NCBI RefSeq assembly: GCF_009834515.1
Contig: NZ_CP019426.1
Span: 3,833,501-3,897,500, forward strand
DNA length: 64,000 nucleotides
Direction of reading: 5' to 3'
DNA from: Pseudomonas sp. R84
Lineage (GTDB): Bacteria; Pseudomonadota; Gammaproteobacteria; Pseudomonadales; Pseudomonadaceae
Both the position numbers and the translations under genes were made by a program. The notes below the pieces were generated by a model. The model was not told the DNA's origin and searched no databases. It saw only the letters and a list, made by a program, of their open reading frames with translations. The stretch's first letter is position 1; every line of letters begins with the position of its first letter. This document shows, piece by piece, positions 1 to 64,000 of this stretch.

Positions 1-105
1 AACTGACCGAGGTGTCTGGCGCCCTGCATCGACCTGAAAAAACGTGTCGATTATGGATTCAACGCTGATCGTTCAAGTCAGTGCATTTCTTCAATATCCC
101 CCAAT

Positions 106-150
106 CAGTCCCCTCTCCCTCCGGGAGAGGGTTAGGGTGAGGGTGAGGGG
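106..150. repeat. Palindromic CCTCTCCCTCCGGGAGAGG repeat
   Basis: A perfect hairpin made of CCCTCTCC and GGAGAGGG around CCTCCGG-type bases, followed by GTTAGGGTGAGGGTGAGGGG. The same arm is present at 33957-33993, and a related arm lies at 4921-4964. It is probably the right end of a small non-coding mobile element whose other arm lies left of the window or has been lost. It sits directly before the LysR gene. Confidence 0.6.
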
Positions 151-194
151 CTTTTGCCTTTACAATGCCCGACACCTCAAACACCGGCCCGCCC

Positions 195-1058
195 ATGGAC
201 ATCGATCTCGCTCGCACCTTTCTGGAAATCGTCCGTCACGGCAGCCTCGCCGCTGCCGCGCAGAAGTTGTTCGTCACACAAACGGCGATCACCGCCCGGG
301 TGCAGAAGCTCGAAAGCCAACTGGGCAGCACACTGTTCGTGCGCAACCGTGCCGGGGCAAAGCTGACGCCCAATGGCGAGGCCTTTGTGATCTACGCCAA
401 TCAACTGGTGCAGACCTGGGAAGCCGCGCGCCGTGATCTGCCGCTGCCCGAGGGCTATCACAACGTGCTGCACATCGGCGGCGAAGTCAGCCTGTGCAAC
501 CCGTTGATGCTGAGTTGGGCGGCGGAGCTGCGCGAGAAGATTCCCGGGCACGCCCTGCGCATGGAAATCCGCGATGGCGAAAACCTGCTGCGCCAACTGG
601 AACTCGGCGTGCTCGACGCGGCGCTGGTCTATCAGCCGGAATACTGGCCGGGATTGCAGGTCGAGCAAGTGCTGGAAGAAAAACTGATTCTGGTGCGTGC
701 GCCCGAGCGCCCCGATCCCTACGTCTACATCGACTGGGGCCCGGACTTTCGCCGCCAGCATGACGCCGCCCTGCCGGAAAAAGCCAAAGCGGCGCTGAGT
801 TTCAACCTCGGCCCGCTAGCCCTGCAATACATCCTCGAACACGGCGGCAGCGGCTACTTCCGCACCCGTGTGGTACGCACGTATCTGGAAAGCGGCGCCC
901 TGGAAGCAGTGACCAAAGCCCCGGAATTCGGCTACCCGACTTATCTTGTCTACTCACGCGACCGCGATTCGGCAACGCTGCAACAAGCCTTCCATCTGCT
1001 GCGCGAAGTGATCCGCACCGATGACGACTGGTCGCAACGCTGGAACCCGCTGAGCTGA
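195..1058 (+). CDS. LysR-family transcriptional regulator
   Basis: Protein of 287 aa with the LysR layout: an N-terminal winged helix-turn-helix (about residues 4-62, with FLEIVRHGSLAAAAQKL and the recognition stretch QTAITARVQKLE) followed by a periplasmic-binding-like effector domain. The ATG at 195 is chosen because MDIDLARTFLEIV is a typical LysR start; an in-frame ATG lies ten codons upstream at 165 but would add unrelated residues, and neither has a clear Shine-Dalgarno sequence. The gene is followed on the same strand by the desaturase-like gene after 111 bp that include a CCGGCC/GGCCGG hairpin (1106-1127). Whether it controls that pair is unknown. The ligand cannot be predicted. Confidence 0.9.
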   Translation: MDIDLARTFLEIVRHGSLAAAAQKLFVTQTAITARVQKLESQLGSTLFVRNRAGAKLTPNGEAFVIYANQLVQTWEAARRDLPLPEGYHNVLHIGGEVSLCNPLMLSWAAELREKIPGHALRMEIRDGENLLRQLELGVLDAALVYQPEYWPGLQVEQVLEEKLILVRAPERPDPYVYIDWGPDFRRQHDAALPEKAKAALSFNLGPLALQYILEHGGSGYFRTRVVRTYLESGALEAVTKAPEFGYPTYLVYSRDRDSATLQQAFHLLREVIRTDDDWSQRWNPLS

Positions 1059-1169
1059 AGCGGCGGCTTTGCACCGGAGCATGGCGCAAGTGACACCGAG
1101 GTCCGGCCTGCACAAACGGCCGGATCGGCTAATCTGCCGGGTATAACAACAATCCCCGCAGGTGATGCA

Positions 1170-2315
1170 GTGAGGCAGACCACCGAGGCATTCCGCAGTC
1201 GCTACCGTGCGGCCATTCACCCGTTGTACAACCCATGGCTGCACGGTGCCTTCGTGCTGCTGTTCGGTGTGCTGGCCATCGCTGCGTTCTCGGCCAGCGT
1301 GCAGCAGGTCAGTCTGCTGGAATGGCTGACGGTGCCGTTGACCCTGCTGTTGTTCAATTTCGGTGTGTACATGGTCCATCGCCATCTCGGCCACCACAAA
1401 AAAACCTTCGCGAAAATGTTCTACGCCCGGCACGCGGGCGATCATCACAGCTTCTTCACTCCCGGCCATATGACCTACGACAGTGCGCGTGACTGGCGGG
1501 TGATTCTGTTCCCCGCCTGGCTGATTGTGCTGCATACGCTGGTGATCACCGTACCGTTGTGGTGGCTGTTGGCACCGGTAAACGCCAACGTTGCCGGGTT
1601 GTTCGGCGGTTGCATGGTGCTGGGTTATCTGACTTACGAAGTGTTTCATGCCTGCGAGCATTTGCCGGCAGACAACCCTTTGGCACGCCTGCCATGGATC
1701 CGCCAGATGCGCCGTTTGCATGAGCTGCATCACCGCCGCGAACGCATGCAGGAGCGCAATTTCAACATCGTCCTGCCGCTGATGGACTACCTGTTCGGCA
1801 CCCTGTACTGGGAGCCGGAAACCACCCCTTTGAGCTATTCGAAAATGCCCATGACCCGCATGCAGCACAGCATCGATATCGCTGGCGATCCCATTGCCGT
1901 ACTGGCCTACGCCGCCAGTGTCGGTCGCTGGCCTGAGTGGCACCCCTCGTCGCTGAAAATCGACGGCCCACACGGCCCGCTGCATGCCGGCGCGCGCTTT
2001 GAAGAAGACATTCATGCCGGCGGCCGTGAAGGCCATTTGAGTTGGGAAGTCACCGAGTACTTGCCCGGTCGGCGCTGGTGCGCGCGGGCGCAAGGTGATC
2101 ATGGATTGTCGTTGCTGCTGACCTATGAATGCAGCGCCGAAGGCAGCGGCGCGCGATTTGTGCGCACACTGGATTATCGCTTCGCCGGTCTGGGCATGCG
2201 CATCGCCAATCACCTGCTGCTCAAGCGCCGCATCGAGCGCGAATCTGCCGCGTCGATGCTGGCGCTGCGCGACATGGCCGCCCAGTACCTGTCATCGGCG
2301 AGGGCCAGCGCGTGA
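1170..2315 (+). CDS. Sterol desaturase/fatty acid hydroxylase fused to SRPBCC-like domain
   Basis: Protein of 381 aa from a GTG start. The N-terminal half (about residues 20-210) has four hydrophobic helices and the histidine clusters of the membrane di-iron fatty acid hydroxylase superfamily: HRHLGHHKK, HAGDHHSFF, HACEH and HELHH. The C-terminal part (about 225-375, beginning near the TRMQHSIDIAGDP stretch) reads like an SRPBCC/polyketide-cyclase lipid-binding fold. Family knowledge predicts an O2-dependent hydroxylase or desaturase of a lipid at the inner membrane; the SRPBCC part could present the hydrophobic substrate. Its stop overlaps the start of the next gene (GTGA), so the two are probably translationally coupled. 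Substrate unknown. Confidence 0.8.
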   Translation: MRQTTEAFRSRYRAAIHPLYNPWLHGAFVLLFGVLAIAAFSASVQQVSLLEWLTVPLTLLLFNFGVYMVHRHLGHHKKTFAKMFYARHAGDHHSFFTPGHMTYDSARDWRVILFPAWLIVLHTLVITVPLWWLLAPVNANVAGLFGGCMVLGYLTYEVFHACEHLPADNPLARLPWIRQMRRLHELHHRRERMQERNFNIVLPLMDYLFGTLYWEPETTPLSYSKMPMTRMQHSIDIAGDPIAVLAYAASVGRWPEWHPSSLKIDGPHGPLHAGARFEEDIHAGGREGHLSWEVTEYLPGRRWCARAQGDHGLSLLLTYECSAEGSGARFVRTLDYRFAGLGMRIANHLLLKRRIERESAASMLALRDMAAQYLSSARASA

Positions 2316-3388
2316 AGCTACGGCATCTGTTGTTGCTGCTGATCCTTATCGTCATCGCGTTCTTATTGTTGATGCCAACCAAAGTCGAACCCGTGGCCTG
2401 GACGCCGTCGCCTGCGCCATCGCTGAAAGAAGGCATTTACGCCGAGAATCAGAAACTCAAAGGCGCAGCGCAGGTCGGGCCGAGCGACATCGAAGGGCCG
2501 GAAGCGTTGCTGCTGGAAAGTGACTTCTTGATCACCGGACTGCACGACGGCCGACTGATCCGTACCAGCCTCGACGGCCAGCAACGCAAAGTACTCGCCG
2601 ACACCGGTGGCCGTCCGCTCGGATTGGCCCGACATCCGAACGGCATGCTGGTGATCGCTGATGGGGTCAAGGGCTTGCTGTCCCTTGATGCGCAAGGTCA
2701 GTTGATTCCTTTGACCACGGAGGCCAATGGTCTGGGCTTCGGTTTCACCGATGATGTGGCCATCGACAAGTCCGGGCATTACGCCTATTTCAGCGATGCA
2801 TCCAGTCGCTGGGGTTATGGCCATGACGGCGAGGCAATCATCGAGCACGGCGGCGACGGACGTCTGCTGCGCTATGACTTCCAGAGCGGTAAAACCAGTG
2901 TGCTGCTGGACAGACTGGAGTTCGCCAACGGCGTGACCCTCGGCCCCGATGACGCCTATGTGCTGGTCAACGAAACCGGCGCTTATCGCATCAGCCGTTA
3001 CTGGCTGACCGGTCCGAAAGCCGGCACTCACGACCTGTTCATCGACAATCTGCCTGGGCTGCCGGACAACCTGGCATTCAATGGCAGCAACCGGTTCTGG
3101 GTGGCGTTGTATGCGCCGCGCAATGCTCTGCTGGATGGCACTGCGGGGCATCCGTTCGTGCGCAAGATGATCGTGCGGGCGCTGAGGGTTTTACCGAAAC
3201 CGGTGGAGAAACGCGGGTTTGTGCTGGGCCTGGACCTGGATGGCAAGGTGATTGCCAATCTGCAGGATGCGAGCAGTGGCAATTACTCGCCGATTACCAC
3301 GGTGCGCGAGTATGGGCCGTGGTTGTATTTTGGCTCGTTGAAGGCCACACATATGGCGCGGATGCCGTTGGATGCGGCCCTGAAGTGA
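2312..3388 (+). CDS. Membrane-anchored SMP-30/strictosidine-synthase-like beta-propeller protein
   Basis: Protein of 358 aa. The GTG at 2312 overlaps the upstream stop as GTGA; the open frame continues further upstream but only antiparallel to coding sequence of the desaturase. Residues 1-25 are one hydrophobic anchor (LRHLLLLLILIVIAFLLLM), followed by a six-bladed propeller with SMP-30/gluconolactonase and strictosidine synthase features (GLHDGRLIR, LARHPNGMLVIADGVKGL, GFTDDVAID, FANGVTLGPDDAYVLVNETG, PGLPDNLAFN). Such proteins are lactonases or esterases, usually with a bound metal. Coupling with the hydroxylase suggests that both act on one lipid-like compound at the periplasmic face of the inner membrane. 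Exact reaction unknown. Confidence 0.8.
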   Translation: MKLRHLLLLLILIVIAFLLLMPTKVEPVAWTPSPAPSLKEGIYAENQKLKGAAQVGPSDIEGPEALLLESDFLITGLHDGRLIRTSLDGQQRKVLADTGGRPLGLARHPNGMLVIADGVKGLLSLDAQGQLIPLTTEANGLGFGFTDDVAIDKSGHYAYFSDASSRWGYGHDGEAIIEHGGDGRLLRYDFQSGKTSVLLDRLEFANGVTLGPDDAYVLVNETGAYRISRYWLTGPKAGTHDLFIDNLPGLPDNLAFNGSNRFWVALYAPRNALLDGTAGHPFVRKMIVRALRVLPKPVEKRGFVLGLDLDGKVIANLQDASSGNYSPITTVREYGPWLYFGSLKATHMARMPLDAALK

Positions 3389-3420
3389 GCCTGATGTTTT
3401 TTGTGTTGCATGGACTTACG

Positions 3421-3533
3421 CCTTCGTCGGAACGCCGCCCGGAGCAGGCTCGCTCCCACAGGGGTTCTTTGCTGACCACAGCATTAGTGGTCAACACAAT
3501 CCACTGTGGGAGCGAGCCTGCTCGCGAAGACGG
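3421..3533. repeat. REP doublet (long variant plus standard)
   Basis: Two inverted REP units. The left one is a long composite (CCTTCGTCGGAACGCCGCCC then GGAGCAGGCTCGCTCCCACAGG), the right one a standard GTGGGAGCGAGCCTGCTCGCGA. The spacer carries a smaller inverted repeat, TGACCACAGCATTAGTGGTCA. It lies between convergent genes. The composite left unit recurs in inverse orientation at 11287-11330. Confidence 0.85.
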
Positions 3534-3537
3534 TCTG

Positions 3538-3702
3538 TCAGTTGCTGGACTTGTCGAACTTGTCCGGATCTTCGTCTTCAGGCAGATCCTCATCCGGCTC
3601 TTCGGGGTTAGCGGTGGTATGCGCCGGGCTGTTGGGTTCAGGATGGGTGGGAACCGGGTCGAATGCGCCCTGCTCTTCACTGGGGAATTTCGGATCGTTC
3701 AT
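3538..3702 (-). CDS. Small acidic proline-rich hypothetical protein
   Basis: A 54-residue product beginning MNDPKFPSEEQGAFD, rich in Pro, Glu and Asp (PEEPDEDLPEDEDPDKFD). There is no signal peptide, membrane segment or known domain. The frame is open 14 codons further upstream, but the internal ATG at 3702 is preferred because the short acidic peptide is the coherent part. It is convergent with the SMP-30-like gene across a REP doublet. It is probably a cytosolic, intrinsically disordered Pseudomonas-specific peptide; function unknown. Confidence 0.55.
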   Translation of the reverse strand: MNDPKFPSEEQGAFDPVPTHPEPNSPAHTTANPEEPDEDLPEDEDPDKFDKSSN

Positions 3703-3811
3703 AAGGCACCTCGCAAAGAGTCGCTGATGGAAGACTCTGTACATTCGAGGTGCCGGTCGTGGCTGTCGTTCCCGTCAATCCGCAACCGCAGGTCGGCGGA
3801 TCATTGTCGAG

Positions 3812-4054
3812 TCAGGACGGGGCCTGCAAATGGCTGACGATTTCGTCTTTGACCTTCAAGCGCTTTTCTTTGAGCTTTTTCAATGCGTCGTCGGTGGGAG
3901 CATCTGAAGTGGCCGTTTCGGCCTTGACCACTTCGGCGTCGGCTTGGGAATACTTGTTGATCAGTGAATCCAGTCGTGGATCCTGGGTGCGTTTTTGCTG
4001 GATCTCTTCCTTCGTGCAACTCAAGTCCTGAAACAGGTCATGGGGAACCGGCAT
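3812..4054 (-). CDS. DUF465/YdcH-like small helical protein
   Basis: Protein of 80 aa, almost entirely predicted helix, with the hallmark of the YdcH/DUF465 family: PRLDSLINKYSQADAEVVKAE, then DDALKKLKEKRLKVKDEIVSHL near the C-terminus. The family consists of small cytosolic antiparallel coiled-coil proteins without an assigned activity, often linked to stationary phase or stress. It stands alone between the acidic peptide gene and the divergent DUF4142 gene, so the 4055-4258 gap should hold both promoters. Confidence 0.75.
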   Translation of the reverse strand: MPVPHDLFQDLSCTKEEIQQKRTQDPRLDSLINKYSQADAEVVKAETATSDAPTDDALKKLKEKRLKVKDEIVSHLQAPS

Positions 4055-4258
4055 GGAACACCTCCGTCAGTTGATCGGCTGGCCAACGCGACCGATTGCG
4101 CTGCCAGTTATCAGAATGGCCTTGGTTGCACGGTTCTGTCGACCACCTGTCAGACCAGCGGTGCCCGTTCGTCGCCCTGTCGCAAATGCGATAAAACCTT
4201 TACTCGCCGCGTTGCCTCCATTGGATAACCCCAACAAAAACTGCGTGGAGATACACCA

Positions 4259-4780
4259 ATGGACGGATTCAACCTGCGTCATCTGGTTTTGGCTGTCGCT
4301 TTGAGCAGCGGCATGGGCAGTGCTTTCGCCGCGACGGACAATGACTTCGTCGATAACGCCGCAGCCGGTGGCATCGCCGAAATCGAAACCAGCCGTCTGG
4401 CCCTGGAAAAAAGCCAATCGGCAGACATCAAGGCGTTCGCCAACATGATGATCACCGATCACGGCAAGGCCAATGACGAACTGGCGACCATTGCCAAGGC
4501 CAATGACATCGAAGTCCCGGACACCACAACCCTGGTCAAACAGGCCAAGGAAAAAATCCTCGAAGTGCGCGATGAGTCCTTTGATGCCGCTTACGCCAAC
4601 AATCAGGTGAAGGCGCACGAAGAGACCATCGAACTGTTCAAGAAACAGGCCAATACCGTGACCGATGACAAGGTTAAAGGCGCTACTGAACTGAAAGCGT
4701 TTGCGCAGAAAATGCTGCCGGGGCTGGAAAAACATTTGGCCGCCGCAAAAGAATTGCAGGCCAAGCATCCGAGCAAGTAA
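4259..4780 (+). CDS. Exported DUF4142 family protein
   Basis: Protein of 173 aa with a Sec signal peptide (residues 1-24, HLVLAVALSSGMGSAFA, cleavage near AFA-A). The mature part is a DUF4142 four-helix bundle: FVDNAAAGGIAEIETSRLAL, ADIKAFANMMITDHGKAND and a closing LKAFAQKMLPGLEKHLAAAKEL. DUF4142 proteins are periplasmic ferritin-like helical bundles, widespread, with no firmly assigned activity; some genomes induce them under osmotic or oxidative stress. The GGAG of the leader (tgcgtggagatacaccaATG) supports this start. The gene is followed by a MITE-like repeat. Confidence 0.85.
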   Translation: MDGFNLRHLVLAVALSSGMGSAFAATDNDFVDNAAAGGIAEIETSRLALEKSQSADIKAFANMMITDHGKANDELATIAKANDIEVPDTTTLVKQAKEKILEVRDESFDAAYANNQVKAHEETIELFKKQANTVTDDKVKGATELKAFAQKMLPGLEKHLAAAKELQAKHPSK

Positions 4781-4789
4781 AAAGCCTTA

Positions 4790-4964
4790 CCCTCACCCCA
4801 GCCCTCCCGAAACGTCGGACCGCCCCGAGGGAGTGGGAGCCGACCGAGGTGGATGTTCGAGTTACGCCGACCTGACAGTCTCGAGTTGAACGCAGGTTTT
4901 GAACATTCCCCAATCGGCTCCCTTTCCCCTCGCCCCCTTGGGGGAGAGGGCTGGGGTGAGGGGG
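4790..4964. repeat. MITE-like element with terminal inverted repeats
   Basis: A 175-bp stretch bounded by CCCTCACCCCAGCCCT at the left and its complement AGGGCTGGGGTGAGGG at the right. It carries no coding frame and includes an inner CGCCCCCTTGGGGGAG hairpin. The ends match those at 33786-33993. It is best explained as a non-autonomous palindromic element like those mobilised by RAYT-type or other transposases. Confidence 0.6.
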
Positions 4965-4996
4965 ATCGATATCAGCCACACCACCAGACTCAAGCG

Positions 4997-5029
4997 TAAA
5001 AAAGGCCGCATCCAAATAGATGCGGCCTT
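4997..5029 (-). terminator. Rho-independent terminator
   Basis: Perfect stem AAGGCCGCATC / GATGCGGCCTT with a six-base loop, followed on the minus strand by a run of T (A-run at 4998-5003). It lies 17 bp past the stop of the minus-strand low-complexity gene and ends that transcript. Confidence 0.85.
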
Positions 5030-5045
5030 GTCATATCCGCCGAAA

Positions 5046-5309
5046 TCAACCGCCATCGGTATCAATATCGGCATCCGTCTCCTCCCCCGGCTTCGCCCGA
5101 TCCGGCTGCGGTTTGAAGCCCGGGCTGAACTCGTTGTCGTTGTCCGTATGCTGGTTCTTCTGATCCACCGCCGGATCGGCACTCTGCGCCTGATCATCCT
5201 CGCCCTGCTGCTGCGTCGGAGCCGGTTGCCCCGGCACCTGCGGGTCAATGGCCGGATCATTGCGATTGATCGGTTCGCCAGATTGGCTCTGCTTCGTTTG
5301 CTCGTTCAT
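5046..5309 (-). CDS. Low-complexity hydrophilic hypothetical protein
   Basis: Protein of 87 aa beginning MNEQTKQSQSGEPINRND. Gln, Asp, Pro and Asn dominate (DPQVPGQPAPTQQQGEDDQ, DADIDTDGG at the end). No signal peptide, membrane helix or recognised domain. The ATG at 5309 is preceded by an AGGTGGC-type purine-rich sequence, and a strong terminator follows the stop, which argues that it is a real transcription unit. It is probably a disordered stress-type protein, divergent from the rsb operon; function unknown. Confidence 0.6.
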   Translation of the reverse strand: MNEQTKQSQSGEPINRNDPAIDPQVPGQPAPTQQQGEDDQAQSADPAVDQKNQHTDNDNEFSPGFKPQPDRAKPGEETDADIDTDGG

Positions 5310-5558
5310 GGCCACCTCGTTGGTCAAACACCCCCGGCACACATCCGCCGGGTGTCAAAGATTCGAAGCCTGCCCTGCGTCAACGTTCAAAACTTCACCG
5401 CACCCGGCCACGCCGACTAGAGTTACCGGGACGTTCCTTGCGCCAGATCAAAAATATACGTGCGTGAACGAACAACTATTTCGAACGGCAAATGTCGATC
5501 ATTCCGCGGCGTTCATTTATAGCGATCGCCCCCCAATTCGCGACGGAGCAACAGGCAC
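5310..5558. promoter_or_regulatory. Divergent promoter region upstream of the rsb operon
   Basis: A 249-bp gap between the divergent low-complexity gene and rsbR. It is AT-richer than its surroundings (for example GATCAAAAATATACG near 5446-5460). It must contain the promoter of the six-gene rsb operon. I could not assign convincing -35/-10 hexamers or an operator. Confidence 0.4.
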
Positions 5559-6410
5559 ATGGCAGCACTGCAGAACAGCACACTCGATGCGATGAAAAAC
5601 AAACAAGCACAACTGCTGAGTGAATGGGTCAACGGACTGGAAACCAGCGGTGCCACGCGTAATCTGAAAGGCCACGACATACAGCAACAAACCGGCGAAT
5701 TCCTGCAACTGGTGATCAATGGTCTGCAAAACGACAACGGCACCAATGTGGCCGCGCCGGGTTGGGAAACCACCCGCCAGTTCCTCGAAAAGCTCTCCCA
5801 CAGCCGCGCCCTGCTCGGCCAGGACTCGCAGCAGACCGCGAGTTTCATCTTCGCCCTCAAAGGCCCGCTGTTTAACCTGCTCCAAAGTCATTACAAAGAC
5901 CAACCGGCGCTGCTGGCCGAACAACTCTGGGAAGTGTCCGAGCTGCTCGACGCGTTCGGCATGCACACCATCCGCACCTTTCAGAAATCCCGCGAAGCGG
6001 TGATCAAGCGTCAACAGGAAGAACTGCTGGAGCTGTCGACCCCGGTGGTCAAGCTGTGGGACGGCGTGCTGGCGCTACCGATGATCGGCACCCTCGACTC
6101 GCAACGCACGCAAGTGGTGATGGAATCGCTGCTGCAACGCATCGTCGACACCGGTTCGGAAATCGCCATCATCGACATCACCGGCGTGCCGACCGTCGAC
6201 ACTCTGGTTGCCCAGCACCTGCTGAAGACTGTCACCGCGATCCGCCTGATGGGCGCCGACTGCATCATCAGCGGCGTACGTCCGCAAATCGCACAAACCA
6301 TCGTCCACCTCGGCCTCGACCTGCAAGGCGTGGTGACCAAAGCCAATCTGGCCGATGCATTGAAACTGGCCCTGACCCGTCTGGGTGTCAGCCTCGTCAA
6401 GACGGTTTAA
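5559..6410 (+). CDS. rsbR: RsbR-type stressosome sensor/co-antagonist
   Basis: Protein of 283 aa. The N-terminal all-helical half (about 1-155) is a non-haem-globin-like RsbR sensory domain; the C-terminal half (160-280) is a STAS domain with LWDGVLALPMIGTL and AIIDITGVPTVDTLVAQHLL. By analogy with Bacillus RsbRA, Thr215 (VDT) and Thr247 (IAQTIV) are the likely RsbT phosphorylation sites. RsbR and RsbS build the stressosome, the large cytosolic complex that holds the kinase RsbT until stress. It is the first gene of a six-gene operon; the next start is 2 bp beyond its stop. The stress signal is unknown. Confidence 0.9.
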   Translation: MAALQNSTLDAMKNKQAQLLSEWVNGLETSGATRNLKGHDIQQQTGEFLQLVINGLQNDNGTNVAAPGWETTRQFLEKLSHSRALLGQDSQQTASFIFALKGPLFNLLQSHYKDQPALLAEQLWEVSELLDAFGMHTIRTFQKSREAVIKRQQEELLELSTPVVKLWDGVLALPMIGTLDSQRTQVVMESLLQRIVDTGSEIAIIDITGVPTVDTLVAQHLLKTVTAIRLMGADCIISGVRPQIAQTIVHLGLDLQGVVTKANLADALKLALTRLGVSLVKTV

Positions 6411-6412
6411 AC

Positions 6413-6775
6413 ATGGAACGTATCCCGATTCTGCAAATGGGCGAATTTCTGCTGGTGACCATTCAGGTCGACATGCATGACCAACTCGCCCTCACCCTGC
6501 AAGATGACTTGTCCGAGCGCATCAGCAAGACCTCGGCGCGGGGCGTGCTGATCGACATCTCCGCGCTGGACATGGTCGACTCGTTCATTGGCCGGATGAT
6601 CGGCACGATTTCCGGCCTGTCGAAAATCATGGACGCCGAAACTGTACTGGTGGGCATGCAACCGGCAGTGGCGATTACTTTGGTGGAACTTGGCATGACG
6701 TTGCCCGGCGTCAGTACCGCACTGAATGTCGAGCGCGGGATGAAGCTGCTCCGGGAACGAGTAGCGCTGCAATGA
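6413..6775 (+). CDS. rsbS: RsbS stressosome scaffold (single STAS domain)
   Basis: Protein of 120 aa, entirely one STAS domain, beginning MERIPILQMGEFLLVTIQVD. VLIDISALDMVDSFIGRMI contains Ser57, which lines up with the phosphorylated serine of Bacillus RsbS (Ser59). RsbS is the core of the stressosome and sequesters RsbT; phosphorylation by RsbT breaks the complex. The ATG at 6413 lies directly after the rsbR stop and its own stop overlaps rsbT (ATGA), so the products are probably made in fixed ratios. The frame is open far upstream but that part is a shadow of rsbR. Confidence 0.92.
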   Translation: MERIPILQMGEFLLVTIQVDMHDQLALTLQDDLSERISKTSARGVLIDISALDMVDSFIGRMIGTISGLSKIMDAETVLVGMQPAVAITLVELGMTLPGVSTALNVERGMKLLRERVALQ

Positions 6776-7176
6776 CCGTACGCAGCAGCGGTACTCAACC
6801 CATCCACATCGAGCAGGATGTCGTGCTCGCGCGCCAGACCGCGCGCAAGTTGGCGACGGAGTGCGGCATGCGTCTGATCGACCTGACCAAAATGGTCACG
6901 GCGGTCAGCGAACTGGCGCGCAACACCATGGTTTACGGTGGCGGCGGCGACATGGACTGGCAGATTCTCGATGAGGATCACAAAGTCGGTCTGCGCTTGA
7001 CCTTTCGCGACGAAGGCCCGGGCATTCCCGACCTGAAACTGGCGATGACCGACGGCTGGACCTCGGGCAGCGGCATGGGCCTGGGCTTGACCGGCGCCAA
7101 ACGTCTGGTCGAAGAGTTCGAACTGGACACCGAGCCCGGCAAAGGCACGCGCATAACGATTACCCGATGGACATGA
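6772..7176 (+). CDS. rsbT: RsbT switch kinase
   Basis: Protein of 134 aa with a GHKL-type ATPase fold: N-box SELARNTMVYGGGG, G1 FRDEGPGIPDL and G2 SGSGMGLGLTGAKRL. RsbT phosphorylates RsbS and RsbR on Ser/Thr; once released it activates a downstream partner, which in Bacillus is the phosphatase RsbU. No RsbU is encoded here, so the partner is more likely the adjacent kinase/phosphatase gene set. It overlaps rsbS by 4 bp (ATGA) and the next gene by 10 bp. Confidence 0.92.
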   Translation: MTVRSSGTQPIHIEQDVVLARQTARKLATECGMRLIDLTKMVTAVSELARNTMVYGGGGDMDWQILDEDHKVGLRLTFRDEGPGIPDLKLAMTDGWTSGSGMGLGLTGAKRLVEEFELDTEPGKGTRITITRWT

Positions 7177-8183
7177 ATATCGTCGGGTCGCTGACCCAGG
7201 TTCTGTTGGTCGAGGACAGCAGTCAGATCGGTCATGCCCGGCGCACCGCGCAGCAACTCGCTGAACAGCATGGCTTTGATGAGCGCGATGCCGGGCGGGT
7301 CGCTCTGGTTGCCACGGAATTGGCCAGTAATGTGCTCAAGCACGCTACGCACGGCGAATTGCATCTGCGGGTATTACCTCGGCCTGCGGGTTTCGGTATT
7401 GAAATGCTCGCGGTGGATCGCGCTCAGGGTTTTGATCTGGAGGCCTGCGTGGCCGACGGATTCTCCACCGGTGGCACGCAAGGTATCGGCCTCGGCGCAG
7501 TTTCGCGGCAGACCGAGGTATTTGACGTCTATGCCGACGGCCGTGGCGCGGTACTGTTGGCGCGTCTTTACCCGCGTACCGACCGCGATCCGGATATCCG
7601 TTATGGCGTCAGCCAGCACTCGTTGCACAACGATCCGGCCTGCGGTGACGTTTGGCACCTGAAGTATGAAGGCGCCAGCATCAGCGCACTGGTGATCGAT
7701 GGCCTCGGGCATGGCGAGGAAGCCGAACGCGCCGGGCGTGCGGGGGCTCAAGCCTTTGCCCTGACACCGTTTGCCGATCCGGTGATGCTGATGGAGGACA
7801 TGCACCGCGACATGATCGGCACGCGTGGCGGCGCTGTCGCGTTTAGCCAGTTCGACGGCAGGCGCGACAACCTGACCTTCGCTGGCGTGGGCAATATTGG
7901 CGCCAGTCTGATCGCCGCAGACAAATCGCGAGGTCTGGCCTCGCACCCGGGTATCGTCGGCGTGCAATACCGAAAAGCCCGGCCTTTTGACTATGCTCAC
8001 GTGAACGGACATCTATTGATCATGTACAGCGACGGCTTGCAGTCCCGTTGGAATCTACAAGACTACCCCGGCCTGGTGCATCGCCACCCCGCTGTGATAG
8101 CCAGCGTCCTGCACCGCGACTTCAGTCGCGGGCGTGACGATGCAACAGTATTGGTCGTTGCCCTGGAGGCCGCCCATGGCTGA
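7167..8183 (+). CDS. RsbX-like protein: GHKL ATPase domain plus PP2C/SpoIIE phosphatase domain
   Basis: Protein of 338 aa joining two domains. Residues 1-140 form an anti-sigma-like ATPase module (N-box VATELASNVLKHATHGE, G-box STGGTQGIGLGAVSR). Residues 145-335 form a PP2C-type phosphatase with the metal-binding Asp motifs VIDGLGHGEEA, MYSDGLQSRW and GRDDATVLV. In Bacillus, RsbX dephosphorylates RsbS and RsbR to reset the stressosome; here that activity is fused to a second RsbT/RsbW-like ATPase. The ATPase part may compete with RsbT or bind a STAS partner (inference). The stop overlaps the next start by 8 bp. Confidence 0.85.
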   Translation: MDMNIVGSLTQVLLVEDSSQIGHARRTAQQLAEQHGFDERDAGRVALVATELASNVLKHATHGELHLRVLPRPAGFGIEMLAVDRAQGFDLEACVADGFSTGGTQGIGLGAVSRQTEVFDVYADGRGAVLLARLYPRTDRDPDIRYGVSQHSLHNDPACGDVWHLKYEGASISALVIDGLGHGEEAERAGRAGAQAFALTPFADPVMLMEDMHRDMIGTRGGAVAFSQFDGRRDNLTFAGVGNIGASLIAADKSRGLASHPGIVGVQYRKARPFDYAHVNGHLLIMYSDGLQSRWNLQDYPGLVHRHPAVIASVLHRDFSRGRDDATVLVVALEAAHG

Positions 8184-9051
8184 GTCACCGATGTTGAGCA
8201 ATGCCGAACAGGCCGCGCTCATCGCGCAGTTGCAGAGCGAAACAGTGGCTTTGCGCGAAGAGCTCGACGAAACCAATCAGGGCGTGCTGGCGCTGTATGC
8301 CGAACTCGACGAACAAGCTGAAGAATTACGCCAGGCCTCAGATCTGAAAAGTCGCTTTCTGTCATACATGAGCCATGAATTCCGCACGCCACTGGGCTCG
8401 ATCCTCAGCATCAACAGCCTGCTCGCCGACGAACTCGACGGCCCGCTCAGCCCTGAACAACACAAGCAGGTCGCGTTCGTCAGCACCGCTGCCCGCGAGT
8501 TGAGCGACATGGTCGATGACCTGCTCGACCTGGCGAAGATCGAGGCCGGGCGCATCACGATTTCCCCGGCGTGGTTCGACATGTTCGATCTGTTCTCCGC
8601 GCTGCGCGGGATGTTCCGGCCGATTGTCGATGCCTCCGCCGTCGATCTGATCTTCGAAGAACCGGTCGGTTTGCCTCGCCTGTACACCGACGACAAGAAA
8701 CTCGGGCAAATCCTGCGCAACTTCATTTCCAATTCGCTGAAGTTCACTACCCGTGGCGAAGTGCGGGTGTCCGCGCGCCTCGAAGGCGTGGACAAGGTGC
8801 GTTTTGCCGTCAGCGACACTGGAATCGGTATCGCTGCGGAGCTGCATGGTGCATTGTTCGAGGACTTTTCCCAGGTCGACTCGCCACTGCAGAAACGTCT
8901 GCGCGGCACCGGGCTAGGCCTGTCACTGTGCAAACGCTTCGCGGCCCTGCTCGGCGGTGAAGTCGGGCTGGAAAGCACGCCGGGGGTCGGTTCGACCTTC
9001 TTCGTGATCATCCCGTTGGCGATCGCTCTGGAGAATGTCGATGAAACGTGA
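8176..9051 (+). CDS. Soluble sensor histidine kinase of the rsb operon
   Basis: Protein of 291 aa. The start at 8176 overlaps the phosphatase stop and has GGAGG 5 bp upstream. A coiled coil (about 10-60, LIAQLQSETVALREELDE) precedes HisKA (H-box YMSHEFRTPLGSI) and HATPase_c (N-box ILRNFISNSLKF, G1 VSDTGIGI, G2 GTGLGLSLCKR). There is no membrane segment or sensor domain, so the signal should come from a protein partner, most simply the stressosome or RsbT released from it. It probably passes phosphate to a receiver of the next gene product. Confidence 0.9.
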   Translation: MAESPMLSNAEQAALIAQLQSETVALREELDETNQGVLALYAELDEQAEELRQASDLKSRFLSYMSHEFRTPLGSILSINSLLADELDGPLSPEQHKQVAFVSTAARELSDMVDDLLDLAKIEAGRITISPAWFDMFDLFSALRGMFRPIVDASAVDLIFEEPVGLPRLYTDDKKLGQILRNFISNSLKFTTRGEVRVSARLEGVDKVRFAVSDTGIGIAAELHGALFEDFSQVDSPLQKRLRGTGLGLSLCKRFAALLGGEVGLESTPGVGSTFFVIIPLAIALENVDET

Positions 9052-10984
9052 CATCCGTCTGTTGATCGTCGATGACAACGTCGCCACCCGCTACGCCCTG
9101 CGGCGACGGCTGGAGCGCCACGGTTACGAAGTCCTTGAGGCCGGTACCGGCGGCGACGGGCTGGCGCTGATCGACAGTGAAGCGCTCGATGCGTTGATTC
9201 TCGACGTCAATCTGCCGGACATGAGCGGTTTCGACATTGTGCGGATTCTGCGCGCCGACAGCCGCACTGCTCTGCTGCCGGTGATCCATGTGTCCGCCGC
9301 GTCGATCCAGACCGGCGACATCATCACCGGCCTCGACGCTGGCGCCGATGCCTACCTGATTCACCCGGTCGATCCGGACGTGCTGCTGGCCACCCTGCGC
9401 ACGCTGTTGCGGGTGCGCGACACGGAAAATGCCCTGCGCGAAAGTGAAGCGCGATTCCGCGAAATTTTTGCCAATGTGTCCGCACCGATTGCAGTGCTCG
9501 ATGCCAGCCTCAAGGTGCATGAGTGCAACCAGGCCTTCGCGCAACTGATTCTCGACAATCGGGATCCGCAAGCGCTGCGTGAATGCTTTGCCGATGATCA
9601 GAGCGCCATCCTCAATGAGCTGCGCCTGCGCCTGGTCGATGGCGAGCGCTGGAAAGGCACGCTGAACATGCGCGTGCAGGGCGAGATTCGCGAAACCGAA
9701 TGGCAGATTTCGCCGTACCGCACGCCAGAGTTGAGCCTGGTGTTTGTCGAAGACGTCACCGAACATCGCCATCGCGAGCGCTCGCATCTGGCGCGCCTGG
9801 ATGACACCACCACGCAACTGGCCAAGGAAGTCGCCGAACGTGCGCGCGCCGAGGCGCAGTTGCTGCAAGTGCAGAAGATGGATGCCCTGGGCAAGCTCAC
9901 GGGCGGTATTGCTCACGACTTCAACAACCTGCTGACCGGGATCATCACTAGCCTGGAGTTGATCCAGAAGCGTGTCGCCGATGAGCGCCTGGACAAGGTG
10001 CAGTTCTATAGCGAAGCAGCGCTGAACTCGGCGATGAGCGCCGCGTCCCTGACCCATCGCTTGCTGGCCTTCGCACGGCAACAGCCGCTGGATACACGGC
10101 CGGTGGACATCAACGACCAAGTCCGCTCGCTGGAAGAACTGCTGGTGCGCACTATCGGTGAGCGGATCACCCTCAAACTGGAGTTGACCAGCAAACCGGC
10201 GATCGCGCTGGTTGATCCGGTGCAGCTGGAAAGCGCGGTATTGAATCTGGTGATCAACGCCCGCGATGCGCTGCCGACGGGCGGCAATATCTGGGTCAAC
10301 ACTTACGCCGCGTACTCCCACGGCGATCCGAATCTGGCCGATGGCGCTTACGTGGCGCTGTCGGTGCGCGACGACGGCACAGGGATCGAGCACAACGTCA
10401 TCGACAAGGTCTTCGATCCTTTTTTCACCACAAAACCGCTGGGCCAAGGCACAGGACTGGGGTTGTCGACGATCTATGGCTTTGCCCGTCAGTCGGGCGG
10501 TGATGCGCACATCCGCAGCGTCGCGCGGCGCGGCACCGAAGTGACGATCATGTTGCCGGCCACCACCGACCCGACTGGGGTCGACATCCCTGCGCCGGTA
10601 GTTGACCCGCAAGGTAGCGGCGAGCATGTACTGATTGTCGAAGACATGCCGTCGGTGCGCATGTTTGTCACTGAAGTGCTGGAGGACGCGGGTTATCGCT
10701 GCACCCAGGCGGCGGATATCGAAACGGCGCTGGAGCGGTTGCAAAATGATCCCTCGATCAACCTGCTGCTGACCGACGTCGGCCTGCCGCGCATGAGCGG
10801 TCGGGAATTGGCAGATGTTGCGCGAGGCTGGCGTGACGGATTGCCGATTCTGTTCATGACCGGGTATGCAGAAACGGCAATCAATCGTCAGGTGTTTCTC
10901 GGCAGTGGCATGGACATGCTGGTCAAGCCGTTTCAGATCAGTGAACTGCTCGACAAGGTCCGCCGAACCCTCGATGGTGCCTGA
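9041..10984 (+). CDS. Hybrid kinase: REC-PAS-HisKA-HATPase-REC
   Basis: Protein of 647 aa. The ATG at 9041 is preferred over 9035 because GGAG lies seven bases before it. Order: N-terminal receiver (LLIVDDNVATRY, phosphoacceptor Asp in LILDVNLPDMSGF), PAS (about 145-255), HisKA with GGIAHDFNNLLTGI, HATPase (SVRDDGTGIEHN, GQGTGLGLSTIYGF), and a second receiver (LIVEDMPSVRMF, LLTDVGLPRMSGREL). No DNA-binding or GGDEF output is present, so the phosphorelay must leave the operon through another regulator. It overlaps the preceding kinase gene. It ends the rsb operon, followed by REP DNA. Confidence 0.9.
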   Translation: MKRDIRLLIVDDNVATRYALRRRLERHGYEVLEAGTGGDGLALIDSEALDALILDVNLPDMSGFDIVRILRADSRTALLPVIHVSAASIQTGDIITGLDAGADAYLIHPVDPDVLLATLRTLLRVRDTENALRESEARFREIFANVSAPIAVLDASLKVHECNQAFAQLILDNRDPQALRECFADDQSAILNELRLRLVDGERWKGTLNMRVQGEIRETEWQISPYRTPELSLVFVEDVTEHRHRERSHLARLDDTTTQLAKEVAERARAEAQLLQVQKMDALGKLTGGIAHDFNNLLTGIITSLELIQKRVADERLDKVQFYSEAALNSAMSAASLTHRLLAFARQQPLDTRPVDINDQVRSLEELLVRTIGERITLKLELTSKPAIALVDPVQLESAVLNLVINARDALPTGGNIWVNTYAAYSHGDPNLADGAYVALSVRDDGTGIEHNVIDKVFDPFFTTKPLGQGTGLGLSTIYGFARQSGGDAHIRSVARRGTEVTIMLPATTDPTGVDIPAPVVDPQGSGEHVLIVEDMPSVRMFVTEVLEDAGYRCTQAADIETALERLQNDPSINLLLTDVGLPRMSGRELADVARGWRDGLPILFMTGYAETAINRQVFLGSGMDMLVKPFQISELLDKVRRTLDGA

Positions 10985-11021
10985 CCACAGCTTCACAGGG
11001 ATTAATGTCGAACATAGATCC

Positions 11022-11330
11022 AATGTAGGAGCGAGCCTGCTCGCGATAGCGGAGTGTCAGCCACAGATGAGTTGACTGACCTGGCGCCATCGCGAGCAGG
11101 CTCACTCCTACAGGGGTTCTGTGTGGACACATAACGTGTTCACACCACAAAAACCTGTGGGAGCGAGCCTGCTCGCGATAGCGGAGTGTCAGCCACAGAT
11201 GAATTGACTGACCTGGCGCCATCGCGAGCAGGCTCACTCCTACAGGGGTTCTGTGTGGACAGATAACGTGTCACACCACAAAACCTGCGGGAGCGAGCCT
11301 GCTCCGGGCGGCGTTCCGACGAAGACGTCA
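11022..11330. repeat. Tandemly duplicated REP doublet plus third partial REP
   Basis: Fills the 361-bp gap between the rsb operon and the convergent uvrA-like gene. An inverted REP pair with its spacer (GTGTCAGCCACAGATGAGTT) and flank (GGGGTTCTGTGTGGACA) occurs at about 11023-11150 and is repeated nearly identically at about 11155-11280, a direct duplication of roughly 130 bp. A third unit (11287-11330) is the long composite form also seen at 3421. No coding frame is supported in the gap. Confidence 0.9.
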
Positions 11331-11345
11331 GCCCTGCCAACACCC

Positions 11346-13979
11346 CTATCGGCTCAAAGCCCGAGCCAGAAACGGCGCAGTCTTGCTCTTCTTGCTCGCC
11401 GCCACTTTCTGCGGCGTGCCCGCGACGACAATCCTGCCGCCCTGATCTCCCGCCCCCGGCCCGATGTCGATCACCCAGTCACTCTGCGCCACCACGCGCA
11501 TTTCGTGCTCGACCACAATCACCGTGTGCCCCGCCGTGACCAGCGTATCCAGCTGTTCCAGCAGCCGGTCGACATCACGCGGATGCAACCCGGTGGTCGG
11601 TTCATCGAGCACATACAAGGTCGCGCCGCGCTGGTTGCGCTGCAACTCGGTGGCCAGTTTGATCCGCTGTGCTTCGCCACCGGACAACTCCGTGGCCGGT
11701 TGCCCGAGGCGCAGATAACCCAGGCCAATATCACGCAGCACTTCCAGTGACCGACGAATCCCCGGTTGCCCGGCAAACACCGTCACTGCTTCCTCGACGG
11801 TCAATTGCAGCACCTGCGCAATGCTCAGACCCTCCCAGAGAATCGCCAGCGTCTGCGGGTTATAGCGTGCGCCATGGCAGGTCGGGCACGGCGCATACAC
11901 ACTGGGCATGAACAACAATTCAACACTGACAAACCCCTCACCTTCGCAGGTGGCGCAACGGCCCTTGGCGACGTTGAAGGAAAACTGCCCGGCGTCATAA
12001 CCTGCGGCCCGAGCAGCATCTGTCGCGGCGTACAGCTTACGGACGTTATCGAACAACCCGGTGTAGGTCGCCAGATTTGAGCGTGGCGTGCGGCCGATGG
12101 GTTTCTGGTCGACCTGCACCAGGCGCTTGATCGACTCCAGCCCGGACGTGACCTGGCCGCTGCTGAGTGGCGGTGCGTCGTCTTCGAGGCTGAGTTCCTC
12201 TGGCTCGCTTTCCTGCGCGGGACGGCCCAACTGCGCGCCGACCAGTTCCAGCAACGCCTGACTGACCAGACTCGACTTGCCAGAGCCGGACACGCCCGTC
12301 ACCGAGGTGAAGCAGCCCAAGGGAAATTCGGCACTCAGCTTGTTCAGGTTGTTGCGGGTAATGCCGTCGAGTTTCAGCCACGCCGTCGGTTTACGCGCGG
12401 CGCGTGTCTGACCCTGCGATTCGGCAAACAGATAAGCGCGCGTCTGCGACTGTTCGATCTCGGCCAGACCTGCCGGCGGGCCGCTGTACAGCACCTGACC
12501 GCCCTGCTCGCCCGCCGCCGGGCCGACATCGATCAGCCAGTCAGCGCGGCGCATGGTTTCCAGATCATGCTCGACCACAAACAGCGTGTTGCCGTCAGCT
12601 TTCAAGCGCTGCAAGGCCTCGAACAACGCCTCGCCATCGGCCGGGTGCAAACCGGCGGAGGGTTCGTCGAGCACGTAAATCACCCCGAACAATTGCGAGC
12701 CCAGCTGCGTCGCCAAGCGCAAGCGCTGCAACTCACCCGACGACAGCGTCGGTGTGCTGCGCTCCAGCGCCAGATAACCGAGGCCCAGATCGGTCAGCGT
12801 GCTGACCCGCTCCAGCAGATCCTCGGCAATGCGCTGCGCCGCCAGACGTTTCTCCAGCGACAGGTTTGGCGTGTGGCGCACGTCTGGCGCACTGCCGTGC
12901 CCGCTGGCGCCGTGGGCCACGCGCTGCTGGCGGGCCTCGCGGGTTTGCGCGTGGCTTAAGGTCTCGCCGGTTTCCTCTGCGTGTTCGAGGTAGCTGGCCG
13001 CCGCCACCGGCCGCAGCACCTCGGCCACTTGCAGCAATGGCATCTGCGATAGCTCACCGATGTCATACCCGGCAAACGTCACCGACAACGCCTCGCGCTT
13101 CAGGCGTTTGCCGTCGCATAACGGGCAAGGGCTGCCGAGCATGAACTGTGAAACGCGCTTCTTCATCAGCGCACTTTGCGAATGGGTGAAGGTGTGCAGG
13201 ATGTAGCGCCGGGCGCCGGTGAAGGTGCCCTGATAACTCGGTTCCATCTTGCGTTTGAGGGCGACGCGGGTTTCTTCCGGGGTCAGCCCGGCGTACACCG
13301 GCACGGTCGGGGTTTCTTCGGTGAAGAGAATCCACTCGCGCTGCTTTTTCGGCAGTTTTTTCCATGGAATATCGACATCGATGCCCATGGTCACGAGGAT
13401 GTCGCGCAGGTTCTGCCCCTGCCACGCCAGCGGCCAGGACGCCACCGCGCGCTGGCGGATGGTCAGGTTCGGATCGGGCACCATCAGCGCCTCGGTGACT
13501 TCATACACCCGCCCAAGACCATGGCACTCCGGACACGCGCCTTGCGGCGTGTTCGGCGAAAAGTCCTCGGCGTACAACATCGGCTGCCCCGGCGGATAAC
13601 TGCCGGCGCGCGAATAGAGCATGCGGATCAAGCTCGACAGCGTAGTCACGCTGCCCACCGACGAACGCGTACTCGGCGTACCGCGCTGCTGTTGCAGAGC
13701 CACGGCCGGTGGCAAGCCTTCGATGGAGTCGACATCCGGCACGCCGACCTGATCGATCAGTCGTCGCGCATACGGCGCCACCGACTCAAAGTAACGGCGC
13801 TGGGCTTCGGCATACAAGGTCGAGAAGGCCAACGAGGATTTGCCCGAACCGGACACGCCGGTGAACACCACCAGTGCATCGCGGGGGATGTCGACGTCGA
13901 CGTTTTTCAGGTTGTGTTCACGGGCGCCGCGCACCCGGACCATGCCGGCGGGCGCTTTGGAGGTGCGTTTGGAAGTCAT
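11346..13979 (-). CDS. uvrA: UvrA2-type excinuclease ATPase
   Basis: Protein of 877 aa, shorter than the roughly 940-residue housekeeping UvrA. It has two ABC cassettes: Walker [14 protein letters not shown] (41-53) and [13 protein letters not shown], signature motifs [14 protein letters not shown] and [15 protein letters not shown], and Walker [12 protein letters not shown] and [11 protein letters not shown]. Zinc-binding cysteine pairs are visible (CPECHG, CPLCDG, CATCEG with CPTCHG). UvrA dimers recognise damaged DNA. UvrA2 paralogues lie outside the main UvrABC set and are linked to tolerance of DNA-binding drugs or adducts. No uvrB or transporter is adjacent. Confidence 0.85.
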
Positions 13980-14010
13980 CGACCTGCCTTGGTGAAGGAA
14001 TGTTCAACGC

Positions 14011-16122
14011 TCAGCTACCGAGCACCACCCGAATCATCTGCAACATGGCTTCCGGGCTGTACGGTTTGCTCAGCAAATGGGTGTCGGGGCTTAACTGGTG
14101 ATTGCGCGAAATGATGTCGCGGGTGTGCCCGGAGGTGAACAGCACCGCCACCGGCGGCGTCTGCACCTTGGCCCAGGCGAACAGGTCGGAGCTTTTGATC
14201 AGTCCCGGCATGACCACGTCGGTGAAGATCAGGTCGACCTCGACACCTTCGAGAAGCATTTGCATGGCCGCATCGCCGTGACCGGCGGTCAACACGCGAT
14301 AGCCCTCCTCGCGCAACAGCTCGACCGCCGAAGTGCGTACGGCGTCGTTGTCCTCGACCACCAGAATCGTCTCGTGGCCGCCGCTCTGCTGCCTTTGCAG
14401 ATTGGGCGCCTCATCAAGGATCGGGCGCAGGCTGCGCGGGAAGTACAACTGCACCCGCGTGCCCTCGCCCAAAGCGCTGGTGATCTCGACATGCCCGCCG
14501 CTCTGCTTGACGAAGCCGAACACCATGCTCAGGCCCAGCCCAGTGCCCTGACCATCAGCCTTGGTGGTGAAAAACGGCTCAAACACTTGCTCGAGAATCT
14601 CTGGCGGGATACCGGCGCCGGTGTCACTGACCGCGACGCGGACAAACTCGCCGGGGACGATGCCTTTACCGGCACAGGACTCGCGTTCGAGTCGCACATT
14701 GGCAGCGCTGAGCGCAATGGTGCCCTCGCCCTTCATCGCATCCCGGGCGTTGATCGCCAGATTGAGAATCGCGTTTTCCAGTTGATTGCGGTCGACGTTG
14801 ATGTGCCACGGCGCGGTCGGCAACTGCACGTCGATCTGGATGGTTTCGCCCAGCGCCCGTTGCAGCAATTCGCCAACGCCTTCGAAAATCTGCTGCGGGT
14901 TACACACCGCCGGCGACAACGGCTGGCGCCGGGCAAACGCGAGCAACTGCGAGGACAGCTTGGCACCGCGCTCGACCGCCGCCAGCGACGCGCTGACCCG
15001 ACGCTGCACGTTGGCGTTGTTCGGTTCGTGGCGGGCGAGCAGATGCAGATTGCCGGCGATCACTTGCAGCAGATTATTGAAGTCATGAGCCACGCCACCG
15101 GTCAAACCGCCAATGGCTTCGAGCTTCTGTGATTGGCGCAACTGCTCTTCAGCCGCCAGCCGCGCCTCGACTTCTTCGCCGACGCGCTGTTCGAGGTTGC
15201 GGGTAAATTTGAGCAGGGATTCTTCGGCAATCTTGCGTTCATGAATGTCGATCAGTACGCCGGGAAAGCGCAGCGGTTTACCGTGTTCGTCAAACTCGCA
15301 ACCGCCACTGGCCAACACCCACAGATAACTGCCGTCACTACGCTGCACGCGATATTCGGCGTTATACGGCTCGCCGGTCTGCACGGAATGGGCGACGCGC
15401 TCTTGGACCCAAGCGTGGTCATCGGGATGGATACGCGACTCGGCAATGTCCTGGGCCAGATTGCTCAGGTCATGATCCGGCGGATAAGAAAACGTGCGGG
15501 CGAACCGTTCGTCTGCCGACAGCGTGTTGTTTTTCACGTCCCAGACAAACGAGCCAAGCAAAGCGCCGGCATTCAGCGCCAGACGTACCCGCTCGTTGTC
15601 GGCGCGGTAAGCTTTTTCAGCGGCCTGACGGCGGCGTTCGGAATGCATGAATTCGGTGGTTTCCACCACCATCGCCATCACCCCGGCCGGCTTGCCGTCA
15701 TCATTGGCCACCGGGCTGTAATACAGGTCCATCCAGACGTCTTCGGGGACGCCATCGCGCAACAGCACCAACTCTTTATTGCGAAACGACAAGGTGCCGC
15801 CGGCCAGGCAGGTATCGACCACATGCCGGTTGAAATCGGCGACCTCCGGCCAGCCCAGCTCCACCGGTGCACCGAGTAGATACGGATGCCGACCACCGGC
15901 AAATTTCGAATAGGCATCGTTGTAGATCATGTACCCGGCGCGGCCCCAGAGCATGACCATCGGCAGTGGCGAGGCCAGCATCAATTGCACCGCGCTGCAC
16001 AGGCTGGCCGGCCAGCTGTTCAGCGGGCCAAGTTCGGTGTGGCTCCAGTCGAACGCACTGATGCGCCCGGCCATTTCGCCTTTCCAGCCGTCACAACCAT
16101 GGCTATCGGATAAAAACTGCAT
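14011..16122 (-). CDS. Soluble PAS hybrid histidine kinase with C-terminal receiver
   Basis: Protein of 703 aa. Two PAS-type domains (about 15-165, opening FDWSHTELGPLNSWPASL; and 180-300 with PAC-like EYRVQRSDGSYLWVLASGG) lead to HisKA (GGLTGGVAHDFNNLLQVIAG), HATPase_c (VSDTGAGIPPEIL, GTGLGLSMVFGF) and a receiver (ILVVEDNDAVRT, LIFTDVVMPG). There are no transmembrane segments, so the sensed signal is cytosolic. The layout resembles light- or redox-responsive PAS kinases of pseudomonads, but no cofactor-binding cysteine motif could be confirmed. It is not operonic with a response regulator, so the relay partner is elsewhere. It lies 31 bp after uvrA on the minus strand. Confidence 0.85.
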   Translation of the reverse strand: MQFLSDSHGCDGWKGEMAGRISAFDWSHTELGPLNSWPASLCSAVQLMLASPLPMVMLWGRAGYMIYNDAYSKFAGGRHPYLLGAPVELGWPEVADFNRHVVDTCLAGGTLSFRNKELVLLRDGVPEDVWMDLYYSPVANDDGKPAGVMAMVVETTEFMHSERRRQAAEKAYRADNERVRLALNAGALLGSFVWDVKNNTLSADERFARTFSYPPDHDLSNLAQDIAESRIHPDDHAWVQERVAHSVQTGEPYNAEYRVQRSDGSYLWVLASGGCEFDEHGKPLRFPGVLIDIHERKIAEESLLKFTRNLEQRVGEEVEARLAAEEQLRQSQKLEAIGGLTGGVAHDFNNLLQVIAGNLHLLARHEPNNANVQRRVSASLAAVERGAKLSSQLLAFARRQPLSPAVCNPQQIFEGVGELLQRALGETIQIDVQLPTAPWHINVDRNQLENAILNLAINARDAMKGEGTIALSAANVRLERESCAGKGIVPGEFVRVAVSDTGAGIPPEILEQVFEPFFTTKADGQGTGLGLSMVFGFVKQSGGHVEITSALGEGTRVQLYFPRSLRPILDEAPNLQRQQSGGHETILVVEDNDAVRTSAVELLREEGYRVLTAGHGDAAMQMLLEGVEVDLIFTDVVMPGLIKSSDLFAWAKVQTPPVAVLFTSGHTRDIISRNHQLSPDTHLLSKPYSPEAMLQMIRVVLGS

Positions 16123-16256
16123 CGACTGACTCAGTGTCCTTAGGTGGTTGCCCGATAAATCGCGACGCCATAACGACGCGACGCCCGTCTGTTTCGAGCG
16201 TCTGCAGTCGTATTGGTTTCATATGAGGTATAGCCGATTTAATTCCCGCGCGGAGA

Positions 16257-16946
16257 CTAGACCCCGATCAGGTGCTTGAGCGGATGGTAGCCAGTTTTCA
16301 TCTTCGCGGCGACGTCGAGAATAGCCTTCTCGATACCGTTGAGATGCGTGCAGGTCAGCTCGATGGCAGCGCTTTGATTGCCGGCCTCGATGTATTCGAG
16401 CAAACGCAGGTGTTCGTCGTCACGGCAGACTTCGTGACTGTCATCGTCCAGTGCAGCGGCATACAGCGAAGCGCGGGAAATCAGTTTCTGGAACCAGTCG
16501 AGCAGCACCGGATTGTTCAGGCTGCGCGCCAGTTTGATGTGGAACTCGCCAAGCAGGTGAATCAAGCGTTCATGATCGCCCGCCGCATGGGCTTCATCTT
16601 CGAGCAGCAGGTGTTCGCGCAGATCCTGCATCGCTGCGCTGTCCTTGCGTCGGCACAGTTCGGTGACGATGCCGATCTCGATCAGCCGCCGGGTTTCGAA
16701 CAGCGAACGGATCTCTTCATTGCTCGGCAACGACACCGATGCACCTTTATTGGGCTCGGTGGTGACCAGTCCATCGGCCTCCAGTTGCTTCAATGCGGCG
16801 CGCACCGACGTGCGGCTGACATTGAACAACTCGGCCAGCGAGGCCTCGCCCAGCTTCATCCCCGGGCGCAACGAACGCTTGCTGATCGCCTCGTAAACCC
16901 CTTGGTAGACGCGGTCGACCGTGGTTTCCGGTTTCTTTTCGGTCAT
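16257..16946 (-). CDS. GntR-family (FadR/FCD) transcriptional regulator
   Basis: Protein of 229 aa: winged helix (about 10-75, LGEASLAELFNVSRTSVRAALKQLEADGLV) and an FCD ligand domain (about 85-210). FCD domains bind metal-carboxylate ligands through Asp/His residues; ETRRLIEIGIV, HLLGEFHIKLA and DDEHLRLLEYIE contain suitable residues. FadR-type regulators usually control an adjacent catabolic gene. Here the only neighbour in the right place is the short remnant at 17070-17231, so the regulator seems to have outlived its target. Confidence 0.88.
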   Translation of the reverse strand: MTEKKPETTVDRVYQGVYEAISKRSLRPGMKLGEASLAELFNVSRTSVRAALKQLEADGLVTTEPNKGASVSLPSNEEIRSLFETRRLIEIGIVTELCRRKDSAAMQDLREHLLLEDEAHAAGDHERLIHLLGEFHIKLARSLNNPVLLDWFQKLISRASLYAAALDDDSHEVCRDDEHLRLLEYIEAGNQSAAIELTCTHLNGIEKAILDVAAKMKTGYHPLKHLIGV

Positions 16947-17038
16947 TCGAACACTCCTTTAGCGTCAGGCAACCAGCCCCGGCGATGCCTGACCATGGAA
17001 GAAGGGCGGCAGACGCAGGTTAATCCGGGCCTTGGCAA

Positions 17039-17060
17039 ATTGCATTCATATATTGCATAC
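17039..17060. promoter_or_regulatory. Possible GntR operator/promoter remnant
   Basis: ATTGCATTCATATATTGCAT contains TTGCAT twice, 13 bp apart, around an AT-rich centre, in otherwise GC-rich DNA just upstream of the remnant gene and 93 bp from the GntR start. It could be the operator through which the regulator once controlled the remnant or itself. No consensus match was established. Confidence 0.3.
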
Positions 17061-17069
17061 CGACGGAGG

Positions 17070-17231
17070 ATGGCGCTGAACATCGGTCAATTGGGGCTGG
17101 ATGCGATCGGGCGCATGGGTGGCCATGGCTATGCGCGAACCCGCGATTACTCCGATCTGCCGACCCGCTCGTTGCAAGCGTGGACGGAAGCACCGGGCGG
17201 TGGTGAGCGGTTTTGGCAGGCCGCGAAATAA
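17070..17231 (+). pseudogene. Remnant resembling the C-terminus of a flavin reductase-type protein
   Basis: An ATG preceded directly by CGGAGG opens a 53-codon frame (MALNIGQLGLDAIGRMGGHG, then YARTRDYSDLPTRSLQAW). Its IGRMGGHGYARTRD-YSDLP pattern resembles the C-terminal end of DIM6/NTAB-type flavin reductases rather than an N-terminus. The body of the gene is missing, so an internal deletion joining the promoter/ribosome-binding region to the 3-prime end is the simplest explanation. The family assignment is from pattern memory only and is tentative. It lies divergent to the GntR gene, the usual position of a regulator's target. Confidence 0.35.
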
Positions 17232-17240
17232 GCGCCAACA

Positions 17241-17323
17241 GCAAAAGATCGCAGCCTTCGGCAGCTCCTACATTTGGGATGCATTCCCCTGTAGGAGCTG
17301 CCGAAGGCTGCGATCTTTTGATC
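17241..17323. repeat. REP pair, GGAGCTGCCGAAGGCTGCGA family
   Basis: Two inverted copies of AAAAGATCGCAGCCTTCGGC-AGCTCCTAC separated by about 20 bp (ATTTGGGATGCATTCCCCTG). It sits at the 3-prime end of the minus-strand DUF799 gene, where it can act as a transcript-end hairpin. Confidence 0.9.
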
Positions 17324-17325
17324 TA

Positions 17326-17985
17326 TCAGTCCGTGCCGTATTTCGGCGAGCGCGGGCCGTACAGCAGGCCTGCCGGGTGCCCGGCCGAGAGCAGGCGATT
17401 GCTTGCCACACCGGCAATCGGGTAGCCGGCATCGGTGGAGCTGTTGATGATCTGTTTCACTGCCGCCGTGATCAGCATGCCGATCAGACCGCCACCGCCG
17501 TTATTGCCGCCCTCTTCGCTCGACGCCCGCGCCGAACCGGTCCACAGCGTGGTGCCGCTTTTCAGGTCGACCAGTTTCGCCGTCGCGGTCACTGCCGTTT
17601 CGCTGCTGATCACCATGTAACGCGTACCGTATTCGGTCACGGTGATGTACAGCGCAGCGTCCGCACCGAAGATTTCCTTCAGTTTGCTCGGCGGTGCCTG
17701 ATGGATGTCGTCCGGAGTGGTCAGGCCGTTCTGGCGGAACGTCTCGTCAACCAGCGTGATCGGCAGTACGTAATAACCGGCCTCGGCCAGCGGGAACGTC
17801 ACCTGCGACAACAGGCTGTACGACGCCTTCACATCCGGCGAGGTGTTCAGCGGAGGCAGCACCAGAATGGTTTTTGGCCGCGCCTGTTTGTAGGCCGAGT
17901 AATCCACGGTCTTGGGGGCAACGCAGCCACCCAGCACGGTCAGGGCCAGACCGGCGGCCAGCAGTTTCAAGGTGCGCGCGATCAT
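17326..17985 (-). CDS. DUF799 (GNA1162-like) outer-membrane lipoprotein
   Basis: Protein of 219 aa with a lipoprotein signal (LALTVLGGC, Cys21). The mature part has the DUF799/GNA1162 pattern (KTILVLPPLNTSPDVKASYS, ADAALYITVTEYGTRY, TAKLVDLKSGTTLWTGSAR) and a Gly/Asn-rich loop (GGNNGGGGLIG). The Neisseria homologue is a surface-exposed lipoprotein whose fold resembles TolB N-terminal/FlgT-type domains. It is the last gene of a three-lipoprotein operon and overlaps the DUF4810 gene by ATGA. The whole set probably assembles an outer-membrane complex around the CsgG-like pore protein; its cargo is not known. Confidence 0.85.
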   Translation of the reverse strand: MIARTLKLLAAGLALTVLGGCVAPKTVDYSAYKQARPKTILVLPPLNTSPDVKASYSLLSQVTFPLAEAGYYVLPITLVDETFRQNGLTTPDDIHQAPPSKLKEIFGADAALYITVTEYGTRYMVISSETAVTATAKLVDLKSGTTLWTGSARASSEEGGNNGGGGLIGMLITAAVKQIINSSTDAGYPIAGVASNRLLSAGHPAGLLYGPRSPKYGTD

Positions 17986-18350
17986 TTCGCGTCTCCGCTC
18001 TTGGCGTTTTTGAGCAGGAAATCCATGTACGTCCCGGACTCAGGGAACAGGGTTTTCTCGGTTTTGAACTGCTGCACCATCTGGTCGTCCTTGCCCATGC
18101 TCAGATAGAGCAGGCCAAGGTGCGCGTGGTAACCCGGCGGTACAGCCTTGCCGGTGGAGCGGATTTTCTGCAGGTCACGTTCCAGCGCTTCGGCTTGGGC
18201 TTCCTTCGGCTCTTCGCCTTTGAAGTATTCGTAGACCTGGGGCTCGTAGCCTTCCCACTGATACAGGGTTTTCGGGCTGCTGCAACCGGTCAGCAAGGCG
18301 CTGGCGGCCAGCGTCAGCGCCATCAGCGAGCGCGACAAAGTCAGATTCAT
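17982..18350 (-). CDS. DUF4810 lipoprotein
   Basis: Protein of 122 aa with a clear lipobox (ALTLAASALLTGC) at the N-terminus. The start at 18350 is chosen because it gives a canonical signal peptide; the frame is open 17 codons further upstream. The body is helical with a TPR-like part (AQAEALERDLQKIRST, GYHAHLGLLYLSMGKDDQMV) typical of DUF4810. The family travels with CsgG-like and DUF799 lipoproteins in many proteobacteria, as here. It lies 28 bp after the CsgG-like gene and its stop overlaps the DUF799 start. Confidence 0.85.
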   Translation of the reverse strand: MNLTLSRSLMALTLAASALLTGCSSPKTLYQWEGYEPQVYEYFKGEEPKEAQAEALERDLQKIRSTGKAVPPGYHAHLGLLYLSMGKDDQMVQQFKTEKTLFPESGTYMDFLLKNAKSGDAK

Positions 18351-18378
18351 GGGTGTTGCTCCTTGCAATGGGCGTCGA

Positions 18379-19071
18379 TCAGTTGCCCGGTTTCCAGGCA
18401 CCGGCGTTCATGCCATCGACCAGACGATTGATCGCCTCGCGCATGGCCAGATCCAGTACTTTGCCGTTGAGGGTGGAGTCGTAGGCAGCGGTGCCACCGA
18501 AGCCGATGATTTCGCGGTTGGACAAGGCGTATTCGCCGGCGCCCTGGGTCGAATACACCACTTCGGAGGTGCTGATGTTGACGATGTTCAGGTTGACCTT
18601 GGCGTAGGCGACTTGAGTTTTGCCACGGCCAAGAATGCCGAACAGTTGATGATCGCCAGTCTCTTTGCGGCCGAACTCAGTGACGTCACCGGTGACCACG
18701 TAATCAGCACCTTTGAGACGCTGGGCCTGGCCCTTGATCGCGGCTTCCTGCTGGATTTCACCCATGTTGTCGCGATCCAGCACGCTGAAGCGATTGGTCT
18801 GCTGCAAGTGGGTGATGAGGATGGTCTTGGCCTGACCGCCGAGACGGTCGACGCCGTCGGAGAAGATTCCGCGCATGTAGCTGGAGCGGTTGTCGAACTT
18901 GCCCACGGCCATTGGCACGCGAACGCCGGTCCAGACTTGTGTGGCGCTTTCAACCTTGGCCACCGGCAGCGCGCGGGAGCTTTCGGTGGCGCAACCGGCG
19001 AGTGTGCCGGCAATCGTGCCGAGCACAGCAATCGCGACGCCTGAAACCAGCATCCGGGAGATCATTCTCAC
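18379..19071 (-). CDS. CsgG-family lipoprotein
   Basis: Protein of about 230 aa. GTG at 19071 has AAGGA seven bases upstream; the ATG two codons later (19065) is an alternative. A lipoprotein signal (GTIAGTLAGC) is followed by the CsgG/LpoB-like fold: VPMAVGKFDNRSSYMRG, LITHLQQTNRFSVLDRDNMGEI, ADYVVTGDVTEFGR and VNLNIVNISTSEVVYSTQG. CsgG forms a nonameric outer-membrane channel for curli, but no csgA/B/E/F genes are present, so this paralogue belongs to the separate CsgG-DUF4810-DUF799 system. First gene of the operon. Confidence 0.85.
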   Translation of the reverse strand: MRMISRMLVSGVAIAVLGTIAGTLAGCATESSRALPVAKVESATQVWTGVRVPMAVGKFDNRSSYMRGIFSDGVDRLGGQAKTILITHLQQTNRFSVLDRDNMGEIQQEAAIKGQAQRLKGADYVVTGDVTEFGRKETGDHQLFGILGRGKTQVAYAKVNLNIVNISTSEVVYSTQGAGEYALSNREIIGFGGTAAYDSTLNGKVLDLAMREAINRLVDGMNAGAWKPGN

Positions 19072-19210
19072 TGAGTATTCCTTTTGAAAAACGGGGATGT
19101 CCCGGCACGGCAATGCGCGGCGGGAGTTGAAAAGGGCCGGTATTATGACAAAGTGCCATCATTCGTGACAGATTTTTTTGACGCCAGTGAATTGGCCTTC
19201 TTGAGCACAC

Positions 19211-19320
19211 ACAAAACCCTGTAGGAGTGAGCCTGCTCGCGATAGCGGTGTGTCATTCACGGTGATGTTGTCTGACACACCTCTATCGCGAGCAGGCTCA
19301 CTCCTACAGGGGTTTTGTGT
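19211..19320. repeat. REP doublet
   Basis: Inverted pair of CCTGTAGGAGTGAGCCTGCTCG-type REPs with extended outer symmetry (ACAAAACCC / GGGGTTTTGT) and inner symmetry (GGTGTGTCA / TGACACACC). It lies between the CsgG operon start and the end of dnaE2, directly behind the dnaE2 stop. Confidence 0.9.
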
Positions 19321-19331
19321 TTGGCTTGGGA

Positions 19332-22300
19332 TCAGTGGAAATCGCGGCTCTGCACGCGGATGCCATTGAGCAGTGGGCTGAGATCGCTCAGGCGGCCGGC
19401 AATCAGATGGCGCACTTCGCCTTCGCGCTCCCAGCGGCCATCGACCTTGAGCAATTGCGAGCCAACCAGCACTTGCCGCTGACGCTCGGCCAGATCGCGC
19501 CAGACCACCACGTTGACGTTGCCGAATTCGTCTTCCAGGGTCACGAAGGTCACGCCACTGGCGGTGCCAGGTCGTTGCCGTCCCGTCACCAGCCCGGCGA
19601 CGCTCACCTGCCGACCGTGCTCGACGTCGAGCAATTCCCGCGAACTGCGGCAACGCCGGGCTTTGAGTTCAGCGCGCAACAGCGCCAATGGATGCGGCCC
19701 CAACGTGGTGCCGACGGTGCTGTAATCGGCGTGAAGATCCTCGCCAACACTGGGTTTGGGCAGCACCACCTCGGCCTCCTCCTGACTCGGCAACCCGGCA
19801 AACAGGCCCAGCTGTTTCTGCACTCCAGCGACTTCCCAGCGCGCCCGATGCCGATGCCCGGCCAAACCGCGCAACGCTCCGGAATCGGCGAGCAACGCCT
19901 GCGCCCGACTGTCGAGCGCCGCTCGCTCGCCCAGGTCAGCAACATCGGCAAACGCCCCACGCGCACGCGCCGCTTCGATGCGCCGGGCATCCTCCTCGCG
20001 AAAGCCCTTGATCATGCGCAGGCCCATGCGGATCGCCGGTTGTGCCGTCGTGGTGGTTTCCAGGCTGCAATCCCAGTCACTGGCGCGCACGTCGACCGGG
20101 CGGATCTGCAACTGATGCCGACGCGCGTCCTGGAGAATCTGGTCCGGACTGTAGAAACCCATCGGCCAACTGTTGATCAACGCACAGGCGAAGGCCGCCG
20201 GTTCGTGGCACTTGAGCCAGCAACTGGCATAGGTCAGCAAAGCAAAACTGGCGGCGTGGGACTCGGGAAAACCGTAGCTGCCAAAGCCTTTTATCTGCTC
20301 GAAAATCTGCGCGGCGAACTCCGGCGTGTAGCCGTTCTTTTTCATGCCGGCGGCGAGACGCTCCTTGTGCGGCTCAAGTCCACCGTGACGTTTCCACGCG
20401 GCCATCGAGCGACGCAACTGATCAGCCTCACCGGGGCTGTAATCAGCAGCGACAATGGCGATCTGCATCACCTGCTCCTGAAACAGCGGCACGCCGAGGG
20501 TTCTTTCCAGGACGACCTTGAGTTCTGGCGACGGATAGGTTTCCTCTTCCTCCTTGTTCCGGCGACGCAGATACGGATGGACCATCCCGCCCTGAATCGG
20601 CCCCGGGCGGACGATGGCCACTTCGATCACCAAGTCATAGAACTTCGCCGGTTTCAGACGTGGCAGCATCGACATTTGTGCGCGGGACTCGATCTGGAAC
20701 ACGCCAATGGTGTCGGCGCGACTAATCATCTCGTAGGTCGGTTTGTCTTCAGGCGGAATCGTCGCCAGGCTCAAATCCAGATTGCGATGGCGGCGCAGCA
20801 GGTCGAAGCAACGGCGAATCGCACTGAGCATGCCGAGGGCGAGGATATCCACCTTGAGCAGGCCGACCGCATCGAGGTCGTCCTTGTCCCACTGAATGAT
20901 CGTGCGCTCGGCCATCGCCGCGTTCTCCACCGGCACCAGCGTGTCCAGCGGTTGCTCGGAAATCACGAAACCGCCGGGATGCTGCGACAGGTGGCGGGGG
21001 AAACCGATCAGTTGCCCGGTCAGGCTCAGCACCCGGCGCAGCACCGGGCTTTCCGGGTCGAAACCACCTTCGAGCAAACGCGCGACCGGCGGGGTTTCAT
21101 CGCTCCAGTGGCCGCAGCAATCGGCCAGTGCGTTGATCTGATCCGGCGGCAGACCCAAGGCCTTGGCCACATCACGCACCGCGCCGGCAGCGTGGTAAGT
21201 GCTGACCACTGCGGTCAGCGCCGCACGACCACGGCCGTAACGGCGGAACACGTATTGCAGGACTTCTTCGCGGCGCTCGTGTTCGAAGTCGACGTCGATG
21301 TCTGGCGGTTCGTTACGCTCTTTGGACATGAAGCGCTCGAACAGCAGCGTGGTGCGATCCGGGTCGATCTCGGTGATGCCCAAGGCAAAACACACCGCCG
21401 AGTTGGCTGCCGAGCCACGGCCCTGACACAGAATCTTCTGCTCGCGGGCGAAGCGCACTACGTCATGAACGGTGAGAAAATAGCTTTCATAGCCGAGTTC
21501 GGCGATCAGCTTCAGCTCCTTGTTGATCTGCCTCAGCACCTTGAAGGGCGCGCCCTTCTTCCAACGCCAGGCGATGCCTTCCTTGGTCAGTTGCCTTAGC
21601 CAGGAACTGGCGCTGTGCCCCTCGGGCACCAACTCTTTCGGGTATTGATAACGCAACTCGCCCAGATCGAAGGTGCAGCGTCGGGCCAGTTTCACCGACT
21701 CATCCAGCAAGGCCTGCGGATACAACTCGCGCAACACCTCGACGCTGCGCAAATGTCGCTCGCCATTGGGGTGCAAACGCAACCCCGCCTCGGCCACCGG
21801 CACGTGATGACGGATCGCAGTCATGGTGTCCTGCAAGGCGCGACGGCCACGGGCGTGCATGTGCACATCGCCGCTGGCCACGGCCGGAATCTGCAACTCG
21901 GCGGCCAGACTCAACAAGCTCGCCAGCCGTTGCTGATCGTCTTGACCGCGATGCAACTGCACGGCCAGCCACAGGCGTTCGCCGAAGGTCTGCTGCAACC
22001 AACGGCCCTCTTCCATATCATCGAGTGAATCCGGCACCCACAACACCAGCAACCCCGGCAGCGGCTCGGCGAAGTCCTCGCACAGCACCTGATACTGGCC
22101 TTTTTGCGTGCGCCGCCGCGCGCGGGTGATCAAGCCGCACAGCGTTTGATAACCCGCCAGGTTCTCCACCAACAGGACCAGTTTCGGGCCGTTTTCAATA
22201 CGTACTTCACTGCCGATGATCAGCGGTAGTTCAACCGATTTCGCCGCTTGCCAGGCGCGAACGATCCCGGCCAGCGTGCATTCATCGGTGATCGCCAGTG

Positions 22301-22409
22301 CCTGATAGCCGTGTTTTTTTGCCCGTTGAAACAGCTCCAGCACACTGGACGCACCACGCTGAAAACTGAAGTTCGACAGGCAGTGCAGTTCGGCATAACC
22401 GTCGTTCAT
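19332..22409 (-). CDS. dnaE2: Error-prone DNA polymerase DnaE2
   Basis: Protein of 1025 aa. ATG at 22409 overlaps the imuB stop (ATGA) and gives the family start [24 protein letters not shown] domain (1-210, [20 protein letters not shown]) precedes the C-family polymerase palm with the catalytic acidic motif [18 protein letters not shown] and the nucleotide loop [16 protein letters not shown], helix-hairpin-helix elements, and a C-terminal OB-fold ([31 protein letters not shown]). DnaE2 performs mutagenic translesion synthesis with ImuA and ImuB during the SOS response. It is the last gene of the lexA-imuA-imuB-dnaE2 operon. Confidence 0.96.
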
Positions 22410-23821
22410 GCAAACCAGCCCTGCAGCCACAACGGACCGCCCTCACCCACCGTGCGATAAGCCCAGCCCTGTTGACCGGCGCGGTTCTGGATCAGGTAAT
22501 AATCGCGGCGCACATCGTCACCGTCCCACCAGCCGGATTCGATGCGCTCCGGGCCCATGAGAATCCGCGCCGAACCCTCCGCCACGCTTTGCGGCTCGCC
22601 GAGCAACCAGCCCGGACGGTGCACACTCGGCAAGCCTGCGCAGCGCTGTTTGTCGACGCCGTGCTGCCACGCGCACTCCGGCCGATGATCGGCCTGAAAG
22701 CGCAGCCCCTGCACGGCGTCATCGCCCAAGCGTGCACGCAGGCGTTCGCGCAACTGCTCCCAGGGCAAGGTCTGTTGCGGACGGTCATCGAACAGTTCCT
22801 GAAATTGCGGCACGAAGCTCGGCAGATCCTCGGCACGCAGACGAAAGCCGCGTACCGGTGCCTCGACCTGTACCTGCTCCAGCCGTCCGCGCGCCAGTTC
22901 GAAGAGCATCGCCGGATCGCGTTCGGCGCTGAGCAAACCGACCTTGATCACGCTGTCCGGCAGCCCGGCGTGCTCCAGATGCAGGTCGAAACGCTGCACG
23001 CCGCTGTCACGCCCACAGAGGAACGCCGACAGGTCACCGGTCAAACGGCGTAACGGGAACAGCAATGCCTGATGGGATTGCACGTCGAAATTCAGTTCGA
23101 TGCGTACGTCGAAACGATCCGGCGGCAGGTAGAACGCCAGCGCCAAGGGTCGCGCACCGAACAAGGTGTCGAGATGCTTGAGCATCTGTGCTTCGAAGCG
23201 CCGCGCCAGTGCCTGACGCGGCAGGCTCTGCACCTGATTGAGGGTGCGCAGGCCCATGCGCGACAACGCCGTGGCCACACTTGGCTCCAGGCCGACACGG
23301 TCGACCGGTAACTGGCCGAGGTGGTGCTGCAAGGCTTCGCCGTCCGGCACCACCAAGCCGTCGTAAGCATTGGCCAGCACCCGCGCAGCCACCGGATTGG
23401 GCGCGGCAACGATGCGATGGCGGAAGCCCAGATCGGTCAGTTCCTGGCGCAGTCGTGCTTCGAACTGCGCCCACGAACCGAACAGACCCAGGCTCGATTC
23501 GATCTCGAACACCACGGTGCGCCGGTAATGCACGCTGACCTGCGAACTGAAACGGTAGGCCCACGCAGCGAGAAATTGCTGCCAGTGTTCGACCTCGGCG
23601 GCCTCGTAATCGGCTGTGGCGAAACCTTTGCTCATCGCCTGCGCAGCGGTCATCGACTGGCCGGCACGCAAACCGAGTTTGCGCGCCGCCGGGTTGACCG
23701 CTTGCAGCACCCGGCGCTGGGCCGGGCCGTTGAGCAGCACCAATGGCTCATCAGGATCGGGACGCTGACGCAGCACGGCGTCGAGGGCCAATTGCGGAAA
23801 CAGAATACACACCCAGCGCAT
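22406..23821 (-). CDS. imuB: ImuB, Y-family polymerase-like mutasome protein
   Basis: Protein of 471 aa starting [20 protein letters not shown] at 23821, 7 bp after imuA. It has the Y-family polymerase fold (palm, fingers, HhH thumb around [22 protein letters not shown], little finger) but lacks the catalytic acids: the DxD-type site is ILFPQ, and the SxDE motif is replaced by [10 protein letters not shown]. ImuB is known to be a catalytically dead scaffold that binds the beta clamp and brings in DnaE2; the C-terminal stretch FQELFDD is a candidate clamp contact. Its stop overlaps the dnaE2 start. Confidence 0.95.
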
Positions 23822-23828
23822 GACGACC

Positions 23829-24445
23829 TCAATGACCCACGGCAAAGGCAATCGGCGCCGCACGCGCCAAACCGCCACGGCACTTGAGCACGCGCAACTG
23901 CGCGGGTTTGGCATCAATGGCAATGCGCAACGCCGCCGGTGACGGGTTGACTGCTTCACTCAACGGCCGCCAGGCAAATGCCAGGGTCTGGCCGGTTTCC
24001 GCCGCCACCTGCAAACGCCGCAACGCGCGGTCATCGGCCTTGTGCGGCCAGCACAGTACGGCGCCGCAACTGCCCGAACGCAAACACTGTTCCGCTGCCC
24101 ACAAGGCATCGCGTTCACTGGCCTGAATCACCGACAACTGGCGCAGATCGACCCCGGCGTTTGCCCACGCCTGCGGGTACGGCACGAACGGCGGCGCCAC
24201 CAGCACGATACGCTCGCCCGCCGCCGCCAACCGCGCCAGCGTCGGCCAGACCAGTTGCAACTCGCCGACACCGGGGCCGGCCAGAAGAATTTCACTCAGC
24301 GCCGCTTCCGGCCAGCCACCGCTGGGCAGTGCCGCGTCCAGCGCCGCATGCCCGGTCGGTTGCGGGCTGGCGGCCGGTGGCGCAGGCCGGCCTTTCCAGA
24401 CCTGGCCGCCATTGAACAGCGTATCCAACGCAACGACGGCGCCCA

Positions 24446-24446
<1 letters not shown>
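23829..24446 (-). CDS. imuA: ImuA mutasome protein (RecA/SulA-like)
   Basis: Protein of 205 aa, MGAVVALDTLFNGGQVWKG. It resembles a truncated RecA-like fold (LDAALPSGGWPEAALSEIL, RIVLVAPPFVPYPQAW, GAVLCWPHKADDRALRRLQVAAE) without an intact Walker A motif. ImuA interacts with RecA and ImuB and is needed with DnaE2 for SOS mutagenesis. The start shares one base with the lexA stop (TGATG), and imuB begins 7 bp after its end, so expression follows LexA2 control. Confidence 0.92.
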
Positions 24447-25063
<617 letters not shown>

Positions 25064-25115
25064 TTGTACTCCTGTAGGATTTTCCTGACAAGCGCCGCCA
25101 GTCGGCCTAGGCCGA

Positions 25116-25215
25116 CGTAGGAGCTGCCGAAGGCTCGGGCCGCGATCGGACGATCTTTTGATGTTGTTTTTTAAGGGCAAGATCAAAAGATCGCAGCCTT
25201 CGGCAGCTCCTACAG
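25116..25215. repeat. REP pair, GGAGCTGCCGAAGGCTGCGA family, with insertion in one arm
   Basis: Left arm GTAGGAGCTGCCGAAGGCT is interrupted by CGGGCCGCGATCGGA before GATCTTTTGAT; the right arm GATCAAAAGATCGCAGCCTT continues uninterrupted to CGGCAGCTCCTAC. The spacer is TTGTTTTTTAAGGGCAA. It separates lexA2 from the end of the LysR gene. Confidence 0.85.
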
Positions 25216-25226
25216 GGGTTGTGGCG

Positions 25227-26144
25227 TTAGCTCAGGCCGCGTTCGGCGAGAAATGCCGAGATGTAATCGATGAAGGCGACAACCTTCGCCGTGGCCCGCC
25301 GATGGCTCGGATACACCGCCAGAATGTGCGGGCCGAAAGTATCCGGATCGATCTCGTAATCCGCCATGACCCGCACCAGTCGCCCGTCGGCAATGTACGG
25401 CGCGGCGCTCCACAGCGGCGTGTGCAGCAAACCACGCCCGGCCAAAGCACTGGCCAGCAACAAATCGTAATTATCACTGCGCAATCGCGGCGCCGTCGGT
25501 TGCGCCAGGCTCAGGCGCTGCCCGTCGCGCTCGGCCCACCAGAACTCGCGACTGAGCAGCGGATGCTGGTAAAGCAGCCATTCATGTTGTTCGAGGGTTT
25601 GCGGGTTCACCGGCAAATCCTTGCGCGCCAAGTACTCCGGGCTGCCGCACAACGCCAGGCGATTGCTGCCGACCACCCGCGCAATCAGCCCCGGCAAGTC
25701 ATCGTGACCTTCGCGCAACGCTAGGTCATAACCACTTTCCAGCAGATTGACGAACGCATCGCACAGGTCCACTTGCAGGCTGATCTGCGGGTATTGCTGC
25801 AAAAAGCCGTCACACACCTGATCGAGAAACGCCCGCCCATACGCCAGCGGTGCGGTGATTTTCAGGCTGCCGCGCAAGCCGTGCTGCAACTGCTCGATTT
25901 CCTCGCTGGCCTCATCGAGCCGCTGCAACACCAGCCGCGCAGTTTCCAGGTACACCCGGCCAATTTCGGTGAGCAGAATCCGCCGCGTGCTGCGCTCGAA
26001 CAGCCGTGCGCCCAGCTCCGACTCCAGGTGATTGACCGCTTTGGTCAGCGCCGACGGGGTTTTGCCCAACTGCTCGGCGGCACGGCTGAAACTGCCGAGC
26101 TGCGCAGTAACCACGAACATTTTCAATGCGCCCAACTTGCCCAT
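25227..26144 (-). CDS. LysR-family regulator, divergent from amidohydrolase
   Basis: Protein of 305 aa starting MGKLGALKMFVVTAQLGSFS. Helix-turn-helix at 17-60 (SRAAEQLGKTPSALTKAVNHLE), then the LysR effector-binding domain with the CrgA/AaeR-like signature (LTEIGRVYLE, LRGSLKITAPLAYGRAFL, SGYDLALREGHDDLPGLIAR). The frame is open well past 26144, but that extension lies antisense in the neighbouring gene. The 103-bp divergent gap with the amidohydrolase gene is the expected control region. Target by position: the amidohydrolase. Confidence 0.9.
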   Translation of the reverse strand: MGKLGALKMFVVTAQLGSFSRAAEQLGKTPSALTKAVNHLESELGARLFERSTRRILLTEIGRVYLETARLVLQRLDEASEEIEQLQHGLRGSLKITAPLAYGRAFLDQVCDGFLQQYPQISLQVDLCDAFVNLLESGYDLALREGHDDLPGLIARVVGSNRLALCGSPEYLARKDLPVNPQTLEQHEWLLYQHPLLSREFWWAERDGQRLSLAQPTAPRLRSDNYDLLLASALAGRGLLHTPLWSAAPYIADGRLVRVMADYEIDPDTFGPHILAVYPSHRRATAKVVAFIDYISAFLAERGLS

Positions 26145-26247
26145 ACTTTTTCCATTCAGGCAAAAACGTTTTTCGTGAGGGAGGCGTTCTGTCCGCCGTT
26201 GCCAACCACTAATCTCGCCATCAGACGCAATAACAAGGAAATCTTCA

Positions 26248-27990
26248 ATGAAAAGATTCATCCCGAGTCTGCTGGTAGCCGCTGTTAGTTTTGCCTCGAT
26301 GGAAGCCATGGCCACCACCGATCTGGTGCTGCTCAACGGCAAGATTTTCACCGCCGACCGCACGCAACCCAAGGTGCAAGCCCTCGCCGTAGAAAACGGC
26401 AAAGTGCTGAAAGTCGGCACCGACGCACAGATCAAAGCCTTGATCGAACCCGGCACCCAAGTCATCGACCTCAAGGGCAAAGCGCTGATGCCCGGCCTGA
26501 TCGACAGCCATTCCCACGCGATTTTCGGCGGACTGGAAATGGTCTCGGCGAACATGGAAGACGAAGTCGTCGCCCTCGACGAACTGCAAAAGCGTCTGCG
26601 CGACTGGCGTGCAGACGGCAAGGCCAAACACGGCGATGTGCTGAGCATTGCCGGCATGAGTTCGGTTTATTGGGCGCAAGCCGAGGCCTTGGGCGAAACC
26701 TTCAACAGCGGCGAATGGGCCAATGTGCCAGTGGTGTTTATCGGCAGCGACCACCACACCGCATGGGCCAACAACGTCATGCTCAAGCGCGCCGGGATTG
26801 ATGCTACCTTGCTGAAAACCCTGCCCGACGCGGAAAAAGACACCATCGGTAAACTGGCGAGCGGAGAGCCCAACGGCTTTGTGGTCGACGCCGGTTGGGA
26901 TCGAGTCGCCTCGAAAATGCCGGTGCCGAGCCCCGCCGACATGTTGAACGCCGCCAAATCAGCGGTGCGCTACAACAACAGCCTCGGCATCACCGCGTGG
27001 ATGGACCCGGCGGCCAACGCCGCACCGGGCGAAGCAGTATTCGCGCTCAAACCGACCGAGAAAACCGTCGGCGTGCTACCGGCTTATAAAGCGCTGTCGG
27101 AAAGCGGCGACATGAGCGTCCACGTCGCCGCGCTGCTGGTGGCCAACCCGAAAAGTGTGCCCGCCGACCTTGATACGCTGGACAAGGTGCGTCAGCAATT
27201 TCAGGGCATCCCCAACCTGAGCCTGCCCGGCATCAAGATCTTCGCCGATGGCGTGATCGAGTTCCCGGCGCAGAGCGCGGCGATGATCGATCCGTACAGC
27301 AACTCGCACAAACAAGGCGAACTGCTGATCGATCCGCAGCATTTCGGCGAACTGGTCAGCGCCATTGATCAGCGCGGCTGGCTAGTGCATATCCATGCGA
27401 TCGGAGACCGCGCCGTGCGTGAAGCGCTGAACGGCATCGCTCAGGCGCGCAAGGATCGCCAGAGTGGCGTGACCCACTCGATCACCCACCTGCAAATGGT
27501 CAATCCGAAAGAGTTCGCCCGTTTCAAACCGCTCAACGTCATCGCCTCGATGCAACTGCTGTGGGCCAGCGCCGACGACTACACCACCGACATGATCAAG
27601 CCCTACGTCAGCGCCCTCGCCTTTCGCTACCAGTACCCGGCGCATTCGCTGCTCAAACAAGGCGCGACGATTGCCGGCGCCAGTGACTGGCCGGTATCGA
27701 CGCCAAATCCGTTCAACGCCATGGCCCAGGCGATTACTCGGGTCGGCCCGTTGGGTGTGCTCAACGCCGATGAGCGTCTGGACCGCGACACGATGTTCTA
27801 TGCCTATACCGTCAACGCCGCACGGACGATTGGCCTGGAGAAACAGATCGGCTCGCTGACACCGGGCAAACAGGCTGACTTTATCGTCCTCGACCGCGAC
27901 GTGTTCAGCGTCGACAACAAAGCCCTGCATGACACCCAAGTCCTGCAAACCTGGTTCGGCGGCCGTCAGGTCTATACCGCCACCCAATAA
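26248..27990 (+). CDS. Exported amidohydrolase family 3 (YtcJ-like) metallohydrolase
   Basis: Protein of 580 aa. A Sec signal peptide (1-22, PSLLVAAVSFASMEAMA) precedes the amidohydrolase-3 layout: composite beta-sandwich, metal motif LIDSHSHAIFGG, central His residues in VHIHAIGDRAV and SITHLQ, the metal-ligand Asp in GASDWPVSTPNPF, and the closing GSLTPGKQADFIVLDRD. Family members hydrolyse N-acyl, formamide or cyclic amide bonds with one or two metal ions. The signal peptide places it in the periplasm. It is probably regulated by the divergent LysR protein. Substrate unknown. Confidence 0.9.
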   Translation: MKRFIPSLLVAAVSFASMEAMATTDLVLLNGKIFTADRTQPKVQALAVENGKVLKVGTDAQIKALIEPGTQVIDLKGKALMPGLIDSHSHAIFGGLEMVSANMEDEVVALDELQKRLRDWRADGKAKHGDVLSIAGMSSVYWAQAEALGETFNSGEWANVPVVFIGSDHHTAWANNVMLKRAGIDATLLKTLPDAEKDTIGKLASGEPNGFVVDAGWDRVASKMPVPSPADMLNAAKSAVRYNNSLGITAWMDPAANAAPGEAVFALKPTEKTVGVLPAYKALSESGDMSVHVAALLVANPKSVPADLDTLDKVRQQFQGIPNLSLPGIKIFADGVIEFPAQSAAMIDPYSNSHKQGELLIDPQHFGELVSAIDQRGWLVHIHAIGDRAVREALNGIAQARKDRQSGVTHSITHLQMVNPKEFARFKPLNVIASMQLLWASADDYTTDMIKPYVSALAFRYQYPAHSLLKQGATIAGASDWPVSTPNPFNAMAQAITRVGPLGVLNADERLDRDTMFYAYTVNAARTIGLEKQIGSLTPGKQADFIVLDRDVFSVDNKALHDTQVLQTWFGGRQVYTATQ

Positions 27991-28005
27991 CAACACAATC
28001 TTTCC

Positions 28006-28098
28006 TTTGTAGGAGTGAGCCTGCTCGCGATAGCGGTGTGTCAGATAACACATCGACACCTGACACACCGCTATCGCGAGCAGGCTCACTCCTACAAG
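28006..28098. repeat. REP doublet
   Basis: Inverted REP pair, TTGTAGGAGTGAGCCTGCTC and its complement, with the extended inner repeat GCGATAGCGGTGTGTCAG / CTGACACACCGCTATCGC. It lies between the amidohydrolase and porin genes. Confidence 0.9.
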
Positions 28099-28141
28099 GT
28101 TTTCGTACCGCCCAAAAATAATCACAACATCGGGACTTCAC

Positions 28142-28879
28142 ATGAAAGCCTTGCCCCTGTTCGCCCTGAGTTTTTTCAGTCTGCTGCCGTTGAGCAGCCA
28201 AGCGATCCCCTTGAACGATGACTTTGCGCTGGAGGTAGACCTGACCCTCGCCAGCGACTACCGCACCCGGGGCATCTCCCAAACCCAGAATGACCCCGCC
28301 GTACAGGCCGGTCTGACCCTCGCCCACAGCAGCGGTCTGTACCTCGGCGCGTGGAGTTCCAACGTCGATTTCGGCGACGGCCTGAAAACCCGGCAGGAAG
28401 TCGATTACTACGGCGGCTGGTTGTGGCAGGCGACCGAGGAGGTCAGCCTCGATCTGGGCTACATCAAGTATGCCTACCCCAAGGAAAGCCAGTTCAACCA
28501 GAGCGAGGTCTACGGGATTCTCGGGGTTTATGGGGTGAAACTGGCGGCGTATTACTCCAGTGATGCGCCGGGGATCGATAGCAAGCAGAGTTCGCTGTAC
28601 AGCTACATCGGTTATGAAACCGAGTTGCCTTACGACTCGGGGTTGAAATTGCGTTACGGCAATATGGATTTCAAGGATGCGCATTTGTACTCGGCGTCCG
28701 ACAGCGCCGAAGAGTCGTACCGAGAATGGGAAGTCAAACTCACCCATAACCTGGCCGGCGTGGTGTTGGGGTTGAGCTATATCGACACCGACCTGTCGCA
28801 GAGCCAGTGCCTGAGTAACTGGGGCTTCAAAGACGTCTGCACCGCCACCGTTGTCGCCAGCGTCAGCAAATCCTTCTGA
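28142..28879 (+). CDS. TorF-family putative porin
   Basis: Protein of 245 aa with a signal peptide (1-21, LFALSFFSLLPLSSQA). The mature part is the TorF family (TIGR02001) beta-barrel: LEVDLTLASDYRTRGISQTQ, PAVQAGLTLAHSSGLYLGAW and the amphipathic strands through to the terminal aromatic residue (VASVSKSF), the outer-membrane assembly signal. Two cysteines near the C-terminus (CLSN, DVC) could form a disulphide. The family is thought to form small channels; the solute is unknown. REP pairs flank both ends of the gene, so it is probably a single transcription unit. Confidence 0.85.
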   Translation: MKALPLFALSFFSLLPLSSQAIPLNDDFALEVDLTLASDYRTRGISQTQNDPAVQAGLTLAHSSGLYLGAWSSNVDFGDGLKTRQEVDYYGGWLWQATEEVSLDLGYIKYAYPKESQFNQSEVYGILGVYGVKLAAYYSSDAPGIDSKQSSLYSYIGYETELPYDSGLKLRYGNMDFKDAHLYSASDSAEESYREWEVKLTHNLAGVVLGLSYIDTDLSQSQCLSNWGFKDVCTATVVASVSKSF

Positions 28880-28893
28880 CCCACCGAAATCCC

Positions 28894-28983
28894 ACTGTAG
28901 GAGCTGCCGAAGGCTGCGATCTTTTGATTTTGTTTTTTAAAGGCAAGATCAAAAGATCGCAGCCTGCGGCAGCTCCTACAGGA
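28894..28983. repeat. REP pair, GGAGCTGCCGAAGGCTGCGA family
   Basis: Inverted copies of TGTAGGAGCTGCCGAAGGCT and its complement (one mismatch, CCTGCGG) around an AT-rich core GATCTTTTGATTTTGTTTTT. It lies between the porin and eptA. Confidence 0.9.
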
Positions 28984-29090
28984 TTGGCGTTCGGTAGTTG
29001 TTACAGGATGTTTACGAATTTTTTACTAATGTTCTTCTACTGTTACCTGCGCAACAGCGTGGTTTTCATTCATGTAGAGGAATGTTTGAC

Positions 29091-30749
29091 ATGGCTTTGG
29101 GCAACGGACTGCGTTTACCGTCCATCACTCCTACCCGACTGGTGCTGCTGTTTTCCCTGGCGCTGGTGGCGTTGTACAACCTGGCGACCTGGAAGGCGCT
29201 GGGTACGCTGATCACCCTGCAAGGCGCGCACAAAGTGGCATTCTTTGCTTCGTTTGGGCTGTTTTTGTGGGCGGCGATCACGCTGTTGCTGACCCTGGTG
29301 TCGTTCCGCTGGACACTGAAACCGGTGCTCACCGTGGTCGCCCTGCTCTCGGCCTGCGCCGCGTATTTCATGAATGAATACGGCATCACCATCGACACGG
29401 TGATGATCCAGAACGTCTTCGAAACCAACCCCGCCGAAGCCACCGCGCTGTTCAACGGCAAGCTGCTGGCTTACGTGCTGCTGCTCGGCGTGTTGCCGGC
29501 AGTGCTGATCTGGCGCTGGCCGGTGAGTTATCGGCCGTTCTTTCGCGGCTTGCTCAACAAGATTCTGGTGATCATCGCCTGTGTGCTGGTGATCGCCGCG
29601 TCAGTGGGCGCGTTCTATTCGACCTACGCGCCGATCTTTCGCGAAGAAGACAAGCTCACCCACTTCATCAACCCGACCAACTACATCTACGCGATCAGCA
29701 AATACACCAAGCAACGCGTGGGCATCAAAAAGCACTTTGTCGTGCAGGCCATCGGCGAAGACGCGGTGATGAGCGCCAAGGCTGCGAGCCGCGAGAAGAA
29801 ATCGCTGATGGTGTTTGTGGTCGGTGAAACGGCGCGGGCCGATCACTTTTCGCTGAACGGCTATGCGCGCGAGACCAATCCGGAACTGAGCAAACTCGAC
29901 ATCCTCAATTTCACCCAGGTGCACTCCTGCGGCACGTCGACGGCGGTGTCGGTGCCGTGCATGTTCTCGATGTTCCCGCGTAAGGATTACAGCGACAAGA
30001 AAGGCAAAACCTACGAGGGCCTGCTCGACATCCTCCAGCGTGCAGGCGTGCAAGTGCTGTGGCTGGACAACAACAGCGACTGCAAAGGCACCTGCCTGCG
30101 CGTACCGCATCGCGATATTTCGAAGAACCAGCCGGGGCCGTTCTGCGATGGCAACAACTGCCTCGACGAAGCGCTGCTGGCCGATCTGCAAAGCTACATC
30201 GACAGCCTCAAGGGCCACGCGATCATCGTCCTGCATGCGGATGGCAGCCACGGCCCGGAATACTACGAGCGCTACCCGAAAGACAGGGAGCACTTCAAAC
30301 CGATCTGCCACACCAACCAGTTGGGCAGTTGCAGCCGTGATGAACTGGTGAACGTGTACGACAACACGATTCTGTACACCGACCATTTCCTCGCCAAGGT
30401 CATCGAGCTGCTCAAGCGTAATCAGGACTCGCTGGACACCTCGATGGTGTACGTCTCCGATCACGGTGAATCGCTGGGTGAGAACGGCTTGTATCTGCAC
30501 GCTGCGCCGTATGCGCTGGCACCTGAAGCGCAGACCCATGTGCCAATGGTGATGTGGTTCGGCGACGGCACGCTCGCCAGTGAGGGGATTGATCGTGGCT
30601 GCCTGCAAGGCAAGACCGGGCAGGCGGATCTGAGCCACGACAACCTGTTTCATTCGGTGCTGGGGTTGTTTGAGGTGAAGACCTCGTTGTATCAGCCGGG
30701 GCTGGATATTTTTCATGGCTGCCGGCCTTCGATGACAGCTGCGCAATAA
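29091..30749 (+). CDS. eptA: Lipid A phosphoethanolamine transferase, EptA family
   Basis: Protein of 552 aa. Start 29091 has GAGGA nine bases upstream; the in-frame ATG at 29082 sits on the ribosome-binding site. Five N-terminal membrane helices (about 15-170) precede a periplasmic alkaline-phosphatase-fold domain with Glu246 (VFVVGETARADHF) and nucleophile Thr284 (SCGTSTAVSVPCMF), aligned with E246/T285 of MCR-1, plus HADGSHGPEYY and YVSDHGESLGENGLYLHA metal ligands and six or more disulphide-type cysteines. It adds phosphoethanolamine to lipid A in the inner membrane, lowering the negative charge that attracts cationic peptides such as polymyxins. No two-component genes are adjacent. Confidence 0.93.
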   Translation: MALGNGLRLPSITPTRLVLLFSLALVALYNLATWKALGTLITLQGAHKVAFFASFGLFLWAAITLLLTLVSFRWTLKPVLTVVALLSACAAYFMNEYGITIDTVMIQNVFETNPAEATALFNGKLLAYVLLLGVLPAVLIWRWPVSYRPFFRGLLNKILVIIACVLVIAASVGAFYSTYAPIFREEDKLTHFINPTNYIYAISKYTKQRVGIKKHFVVQAIGEDAVMSAKAASREKKSLMVFVVGETARADHFSLNGYARETNPELSKLDILNFTQVHSCGTSTAVSVPCMFSMFPRKDYSDKKGKTYEGLLDILQRAGVQVLWLDNNSDCKGTCLRVPHRDISKNQPGPFCDGNNCLDEALLADLQSYIDSLKGHAIIVLHADGSHGPEYYERYPKDREHFKPICHTNQLGSCSRDELVNVYDNTILYTDHFLAKVIELLKRNQDSLDTSMVYVSDHGESLGENGLYLHAAPYALAPEAQTHVPMVMWFGDGTLASEGIDRGCLQGKTGQADLSHDNLFHSVLGLFEVKTSLYQPGLDIFHGCRPSMTAAQ

Positions 30750-30772
30750 CCCCAGGAACTGCACAAATCCCC

Positions 30773-30866
30773 TTGTAGGAGTGAGCCTGCTCGCGATAGC
30801 GGTGGATCAGCCAACATCATTGTTGAATGACATACCGCTATCGCGAGCAGGCTCACTCCTACAGGG
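30773..30866. repeat. REP doublet
   Basis: Inverted REP pair CCTTGTAGGAGTGAGCCTGC and complement, with GCGATAGCGG / CCGCTATCGC extensions. It lies between convergent eptA and the DUF971 gene. Confidence 0.9.
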
Positions 30867-30878
30867 GGAGGTGGTGGA

Positions 30879-31157
30879 TCAGGGGTTGAGGTTTGCCAGA
30901 TAGGCCCACGGGTAGATGCCGCGCTGGTGACCATCGCTGAACACCAGTTGCACGCCATAGCCCTGCGGGTTGAGTTCAATCAGGCGTATGCGGTCATCGA
31001 CCAGCGGCGTCAGCCCTTTCAGGCGAAACGCGCGGCACTGCGAGCACGGGCACTGGCGGCGCAGTTCGGCGTGGTTGAGCTGTTGCTCGCGGCCGTCCGG
31101 CCAGCTCAATCGTAGCGTCCCTTCGCTCTGCGAATTCGCCACCGACAGCGGGTTCAT
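30879..31157 (-). CDS. DUF971 (GBBH-like N-terminal domain) protein
   Basis: Protein of 92 aa, a stand-alone DUF971 domain: GTLRLSWPDGREQQLNHAEL, a cysteine cluster CPCSQC (Cys36, 38, 41), then IRLIELNPQGYGVQLVFSDGH and GIYPWAYL. The domain is known as the zinc-binding N-terminal part of gamma-butyrobetaine hydroxylase and as a tail on some Mrp/ApbC-type Fe-S carriers, HCF101 among them. It is the last of four overlapping genes (permease, ATPase, HEAT protein, this one) and shares ATGA with the HEAT gene. A role in metal or Fe-S handling for the cluster's flavoprotein/ferredoxin pair is plausible but inferred. Confidence 0.85.
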   Translation of the reverse strand: MNPLSVANSQSEGTLRLSWPDGREQQLNHAELRRQCPCSQCRAFRLKGLTPLVDDRIRLIELNPQGYGVQLVFSDGHQRGIYPWAYLANLNP

Positions 31158-32116
31158 TGCAACTGACTCAAGGCAATGCGCACGGCTTTGCGCACTTCCG
31201 GGTCGCCATCGTCCTGCGCGGCCTGCAACGCGGCCACGGCGCCGCGATCATTCAGTTCGCCCAAGGCCAGCGCGGCTTCTTTGCGCAGGTTGCTGATGCG
31301 ATGGCCGAGGGTTTCAATCAGCGCGTCCAGTGCCGGGGCAAATTGCAAACGGCCGAGACTGCGGGTAGCGCGCAGGCGCACTTGCCAGTAGTCATCGCTC
31401 AGCGCTTCGACCAACGCCGGGCCGGCATCGCGGTGGCCAACTTTGCCCAACGTCGTGGCGGCTTCCTCGCGCACTTGCCAGGCGTTGTCCTGCAAGGCCT
31501 GGCGCAGGGCCGGGAGGACTTCGGCGCTGGAGGCCAGGCCCAAAGCGCCGGTGGCGGCGCGGCGCACTTCGGTGTCGGGGTCAGCGCTGGCCAACCGCGC
31601 CAATGCCGGTAATGCGTCGAGCTGCTTGAGCCAGCCGAGCACGCCCACGGCTTCACGACGAACACTGGCATCGGCATCGTTCAGCGCGGAAAACGCAGCC
31701 GGTGCGGCGTCGGCGAAACGCAATTCGCGCAAGGCGCGGAACGCCGCGATGCGCACGCTGACGTCGGCATGATCGGTCCACGGCAGAATCACCCGCCCCG
31801 CTGCTTGCGTCTTGAGCAGACTCAAGCTCTGCGCAGCAGCGGATTGCACGGTGGGCGACGAGTCGGTCAGCGCCTCGCACAACGCTTGCACGACGTCCTC
31901 ATCTTCCCAAGCCTCCAGCAACCGCGCGGCTTCGGCGCGGACGTCTTCAGCGGGATCCTGGCCGAGGCGATCGACCAGCCAGAGCAAGCCATCGGGCTCC
32001 TCCAGATCTGCCAGATCAATCAGCGCAATACGCCGCACGCCAGCATCTTCAGCAGTCAGGCGCGGTTGCAGATCGAGAATGTCTTGGTTATCGGTCACAG
32101 CAAAAATAGAGGTCAT
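31154..32116 (-). CDS. HEAT-repeat protein of the ABC/AprAB-like cluster
   Basis: Protein of 320 aa built of about nine HEAT/PBS-lyase-type repeats of some 31 residues (for example DVRAEAARLLEAWEDEDVV, SVRREAVGVLGWLKQLDALP, EVRRAATGALGLASSAEVLP, QVREEAATTLGKVGHRDAGP, QVRLRATRSLGRLQFAPALD). There is no signal peptide, so it is cytosolic. Such solenoids are protein-interaction scaffolds; in bilin lyases and Fe-S systems they serve cofactor insertion. ATGA overlaps on both sides (with the ATPase and DUF971 genes) tie its synthesis to the transporter. It is an accessory subunit rather than an enzyme. Confidence 0.88.
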   Translation of the reverse strand: MTSIFAVTDNQDILDLQPRLTAEDAGVRRIALIDLADLEEPDGLLWLVDRLGQDPAEDVRAEAARLLEAWEDEDVVQALCEALTDSSPTVQSAAAQSLSLLKTQAAGRVILPWTDHADVSVRIAAFRALRELRFADAAPAAFSALNDADASVRREAVGVLGWLKQLDALPALARLASADPDTEVRRAATGALGLASSAEVLPALRQALQDNAWQVREEAATTLGKVGHRDAGPALVEALSDDYWQVRLRATRSLGRLQFAPALDALIETLGHRISNLRKEAALALGELNDRGAVAALQAAQDDGDPEVRKAVRIALSQLQ

Positions 32117-32961
32117 AGGGCAAATCGCGGCAAAGGGTTTTCGGGAGGCAGGCCGAGCGGATTGAGACGCGGCAGCGGTCGGTCGTTGTCGTGGCGCAGC
32201 AGGTCGAGGCAGTGGCGTTTGAGCCGGGAGAATTCAGGACTGGTGACCAGTTCGCTGGCGCGTGGCCGGGCGAAATCCAGGCGCAAGTCTTCGATGATTC
32301 GCCCCGGTCGTGCGCTCATCACCAGCAAGCGGTCGGCGAGGAACAGCGCCTCGTCGATGTCGTGGGTGACGAAGACCACGGTGGTGCGGATGCGCGTCCA
32401 GATGTCCAGCAGCAGTTCCTGCATGTTCAAACGGGTAAGCGCATCCAGTGCGCCGAACGGCTCGTCCATCAGCAACAGGCGCGGGCGATTGACCAGCACT
32501 CGGGCGATCTCGACGCGTTGCTGCATGCCGCCGGACAGCTGATCGGGCCAGCGTTCGGCGAAACCTTCGAGGCCGACCAGTTTGAGGATTTCGTCGGCGG
32601 CGCGATGACGTTCGGCCTTGCCGATGCCGCGCATCTTCAGGCCGAACGCAACGTTGTCACGCACCGTGCGCCACGGGAACAGCGTGTGATGCTGGAACAC
32701 CATGCCGCGCTGCGGTGACGGGCCGGACACCGCAGCGCCATCGACTTTCAGACTCCCGGCATGCGCGTTCAGATGCCCGGCCAAGGCGCCGAGCAAGGTC
32801 GATTTACCGCAACCGGACGGGCCAAGAATGCACACGAACTGGCCCGGTTCAATCTGGCAATCGAGTTCCCGTACCGCCTCGAACGCCTCACGCCCAGCGC
32901 CGAGGACGATGGATAACTGGCGGATGTCGATCCGCCCTTCCGGGGTTTGCATCACGCTCAT
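32113..32961 (-). CDS. ABC transporter ATPase, nitrate/sulfonate/taurine type
   Basis: Protein of 282 aa starting MSVMQTPEGRIDIRQLSIVL. Walker A ILGPSGCGKSTLL, Q-loop VFQHHTLFPWRTV, signature DQLSGGMQQRVEIARVL, Walker B LLLMDEPFGALD and H-loop FVTHDIDEAL place it in the NitT/TauT family. The residues beyond about 230 (RPRASELVTSPEFSRLKRHC) are the usual family tail. The start shares one base with the permease stop (TGATG) and the end overlaps the HEAT gene (ATGA). The frame runs on upstream to 33855, but that part is out-of-frame permease sequence. Confidence 0.93.
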   Translation of the reverse strand: MSVMQTPEGRIDIRQLSIVLGAGREAFEAVRELDCQIEPGQFVCILGPSGCGKSTLLGALAGHLNAHAGSLKVDGAAVSGPSPQRGMVFQHHTLFPWRTVRDNVAFGLKMRGIGKAERHRAADEILKLVGLEGFAERWPDQLSGGMQQRVEIARVLVNRPRLLLMDEPFGALDALTRLNMQELLLDIWTRIRTTVVFVTHDIDEALFLADRLLVMSARPGRIIEDLRLDFARPRASELVTSPEFSRLKRHCLDLLRHDNDRPLPRLNPLGLPPENPLPRFAL

Positions 32962-33740
32962 CAGGCTTTTCCTCGCGGTCGATGCCAGGGCGTGAACAAC
33001 CCGCCCAGACGTTTGATCAGCAGACTGCTGCCCATGCCCAGCACGCCGATCAGCAACATGCCGACGACGATGTCGGCGTAGTTCTGGATCGTGTAGGACT
33101 CCCAGGTGTAGTAACCGATGCCGAACTGGCCGGAGATCATTTCCGCCGTGACCAGACAGAACCACGAAGTGCCCATGCCGATTGCCAGGCCGGTGATGAT
33201 GCTTGGCGCTGCGCCGGGCAAGATCACTTCCAGCAGGATCGCGCGGCGCCCTGCCCCGAGGCTTTTCGCTGAGGCGATCAGCCGTGGATCGACACCTTCG
33301 ACACCGTGCACGGTGTTGAGCAGGATCGGGAACAGCGCGCCGGTGAAGGTGATGAAGACCATCGACAGTTCCGAGGACGGGAACATCAGGATCGCCAGTG
33401 GGATCCATGCCACGGCGGGGATTGGGCGCAGGACTTCCAGTGGGGGCAGCAGCAGGTCTTCGGCCCATTTTGAACGGCCGATGGCCAGACCGAGGGCGAT
33501 GCCGATGACTAGCGCAGCGAGGTAGCCGGCGAAGACGCGGCTGAGGCTGGCGGTCAGGTGTTGAAGGAGCTTGCCGGAATCGCCCAGGCCCAATGCTGCC
33601 TCGATAACCGCGACAGGTGTCGGCACGTTGGCGAAGGTGACCAGGCCGAGGTTCCAGTGGTGGCTGGCGGCGAGTTGCCAGAACAGCAGGCAGAGCAGCA
33701 AGGATGTGGCTCTTGATGTCCAGCGGATGGGTGTTTTCAT
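32961..33740 (-). CDS. ABC transporter permease, nitrate/sulfonate/taurine type
   Basis: Protein of 259 aa with about six membrane helices and the SsuC/TauC-type BPD_transp_1 domain; the EAA loop reads DPRLIASAKSLGAGRRAILLEVILPGAAPSI split over two motifs (LIASAKSLGAG and EVILPGAAPSIITGL). Other family marks are EVLRPIPAVAWIPLAIL and ENYADIV-like NYADIVVGMLLIGVLG. ATG 33740 is chosen at MKTPIRWTSR; upstream codons have no transporter features. It is separated from the binding-protein gene by a 250-bp repeat element but is codirectional with it. Confidence 0.92.
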   Translation of the reverse strand: MKTPIRWTSRATSLLLCLLFWQLAASHHWNLGLVTFANVPTPVAVIEAALGLGDSGKLLQHLTASLSRVFAGYLAALVIGIALGLAIGRSKWAEDLLLPPLEVLRPIPAVAWIPLAILMFPSSELSMVFITFTGALFPILLNTVHGVEGVDPRLIASAKSLGAGRRAILLEVILPGAAPSIITGLAIGMGTSWFCLVTAEMISGQFGIGYYTWESYTIQNYADIVVGMLLIGVLGMGSSLLIKRLGGLFTPWHRPRGKA

Positions 33741-33785
33741 CGAGCGGGTTTCCGGTTCTGGATCTGTGTGATGGCTGAGATTTAC

Positions 33786-33993
33786 CCCCCTCACCCCAGC
33801 CCTCTCCCCCCAAGGGGGGCGAGGGGGAAAGGGAGCCGATCTTCATGCCTTTCAAACCTGAGTTCGGCTCAAGAAGGAGCCGATCTTCATGCTTTTCAGA
33901 ACCTGAGTTCGGCTCGGTATTTCAGGTCGGCGTACCTTGCCAAAACACCGCGGTCAGTCCCCTCTCCCTCCGGGAGAGGGCTAGGGTGAGGGG
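33786..33993. repeat. MITE-like element with terminal inverted repeats and inner tandem hairpins
   Basis: A 208-bp element between CCCCTCACCCCAGCCCTCTC and GAGAGGGCTAGGGTGAGGGG. Inside are two direct copies of a roughly 43-bp unit (33833-33875 and 33877-33915), each starting GAGCCGATCTTCATGC and ending GAGTTCGGCTC, so each can fold through GAGCCGA/TCGGCTC. It is inserted between the permease and binding-protein genes. No coding sequence was seen. Confidence 0.65.
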
Positions 33994-34006
33994 CTTTTGA
34001 TCTTCA

Positions 34007-35398
34007 TCAGCGAGCAGCAACAGCCTGGGCAGTGGCATCGGTGAAATCGAAAACCTTGCCACCCTGTGCCGAGGCATATTGCTGAGCCTGCCCCTTAAGC
34101 AAAAACGCACTCAACCGTCCCTTCGCATCGCTGGCAAACCACGCCTGCTCCGCGAGCAACTTGATCCCGCTGTCACTGGCCTGCGCATACACCGCGCGAA
34201 TGGTTTTGCCTTCCTGCTTCAATGCGGCGAGTGCAGCGAACGCCTCTTCCGCAGACGCGTACTGCCGCACCTTGCTCTCACCGCGCACCCAGATTTCGGC
34301 AACGTGGCTGAAGTCAGTGATCGCTTTACCGGTAGTCTTCAACGGCGTCTGCGCGTAATTGGCCAACTGCGCCGTGTAATCCAGGTTCGACGCCTTGAAC
34401 GCCGCACGGATGTACTGATCGTCAATAAACGTATTCAGATCGAGCCCGCGATCAGCCTTCTTCAGCAGCTTCAACGTATCGATAGCCGTGCCGACCGCCT
34501 GGCGATATTCCGGCTTCCAGCTCAGGTCGCGGGTCTGCACGCCGAGCGGGCCGTGGAACAGGTAATTGACCTCGGCATCGACGCCGGTGACTTTGGCGAT
34601 CAGCTCGCTGTACTTCTCAGGCTCGGCAGTGAGCAACTGATTGGCCTCGATACTCGCCCGCAGGTAAGCGACAACGATCTCCGGGTACTTCTTGGCGTAA
34701 GCCTGATCCACCAGCGCACCATGGAAAGTCGGCGCATTGGCCTGGGCGCCGTCATAAATCTTGCGCGCGAAACCTCGGCTCGGGAACAGTTCGGCGAACG
34801 GCACGAAATCGGCGTGGGCGTCGATCTTGCCGGCCTGCAACGCCGAGCCGGCGACTTCCGGCGGCTGGGCGATGATGTTGACATCCTTGAGCGGATCCCA
34901 GCCCTGTGCCGCCACCGCACGCAGCAACATGCCGTGGGCGGTGGAGGCGAACGGCACAGAAATCGTCTTGCCCTTGAGCTCGCTCAGCGACTGCACACCC
35001 GATGCGCTCGGCACGACAATGCCGTTGCCGCTGCCCTTGATGCTGCCCGACAACACGCTGATGAACAGGCTGTGTTTGCCGGCGGTTTCGAACGCGACGC
35101 CGTTGAATGCGCCGGGGAAATCAGCCATGGCGCCGAAGTCGAGTTTGCCGGCGACCATCTCGTTGGTCAGCGGTGCGCCGCTGGTGAAGTTCTTCCACTG
35201 CACGTCGTACTTGGCGTCTTTGTAGGCGCCGTCGTGGGGCAGGTACTTGTCGAGCAGACCGAGTTCACGAATCAACAAGCCGCCGGCGGCGCAGTTGATG
35301 GTGGTGTCCTGGGTGCCGATGGCGATGCGGATGGTTTCGGCCGAGGCCGACAAAGTGAACGAAGCCAGTACCAGACCGGCGATTGCTGCACGCAACAT
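34007..35398 (-). CDS. ABC substrate-binding protein with NosL-like C-terminal domain
   Basis: Protein of 463 aa. A signal peptide (1-20, LVLASFTLSASA) and AGGGG seven bases before the ATG support the start. Residues 21-355 form a NitT/TauT-type binding fold (IRIAIGTQDTTINCAAGG, GKLDFGAMADFPGAFNG, LKGKTISVPFASTAHGML). The tail (361-455) reads like a NosL fold (AEIWVRGESK, IRAVYAQASDSG, LSAFLLKGQAQQYASAQGGK-VFDF) but lacks the Met/Cys copper motifs of true NosL. It delivers an anion-like ligand to the permease in this cluster. The ligand is not evident. Confidence 0.85.
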   Translation of the reverse strand: MLRAAIAGLVLASFTLSASAETIRIAIGTQDTTINCAAGGLLIRELGLLDKYLPHDGAYKDAKYDVQWKNFTSGAPLTNEMVAGKLDFGAMADFPGAFNGVAFETAGKHSLFISVLSGSIKGSGNGIVVPSASGVQSLSELKGKTISVPFASTAHGMLLRAVAAQGWDPLKDVNIIAQPPEVAGSALQAGKIDAHADFVPFAELFPSRGFARKIYDGAQANAPTFHGALVDQAYAKKYPEIVVAYLRASIEANQLLTAEPEKYSELIAKVTGVDAEVNYLFHGPLGVQTRDLSWKPEYRQAVGTAIDTLKLLKKADRGLDLNTFIDDQYIRAAFKASNLDYTAQLANYAQTPLKTTGKAITDFSHVAEIWVRGESKVRQYASAEEAFAALAALKQEGKTIRAVYAQASDSGIKLLAEQAWFASDAKGRLSAFLLKGQAQQYASAQGGKVFDFTDATAQAVAAR

Positions 35399-35527
35399 GG
35401 TTGTTTCCCCTCGAATCATTTATTTGAGTTCGTCTCCGCCGCGATCAGGGCGCGGTGGGAAACGAGGGGTGTTTTTCAATTCAGCGTCCGGGGTTTGCCG
35501 GATGGCTTTGGGTTGTCACAGTTCAAA

Positions 35528-35620
35528 TGTAGGAGTGAGCCTGCTCGCGATAGCGGTTTTCCAGATGTTGATGTGCTGACTGACACACCGCTATCGCGAG
35601 CAGGCTCACTCCTACAGGGG
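35528..35620. repeat. REP doublet
   Basis: Inverted REP pair TGTAGGAGTGAGCCTGCTCG and complement with GCGATAGCGG / CCGCTATCGC extensions. It occupies the 230-bp gap (35399-35628) between the ferredoxin and binding-protein genes. The remaining DNA upstream of the binding-protein gene should contain its promoter, which I could not resolve. Confidence 0.9.
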
Positions 35621-35628
35621 ATCGGGTT

Positions 35629-35874
35629 TCAACGCAGGAGATAGGGGATGTCGACTTTGACGGCACCCGTCGGGCAATCCTTTTCGCACGGCATGCAGTA
35701 CCAGCATTCATCGAACGCCATATAAGCCTTCTGCGTCGCCGGGTTGATCGCCAGCAAATCCATCGGGCAAACGTCGACACACACGGTACAGCCCTTTTCG
35801 GCGATGCATTTGTCCTCGTCCACGGTGACGGGGGCGTTGGAGCGGAAGAAGATTTCCTGAGCTTGATAGGCCAT
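35629..35874 (-). CDS. 2[4Fe-4S] ferredoxin, AprB-like
   Basis: Protein of 81 aa. It binds two [4Fe-4S] clusters: Cys23, 29, 32, 36 (CIAEKGCTVCVDVCP) and Cys57, 60, 63, 67 (CWYCMPCEKDCP). The size, the YMAFDECWYCMPC stretch and the pairing with the AprA-like flavoprotein 27 bp upstream resemble adenylylsulfate reductase beta subunits, but the long AprB C-terminal tail is absent. It should pass electrons to or from the flavoprotein's FAD in the cytosol. Same operon as the flavoprotein and GntR genes. Confidence 0.9.
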   Translation of the reverse strand: MAYQAQEIFFRSNAPVTVDEDKCIAEKGCTVCVDVCPMDLLAINPATQKAYMAFDECWYCMPCEKDCPTGAVKVDIPYLLR

Positions 35875-35901
35875 GGTCCGGACTCTCTTTTTAGGGGTGC
35901 A

Positions 35902-37632
35902 TCAAGCGGCGAAAGCGCCGACCCGCAAACGGTCGTAAGCCTGCATTTCTTCAGCATCGAGCGGGATAATGTAAGGCTCGACGGCTTTCTTGAAACTGGT
36001 CATCTGGCCGTCCTCGCCCTTCTTCAAATGGCAATGACAGAACCACTCGCTGTCGTTGCGCTGTGGGTGATCGACGCGATAGTGGTACAGGCCCCAACGG
36101 CTTTCAGCGCGGAACAATGAAGCGCGGGCGGCCATTTCGGCACAGTCGCGAATCACGCTGGTTTCCATGGCGCGCATCAGTTCGTGGGCGTTGTTGGCCT
36201 TCATCTGCTCGAGATCGCGTTCGATGTCGCTGAAGCGTTGCAGGCCGATCTGCATCTTCTTGGTGACTTTCGGCGGTTGCAGGTAATCGTTGACGAAGCG
36301 CCGCAGCTTGTACTCGACCTGCGCCGGCGGCAGGCCGTGTTCGCGATCCAGCGGTGCGTAGACCCGGGCTTTTTCCTTTTCGATCTGCTCGGCATCCAGC
36401 GCGGAAAACTCGCGGCCGGCGACAAAATCCGCCGCGTTGTGCCCGGCGAACCAGCCGTAGGTGAAGGCACCGAGCATGTAATTGTGTGGCACAGCGGCCA
36501 TGTCGCCCGCCGAATACAAGCCTTTCACCGAAGTCTCGGCACGTTCGTTGACCCACACACCGGACGCCGAGTGGCCGCTGCAAAAACCGATTTCGGAAAT
36601 GTGCATTTCGACCATTTGCGTGCGGTAATCGGTGCCGCGATTGGCGTGGAACTGGCCACGACTCGGGCGCTCGTTGCTGTGCAGGATTTCCTCGATGTTC
36701 TGGATGGTTTCCTCGGCCAAGTGATCGAGCTTGAGAAACACCGGGCCGTTGCCGCTCTCCAGTTCCTGGTGGAACTCCCACATCATCTGCCCGCTCCAGT
36801 AATCGCACTCGATGAAGCGTTCGCCCTTGTTGTTGGCGGTGTAGCCGCCCAGCGGTCCGGTGACGTAGGCGCAGGCCGGGCCGTTGTAATCCTTGATCAG
36901 CGGGTTGATCTGGAAGCATTCGAGGTTGGCCAGTTCCGCGCCGGCGTGATAGGCCATCGCGTAACCGTCGCCAGCGTTGGTCGGGTTCTCGTAGGTGCCC
37001 ATCAGATAACCGGAGGACGGTAAGCCGAGACGCCCGGCAGCACCGCAGGCAAGGATCACCGCTTTGGCCTTGATCACATGAAAGTCGGCAGTGCGGCAAT
37101 CGAAGCCCATCACACCGTTGACGGTGCCCTCCGCGTCGGTCAGTAACCGCGTGCAAACGAGGCGATTGGTGATGCTCACCCGGGCGCGTTTCAACTGCCG
37201 ATAAAGGACCTTTTTGATGTCGTGCCCTTCCGGCATCGGCAGCACGTAGGCGCCCATGTGGTGGACTTTTTTCACCGCGTAATCGCCGGTTTCGTCCTTT
37301 TCGAACTTCACGCCCCAGCGATCAAGCTGTTCGATGGTTTCGAAGCTGTGCGTCGCGTAGGCGTAAACGGCGGCCTGATTGACGATGCCGTCGTTGGCGA
37401 TGGTGATTTCCTTGGTGTACTGCTCAGGCGTCGAGTGACCGGGAATGATCGCGTTGTTCAGGCCGTCCATGCCCATGCTGATCGCGCCGCTGCGTTTGAC
37501 ATTGGCCTTGTCGACCAGCAACACGCGCAGATCGCGGTTCTTTTCCTTGGCCTTGATCGCGGCCATCGGGCCGGCAGTGCCGCCGCCAATGACGACGATG
37601 TCGTATTCCTGTTCGAGAACGTTGCGGGTCAT
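35902..37632 (-). CDS. AprA/fumarate-reductase-like FAD flavoprotein
   Basis: Protein of 576 aa. N-terminal Rossmann FAD motif VVIGGGTAGPMAAIKAKEK (14-32), the AprA-like VKRSGAISMGMDGLNNAI, a capping domain with VHHMGAYVLPMPEGHD, the second FAD contact GLYSAGDMAAVPHNYMLGAF, and a helical C-terminal domain with EWFCHCHLKKGEDGQ. This is the AprA branch of the SdhA/FrdA flavoprotein superfamily. There is no AMP-sulfate pathway gene nearby (no sat or qmo), so dissimilatory APS reduction is unlikely; an oxidation or reduction of the imported ligand is inferred. It overlaps the GntR gene (ATGA) and is followed by the ferredoxin gene. Confidence 0.88.
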   Translation of the reverse strand: MTRNVLEQEYDIVVIGGGTAGPMAAIKAKEKNRDLRVLLVDKANVKRSGAISMGMDGLNNAIIPGHSTPEQYTKEITIANDGIVNQAAVYAYATHSFETIEQLDRWGVKFEKDETGDYAVKKVHHMGAYVLPMPEGHDIKKVLYRQLKRARVSITNRLVCTRLLTDAEGTVNGVMGFDCRTADFHVIKAKAVILACGAAGRLGLPSSGYLMGTYENPTNAGDGYAMAYHAGAELANLECFQINPLIKDYNGPACAYVTGPLGGYTANNKGERFIECDYWSGQMMWEFHQELESGNGPVFLKLDHLAEETIQNIEEILHSNERPSRGQFHANRGTDYRTQMVEMHISEIGFCSGHSASGVWVNERAETSVKGLYSAGDMAAVPHNYMLGAFTYGWFAGHNAADFVAGREFSALDAEQIEKEKARVYAPLDREHGLPPAQVEYKLRRFVNDYLQPPKVTKKMQIGLQRFSDIERDLEQMKANNAHELMRAMETSVIRDCAEMAARASLFRAESRWGLYHYRVDHPQRNDSEWFCHCHLKKGEDGQMTSFKKAVEPYIIPLDAEEMQAYDRLRVGAFAA

Positions 37633-38399
37633 GCCTGCTCCCCTTTTTGCCGGTCGATCCGCAGGCGGTACTGGAACGCATCGCCACGGTAATAAAGGTG
37701 TTCGAAGTCCAGCGGCTGGCCTTGCGCGTCGTGGGTCAGACGCTCGATGCGCATGATCGGCGAGCCGGCCTCGACGTTCAGCGCCTGGGTCAGGTCGCTG
37801 TCAGCGAGCACCGCGTCGATGGCCAGATCGGCATGGCCGAGGGCGATGCCGCAGTCGTTTTCGAGGATCAGGAAGATGTCGCGGGTAACCAGATCGGCCT
37901 TCTCCAGTCGCTCGCCGACGGCTTTGGGCAGGTAGGTGATTTCCAGCGAGATCGGTTCACGATTGATCAGGCGCACGCGTTTGATCTGCGTAACGATCTC
38001 GCCCCCGGCGATTTGCAAACGCTCGGCGACGCGCTTGTCAGCCGGGATGAATTTGAAGCTGCGCAGGCGGTTGATCACCTCGTAGCCGCGTCCGGTCATG
38101 GACTCGGCGAGGCCTTGCAGGCTGCTGACGTTTTGAAAGGTTTTCGGTTTGGCGACGAAGGTGCCTTTGCCGTGGATCTTGAAGATCAGCCCTTCCTTTT
38201 GCAGATCGCCGAGCGCCTGGCGCACAGTGATGCGGCTGACTTTGAACAGCGCACCGAGCTCGCTTTCGGAGGGCATCTGGCTGTCTTGCGGGTATTCGCC
38301 GTCGAGAATGCGCGCACGGAGGACGTCGCGCAGTTGGGTGTGCAGCGGGACACTTGATAAGGAGAGCGGGCTAAGAGAGAGAACGTTATCGGTCATCAC
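37629..38399 (-). CDS. GntR-family (HutC/UTRA) regulator of the cluster
   Basis: Protein of 256 aa: winged helix (20-85, MPSESELGALFKVSRITVRQALGDLQ, then KIHGKGTFVAKP) and UTRA ligand domain (100-250, RVAERLQIAGGEIVTQIKRVRL, SPIMRIERLTHDAQGQPLDFE). HutC/UTRA regulators are normally repressors released by a substrate or intermediate of the pathway they control. It is the first gene of the run and overlaps the flavoprotein gene by 4 bp, so it is autoregulated with it. A palindromic operator candidate lies just upstream. Confidence 0.9.
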   Translation of the reverse strand: MMTDNVLSLSPLSLSSVPLHTQLRDVLRARILDGEYPQDSQMPSESELGALFKVSRITVRQALGDLQKEGLIFKIHGKGTFVAKPKTFQNVSSLQGLAESMTGRGYEVINRLRSFKFIPADKRVAERLQIAGGEIVTQIKRVRLINREPISLEITYLPKAVGERLEKADLVTRDIFLILENDCGIALGHADLAIDAVLADSDLTQALNVEAGSPIMRIERLTHDAQGQPLDFEHLYYRGDAFQYRLRIDRQKGEQA

Positions 38400-38409
38400 G
38401 GGATCACTT

Positions 38410-38427
38410 GTTATAACGAGTTATGAC
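38410..38427. promoter_or_regulatory. Candidate operator of the GntR/UTRA regulator
   Basis: GTTATAACGAGTTATGAC contains the near-perfect palindrome TATAACGAGTTATG, and a further half-site GTTATGAC lies at 38442-38449 in the same orientation. The element is AT-rich within GC-rich DNA and begins 11 bp upstream of the regulator gene's start, the expected place for an autoregulatory GntR operator. Confidence 0.55.
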
Positions 38428-38503
38428 GTGATCTTAGAGTTGTTATGACAAGGTTGAGAAATATTGTTTGGGCATAACCTTAGACGCGACGACGCACTGC
38501 CCA

Positions 38504-38598
38504 ATGTGGGAGCGAGCCTGCTCGCGAAAGCGGTGGTTCTTTCAGCAATGATGGTGACTGACACGCCGCCTTCGCGAGCAGGCTCGCTCCCACAGGGG
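38504..38598. repeat. REP doublet
   Basis: Inverted REP pair ATGTGGGAGCGAGCCTGCTC and complement with GCGAAAGCGG / CCGCCTTCGC extensions, between the GntR promoter and the end of the Gfo/Idh/MocA gene. Confidence 0.9.
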
Positions 38599-38617
38599 AT
38601 TTGTGTGGTCGGTAAGG

Positions 38618-39586
38618 TCAGTGGCGCTTGAGGATCTGGTCCATGACCCAGTCGGTTTTCAGGGCCTGTTCGGCGATTGCGGGATGTTGTGAATCGCCAC
38701 GAATATGCGCATTCATGCCCAGCACGTGATGCCATTGAATGTGTTCGTGATGGGGAATCTCCAGGCTGATGTGTTCATCGGCATGCAATTGCACGGGATG
38801 CTCATCAAACACCGAAAAACCGATTCGCCCGACGCTGCCGATGATCTCGACCCGATCCTCGCGCCGATCCGCGACAAAACTCCAGCAGCCCATGCCTAGC
38901 GCACCTGAAGCGAACCGCCAACTGGCGCTGACGGCATCTTCGGCGGCATACAAACAGGCCTGACGTGCGGTGAATCCGGCCACTTCAACGATGTCGCCGA
39001 GCAGGTACTGGAACAGGTCAAAGCCATGACTGGCCAGATCAGCGAAATAACCGCCACCGGCCACCGCCGGATCGGTACGCCAGTTATCGCGCCCATCGAG
39101 ATCCGCCGGCGACGGCGCCTTGGTCAGCGTCCAGCTCAGGTGCCGAACCTCACCAATGCGCCCCTCCTCCAACCATTGCCGCACCTGCGCAAAACGCGGC
39201 AACGATCGGCGGTAGTAGGAAACGAACAGGTGCAAACCAGCCTCGGCAAACACCTGCTGCATCTCGCGGCTTTGCCCGGCATTCAGCGCCATGGGTTTTT
39301 CCACGCAGCAATGTTTGCCGGCAGCAGCAACTTTGAGGCTGTAGGCGTGGTGGCTGTCGGGTGGCGTGGCGATGTACACCGCGTCGACCTCGGGATCGTT
39401 GATCAGCGCATCGATGTCGGTGTAAACCCGCTCGATGCCGTGGCGCGCGGCGTAGTCGGTCACGGCTTCCAGGCGTCGGCCCATCATCGCCACCAACGCC
39501 GAACCGGGCGCCTTGTAGAAGGCCGGCCCGCTCTTGCGTTCAGCGACGCTGCCACACCCAATCATGCCCCAGCGCACCACGTTCAT
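38618..39586 (-). CDS. Gfo/Idh/MocA-family NAD(P)-dependent oxidoreductase
   Basis: Protein of 322 aa. Start MNVVRWGMIGCGSVAERKSG (ATG 39586) places the Rossmann GxGxxx motif at the correct position. EKPMALN contains the conserved catalytic-domain Lys, and the C-terminal alpha/beta sheet domain starts near FVSYYRRSLPRF; DLASHGFDLFQYLLG provides the conserved Asp/His pair. Members oxidise or reduce sugars, inositols or amino-sugars. It ends 31 bp before nothing but REP DNA and begins 10 bp after the stop of the DyP gene, so the two are probably cotranscribed. Substrate unknown. Confidence 0.9.
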   Translation of the reverse strand: MNVVRWGMIGCGSVAERKSGPAFYKAPGSALVAMMGRRLEAVTDYAARHGIERVYTDIDALINDPEVDAVYIATPPDSHHAYSLKVAAAGKHCCVEKPMALNAGQSREMQQVFAEAGLHLFVSYYRRSLPRFAQVRQWLEEGRIGEVRHLSWTLTKAPSPADLDGRDNWRTDPAVAGGGYFADLASHGFDLFQYLLGDIVEVAGFTARQACLYAAEDAVSASWRFASGALGMGCWSFVADRREDRVEIIGSVGRIGFSVFDEHPVQLHADEHISLEIPHHEHIQWHHVLGMNAHIRGDSQHPAIAEQALKTDWVMDQILKRH

Positions 39587-39596
39587 TTCTCTTCCT

Positions 39597-40484
39597 TTAG
39601 CCGATGCGCAAGGCGCGCAGATCGAGGTGACCATCCTTCAGCGGCGGGCACCAGTAGTAGCCGCCAGTGATCGGCCGGCTGATGCGATAGAGGCCATCGG
39701 TGATGCCGTCTTCCAGGCCGCTCATACGGCGCAGTTGCGCTTCGAAAGCATCCAGCGAGAAGCCGAACGCGAGGAACATCAAACCAGCGCGATCACCTTC
39801 GATCCACGGCATCGAGCGGCGCACGACGAACGCTTCAGGGGCAAAGCTTTCCTGCGCGGTGCGTTTGACGTGGGCGGAGACCGGCGCGTCGTCGATCTCT
39901 TCGTTGTCGCTGAGGCGACGGCCCATGATGTTGTCTTTGTCGTCGGCGGACAGTTTGTGGAAACCCTTGAGGTCGTGCTGCCACTGCTGGATCGCGGCGA
40001 AGCTGCCGCCGACCATGCCGTCAGTGCCTGAGCTTTGCAGGGCGGCGGCGATGGCGGCTTCGTCGTGCGGGTTTTCGGTGCCGTCTTCGTAGCCGGTCAG
40101 GTCGTGGCCGTCCTTGTGGCGGAAGGCTTCCTGCATTTCTACCAGGCGCAGGGCCGGGGCCAATGCGGCTTCGAGGGCGTTGCAACGGTTGAGCAGTTCA
40201 CCACGGTCGACGCCGTGCAGCCACACCCACAGCGCGTGTTGGGTCGACGGGTTTTCTACGCCAACGCCGGTCATGGCCGGGAAGCTGCGCAGGCCGTCAA
40301 TCTGCACGTTGAGGGCCTTGACCAGGGATTCGCCGAAACCGACCACCGCCGACTTGCCGTCCACCTGGTTCAGCAGATTGTCGATCGCCTGCGGCAGGGC
40401 TTCAACCGACTCAAGGGCGAAAAACAGGTGACGTGCTTGCGCAGGAACTGGGGTGGCGAGAATGCCCGGCTGGTAGTAACTCAT
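39597..40484 (-). CDS. DyP-type haem peroxidase (YfeX-like)
   Basis: Protein of 295 aa with the DyP hallmark GYEDGTENP (131-139, distal Asp134), proximal haem ligand His205 (SAHVKRTAQ) and distal Arg in VVRRSMPW (222-223). The length and absence of a Tat signal fit the cytosolic YfeX/class B group. These enzymes oxidise dyes, porphyrinogens and phenols with H2O2. CAAGGAGT lies just before the ATG. It is upstream of and probably cotranscribed with the Gfo/Idh/MocA gene. Physiological substrate unknown. Confidence 0.92.
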   Translation of the reverse strand: MSYYQPGILATPVPAQARHLFFALESVEALPQAIDNLLNQVDGKSAVVGFGESLVKALNVQIDGLRSFPAMTGVGVENPSTQHALWVWLHGVDRGELLNRCNALEAALAPALRLVEMQEAFRHKDGHDLTGYEDGTENPHDEAAIAAALQSSGTDGMVGGSFAAIQQWQHDLKGFHKLSADDKDNIMGRRLSDNEEIDDAPVSAHVKRTAQESFAPEAFVVRRSMPWIEGDRAGLMFLAFGFSLDAFEAQLRRMSGLEDGITDGLYRISRPITGGYYWCPPLKDGHLDLRALRIG

Positions 40485-40548
40485 GTGAACTCCTTGAAAA
40501 AGTGCGCGGAGTTTACCTGTAGCCAGACAGTTTGTGGGGTTGAAGCAA

Positions 40549-40626
40549 GATCAAAAGATCGCAGCCTTCGGCAGCTCCTACAGGGATCAGGGTAGGAGCT
40601 GCCGAAGGCTGCGATCTTTTGATCTT
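40549..40626. repeat. REP pair, GGAGCTGCCGAAGGCTGCGA family
   Basis: Inverted copies of GATCAAAAGATCGCAGCCTT and its complement with only about 10 bp (CAGGGATCAGG) between the arms, so it folds into one near-continuous hairpin. It sits directly after the stop of the AraC gene. Confidence 0.9.
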
Positions 40627-41679
40627 TTAAATAGCTGTAACGCTTTCCTGGCGCCACGCACTCGGGCTCAACCCTGTCCAGCGCTTGAACGCCCGACGAA
40701 AACTGCGCACATCGCTGTACCCGACTTCCTCGGTAATCCGCTCGATCGGCATATCCGGATTAGCCAGCAGACTCAGGGTCCGCGCCTGCCGCACCTGCTC
40801 CAGCAACGCCTCAAACGTCAGCGCATGCTCAGTCAAACGCCGGCGCAACGTACGGCTGCTCATGTTCAAATCACCGGCAATCTTTTCGATGTGACTGCCG
40901 CTACTCAGATCCCGGGCAATCGCCCGCTCCACAGCCTGAATCAGATCAAGTTTCTGATGCACCTGCGCCGCTTCCAGCTCCAGCAATGCAACGGCCTGAC
41001 GCAACGCCAGCGAATGATGATTGGGCAGATTCACATCCAGCCACTGCGCATCGATCAGCATGCGATTGTGCAGGCAGCCGAAGCGCACCTCCGGCCCGAG
41101 CAGGCGGTGGTATTCGCTCAGGTAATCCGGCGCGGCATGCACGAATTCCACGGCAATCGCCTTGAACTCCGCTCCGACCAGCGCGCGGCCATACACCAGC
41201 AAACTGGCGAAAAACTCCTCGACCGCGAACACCTGCACATCGGCGAACGGCAAGCGACATTCGGCATCGAGATGCACGCACCCGCCGACCACATCGACAC
41301 TGGACACCACAATCCCGCCCGAGGTGTGTTGATGACGAATGCCCAGCGCAAAGGCATCACGCAAGGTCTTGCACAGCGACAACACATGCCCGAGCAAACC
41401 CAAAGTACCAAGCACGTTTTGCGCGCCGACCCACAGCCCCAGACCTTGATTGGGCAACACTTTGAGCGCGCGCTGAATCATCGCCACCGCCTGACGATAG
41501 GAAATCCGCTGCGCCGGATCCTGAAGATCCTCAAGGGTAAAACCCAGCCCACGGCACAGACTTTCAGGCTCGACGCCCTTGTTATGCGCGACTTCGGCGA
41601 GGGTTTGCAAAAGAAATGGCGAGACCAGCGCCAGTTCGAAGGTCGGGTCTTGGACTTTTACGTTCATGGGGGCTGACAT
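40627..41679 (-). CDS. AraC-family regulator (Arabinose_bd/OruR-like)
   Basis: Protein of 350 aa (a second ATG lies four codons in). The N-terminal 200 residues match the Arabinose_bd domain of OruR/ArgR-type AraC proteins (GLGLWVGAQNVLGTLGLLGHVL). The C-terminal AraC DNA-binding domain (255-345) has two helix-turn-helices: GDLNMSSRTLRRRLTEH and EVGYSDVRSFRRAFKRWTGLSP. It is divergent from the MetA-pathway-type outer-membrane gene, which is the likely target. A TGTCCGC direct repeat in the shared intergenic DNA is a candidate binding site. Confidence 0.9.
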   Translation of the reverse strand: MSAPMNVKVQDPTFELALVSPFLLQTLAEVAHNKGVEPESLCRGLGFTLEDLQDPAQRISYRQAVAMIQRALKVLPNQGLGLWVGAQNVLGTLGLLGHVLSLCKTLRDAFALGIRHQHTSGGIVVSSVDVVGGCVHLDAECRLPFADVQVFAVEEFFASLLVYGRALVGAEFKAIAVEFVHAAPDYLSEYHRLLGPEVRFGCLHNRMLIDAQWLDVNLPNHHSLALRQAVALLELEAAQVHQKLDLIQAVERAIARDLSSGSHIEKIAGDLNMSSRTLRRRLTEHALTFEALLEQVRQARTLSLLANPDMPIERITEEVGYSDVRSFRRAFKRWTGLSPSAWRQESVTAI

Positions 41680-41749
41680 TCCGGATCACGCTTGATTGTT
41701 ATTTTTGTAACCGGTTATGTCGAAAGAAGTTAGCACAAGGTTTACGGAC

Positions 41750-41778
41750 TGTCCGCAGATGCCCCCCTCGGTGTCCGC
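41750..41778. promoter_or_regulatory. Candidate AraC-type binding site (direct repeat)
   Basis: TGTCCGC occurs at 41750-41756 and again at 41772-41778, 22 bp apart (about two helical turns) and in the same orientation, in the divergent gap between the AraC gene and the porin-like gene. Direct-repeat half-sites starting TGTC are typical of AraC/ArgR-like proteins of this type. Confidence 0.4.
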
Positions 41779-41878
41779 CAATACCCTGCCCCAACGTACG
41801 CCAAACGCTTATTTCTAGCGTACCGGCGCTCCGAGCGACCGGTACCAGGTCCCAATCACAATAATAATGAGGACAGTC

Positions 41879-42826
41879 ATGAGCCAGAACCGTGCAACAT
41901 CCTTCTTGCCGCTCGCCCTTTTCATCGCGGGTTGCACCCTGACGTTGCCCGCCCTCGCCACCGAAGCCGGCGTCGACAACATCGGCACAGGCACCGACGG
42001 TTTCTTCATGTTGCCGCTGGAAGTCGACAGCCTTCCGGAGAACATGGTCGCGTTCAACCTCTACTACAACCACTACAAGGCGCGAAAGCTCAACATCAGC
42101 TCGTTCGGCGGCAAGGTGCCGAATGTCGAAATCGAATCCACGGCCGTGATTCCGCGTCTCGATTATTTAAGCCCGGTGCGTGTGTTCGGCGGGCGTCTGG
42201 CCGGTTACATCGCCCAGCCGTGGTTGAAGCAGGAAGTCTCGGTGTTTGGCTTGAGCGACACCCGCGAAGGCATGGGCGATACAACGTTCGCACCGATCAT
42301 TCTGTGGGACATGGGCAAAAAACTGACCCTCGGCGCCGCCGTAGAGGTCACTGTGCCCACCGGCGAATACAGCGTCGATCGGCTGGCCAACACCAGCAAC
42401 AATTTCTACACCTACAAACCGCTGTTCTCGTTCACCTGGCTGCCGACTGAACGCACCGAAGTCTCGATGAAGACCACCTACAGCTTCAACGAGAAGAACA
42501 AAGACACCGACTACAAGTCCGGGCAGATCTTCCATTTCGATTATTCGGCCAGCTACAAGATCACCGACGACCTGATGCTCGGCGTCAACGGCTACTACCT
42601 CAAGCAAACCACCGACGACAAACAGTTCGGCCACACCGTGCAGTTTACCGGGCAGGACGTCGATGACGGCGTGCGTGGCAAGGTTTTCGCGATTGGCCCG
42701 GCGCTGCACTTCACCTTTCTCAAGTACGCCAGTGCAGAGATTCGCTGGGCCAAGGAATTTGATGTGGAGAACCGGCCCGAAGGTGAAATGCTTTGGGCGA
42801 AGGTGAGCATTCCGTACGCGTTCTGA
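41879..42826 (+). CDS. Outer-membrane protein of the phenol MetA pathway family (SphA-like)
   Basis: Protein of 315 aa. ATG 41879 has GAGGA six bases upstream; an ATG four codons earlier lies on that site. A signal peptide (about 1-28, LPLALFIAGCTLTLPALA) precedes the Phenol_MetA_deg family beta-barrel (ENMVAFNLYYNHYKARK, VPTGEYSVDRLANTSNNFYT, IFHFDYSASYKI, and the final KVSIPYAF with C-terminal Phe). The family is found in aromatic-catabolism clusters and is thought to take up hydrophobic substrates through the outer membrane. It is probably activated by the divergent AraC protein. No catabolic genes adjoin. Confidence 0.85.
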   Translation: MSQNRATSFLPLALFIAGCTLTLPALATEAGVDNIGTGTDGFFMLPLEVDSLPENMVAFNLYYNHYKARKLNISSFGGKVPNVEIESTAVIPRLDYLSPVRVFGGRLAGYIAQPWLKQEVSVFGLSDTREGMGDTTFAPIILWDMGKKLTLGAAVEVTVPTGEYSVDRLANTSNNFYTYKPLFSFTWLPTERTEVSMKTTYSFNEKNKDTDYKSGQIFHFDYSASYKITDDLMLGVNGYYLKQTTDDKQFGHTVQFTGQDVDDGVRGKVFAIGPALHFTFLKYASAEIRWAKEFDVENRPEGEMLWAKVSIPYAF

Positions 42827-43080
42827 GTGCATTTGTAGGAAAGCGCACCTGGATTTGTAGCCTGAAAACCTGAAAAACGCATGGGTGGAATACGCCTACA
42901 GCGGCGGTCGAGATTACCGGACAACGGGGGGAAACGTCTGGCAGATTTAAAGGGGGCACTTGCAGATACTGGGCTACGTTATCCCATGGTTGCTCAAGGG
43001 CTCATGGGGTGCATCGTCTGCCAGTGACGACAATGGCCTATTCCCCCCTTAGACTGCTTGAAATTGATCACGGAGGTCAT
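42827..43080. other. Intergenic stretch before the toxin-antitoxin pair
   Basis: A 254-bp gap. It contains one 48-codon frame (42881-43027, MGGIRLQRRSRLPDNGG onward) without a ribosome-binding site and the inverted CCATG/CATGG arms at 42993-43016. The last 40 bp should hold the antitoxin promoter. Nothing else was recognised. Confidence 0.4.
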
Positions 43081-43275
43081 ATGAGCATATTGCTTTCCCC
43101 GTTTTATTCTGAGTTCGAATCCGAAGAAGAGGCAGAGAGCTACGATCGCTGGTTTCGTGCCAAGGTGCAGGCTGCACTGGATGATCCTCGCCCGGCCATT
43201 CCCCATGAGGAAGCCATGGTGCGGCTCGACCAATTATTAGAAGAGAAACGCAAGAATCGACGCACTGCCGCTTGA
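43081..43275 (+). CDS. RelB-family antitoxin/stability determinant
   Basis: Protein of 64 aa: MSILLSPFYSEFESEEEAES, then YDRWFRAKVQAALDDPRPAI and PHEEAMVRLDQLLEEKRK. The pattern (RWFRAKVQAALDDPRPAIPHEE-A) is that of the short RelB/stability-determinant antitoxins paired with RelE/ParE toxins. GGAGG four bases before the ATG is a strong ribosome-binding site. The upstream codons of the open frame (from 43009) are rejected because they precede this site. The 3-prime end overlaps the toxin frame by about 20 bp. Confidence 0.85.
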   Translation: MSILLSPFYSEFESEEEAESYDRWFRAKVQAALDDPRPAIPHEEAMVRLDQLLEEKRKNRRTAA

Positions 43276-43549
43276 ATGGAGCGATCAGGCTCTGGACGAT
43301 CTGGCTGACATTATCGATTACATTGAACAACACAATTCCAACGCTTCAGCGGCTTTGCAGCGCAAGGTGGGTGCAGCAACGCAAAGGCTTTCATCAATTC
43401 CCTTTGGTTACAGATCCGGTCGAGTACCAGGCACTCGGGAAATGGTGGTCAATCCAAACTATCTACTGGTCTATCGAGTCAACGGGCGCATCAAAATCCT
43501 GACGTTAGTCCACACCCGACAACAATACCCACGAACGTCATCAACATAA
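43256..43549 (+). CDS. RelE/ParE-family toxin without a canonical start codon
   Basis: The frame from 43241 to 43549 encodes LPLEWSDQALDDLADIIDYI, a helical hairpin, then SIPFGYRSGRVPGTREMVV, NPNYLLVYRV and ILTLVHTRQQYP, the complete RelE/ParE fold. No ATG, GTG or TTG exists between the in-frame stop at 43238 and the domain start; the first TTG (43355) is internal and would remove the first two helices. ATC at 43256 or CTG at 43265 are the only candidate starts, and ATC sits where an ATG is expected, after AGAGAAACGCAAGA. Either a rare start is used or the toxin has been silenced by a point mutation. Confidence 0.7.
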   Translation: MDALPLEWSDQALDDLADIIDYIEQHNSNASAALQRKVGAATQRLSSIPFGYRSGRVPGTREMVVNPNYLLVYRVNGRIKILTLVHTRQQYPRTSST

Positions 43550-43574
43550 AAAAAGGGCGACCAACCGGCCGCCC
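43548..43574 (-). terminator. Rho-independent terminator of the TpsA gene
   Basis: On the minus strand GGGCGGCCGGTTGGTCGCCC forms a stem (GGGCG/CGCCC with inner GCC/GGT pairing) followed by seven T. It begins 23 bp after the TpsA stop. The A-run overlaps the toxin stop on the other strand. Confidence 0.75.
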
Positions 43575-43596
43575 AAACGTACTGCACGAGAGTCTT

Positions 43597-46500
43597 TTAC
43601 AGCGTCAGTTGCCCACGCTCCTCCTCGGTCAACTGCTGCTTCGCCTGTTCATCCAGCGCCCCGGCGCCCAACACCTGCACCGGGCTGTTCGGGTTGTAAC
43701 CCGGGGCCGGCGCACGGCTGGCACCATCGCGGGACGGCGCGAGTTGTTCATTGCCGAAGCTCAACACCTGCACGGTAAACACCGAAGCCTGATTCTGTCG
43801 CGACGCCGCTTGCTGCTGGCGCGCCACGTCTTCCGCCGCTTGCGTGGCCGAGGATGCAGCGGAACTGGCCGACGTGATCGCACCAGTGTTCACTGCCGAG
43901 ACCACCGGTACGCCGGTCGCCTTGCCCTGCACCGAAATGTTCGCGGCGTTGACCACCGTCAGCGCGGCGATGTTGACGTTGCCCGACACGCGAATCCCCG
44001 CCTCGCCGGCATCGATGGTGCCCAGCGGCGCGATCAGGTCGATGTCGCCCGGCGCCACTTCGGCGATCGGGTTGAGCGTGGCGATACCGGCACCGGTGCT
44101 CGGCACCGACGGCGACAGGGTCACATTGCCCCAAGTGTCGTAAACCCGTTTCGGCGGGGTGTAGACCACGGTGGTTTTCGAGCCGCGACCGGCGTTGATA
44201 TCGCCCTCGGCCGACCAGCCGAGAATCGAGCCGCCGAACGTGGTCATGATCCGGCTCTGGCCGAGCAAAATGCTGCCCTGTGAATAGAGCTGAATGTTGC
44301 CCGAACCCTGGGTGATGATCCCCGCCGTCGACGGTGGCGCCGCGCCTTCGATGCCGAATACCTGACCGCCGCCCGGTGTGAGCATCTGGATATCGCCGCC
44401 GAACAGAGTCTTGACCCCGGCGCCGCCGTACAGCGTGATGTCGCCGTCGTAGCGGATCGGATTGCCGGCCACATCAGTGGTCGGGAACAACGCAGCGATA
44501 GCGCTGCGACCGCGCAGGTAACTGCCTTTGCGCGGGCCATCGACATCGTTGTATTCCAGACCACCGGCACGCAATTCAGCGAAGTACACCTGCCGCGCGA
44601 AGATCGCCTGCTCGGAACCTGGCAGCGCCGCGAAGAAGGCTTGCGCCTGCTCGGCATTGCCGCTGAAGCCATAGCCGAGGGTCAGCCAGCTCTGCAGTTC
44701 GTCGAGGTAGGTTTTGACTACTTTGCCCGGTTGCACGCTCAAGGCCTTATCCGGATCGGCGAGGTTCTGGCGATTCAGATAACGCGCGATGAAATCCGCA
44801 TAACCTGGCCCCTGCGCGCCCACTCCCGCCTGCATCACGACACTCGCACCAGGGCGGTTGTCACCCGCGACCACCGGCCCGATGCTGGTAATACTGGCGC
44901 GGTCCTCCATCAGGATATTGCGCCCGGCATTGATGTCGAGAACGCCGGGACCGGCGATATCGAAGCTGCTGTAGAGGATGTCGCGGCCTGCGGATACCCG
45001 CGAAATATCTCGCGGATCGTTATGCACGAACAGGTTGCCGGTCGACGCAATGCTTTCGGTACTCGGGGAGCCCATTTCGGCGTTGGGCACGATCGTTGGC
45101 TGGCCCAGGAAGGTACCGGACGCAACGATGTCGCGGCCGGCCAGCATCCACACCGGAGCCGCCGCTTCGTACCAGGTGCGTCTGGACAGGTTGAACGTCA
45201 GCGTTTCACCGCTGCGCACGCCCACCAGATCACCGGTCAGGGCATAGAAGCGTGCCGGTGCCTGCACATCACTCAGCCCTGAGTAACTGTTGGCACCGAA
45301 GGCGAACAGCGGATATCGCAGGTTTTTATCCGGGGCGACACCATCGCTGCCACGGTTGGTCATGACCGGTCTCACCGAGGAGCTGCTGTCGTAGCCATTG
45401 AACGCCGGGGCGAAAGGTGTAGCGATGGCCAGCGGGCTGGCGCCCGACTGGTTGATCGCATAACCGCCGGCATAGATCGAATCCTGCGCCAGCAATTCCA
45501 GTTGCCCTGCATTCGACGGCGCCAGCAGCAATGAATAACTCGTTGCCGGCACTACGCCGCTGCCTTGGCTGTACACCGCTGACGGCCCGGCATAAATCGA
45601 GCCTTGCGCAGCCACTGCCCGCAAGATCGACGGATAGACAAAGCGCCCGTCGGTCGGCGAGGTATTACGCGCGGTAACGGGACCTTGCCCGGTGGTTTCG
45701 CCCAGTTGGGTGCTCGGCGTCAGATTGCCGCCCGCTGAAAACAGGTCGACCGCGGTGTGATCGGTCCACAACGAGAAACCGCTCAAGCCGCCCCCGTCGT
45801 GTACGACACCGTCCTCGGTGGTGAACGACGTCGAGTTCTGCAAGCGCACCCGGCCCGGATCCGCGGCCCCACCCAGCACCAGATCGCCACGGGTGTTCAG
45901 GCTCATGGCCGAATCGCCCGGGATCAACACCAGGCCGCCGGAAGCGCTGCCCAGCGTGGCCGTAAACGGATCATACGGGCGGATTTCACGCACGTCCTGA
46001 ACGGGAGCGGCAGCGCCATATTGAAGATTGATACCACCCAGCGCCCCCCCCGTCAGTTGTGCGGCACCGCGCAGGTTGATCAACGCACCTTGCAGATCAT
46101 GTTGCGCAATACCGATGCCATTTTGTCCCGCCCGGGCCTGCAGCGATGGGTTGACGGAGCCACCTACGCGGATGTCCATGTCGCCGCCGCCGGTCAATTG
46201 CAGAGTACCGTCGTTGCCGACACGTCCGGTGCTGCCGACTGCCACGATCAAGCCCTGCCCGCGAGGATAAAGGTTGCTGTTGCCGCTGCCGCCCATGGCC
46301 TTGAGCATGCCGGCGTCAGCACCGGCGCGCAGGCTGATGTTGCCGCCACCCAACGTCCCGAAGCCGGTGAACCCCACCAGGAAGGGGCCAGTGTCGACGC
46401 TTTGATCCGGCAACGGCTGAGTCGCATAGCTGCCGAAGTTGATCCACCACGCCGTCGGCACATCGCTGTTGCCGGTGCCCTGACGCCAGAGCCAATTGCC

Positions 46501-49500
46501 CACGGCCACACTCGGCACCTGTTCCGGGGTATCCATGTTTTGCGAGTACCCGCGACGACCCAGCACATCGCCGGAAATCGAACCGCCGGCATTGATCGTC
46601 AGGTTGCCACCCATTTGCGGGTACCAGGCCTGGTACAGGCTGTCGTTGCCGCTGACCCACTTCTCGTAATCGCTGCCGCCACTGCCCAGCACCGAGCCGT
46701 TATCCGACAGGCGTCCGCGCGGCTGGTTGTACAGCGGATCGACGTCCTGCGACTGCGTGCCGGCGGTGTAGACGCCGAACGGTGAGTCCATGCTCAGATC
46801 GCCCGCAGCGAGCACGTCCAGATCGCCGGTGCCGGTGCGCAACACACTGAACATTTGCGTGCGGGTTTTGACGGTGATGCCCGGTTTGTTTTCCACGCAC
46901 AGTTCCGGGAACGCACTGCACCAGGCCGCCACGTCATCGTCGCTCATCGGTGAGCCGGCAGGCATGCCCAGCCAGTTGTCCGGCGCCCACGCCCAACGCG
47001 GCGCCGGCACGCAAGAGTTCGGCGCCCAGTCACACCAGTCTTTCAGGTCGTCAGGCACTGGCTCACCGGGGGTAAAACCACCCAGGTTGCCGTCGCCCCA
47101 GACCAGCGTCGGCGGTTTTTCCGTCACCTTCAAGCCGTAGTGGGTGTCGGCCAGACGCAAGTGTCCGTCGCTGGAAAGCGGCTTGATCGCGCGGCTGTCC
47201 GCCGCACTCAGATCCGCACCCGCCACCACGCGCATCGACCACGACGCACTGCCGGCCGGCAACATGCTTGCGACTGCCCAGTTGCGCCCCTGTTGCGTGC
47301 CGTTCAACGGGCGCAACTCAATGAATGCGGTGCCGTCGGCCAACACGACATCCGTCATCGACGGGATCAGCGAGCCACGCAACAGGGCGAGCGAACCGCT
47401 CAGGCGCATGCCCTTGATCGCATTGGTGCCCGCCTCGACGTTGCCTGGCAACGGCACGCCTTTGGGCCAGCGCACGGCGCTGATCGCCGTTACCTTGTTC
47501 AAGCGGATGCCAGCGCCAAGGCGACTGCCCGCCGGCAAGGTCACGCTGTCGGCAAGCAGCGTACCGGCGGCGTACAGCAACTGGCCCGTCGCATCGCGTA
47601 CCGCAGCGGCCAGCACTGTGCCCGCGCCCAAGGTATACGGTCCGGCCAGGGTCGCCTCGGTGGGCAACAAGGTCCCGGCGGGCAGCGTCGCGGCTTGCAG
47701 CGGCACGTCGTAGTTCAAGGTGACTCCGGCCGGGAACAGCGTGCCTTCGGCCAGGGTCACGCCCGCCGTCGGTACGATCAGGTCGCCACCAAACGGTTGA
47801 ATGCCCGGCAAGAGTTTCCAGCCGGCATCGTCGACGGTTTCCGGCGGCGGCGCGAAACCGTCGTTGAGGCTGCCATGAATATCGAGGTTGCCGCCGGCAC
47901 GCATCACCAGACTGCCCGCCTCGCCCGAGCCGTACACGGCGGTTTTCTGCGTATGCGGATTGAGGCTGGCATAGCGGTAGCCGGACAAGTCCACATCGCC
48001 CTGCACCACCAGATCGCCGTCGGCGGTTTTACTGGCGATTTCCACGCCCGGCCGCAAATGAAACGCATCGGCATAAGTGGCATTGTTCAGCCCCGCCAGT
48101 TTGTTCTGCAGCAGGTTGCGGTTGGCCAGCGCCGCGTCGATGAACGCACTGCTGTCAGCATGGATGCGGTCGAAGTAAGCCTGATCGATCACCTGATATG
48201 GCCGTCCGCTGGCCGCCGGGTCGACGCCATCGGTGGCGTCGGTATAACGCCGCGTGGCGTTAAGGCCAATCGACCGCGCGCCCTGAATGCTTAGCGCACC
48301 GCTGGCATCAATGCCGATGTCATCGGCACCGAGGCGCGGCGCGTTCAACTCCAGCGTACCGCGCAACAGCCCGTCGGACTGCCCGGGCAACGTGCCGCTC
48401 ACGGCGTCGGTGCCATGGCGCAGATCGATCCGCGCTCCGGCGCCAAGGGTCAACAGACCCGCAGCGGAATTGAGCTCAACCGTCGCCCGGTTGGGCGCGT
48501 CGATGATCTTGCCGTAGCTGTCGACCCGCAGCACGTGACCATGAGCGTCGAGCACGGCGTTGCCGGCCAAGGTCAGGCCGTGTTGCGCCGACAGGCGAAT
48601 GTTGCCGACCCGCTCGCCGCTGGCATCGATCAAACCCGCGACGGTCAGGCTGCCGTTGTCCACCGAGACGTTCACTTCGCCAGCCTTGAGTCCGTCGCCA
48701 ATCAGCAGATCACCTTGCTTGAGTTGCAAACTGCGACTGCCAAAGACCTGACCGGCATTCAAGCGCTGGTTGAGGGCGGCAAACTGCTGACTGGCATCAC
48801 CGTTCAGGTGCTGGGCGCGGATGTCCACGCCTGCGGATTTGTACGGCACCCACGTGCCGCCGGCATCGTAATGGCCGCTGCTGGTCCCGAGGATCTGGCC
48901 TTGCAGATCAACCATGCCCGCATCGCTGGCCAGCGCGACAGCACTGAGGGTGCCGGCCTGATTGTTCTGTGCCGAGAGGTCGATGCGCGAACCGGCGGCC
49001 TGACGAATATTGCCGTGGCTGCTGTACAGCGCCACATCGCCGCCCCAGCTGTACTTGCTGACATCATTGAACGGCAAGGTGCGCCCGGCCATGTCTACAG
49101 ACGCGCCATTGGCGAGGGTCAGATCGCCTTCGGATTTCACCAGCAGTTTGCCGCTCGCCAGGGTGATACGGCTGTCCAGCACGACGCTGCGGGCATCGAG
49201 CGTCAGTTCCGCGCCCAAGGCATTGGCGGCCGCTGGCGTGCCGGCGCCGCTGAGCGTCAGGTTGTTGCCGGCCTTGAGCAGGTTGACCGACGCGGCCTCG
49301 CCCGTCAGCAGTGGCGTGCGCAGGTTGAGATTGCCGCCGCTGTAGGCGTAGCCCTTGACTGGATCGTAAGCGCCCTGTTCCTGATACACCGCCAGGCTGC
49401 CCTTGTGATTGGCGGTGATGCGCTCACTGGCGCTGAGGTTGACGTTGGCAAAACCCAGTGCCAGCCGATTGTTCTGCTCCAGACCGCTGGCCTGCGGATT

Positions 49501-52500
49501 GGGGCCGTAACCGAATTCGATACGCTGCGCCTGAATATCGAGGGTGCCGCGGCCCGTGCCGGCGCCGCCCGTGATGACGGCGCCGGGATCCTGGCTGGCG
49601 CCGTTCCAGATCAGATTGGCGGTGCGAATGGACGCCACGTCAGCGCTTTCACCTAAGCCGTAAATGCCTGGCGTGGTGATTATCAGGTTGTGCAATTGAC
49701 TCACGCCCGTCTGCGCGTCCAGCGTATCGAGGCTGACGTTGCCGTAGAAGTTGAACGCATCGCGGCTGGTCAGGCTCAAGGTTTCCAGCGCGGGCGCAGC
49801 AAATTGCGTATCGCCGCGCAACAGGCGATCGAGCACGCTCTGGTTCAGGGTCAGACCGGTCGGCACGCGGTTGCCGGCAGCGCTCAAGGCTTCGGCGCTG
49901 CCAGCGTTGACAGCGCCGACAGCCAGGGCCAGATGGCGGGTGCCGAAGCGTACCGACTCATCGAGTTCAAACTGCTTGTCGGTGGCGGCGGTAATGCTGC
50001 CGTTGGAATAGAGCAGCGTCGGGTTGTTGCAGACGGTCGTCGGGCACTTGCCAATACGAATGTCGCCCGCACCGGAAGTACCTTCCGCTACTGCTGGCGC
50101 CAGGACGTTGGTCCAACCGTTCGACACCATCAGCAGCGCGGCAGCCCCCGGCTGGTAGATGAAACCACTGCTGGAGTCGTAAGGCGCGTTGCCACGGCCC
50201 AGGGTGTTGATCCCCGAGCCGGCTTCGAGCGTAATGCCGCCATCGCTGCGGGCAGTGCGCAGCAGCACTTCGGGCGCCGACAACATCGCCCCTTCGCGCA
50301 GGGTGATCGACGTCGTGTAGCCAGTGAACGAGATGATATTACCCGCGCCGCTGTAATCGATCAGCGGTTGCGCGCCGAGGGTCAGGCGCCCGGCATTCAG
50401 ACCGTTGAGACTGTCGGCATACAGCGACACGCCAGTGAAACCGTCGGTACGCGAATGCCCGGCGCCGAGAACTTCAAAGTCCATCGCCCCGCGTACCGTG
50501 GCCGTTCCGAGCACCCCGCCGGCGGCCGGTGCAAACACCGCGCGGCCGTTGAAATCCAGGGCAATGTCCTGCTCGGCGCCTGGCATCAAATACAGATTCA
50601 GCGATTTGCCATCCATCGGCGCCAATGCCCGGGGCACGCCACGCCGTGTCGCGTCACTCTGGATGAATTGGCTGAAACCGGTCTCGTTGTACTGCGAATA
50701 ACGGCGCAGGACATCCGCAGACGTCAGAATGACCTGACTGGCCAGACTGTTACGCAACCCGGTGTTGGCAATCGACATCTGCCCCGAACCGGTCCACGAA
50801 CCATTGCGCATCTGCAACGCGCCGTTGCTGACGCCCGGCGTGGCCTGACCATTGACTTCGACCCGGAACGCCCCGGGCAGCAAGGCAAAGGTCGAGGGCA
50901 GTAACGTGTAGGTGCCCGCCGCCAGACCCGGCACGCCGGCACCTAGGGTTATTTGCTGACCGATGCGCGGATCGACCGCCCCGGCCTCGGCGAGCATCGG
51001 CGCGTAGGCACTCTGATTGCCCGGCACGATGGCGTACACCGGATTGCTGGCAAGGCCCGGCAGGCTGAAGGTGCCGTCATTGGCATTGCGCACCAGCGGG
51101 TTGTAGCGGGCATCGGTGGAACCGCCGCGCCCGGAGACAAACCCGGCGCCGCGCAGATCACCGCCACCGGACAGGTCGATCAGCGCGCCGCTCTGCACGT
51201 CGACATAGCGCGAGGTCAACGTCACGCCGGCCGTGTCGGCGCTGATGCCCTTGAGCTGAACGGATTTGCCAGCGTAGCGATAGTCGATGCCATCGGTGGT
51301 TCCACCATAAGGCATGACCAACCCGGCGGCCCTGACCGAAGTCACGCTGCCCGGCAGCAGGTGCAGCTCGCGGGTATTGACCACCGTCTCGCCGCCAAGG
51401 CTGATCATGCCCAGCGGTGCGCGAATCACCCCGCCTTGTTCAATGCGCCCGGCCGCCAGTGTCAGGTTGCCGAACACCGAATACGGCAACGCCGCCGGTG
51501 CGGCCCCACTGCTGCTGATGCGCAAGGTGCGAGCCGGATCGGCACCGGGGATCACGCTTTGGTAGCCCACCCGCACCTCGGCGGTGACATCGCTGCCAGG
51601 ATAGATCTGCGCGGCGCGCAGGTTGAGGTCGCCCGGTGTCCACAGTTCGGTTTTCTCGACATAACCGGTCGGCGCCAGAAAGCGCAGGTCACCACGGCTT
51701 TGCAGGGTGACCTGATCAAAGCCACGACGCGTCACCTGCACGTCCGGGCCCGTGAGCTGGACAATATTGCCCGCGGTACCGAACGACAGGCTGTTGCTCA
51801 GATCCAGTTGATCGGCACTGGCATTGAATTGCCCCGTCGACACACGCGTAGTCGGCGTGTTCATTACCCGAGGCCGAAGGTTGCCCGGCGCCTCGAAATA
51901 CTTGCCCGTACCCGACAGGCGCAGGTAGGGCGCGGACAGGTCGATACGCGCATTGTCTTGCGCGCCTTCGGCCAGCGATATCGCGCCGGCATACAGGCTC
52001 AGGCTTTGCTGCATGTGCAGATTGACGTCGCCGTCGAACGACAGCAGGCCGTTGCTCAGCACACTCAGATTATCGAACCCGCCAGCCATCAACCGGTTGG
52101 CACTCAGGCGGGCACGCCCGTATTGCAACGCGGGCGCCGCTTCCCCCGGTTGCACATCGGCCGGCAACAGGGCGTCAGCGGTTTTCTGACTGATGATGAT
52201 TTCGCGCGGCACGCGCACCTCATTGCTGGCGTCACTGCGCAGATAACTCGGCGTCTCCAGGGCGATCTCCAGGCGCCCACCCGCCGCGCCGACGCCACCG
52301 GCCGCCGCACGCAGGTCGCCGTCAATGAACAGGCCGTTGTAGGAACTCAAGGAAATTCGCCCGCCGTCCGTAGCGACCGCAGTCGGCCCCTGCCCAGCGA
52401 TATCCAGCAGCGCCTGCGCACCGGAAGCGTCAAGCCGCGCGCCATTGCGCACGACGACGTAGGCATCGGCCGCCGTAGCGGTGGCCTTCTTCGCATCGGT

Positions 52501-55500
52501 TTCACCGCCAATGATGATGCTGCCGCCCTTGCCGACCAGCCCATACACCCGGCCCAGCGCATCCACGCCCGTGGCGGCGCGCCCGGCGACATCGAGCACT
52601 GCGTGGTCGCCGATCCAGATCGAGCGGTTGTGGGCATTTTTGTCGGCCACTTGCGAGGCCTCGGCGACATTCATCGAGCCGAACTGCTGCTGGCGAATGT
52701 CGATGATGCCGCCCCAGGCGTGCAACTCACCGTCGACAGTAATCTGTCCGGCGCCGCGCACGTTGATGCTTTGCCCCGGGTCGACACTGATGCGCGAGCC
52801 CTGGCCGAGAGTCAGCGCATTACGCGCAGGATCGCTCAACGCTACCTCGCTGGAGCCGGCCTGCAAGCTCAGGCTGGTACCCGCGCGTTGCGTCAGTTGC
52901 GCCTTGCCTGGATTTTCCTGATAGAGCGTCGGCGTCCACAGTTCCAGCGCCTGTTGCGGGGCCACACCGCTGCCCTGACTGGCTGCCGCGTCAGCAAACC
53001 GGTAAACCGGCATCAGCACGTCGATCAACGTGTTGTCCGCAACGTCCAGGCGGTTCAGCCCGATCAGGTTGTAGGCCGAAAAGCCCTTGTCGAACAGATC
53101 CGCTTGCAGCTGCAAGGTATTGTCGGCGAGGCCTTTGTCGGTCTGGCCGATCAGCACGTTGCCGGCCTGAATCAACAGGCTGCCGCCGCCCGTCACACCA
53201 TAGCCACGCAACTGGCCAGCGAGGCGCAGATGACTGTCACCCGGCGCTGACAACGCACTGGACTCCAGCGTCATGTCACCGCCCTTGCCCCCCTGAGTCT
53301 TGCCGTTGGCCAGGATCGCGCCGCCGGAGGACACGTCGAGCAGGCTACCCGTGCCGATTTCGATGTCGCCGCTGCTGCGGATCGAAATCACGCCACCGTC
53401 CAGATACGCAAGACTGCTGGCGTCATCCGGGTCAGTGCGCAAGTTGCTCCACAGCCCCCGGGTGTCCAGTTGCACTTTTTCCGCCACGCGAACACCCGTG
53501 GTCGTGCCCGCAGGCGCAACAATGCGGGTATCGGTGACACGGTCGGTATTGAGCTGATTGAGCACGTTGCCCGCATGCAGGCTGCCGCCCCGCGCGATCA
53601 GGTCAGCATTGACCTGCACGTGCGGCGCGTAGAGGGTGATATCGCCACCGTTGCCGACCGTCACGGCGCCGTCCACGTCGATGCGCTCTGTGGCGGCGAC
53701 TTTCAGTGCGCCCAGTTGCCAGTCACTCAGTTGTGCGGCATCGAGAAACAGCTTGCCATTGCGCGCCTCGGACACTACGCCGGTCAGGCCCGCGTCGTTG
53801 TCGCCGAGCGGACGCTCAATGCCGATCTGCACCTGATCGAGCAACGGATTGAGGCCATAGAGCACGCCGCCCGCCGCCGCGACGTAGGCGGCATCGTAAC
53901 CACCGACGATCAACTGCCCGCGCCGCGCGACTGCGGTCTGACGCTGCGCGTAGCCATCAAGCACGGCACGCGGCGCCTGAGTCTGGCGCTCGCCCTGATA
54001 AACCTCCCCCAGCAGTTGCCCGTCGAGCACCGCGTTAGCGGTTCCGATCACCAATTGCCCGGCATCGCGACCCACGGTGTAGCCGGCCTCCAGGCGCTTG
54101 GTCGGTGCGATCAGCGGGTTGTAGTAATAGCTCGTCTGCCCCCAGCGTTCGCTGCTGTCTTCATAACCGTTGTACAGACCGCTGTAGAGCAGATCGCCCG
54201 GTGCCTTGGACAACTCGTAGAGATGCCCGTCGGCACCGCGCAACCAACTCTGGCGAATCTCGCCACTTTGCACATCGAGCGTGCCGCCAGACAGGTTGAT
54301 CAACGAGCCCTTTTCGGTCACCACGTCATTGCCGGCGAAGTTCACCGTCCCGCCCTGGGCCATCCATTCACCGATGCTGTGGCCCTGGGTGCCAAGGTAA
54401 CCACCGACTTCGAGCAAACCACCTGCCGTGTACCAGCGATCCGTGGCGTACCCGTTGGTGCCGGCGGGCACGTAGACCAGTTCACGCACGTCAACCCAGA
54501 CGTCGTTGCTGTTCAGCGCAGCTTTGTCGCGGTTGCCCGAAGCGTCGCGCTGTTCGTTGCCCTGCACGTTGATCTTGATGCTGTTGGATTCCATCGCGAC
54601 TTTCACGCCGATGGCGCCGGAAACGTCGATCAGCGCACCGTCGCGCACCAGGCTGCGACGCTGCGCGGACACCGCGATTTGTCCGCCCGTGGCCAGGGTA
54701 ATCGAACCGTTCTGGAACTCGACGCTGCCACCACTCTGGATGTCGATGCGCGACTGGTCGCTGCGAATCGAATTGGTCGGGGTAACGGCGGTCAGTGCGG
54801 CCTGATGCTGGCTGTCGAGGGCCGTGAGGTCACTGCTGTCGAGCATGATCGCCGTGGCACTGCCCTGCCCCAGCGTCACGCTGCCTTGCGTGTCCGTCGC
54901 CGGGTTGAGCAGATGAATCGTGCCGCGCGTGGCGACCGATGTGCTGGCGAGTAATACGCCGTTTTGCACGACCTCATGGCCGGTCAGGGTGATGTCGCCG
55001 GTCGCGGCCTGAATCAGTCCGTTGTTGCTGACCTTGTCGGCAACGCTGGCGGCTTTGAAGCCCGGCGTGACTTCGTTGCCGAACGTCGTGGAGAAGCCGT
55101 TGCCTTCGGTGCCCGAACCCTTGCGAATGTAAAAGCGATCCCCCGCGCCCAGCACGGTCTGGCCCTTGGCGGTGTTGATGCTGCCGTCGTTCTGCACTTC
55201 GCTGCCCAACAACAAGGCATAACCGCCGGCGTCGGTGGACTTCGCCGGTCGCGCGGTTTCGATGGACGCACCGCGTTCCACCAGCACTTTGCCCGCCGCG
55301 TCGGTGAACGTCGGCTGGCTGGCGCTGCTGTCGAAATACAGGCCGCGATCGCGGAACTGGATATCGGTGATGTTGGCGGCGGCCGCCACCAGGTTGCGCA
55401 CGTTGACCTGACTGGTGCCACTGAAGACGATGCCGTTGCGGTTGATCAGCATCACCGTGCCGTCGCCCTTGATCTGCCCCTGAATCTGACTGGCCCGTGC

Positions 55501-56109
55501 ACTCGGATCGTTGACCCGATTGAGCACCGCCCAATTCGCTTGTTGGGCGAATTCAACGCTGGTGTTACGCCCGACGTTGAAGGTTTCCCAGTTGAGAATG
55601 GCTTTGTCGGCGGTCTGCTCGATCTTCACCGTGGTCTTGCCGTCGGCCTGAGTCTGTTGCGGGCCTTTCGCGTTCTGCCAGCCCTGGGTGAGGCTGTTGT
55701 CGACCTTCAGACCACCCTCAGCCAAACCGTCCGGAACAACCTGCACCGACCCCAATGCCGCCGCGCGTCCGGCAGCTTGCGCCGCTTGCTGTGCAGCAAT
55801 CGCGGCGACGGTGTTGTTCAAGGTCTGAATCGAACGCTGCAGCTGTTGATTGGCCTTCTGCTGTTGCGCCAGCGGCGGCGTCATCCCCGGCAAACCGCCG
55901 GTGCCGGGCCGTGCAGCGCTCGCCTGCTGCGCCGCGCCCTTGGCGGCAAACCATCCCGAACTGAAGGCGGTGGCCGCCTCGGCGCTGCCCGCCACCAGAC
56001 ACAAGGCAATCGCCTGCGCCAACGGCTTGAGCAACCACAGCGCCGGATCGACGGCGAGACGCTGTTGAGGCTGGACACGGGTACTGCGACGGGATGGGCG
56101 AGCGAGCAT
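43597..56109 (-). CDS. pdtA: Giant filamentous haemagglutinin, TpsA of a two-partner system (PdtA type)
   Basis: Protein of 4170 aa. ATG 56109 has AAGGA ten bases upstream; a GTG at 56136 would add nine residues. An extended basic signal (ARPSRRSTRVQPQQRLAVD, then LLKPLAQAIALCLVAGSAEA) is followed by the TPS/haemagglutinin activity domain (about 110-350: LNWETFNVGRNTSVEFAQQA, MLINRNGIVFSGTSQVNVRN), a very long Gly/Ala/Asn-rich beta-helix and a DUF3739-type end (INAGRGSKTTVVYTPPKR). The resemblance and position next to DING and hxc genes match P. aeruginosa PdtA, an adhesin exported by PdtB under phosphate limitation. No TpsB gene is in the window. Orthology is inferred from synteny. Confidence 0.88.
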   Translation of the reverse strand: MLARPSRRSTRVQPQQRLAVDPALWLLKPLAQAIALCLVAGSAEAATAFSSGWFAAKGAAQQASAARPGTGGLPGMTPPLAQQQKANQQLQRSIQTLNNTVAAIAAQQAAQAAGRAAALGSVQVVPDGLAEGGLKVDNSLTQGWQNAKGPQQTQADGKTTVKIEQTADKAILNWETFNVGRNTSVEFAQQANWAVLNRVNDPSARASQIQGQIKGDGTVMLINRNGIVFSGTSQVNVRNLVAAAANITDIQFRDRGLYFDSSASQPTFTDAAGKVLVERGASIETARPAKSTDAGGYALLLGSEVQNDGSINTAKGQTVLGAGDRFYIRKGSGTEGNGFSTTFGNEVTPGFKAASVADKVSNNGLIQAATGDITLTGHEVVQNGVLLASTSVATRGTIHLLNPATDTQGSVTLGQGSATAIMLDSSDLTALDSQHQAALTAVTPTNSIRSDQSRIDIQSGGSVEFQNGSITLATGGQIAVSAQRRSLVRDGALIDVSGAIGVKVAMESNSIKINVQGNEQRDASGNRDKAALNSNDVWVDVRELVYVPAGTNGYATDRWYTAGGLLEVGGYLGTQGHSIGEWMAQGGTVNFAGNDVVTEKGSLINLSGGTLDVQSGEIRQSWLRGADGHLYELSKAPGDLLYSGLYNGYEDSSERWGQTSYYYNPLIAPTKRLEAGYTVGRDAGQLVIGTANAVLDGQLLGEVYQGERQTQAPRAVLDGYAQRQTAVARRGQLIVGGYDAAYVAAAGGVLYGLNPLLDQVQIGIERPLGDNDAGLTGVVSEARNGKLFLDAAQLSDWQLGALKVAATERIDVDGAVTVGNGGDITLYAPHVQVNADLIARGGSLHAGNVLNQLNTDRVTDTRIVAPAGTTTGVRVAEKVQLDTRGLWSNLRTDPDDASSLAYLDGGVISIRSSGDIEIGTGSLLDVSSGGAILANGKTQGGKGGDMTLESSALSAPGDSHLRLAGQLRGYGVTGGGSLLIQAGNVLIGQTDKGLADNTLQLQADLFDKGFSAYNLIGLNRLDVADNTLIDVLMPVYRFADAAASQGSGVAPQQALELWTPTLYQENPGKAQLTQRAGTSLSLQAGSSEVALSDPARNALTLGQGSRISVDPGQSINVRGAGQITVDGELHAWGGIIDIRQQQFGSMNVAEASQVADKNAHNRSIWIGDHAVLDVAGRAATGVDALGRVYGLVGKGGSIIIGGETDAKKATATAADAYVVVRNGARLDASGAQALLDIAGQGPTAVATDGGRISLSSYNGLFIDGDLRAAAGGVGAAGGRLEIALETPSYLRSDASNEVRVPREIIISQKTADALLPADVQPGEAAPALQYGRARLSANRLMAGGFDNLSVLSNGLLSFDGDVNLHMQQSLSLYAGAISLAEGAQDNARIDLSAPYLRLSGTGKYFEAPGNLRPRVMNTPTTRVSTGQFNASADQLDLSNSLSFGTAGNIVQLTGPDVQVTRRGFDQVTLQSRGDLRFLAPTGYVEKTELWTPGDLNLRAAQIYPGSDVTAEVRVGYQSVIPGADPARTLRISSSGAAPAALPYSVFGNLTLAAGRIEQGGVIRAPLGMISLGGETVVNTRELHLLPGSVTSVRAAGLVMPYGGTTDGIDYRYAGKSVQLKGISADTAGVTLTSRYVDVQSGALIDLSGGGDLRGAGFVSGRGGSTDARYNPLVRNANDGTFSLPGLASNPVYAIVPGNQSAYAPMLAEAGAVDPRIGQQITLGAGVPGLAAGTYTLLPSTFALLPGAFRVEVNGQATPGVSNGALQMRNGSWTGSGQMSIANTGLRNSLASQVILTSADVLRRYSQYNETGFSQFIQSDATRRGVPRALAPMDGKSLNLYLMPGAEQDIALDFNGRAVFAPAAGGVLGTATVRGAMDFEVLGAGHSRTDGFTGVSLYADSLNGLNAGRLTLGAQPLIDYSGAGNIISFTGYTTSITLREGAMLSAPEVLLRTARSDGGITLEAGSGINTLGRGNAPYDSSSGFIYQPGAAALLMVSNGWTNVLAPAVAEGTSGAGDIRIGKCPTTVCNNPTLLYSNGSITAATDKQFELDESVRFGTRHLALAVGAVNAGSAEALSAAGNRVPTGLTLNQSVLDRLLRGDTQFAAPALETLSLTSRDAFNFYGNVSLDTLDAQTGVSQLHNLIITTPGIYGLGESADVASIRTANLIWNGASQDPGAVITGGAGTGRGTLDIQAQRIEFGYGPNPQASGLEQNNRLALGFANVNLSASERITANHKGSLAVYQEQGAYDPVKGYAYSGGNLNLRTPLLTGEAASVNLLKAGNNLTLSGAGTPAAANALGAELTLDARSVVLDSRITLASGKLLVKSEGDLTLANGASVDMAGRTLPFNDVSKYSWGGDVALYSSHGNIRQAAGSRIDLSAQNNQAGTLSAVALASDAGMVDLQGQILGTSSGHYDAGGTWVPYKSAGVDIRAQHLNGDASQQFAALNQRLNAGQVFGSRSLQLKQGDLLIGDGLKAGEVNVSVDNGSLTVAGLIDASGERVGNIRLSAQHGLTLAGNAVLDAHGHVLRVDSYGKIIDAPNRATVELNSAAGLLTLGAGARIDLRHGTDAVSGTLPGQSDGLLRGTLELNAPRLGADDIGIDASGALSIQGARSIGLNATRRYTDATDGVDPAASGRPYQVIDQAYFDRIHADSSAFIDAALANRNLLQNKLAGLNNATYADAFHLRPGVEIASKTADGDLVVQGDVDLSGYRYASLNPHTQKTAVYGSGEAGSLVMRAGGNLDIHGSLNDGFAPPPETVDDAGWKLLPGIQPFGGDLIVPTAGVTLAEGTLFPAGVTLNYDVPLQAATLPAGTLLPTEATLAGPYTLGAGTVLAAAVRDATGQLLYAAGTLLADSVTLPAGSRLGAGIRLNKVTAISAVRWPKGVPLPGNVEAGTNAIKGMRLSGSLALLRGSLIPSMTDVVLADGTAFIELRPLNGTQQGRNWAVASMLPAGSASWSMRVVAGADLSAADSRAIKPLSSDGHLRLADTHYGLKVTEKPPTLVWGDGNLGGFTPGEPVPDDLKDWCDWAPNSCVPAPRWAWAPDNWLGMPAGSPMSDDDVAAWCSAFPELCVENKPGITVKTRTQMFSVLRTGTGDLDVLAAGDLSMDSPFGVYTAGTQSQDVDPLYNQPRGRLSDNGSVLGSGGSDYEKWVSGNDSLYQAWYPQMGGNLTINAGGSISGDVLGRRGYSQNMDTPEQVPSVAVGNWLWRQGTGNSDVPTAWWINFGSYATQPLPDQSVDTGPFLVGFTGFGTLGGGNISLRAGADAGMLKAMGGSGNSNLYPRGQGLIVAVGSTGRVGNDGTLQLTGGGDMDIRVGGSVNPSLQARAGQNGIGIAQHDLQGALINLRGAAQLTGGALGGINLQYGAAAPVQDVREIRPYDPFTATLGSASGGLVLIPGDSAMSLNTRGDLVLGGAADPGRVRLQNSTSFTTEDGVVHDGGGLSGFSLWTDHTAVDLFSAGGNLTPSTQLGETTGQGPVTARNTSPTDGRFVYPSILRAVAAQGSIYAGPSAVYSQGSGVVPATSYSLLLAPSNAGQLELLAQDSIYAGGYAINQSGASPLAIATPFAPAFNGYDSSSSVRPVMTNRGSDGVAPDKNLRYPLFAFGANSYSGLSDVQAPARFYALTGDLVGVRSGETLTFNLSRRTWYEAAAPVWMLAGRDIVASGTFLGQPTIVPNAEMGSPSTESIASTGNLFVHNDPRDISRVSAGRDILYSSFDIAGPGVLDINAGRNILMEDRASITSIGPVVAGDNRPGASVVMQAGVGAQGPGYADFIARYLNRQNLADPDKALSVQPGKVVKTYLDELQSWLTLGYGFSGNAEQAQAFFAALPGSEQAIFARQVYFAELRAGGLEYNDVDGPRKGSYLRGRSAIAALFPTTDVAGNPIRYDGDITLYGGAGVKTLFGGDIQMLTPGGGQVFGIEGAAPPSTAGIITQGSGNIQLYSQGSILLGQSRIMTTFGGSILGWSAEGDINAGRGSKTTVVYTPPKRVYDTWGNVTLSPSVPSTGAGIATLNPIAEVAPGDIDLIAPLGTIDAGEAGIRVSGNVNIAALTVVNAANISVQGKATGVPVVSAVNTGAITSASSAASSATQAAEDVARQQQAASRQNQASVFTVQVLSFGNEQLAPSRDGASRAPAPGYNPNSPVQVLGAGALDEQAKQQLTEEERGQLTL

Positions 56110-56242
56110 CACTACGAGATCCTTTTGGGTTGCCACACGAGGCCGCAGGTCGGGTCGACCCTGCTGTTATGACATAGGCGGTTGGCGAAGGCTGCGACCG
56201 AACGGATGTCACACAAACTTCATGATTGAGGAGTAGATCGGC
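56110..56242 (-). promoter_or_regulatory. Upstream region of the TpsA gene
   Basis: The 133 bp between the TpsA start and the DING terminator must contain the tpsA promoter. On the minus strand ATGTCAT (56169-56175) matches six of seven positions of a PhoB half-box but has no partner at the 11-bp period. No sigma-70 or ECF-type hexamers were convincing. Confidence 0.3.
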
Positions 56243-56273
56243 CAAAAAAAAGCAGCAGCCCGAAGGCTGCTGC
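56243..56273 (-). terminator. Rho-independent terminator of the DING gene
   Basis: Perfect nine-base stem GCAGCAGCC / GGCTGCTGC with tetraloop, followed on the minus strand by eight T. It lies 26 bp past the DING stop and separates that transcript from tpsA. Confidence 0.92.
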
Positions 56274-56298
56274 GATTGCATTGCGGCTAAAGCGAAGC

Positions 56299-57408
56299 TT
56301 ACAAAGGACGACCGATAGCGTTGCAGACGCTGGCGTTGTTGATGTCCAGGTTGTTGCCCGAAGTGTTGGTGACGAAGTTGGCGGTCACAGCGGCTTTCCA
56401 GTTGGTTGGAACCGGAGTGAAGCTGTGCGCGATGGTGGCAGCGTTGTTGCCCGGGTTGCTGTAGTGAGTGGTCAGGAAGCTGCGCACATCGTTGGCCACG
56501 GCTGCATCCTTGTAGCACTGACCGAAGATGAAGTTGGTGTAAGCGACGATCGGGTAGCCGCTCGCCGGGTTAGGCACAACCGGTACCCACTGCGCCGGGT
56601 TGGCAGGCGCGGCTGGCAGAGCGGCCGAACCCAATGCCAGAGAAACGTTGGCAGTGGTTGGCTGCACGCCGTTGACACGGGCAACAACAGCGTTGCTCGC
56701 GGCGTTCACACCGTCCGGACCAACATAACCGATCGAACCGTCAACGGCGTTGACCTGGGTGGCGACGTCAGACGTACCGGCAACACCCACCCAGTTCGCT
56801 GGCAATGCGGAGCCGGCTGGCAGGCGAGCGTTGGTGAAGGTGGAGTTGGTGGCGAACTTGGTCGGGCAGATCGAGTTCAGGTGGCGAGTGAGGATTTCCG
56901 AGGTGCCGCTGGAAACGTTGCGATAAACAACGCGAATCGGCGTGGTGTCGGCAGTACCCAACAGTGCACCCCAAGTGGTTTTGGCGCCCGAGAAGGCATC
57001 ACACAGCTGAGTGCTGGTCAGGTTCAGCGCGGTCTGGCCAGACTTTTTGTAAGGAATGGCAACCGAAGTGGCCACCGAAGGCAGTTGGATCAGCGGGCCG
57101 TACGAAGCGCCGTAGGTGCTGTTGTAGGTGCTGATTTCCGTAGCGCTGAGGATCGAGTCGCTACCGGCGAAGTGCACCGAACCGGTGGTGCTGAACAGCG
57201 CGGAGTTGTTGGTCAGGAAAGCCGTTTTGCCAGTACCGCTACCGGTGCCCAGGTAGCTGAAGTTGGCTGGCAGGATGCTGTTGGCAGAACCTTTGTACAG
57301 AGCGGCAGGCAGAGTCGCGCCACCACCGGTAACGTTGGCGGCCATGGCCTGGGCGGAAGCCAGAGCGGCGACAGTCAGTGAGGCGGCGATCAGAGTGCGC
57401 TTGAACAT
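56299..57408 (-). CDS. DING/PstS-like secreted phosphate-binding protein
   Basis: Protein of 369 aa. ATG 57408 has AGGAG seven bases upstream; an in-frame ATG lies six codons further. A signal peptide (1-23, LIAASLTVAALASAQAMA) leads to the DING/PstS fold: VTGGGATLPAALYKG, the phosphate-contact loops FAGSDSILSATEI and SGTSEILTRHL, VASVATSVAIPYKKSG-type hinge and paired cysteines (CDAF, CPTK, CYKD, CNAI). DING proteins bind phosphate with very high affinity and in P. aeruginosa are exported by the Hxc system, encoded next door here. Like LapA-type proteins it may also have phosphatase activity. It is probably induced by phosphate starvation. Confidence 0.87.
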   Translation of the reverse strand: MFKRTLIAASLTVAALASAQAMAANVTGGGATLPAALYKGSANSILPANFSYLGTGSGTGKTAFLTNNSALFSTTGSVHFAGSDSILSATEISTYNSTYGASYGPLIQLPSVATSVAIPYKKSGQTALNLTSTQLCDAFSGAKTTWGALLGTADTTPIRVVYRNVSSGTSEILTRHLNSICPTKFATNSTFTNARLPAGSALPANWVGVAGTSDVATQVNAVDGSIGYVGPDGVNAASNAVVARVNGVQPTTANVSLALGSAALPAAPANPAQWVPVVPNPASGYPIVAYTNFIFGQCYKDAAVANDVRSFLTTHYSNPGNNAATIAHSFTPVPTNWKAAVTANFVTNTSGNNLDINNASVCNAIGRPL

Positions 57409-57773
57409 GAAGAATCTCCTTTTCAACTAGGTTTGGGAACACAGGTTTCGGAAAGCTTGCATGACACTGGGAGGACTCACCCAAGCCCTCGCTAGCGTTG
57501 GCCTTGGTTAAGTCGCACTGAGAAATTCGCAGTTTCCGGTGACAGATAAAGGAAAAAACCTCGGGAGGTGAGCGGTGTTTCTGAAGGGATTTTCTCGGGT
57601 GTTTGTCGGGTGTCGTGCAGCGTCTGGATCGGGGGTTTGGCGGAATCGGGCTGGAGGCGTTGGCGGGTGGTTGCAGATGACAGAAAGGAGAACCCGAGGA
57701 TGGTTCTTTTGAGGGTCGGGTGATGCTGAAGTCCTGGGAAAAAGATTGGATTTTTTGTTGCCCTGATTGGCCC
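57409..57773 (-). promoter_or_regulatory. Long leader of the DING gene
   Basis: Part of a 453-bp gap before hxcS. On the minus strand CTGTCAC (57539-57545) and CTGTCAT (57677-57683) are perfect or near-perfect PhoB half-boxes, 137 and 275 bp upstream of the ATG, but neither has a good second half at the required 11-bp period. There is no supported gene in the gap. A complete Pho box is not demonstrated. Confidence 0.35.
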
Positions 57774-57840
57774 CTTCGCGAGCAAGCTCGCTCCCACATT
57801 TGAAATGCGTACCCCTGTAGGAGTGAGCCTGCTCGCGATG
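57774..57840. repeat. REP doublet of mixed type
   Basis: CCTTCGCGAGCAAGCTCGCTCCCAC and CTGTAGGAGTGAGCCTGCTC, facing each other over a 22-bp spacer. The arms belong to slightly different REP variants (GCTCGCTCCCAC against GTAGGAGTGAGC), so they were not produced by one simple inversion. It sits behind the hxcS stop. Confidence 0.85.
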
Positions 57841-57861
57841 AGGCCCTGCGCAACAACACCA

Positions 57862-59073
57862 CTACTGGACCAGTTGATTGATCTCAATGATCGGCAGCAA
57901 CACCGCCATCACAATCACCAGCACTACCCCACCCATCACCACAATCATCAGCGGCTCCAGCAACGCGGTCATGCCCATCGCTCGCCGCTCGATATCGCGC
58001 GACAGGGTTTGTGCCGCACGCTCAAGCATCGGCGGCAGCGAGCCGGTTTTCTCGCCACTGGCGATCAGATGAATCAGCACTGGCGGGAATACGTTCTCCA
58101 CGCGCAATGCAGCGGCGAGGTTGACCCCTTCGCGCACTTTGGCCGTTGCTTCAGTGACGCTCAAACTCAAGCGGTCGTTGGACAGGGTCTGCCGCGCCGC
58201 CTCCAATGCGCGCAGCAACGGCACCCCGGCGCCGCCGAGAATCGCCAACGTCGAGGCGAACCGTGCGGTGTTCAGGCCCAGAATGAAACGCCCGAACAGC
58301 GGCAACTTCAGCACGCGATGATGCCAACTCAAACGTGCCGCTGGATTGCGCAGGTACAAACGCCAGCTCCAGAAACTTGCGGCCATGATCCCAGCGCACA
58401 GCCAGCCCCAACTGCGGATGAAATCACTCGCGTTGAGCATCGCCAAGGTCAGCCCGGGCAAATCCTGCCGCGCCTGGGAAAACGCGCTGACCACCTGCGG
58501 CACCACGTAACTGAGCAGGAAAATCACGATGCCGATCGACACCAGACCGACCACGCCCGGATAGATAAACGCCGTGAGAATCTTGCCGCGCAGGTTGTTG
58601 CGTTCCTCGATATAATCCGCGAGGCGTTCCATGACCTGCGCCAAATCACCGGACTCCTCACCCGCCGCAATCAGCGCACGGTAGATCTCAGGAAAGTCTC
58701 GCGGTCGCGCGGCGAGGGATTCCGCCAGTCGCATGCCGCTGCGCACATCCGCACGAACAGCGCTGAGGGTGTGGGCGATGTGCTTTTTCTCGGCCTGCTC
58801 CACCGTGGCGCTCAACGCGGCCTCCAGCGGCAGACTGGCGCCGAGCAGACTCGCCAGCTGCCGCGTGGCCCAGGCCAGATCGTTATCGGAAAGTTTGGCG
58901 CGGAACAATCCACCGCCGCCGTGACTGGCGACGTTGCTTTCTTTGTGCACCGACAACGCGGTCAACCCGCGCGCGCGTAACGTTGTGAACGCGGCAGCCT
59001 GGCTGTCCGCCTCAAGGTGCCCGGATTCGATCTTGCCGGTCGCATCGGCAGCTTCAAAACGATAGCGATTCAT
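57862..59073 (-). CDS. hxcS: Type II secretion inner-membrane platform protein GspF (HxcS)
   Basis: Protein of 403 aa with two repeats of the T2SSF domain (WATRQLASLLGASLPLEAAL with the first helix after residue 165; ARFASTLAILGGAGVPLLRAL with helices near 215 and 375) and the GspF C-terminal MTALLEPLMIVVMGGVVL-type stretch. GspF anchors the assembly ATPase and drives pseudopilus growth. The start coincides with the last base of the hxcR stop. In P. aeruginosa this protein is HxcS; the order S-R-Q-Z-Y here is the same. Confidence 0.93.
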   Translation of the reverse strand: MNRYRFEAADATGKIESGHLEADSQAAAFTTLRARGLTALSVHKESNVASHGGGGLFRAKLSDNDLAWATRQLASLLGASLPLEAALSATVEQAEKKHIAHTLSAVRADVRSGMRLAESLAARPRDFPEIYRALIAAGEESGDLAQVMERLADYIEERNNLRGKILTAFIYPGVVGLVSIGIVIFLLSYVVPQVVSAFSQARQDLPGLTLAMLNASDFIRSWGWLCAGIMAASFWSWRLYLRNPAARLSWHHRVLKLPLFGRFILGLNTARFASTLAILGGAGVPLLRALEAARQTLSNDRLSLSVTEATAKVREGVNLAAALRVENVFPPVLIHLIASGEKTGSLPPMLERAAQTLSRDIERRAMGMTALLEPLMIVVMGGVVLVIVMAVLLPIIEINQLVQ

Positions 59074-60479
59074 CAGGCGTCCCGTGTCACACGGAGGATT
59101 TCTTCAGGGGCGGTGGCGCCGCTGCGGATCCATCGCTCACCGTCCTCGCGCAGGCTGAACATCCCGGCTTTCGCGGCTGATGCGCGCAAGGCCTGCTCCC
59201 CTGCCCCTTGGTGAATCAGGGTGCGAATGTCGTCGTCGATGCAGAACAACTCGTGGATGCCGGTGCGGCCGCTGTAGCCGGTCTGATTGCACGCCGGGCA
59301 GCCGACCGGTCGCCAAGTGCCCGGTGTCGCCGGGTCTTCCTGCTTGCACTGATTGCACAGCCGTCGCACCAGTCGTTGTGCGAGCACGCCGAGCATCGAC
59401 GAGGCCAGCAGAAACGGTTCGACGCCCATGTCGATCAAGCGGTTGACCGCCGACACCGCGTCGTTGGTGTGCAATGTCGCCAGCACCAAGTGCCCGGTCA
59501 ACGAAGCCTGCACGGCGATTTGTGCAGTTTCGAGATCGCGGATCTCGCCGATCATGATGATGTCCGGGTCTTGCCGCAGGATTGCTCGCAGCGCCAGGGC
59601 AAAAGTCATGTCGATCTTGGCATTGACCTGGATCTGGCTGATGCCCGGCAGGTCGTATTCCACCGGATCCTCGACGGTGAGAATGTTGCTGGTACTCGCA
59701 TCCAGCCGTGCCAATGCGGCGTAGAGGCTGGTGGTTTTGCCGCTGCCGGTCGGCCCGGTGACCAAAACGATGCCGTGGGGCTGGCGGATCAGGTGATCGA
59801 GTTTGGCCAGCACCTGCGCGTCCATGCCCAGTGTTTCCAGATGCAGACGCCCGGCCTGTTTGTCGAGCAGACGCATCACCACCCTTTCGCCATGACCGGT
59901 GGGCACGGTTGAAACACGAATATCAATCGGCCGCCCGGCCACGCGCAAAGCGATGCGTCCATCTTGCGGCAGGCGTTTTTCGGCGATGTCGAGCTGGGCC
60001 ATGATCTTGATCCGCGACACCAGCGCACCATGCAACGCCTTGCGCGGTGAGACCACATCGCGCAAGGTTCCGTCGACGCGATAGCGCACCACCGAATGGG
60101 TTTCGAACGGTTCGATGTGAATGTCGCTGGCCTCATCGCGCGCGGCCTGGGTGAGCAAGGCGTTGATCATGCGGATCACCGGCGCGCCGTCCTGGGTGTC
60201 GAGCAGGTCGGTGATTTCCGGCATGTCCTGCATCAGCCGATCCAGATCAACTTCGTTTTCCGCAGCCCCAACCACCGCCGCCGCACTGCCGGTGTCGGCA
60301 TAGGCTGCGGCGAGCAAGCCGTCGAGTTCGTCATCGCGCACGCGTTGTATGGTGGTCGCACCGAACTGCCGCCGCGCCTCGCTGATCGACCAGCCCGGCG
60401 TTGACGGGCACACCGTCAACACGCCATCGCACAACAGAATGCGCTGCGCCTTGGCCCAGGCGTAAGGCAGCGAACTCAT
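59073..60479 (-). CDS. hxcR: Type II secretion ATPase GspE (HxcR)
   Basis: Protein of 468 aa. Walker [19 protein letters not shown] (239-256), Asp box [12 protein letters not shown], Walker [18 protein letters not shown] and the tetracysteine zinc motif [15 protein letters not shown] with CPAC that marks GspE proteins. The N-terminal GspE-N part is short and there is no long N-terminal extension. It powers pseudopilus assembly at the cytoplasmic face with GspF and GspL. It overlaps hxcQ (ATGA) and touches hxcS. Confidence 0.95.
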
Positions 60480-62845
60480 TGGATGGGCACCGCTTTGATC
60501 GTCGCGCGTGGGCCGGAACTCGGTAACACCGCCGGCACCCCTTGCGCCGCTGTCGGCAATTGCGGCGCCTGCATGTCCGGCATCGCCCAGCTGCGTTCCG
60601 GCTGCAAACCACCTTGCGCCCGGCGCATGAAGTCGTAGCGGTTGAGGGTAATGCTGCGCCCCGCTTCGCTGTCGCGGATGATGTACGGACGCAGGAACAC
60701 CATCAGGTTGGTCTTGGTAATCGCCCGGCGTTCATTGCGAAACAGCGCGCCGATTCCCGGCAGACTGCCCAGCCAAGGCACCGCGTCATTGCTCTGGCTG
60801 TAACCGTCCTGCAGCAACCCGCCAAGGACCATGATCTGCCCGTCGTCGAGCAAAATACTGGTGTCGATTGCACGTTTGTTGGTGACGATGCCCGTCGATG
60901 TCGCGCTGTTGGAAGCGCGTTCGTCGATGCTGCTGACCTCCTGATAGATATCGAGCTTGACCGTACCGCCCTCGGAAATCTGCGGACGCACGTTGAGCTT
61001 CAAACCGACCTCTTCCCGGGTCACGGTTTGGAACGGGTTGTTGCTGGTGCCCCCGCCGCCCGTCACATAACTGCCGCTGACAAACGGGATGGTCTGGCCG
61101 ACAAAAATGCTCGCCGCCTCGTTGTCGAGGGTCAGCAGATTCGGCGTCGACAGCACGTTGGTGCCACCCTTGCTTTTCAAGGCCCGGGCCAGCACTTTCA
61201 GGTCAAGAATCTTGCCGATCCCGGGGATATCGACGGTGCCGTTGACGTAGCCCAGATTCAACCCCTGAGGCAGCACATCGATGCTGGTTTTGCCGTTGGT
61301 GTTGAGCCCCGAACCACCGAGATTCGCGCCACCGATCACGCCATTGCCACCGAGATTGCCGGTCTGCCACTGCACACCGAACTCACTGGCATCGTCCTCG
61401 CCGACTTCGACGATCAGGCTCTCGATCACCACTTGCGCGCGGCGCTGGTCAAGCAGATCGATCACCTCGCGCAAGTTGCGATACAAAGGCTCCGGCGCGG
61501 AAATCAGCAAGGTGTTGGTGGTGGCGTCCGCCTGAATGGTCACGCCGCCGGCACTGAAAGCGACGTTCTGCTCGCTGCTTTGCGCGCCGCCGCTACCAGT
61601 TGTGCCGCCACTGCTGCCCTGGGCGTAACTGCCGCCCGTGCTGACGCTGCTATTAGTCGATGTAGTGCCGCTGCTTTGCGTACTACTTTGGCCATTTTGC
61701 CCAGCGCTACCGCCAGTACTTGCGCCCATGGCACTGAGCACCGAACGCGCACTGTCGCTGCTGCCGCTGTCACTTTCACCCGTGAGCAACCCGCGCAAGG
61801 CCTGCGCCAGTTTCGCCGCCTGCGCGTTACGCAGATAAACCACATGCAGATTGCTCGGATTGCTCTGCGCGTTATCCAGTTTGTAAATCAGATTACGCGC
61901 CAGCTCCGTACGCTCCGGGCTGCCGGCGCGAATGATGATGGTGTTGGAACGCGGATCACCAATCACCGCGATTTTCTGCGTCGGATCATTGCCCGGCGCA
62001 TCCAGCAGATCCGCGACCATCGGCGCAATGTCGGCAGCGATGCCGTTCTGGATCTGCACCACATCGGTGTCGATCGCACTCGGCGAATCAATGCTCGCAA
62101 TCAACTGCGCAACGCGGGTCAGGTTCTCAGAGTAATCAGTGATGACGATGGTGTTATTGCCCGGATAGGCGTTGATCGGATTGTTCGGCGAAACAATCGG
62201 CCGCAGCACCGGAATCAGGTTCACCGCGTTCTCGTATTGCAAACGAAACGTGCGCGTGAGCATGCCGTTGCCGGCCGGTTTGTCGGCACTGTAAATCGGC
62301 CCGCCGAGCAACTTCGCATCCGCCTCCGGCACCACCTGCGCCACACCGCCCACGTCAACCACACTGAAACCCTGCATGCGCAACGCCGCCAGCAACATGT
62401 CGTAAGCCTGCCGCGCCGGCACCTGACCTTCCGACACCAGCGTCAACGTGCCCTTGACCCGAGGGTCGACCAAAAACTGCTGCCCGGTAGAACGCGCCAA
62501 CGCGCGCACCACCGCTTGAATATCGGCGTCGACAAAATTCAGCGTCACCGGTTGATCGCCCAAAGGATTACTCGGCAAGGCAATGCCTGACGCCGCCGCC
62601 CCACTGCGCGCACTCTTGCTGATGTTGTGCAATTGCTTCGGCACAGGTCGCGCTTGGGCCTGCGCACGTTCGCGATCGAGCACCGCGTCGCCGCTGCGCT
62701 GGGTGTTGGCCAGCGGCCGGCCCAGTTCACTGTCGACCAGCAATGGCGGCTGGTTCTGTGGTGTGGTGGTGTTGCTGCATGCACTCAACGCCATCAGCAA
62801 CATCGGCAACGCCAGACGTGCCGGTTTGGATCCTGACCCCTTCAT
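60476..62845 (-). CDS. hxcQ: Type II secretion secretin GspD (HxcQ), lipoprotein type
   Basis: Protein of 789 aa. The signal ends in a lipobox (LLMALSAC, Cys23), matching P. aeruginosa HxcQ, a lipidated secretin that reaches the outer membrane without a separate pilotin. N0-N3 domains follow ([50 protein letters not shown]), then a Ser/Gly/Thr-rich insert of about 70 residues (365-435) inside N3, and the secretin core with [14 protein letters not shown]. The ring forms the outer-membrane exit. It overlaps hxcR and the GspM gene by 4 bp each. Confidence 0.95.
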
Positions 62846-63387
62846 GAAGCTTCCTTAGCGCCCAGCGCCTGATCCATGCGAACGGTGCCTGACAAAGTGC
62901 CGGCGGTGACTTCGGTCGAGGGGTTGTCCGCGCGTTGCAAACGGGCCTCGACCACTTGCAGAGAAAGTTGTGCCGGGTTGCTCAACAGCCAGTCGAGCAC
63001 GGCGTCGGCCGGCGCCGCATCGAAGGTCAATTGCCAGGCGCCCTGTGCCTCCTGTAATTGGTAATGCCCCGCCAGGCCACTGGCCTGCAGGGTCTGCTCC
63101 AGCGATTGCGCCAGGCTTTGCCCGTCCGGGCGCACGCTGACTTCGCGCAGCAGCACTTCCAGCGCTTCGGTCTGCGCACGCAGCTTTGGCGTCTCGGTTT
63201 GCCAATAGGTGATTTTCTTCAGCGGCGGCTGGATCAGCGCGACCCACAGCAGCAGGCCGACCAGCGCAATGGCCATGCCGGCAACCATGCGTTTTTCACG
63301 CAGGGCCAACGGCTGCCAACGCGCCTGCACCTGAGCGTAAAAGCGTTGCCACTTGGCGCGGTACAGCGCGAGCGAGGCCTTATTCAT
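62842..63387 (-). CDS. hxcZ: Type II secretion protein GspM (HxcZ)
   Basis: Protein of 181 aa. ATG 63387 gives the family start MNKASLALYRAKWQRFYAQV, a cytosolic N-terminus, one helix (AGMAIALVGLLLWVALI, about 35-51), and a periplasmic ferredoxin-like domain (LRAQTEALEVLLREVSVRPD, WQLTFDAAPADAVLDWLL). An ATG at 63411 is possible. GspM pairs with GspL to connect GspE with the rest of the inner-membrane platform. It overlaps hxcY by 8 bp and hxcQ by 4 bp. Confidence 0.88.
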   Translation of the reverse strand: MNKASLALYRAKWQRFYAQVQARWQPLALREKRMVAGMAIALVGLLLWVALIQPPLKKITYWQTETPKLRAQTEALEVLLREVSVRPDGQSLAQSLEQTLQASGLAGHYQLQEAQGAWQLTFDAAPADAVLDWLLSNPAQLSLQVVEARLQRADNPSTEVTAGTLSGTVRMDQALGAKEAS

Positions 63388-64000
63388 CTTCTTCTGCTCC
63401 GCCGCTGTCATCGCTTTCACTTGGGGTGGCTTCAGTGGCCGGACGCAACGTCCAACCTTCATCATCTGCCGTCACGCTGATACCGGCCTGGGCCAAGGTG
63501 CTTTGCCACTCGTGATCATTGCCGCCACGACGGGCTTCACTCAGCAGACTCAGCTGTAAGACGCCGTCGACAAACGCCAGCCGCTCGACACTGCCGGCCA
63601 TCGACGGCATGCCGCTGCCGGCCTGCAACACCAGACGATTGAACGTCTGCGCCGGATCATCCGCCGCACCCTTCTGCCGCGCCGCCAATTGCTGGCGAAC
63701 CTGTTGCAACGGGTTGAGGATCACCGGCAACTCGGGAAATGCCTGCTTAACCCGCAGGTTCATCTGGGTTTTCAACTGCTGGCCCTGCCCGGCTTCGCGA
63801 GCGGCATACAGGTTCAAACCAATGACCCACACCGCCACGGCCAACGCTGAGAGGGCGATCGCCCTGCCCCAGCCACGATGCTCGGTTTTTTGCTGTTGGA
63901 CGGCGCCATGCAATCCCCAACCGGGTAACGGCCCGGTCCAGCGCTGCGCATCCGCCATCGGCAGTTCAGCGCACGGCGCCGGTTGCTCACCGACCCAGTG
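63380..64000 (-). CDS. hxcY: Type II secretion protein GspL (HxcY), C-terminal part
   Basis: Partial gene, at least 206 codons; the frame is open through the right edge, so the N-terminal actin-like cytosolic domain lies outside. Visible are the membrane helix (GRAIALSALAVAVWVIGLNLY) and the periplasmic domain (LRVKQAFPELPVILNPLQQV, MPSMAGSVERLAFVDGVLQL), ending in a very acidic tail (ESDDSGGAEEDE). GspL recruits the ATPase GspE to the membrane and partners GspM. The ATG at 63958 is internal to the protein. Confidence 0.87.
   Translation of the reverse strand, partial: HWVGEQPAPCAELPMADAQRWTGPLPGWGLHGAVQQQKTEHRGWGRAIALSALAVAVWVIGLNLYAAREAGQGQQLKTQMNLRVKQAFPELPVILNPLQQVRQQLAARQKGAADDPAQTFNRLVLQAGSGMPSMAGSVERLAFVDGVLQLSLLSEARRGGNDHEWQSTLAQAGISVTADDEGWTLRPATEATPSESDDSGGAEEDE

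Follow-up and report, generated by a model that had tools for sequence, protein, structure and literature searches.

What do the eight codirectional genes at positions 30879 to 38399 of the window (the whole analyzed stretch of 64,000 nucleotides from Pseudomonas sp. R84) do, and do they belong together? The original prediction had described their domains and overlaps, all of which were borne out by domain profile searches, reading frames, and coordinates. In the order of transcription, the genes are as follows.

37629..38399, minus strand: REG, GntR-family regulator with a UTRA ligand domain, 256 amino acids (aa) (PF00392 and PF07702 over cutoff)
35902..37632, minus strand: FLAV, AprA-like flavoprotein, 576 aa, probable catalytic subunit (FAD_binding_2 and Succ_DH_flav_C; NF006131)
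35629..35874, minus strand: FDX, two-cluster, eight-Cys ferredoxin, 81 aa, probable electron transfer subunit (PF12838 [Fer4 dicluster] over cutoff)
34007..35419, minus strand: TauA/SsuA-like solute-binding protein, NMT1 type, 470 aa, with a NosL-fold domain at residues 355 to 470 (34007 to 34357)
32961..33794, minus strand: ABC permease (PF00528 [BPD_transp] over cutoff)
32113..32961, minus strand: ABC ATPase (PF00005 over cutoff on the frame 32113 to 32967; the ATG start is inferred from the frame)
31154..32116, minus strand: HEAT, HEAT-repeat protein, 320 aa, likely FLAV partner (PF13646 [HEAT_2])
30879..31157, minus strand: DUF971/GBBH-like_N protein, 92 aa, with a CxCxxC motif (PF06155, 76 bits versus a cutoff of 22.8; GBBH-like_N is the current name of this family)

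Overlaps of 4 bases join REG to FLAV, the ATPase gene to HEAT, and HEAT to DUF971, and the permease and ATPase genes overlap by 1 base if the latter starts at its likely ATG (7 bases with the 6-base-longer frame). FDX and FLAV are 27 bases apart; longer gaps lie between the permease and binding protein genes (212 bases) and between the binding protein gene and FDX (209 bases). FLAV is present as a single copy in the 6.60-Mb, one-contig genome, where two other matches are only 27 to 28% identical to it, and its nearest named relatives come from Pseudomonas of the fluorescens kind. We also searched for a conserved operator 5′ of the regulator in 78 loci. Since the commonest exact palindromes recur in just 12 to 18 of these loci, one of them within a repeat element, we do not claim an operator.

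Conservation of the gene set

The original prediction treated the locus as a single unit, with the co-occurrence of its two halves in other genomes as the test. Of 299 sampled genomes from the phylum, 18 (the host included) carried FLAV at an E value of ≤1e-100. FLAV, FDX, HEAT, and a DUF971 homolog were found together in all 17 of the other genomes and the importer in 15 of them. Outside Pseudomonas, we compiled 31 loci, consisting of 12 from the phylum sample, 14 from a plasmid collection (chosen for diversity out of 53 records with a match), and 5 from a class sample; neighbor clustering was based on nonoverlapping frames. FLAV, FDX, and HEAT were present in 31 of 31 loci, the binding protein, permease, and ATPase in 26 each, and the UTRA regulator in 14. 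The 40 control regions, which are hand-picked places of ∼20 kb in 20 module-bearing genomes with no cyanobacterial or actinobacterial records among them, had none of the module genes except for one generic ATPase. These frequencies (FLAV, FDX, and HEAT together in 31/31 loci versus 0/40 controls, with the importer in 26/31) rule out two unrelated halves and support the view that the eight genes act as one functional unit rather than being chance neighbors.

In five of the loci (L027, L031, L121, L133, and L145, the last at a contig end), no importer of the module type was found in the stretch read. L133 has other sulfonate-type binding proteins.

Conservation was closer among 85 loci of the Pseudomonas family (REG, 84; FLAV, 85; FDX, 85; binding protein, 80; permease, 79; ATPase, 82; HEAT, 82; DUF971, 81). 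HEAT was not found in three of these (L062, L063, and L084), where the stretch ends short, and three Pseudomonas loci (L107, L116, and L117) lack the importer. The frame list gave the exact gene order of the window for 46 of 80 Pseudomonas loci among the matches listed; in many of the remaining loci, the only differences are additional ABC genes or overlapping frames listed in another sequence, and some loci are truncated where the contig stops. The module ranges over Proteobacteria, three cyanobacterial records (L131 to L133), and two actinobacterial ones (L130 and L135), but its distribution is patchy, with 2 carriers among 387 genomes in one class sample and 6 among 370 in another. The type of regulator varies: in addition to the UTRA type, 12 of the 31 loci have a Crp/Fnr-type regulator (0/40 controls).

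The flavoprotein is related to, but distinct from, AprA

FLAV scores 1138.4 against NCBIfam model NF006131 (PRK08275; cutoff, 587). It falls below the cutoffs of aprA (TIGR02061; 198.4 versus 641.75) and of the sdhA/frdA models (TIGR01812, 166.3 versus 567.3; TIGR01176, 120.3 versus 932.7). Its best solved relative is the alpha subunit of the Methanothermococcus PAPS reductase (8a8o), followed by APS reductase. In a FastTree phylogeny, 32 FLAV proteins cluster together (support, 0.872) as the sister group of AprA plus PAPS reductase (support, 1.0), and all of these stand apart from two further host flavoproteins (support, 0.997). The earlier term "AprA-like" is therefore apt as a statement of kinship, but it does not extend to family membership, as the NCBIfam aprA and aprB cutoffs are both missed. 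The NCBI name of FLAV is "fumarate reductase/succinate dehydrogenase flavoprotein subunit."

We then compared single residues, presuming for each AprA position the functional role assigned to it here. Asn74 and His398 of AprA are retained in FLAV as Asn59 and His354 (32/32 sequences). Arg265, Arg317, and Trp234 are replaced by Leu245, Met283, and Tyr214 (32/32), and an alternative hand alignment puts Arg317 opposite FLAV residue 285, which is variable and never Arg in the 32 sequences. PAPS reductase retains all five positions. The accessible part of PMC10322725 describes the Methanothermococcus enzyme (MtPAPSR) as keeping the catalytic residues and differing in the APS-coordinating ones. FLAV also has four invariant cysteines (Cys 239, 254, 351, and 497; 32/32).

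APS reduction, which the original prediction had doubted, is unlikely because both arginine positions are replaced in all 32 sequences; none of sat, qmo, and aprM was found among the listed genes around the cluster. We likewise rejected the identities of APS/PAPS reductase and fumarate reductase on the basis of cutoffs, clade, and residues. Although the fold, the kinship with 8a8o and the Apr sister clade, and the NCBI name would suit an ordinary enzyme of either kind under another name, the aprA, aprB, and sdhA/frdA cutoffs are all missed, FLAV forms a separate clade, and Leu and Met occupy the arginine positions throughout, making such an identity very improbable. In particular, the "fumarate reductase" name of the FLAV models does not seem to be borne out by either clade or residues. 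NF006131 and NF010374, which cover FLAV itself and a FLAV-HEAT fusion, respectively, are models with a name but no tested function.

The PAPS reductase of Methanothermococcus thermolithotrophicus (8a8o) and AprAB (1jnr and 2fja) share with the module the flavoprotein fold over nearly the full length, a small two-cluster ferredoxin partner, and the Asn74 and His398 positions. Unlike these enzymes, the module has Leu and Met in place of Arg265 and Arg317, a HEAT partner, and a linked importer. FDX in turn differs from AprB in its size of 81 aa and in its score of 36.7 against the aprB model (TIGR02060; cutoff, 135.65).

Ferredoxin, HEAT-repeat, and DUF971 partners

All eight cysteines of FDX and its Trp58 are present in 32 of 32 aligned sequences. 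HEAT is linked to FLAV by gene fusion in Actinobacteria (L130): in Tsukamurella, the two form a single 893-aa protein that scores 1568 against NF010374 (PRK13800; cutoff, 1196). The HEAT protein of the window matches positions 611 to 896 of the 898 in this model, i.e., the C-terminal part of the fusion. Among 19 relatives, 5 match the model via the flavoprotein and none exceeds the cutoff; the count in control genomes was 0 of 14. Given this fusion, HEAT more likely acts with FLAV as its partner than in Fe-S maturation in general.

Of the enzyme-side components, DUF971 is the one most often missing. It was detected in 17 of the 31 non-Pseudomonas loci at a threshold of 25 bits, which divergent copies may escape, and with gene tables that are incomplete for plasmids. 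We accordingly dropped DUF971 as an essential core component. Its CxCxxC motif is present in the window, lost in four loci (L033, L121, L122, and L136), and partly lost in two (L027 and L034). Several of the copies without the motif sit in rhizobial loci.

The original prediction assigned Fe-S maturation of the FLAV-FDX pair to both HEAT and DUF971. For DUF971, this role stays plausible because an Mrp/NBP35 Fe-S carrier gene takes its place after HEAT in three cyanobacterial records (3/31 loci versus 1/40 controls). For HEAT, the occurrence in 31 of 31 loci and the fusion to FLAV would be unusual for a maturase. With DUF971 also undetected in 14 of the 31 loci and its motif lost in several, we consider it doubtful that both proteins are maturation factors.

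The importer and its NosL-fold domain

In a profile search with the binding protein, the solved TauA and SsuA structures were the best two matches (E values of 7e-26 and 3e-24). Its scores are below the cutoffs of both TIGR01728 (SsuA_fam; 126.6 versus 163.5) and TIGR01729 (taurine; 96.3 versus 304.25). The importer thus resembles TauABC and SsuABC in having their binding proteins as its nearest solved relatives by profile but differs in missing the family cutoffs and in its extra NosL-fold domain. In a structure search with the binding protein model, CmpC, SsuA, and TauA were tied, and the same fold is also used for nitrate, bicarbonate, PQQ, and thiamine-type ligands.

The NosL fold of residues 355 to 470 was recovered when this domain was folded alone; NosL was absent from the matches listed for the whole model. 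The residues conserved in this domain, whether across 28 or across 32 sequences, include no Cys, Met, or His, which we take to be the copper-binding residues of NosL. Unlike the NosL copper chaperone, the domain is fused to a binding protein and has no invariant residue of these three types, showing that a NosL fold has been reused on a solute-binding protein. This domain had been missed in the original prediction. Cyanobacterial LysR-type regulators with the same type of binding domain offer a handle on the ligand.

Electron supply and sulfur context

Genes linked to ferredoxin recur around the module. A 7Fe ferredoxin gene (FdxA) lies nearby in 10 of 31 loci, a ferredoxin-NADP reductase (FNR) gene in 7, Rnf genes in 2, and a large fusion resembling NfnB/glutamate synthase beta plus NfnA in 2. 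At least one such gene is found in 14 of 31 loci versus 0 of 40 controls, counts that express recurrence rather than an independent statistic because the queries came from the same loci, several of which are close relatives (four of the FNR loci belong to one genus). FNR ends 68 to 115 bases ahead of the open frame of FLAV in four loci, and HEAT is followed by FdxA and Rnf genes in L144 and L146; others are 4 to 7 kb from the module. None is linked to the module in the 85 Pseudomonas-family loci. The host has FdxA and FNR-like genes elsewhere in its genome. Such a variety of ferredoxin-feeding systems near a single enzyme argues for a low-potential reductase, and we consider it probable that FLAV-FDX works in the reductive direction.

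Sulfur-related genes also occur near the module. YeiH-type exporter genes are near 6 of 31 loci (0/40 controls), three of the six at 5.7 to 7.6 kb, and TauE/SafE genes are near 3 of 31 (1/40 controls), so that 7 of 31 loci have one or the other; neither was found in the 85 Pseudomonas-family loci. Homocysteine synthase, metX, and YeeE/YedE are close by in Nostoc (L133), and an SsuA-type importer and an FMN monooxygenase are beside the module in Cupriavidus (L134). At other sites in its genome, the host has two alkanesulfonate monooxygenases as well as genes of the sulfite reductase type. This context supports, without proving, a sulfonate-type substrate and sulfite as a product.

Alternatively, FLAV-FDX could oxidize sulfite or a sulfur compound taken up from outside and pass the electrons out via ferredoxin to FNR, Rnf, or Nfn-like proteins. 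These carriers are reversible in principle, and sulfate/sulfite exporter-type genes would suit the end product. In aerobes, however, FNR and FdxA usually supply electrons. APS reductase does run in both directions, according to the accessible part of PMC10322725, but the APS-site arginines are replaced in FLAV, and the listed neighbors include neither an ATP sulfurylase gene nor a membrane gene of the Qmo type. Overall, we regard the oxidative direction as improbable.

A possible import-and-reduce module

Gene content, linkage, fold, residue changes, and electron supply neighbors are read directly from the sequences. Building on these, we propose an import-and-reduce module under substrate control, a scheme that, taken as a whole, has slightly less than an even chance of being right. 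The TauA/SsuA-like protein, including its NosL-fold domain, would bind a small organic anion (an organosulfonate or a related oxidized sulfur compound being most likely) for import via the permease and ATPase. The anion would then be reduced in the cytoplasm with low-potential electrons by FLAV and the AprB-like FDX, held by HEAT, with Fe-S cluster loading possibly helped by DUF971 or, in cyanobacteria, by Mrp/NBP35. NAD(P)H would supply the electrons via FNR, Rnf, the Nfn-like fusion, or FdxA, encoded beside the module in other lineages and at unlinked sites in Pseudomonas. If the substrate is a sulfonate, the product sulfite would go to sulfite reductase or be exported.

A sulfonate-type substrate is modestly favored in our view, while the release of sulfite falls a little below an even prospect. 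With two arginines lost and Asn and His kept, the site suits a sulfonate lacking AMP, but it would also suit a quite different small molecule. The same import-and-reduce architecture might serve a nonsulfonate organic anion (e.g., carrying a C=C, N-O, or nitro group), the sulfur neighbors being incidental. Leu and Met at both APS/PAPS-site arginine positions in 32 of 32 sequences agree with such a substrate, as do the broad ligand range of the binding protein fold, the absence of an exporter gene from most loci, and amidase or GNAT genes in some. Against this, TauA and SsuA rank first in profile searches, YeiH or TauE accompanies 7 of 31 loci, and sulfur genes lie beside L133 and L134. We find a nonsulfonate substrate rather unlikely.

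For the sulfonate substrate, we tentatively suggest, as a possible but unlikely specific reaction, that FLAV-FDX-HEAT is a ferredoxin-dependent reductive desulfonase, yielding the desulfonated compound and sulfite without oxygen. As in APS reductase, the reduced flavin would attack the sulfonate sulfur to give an N5-SO3 adduct, with an organic leaving group instead of AMP. Such an enzyme would be a counterpart of SsuD and TauD that needs no oxygen, and gene clusters and plasmids would have spread it over Proteobacteria, Cyanobacteria, and Actinobacteria; removing sulfonate groups reductively rather than with oxygen would be a new kind of reaction. If the substrate is indeed a sulfonate, a reductive, oxygen-independent route would be added to the known oxygenase and lyase routes for using sulfonates in soil bacteria, rhizobia, cyanobacteria, and acidophiles. 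For the AprA-like clade that annotation pipelines now name "fumarate reductase," the module also defines a genetic unit, points to a probable source of electrons, and narrows the candidate substrates to a short list.

Relation to earlier reports

The module is real and conserved and, as far as the literature was searched, uncharacterized: no characterization of such a gene set was found, with most subscription journals outside the scope of the search. The accessible part of PMC3826726 has nothing on the cluster, and that of a paper on NifA of Paraburkholderia phymatum mentions a sulfonate transporter operon that we could not connect with this cluster and do not use as evidence. The original prediction knew of no described pathway with this composition. 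That still holds for characterized pathways, but the composition itself had been noticed: a 2025 study of Acidithiobacillus (PMC12375680), in its accessible part, lists "ferredoxin/APS reductase/GntR" and "NirT/TauT sulfonate transporter" as cargo modules of Acidithiobacillus caldus plasmids and predicts two operons for organosulfonate uptake and assimilation. By our own reading, these operons are the two cargo modules drawn there. The plasmid cargo is the same kind of locus, presented in that part as a genome paper prediction without analysis of HEAT, NosL, or electron supply. In the pTcM1 record, GntR, FLAV, FDX, and HEAT genes lie in a row, with importer genes nearby.

Inverted repeats and a large open frame in the window

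Three related inverted-repeat pairs, with arms of 37 to 49 nt and 84 to 92% complementarity, occur on both sides of the eight-gene cluster and in the interval between its binding protein and ferredoxin genes. We take them to resemble REP-type elements.
30768-30869, inverted-repeat pair
35528-35620, inverted-repeat pair
38505-38594, inverted-repeat pair

Elsewhere in the window, translation gives a long open frame that resembles a filamentous-haemagglutinin-type exported protein.
43597-56136, minus strand, open frame (4179 aa)

Variation of the module in other genomes

On two further Acidithiobacillus caldus plasmids, the match is limited to residues 1 to 158 (27%) of the flavoprotein; therefore, partial copies seem to exist.
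NC_015854.1 21636-22109, partial flavoprotein match
NZ_CP026330.1 18497-18970, partial flavoprotein match

At two cyanobacterial loci, the C-terminal domain of a LysR-type regulator resembles the binding protein of the module's importer, an apparent DNA-binding sensor built from a solute-binding fold.
L131:9652-11652, minus strand, LysR-type regulator
L132:7379-9415, minus strand, LysR-type regulator

Fusions of 1,153 to 1,183 aa adjoin or lie near the module at two further loci.
L118:10574-14035, glutamate-synthase beta/NfnB plus NfnA-like fusion
L143:15691-19239, glutamate-synthase beta/NfnB plus NfnA-like fusion

In Nostoc edaphicum (L133), the flavoprotein and ferredoxin genes are separated by five additional genes, encoding two HAD hydrolases, a methyltransferase, a GNAT protein and a VOC protein; a separate domain fusion is encoded close to this module.
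L133:13713-16894, five extra genes
L133:7788-10097, minus strand, FAD-NAD(P)-binding plus metallo-beta-lactamase domain fusion (769 aa)
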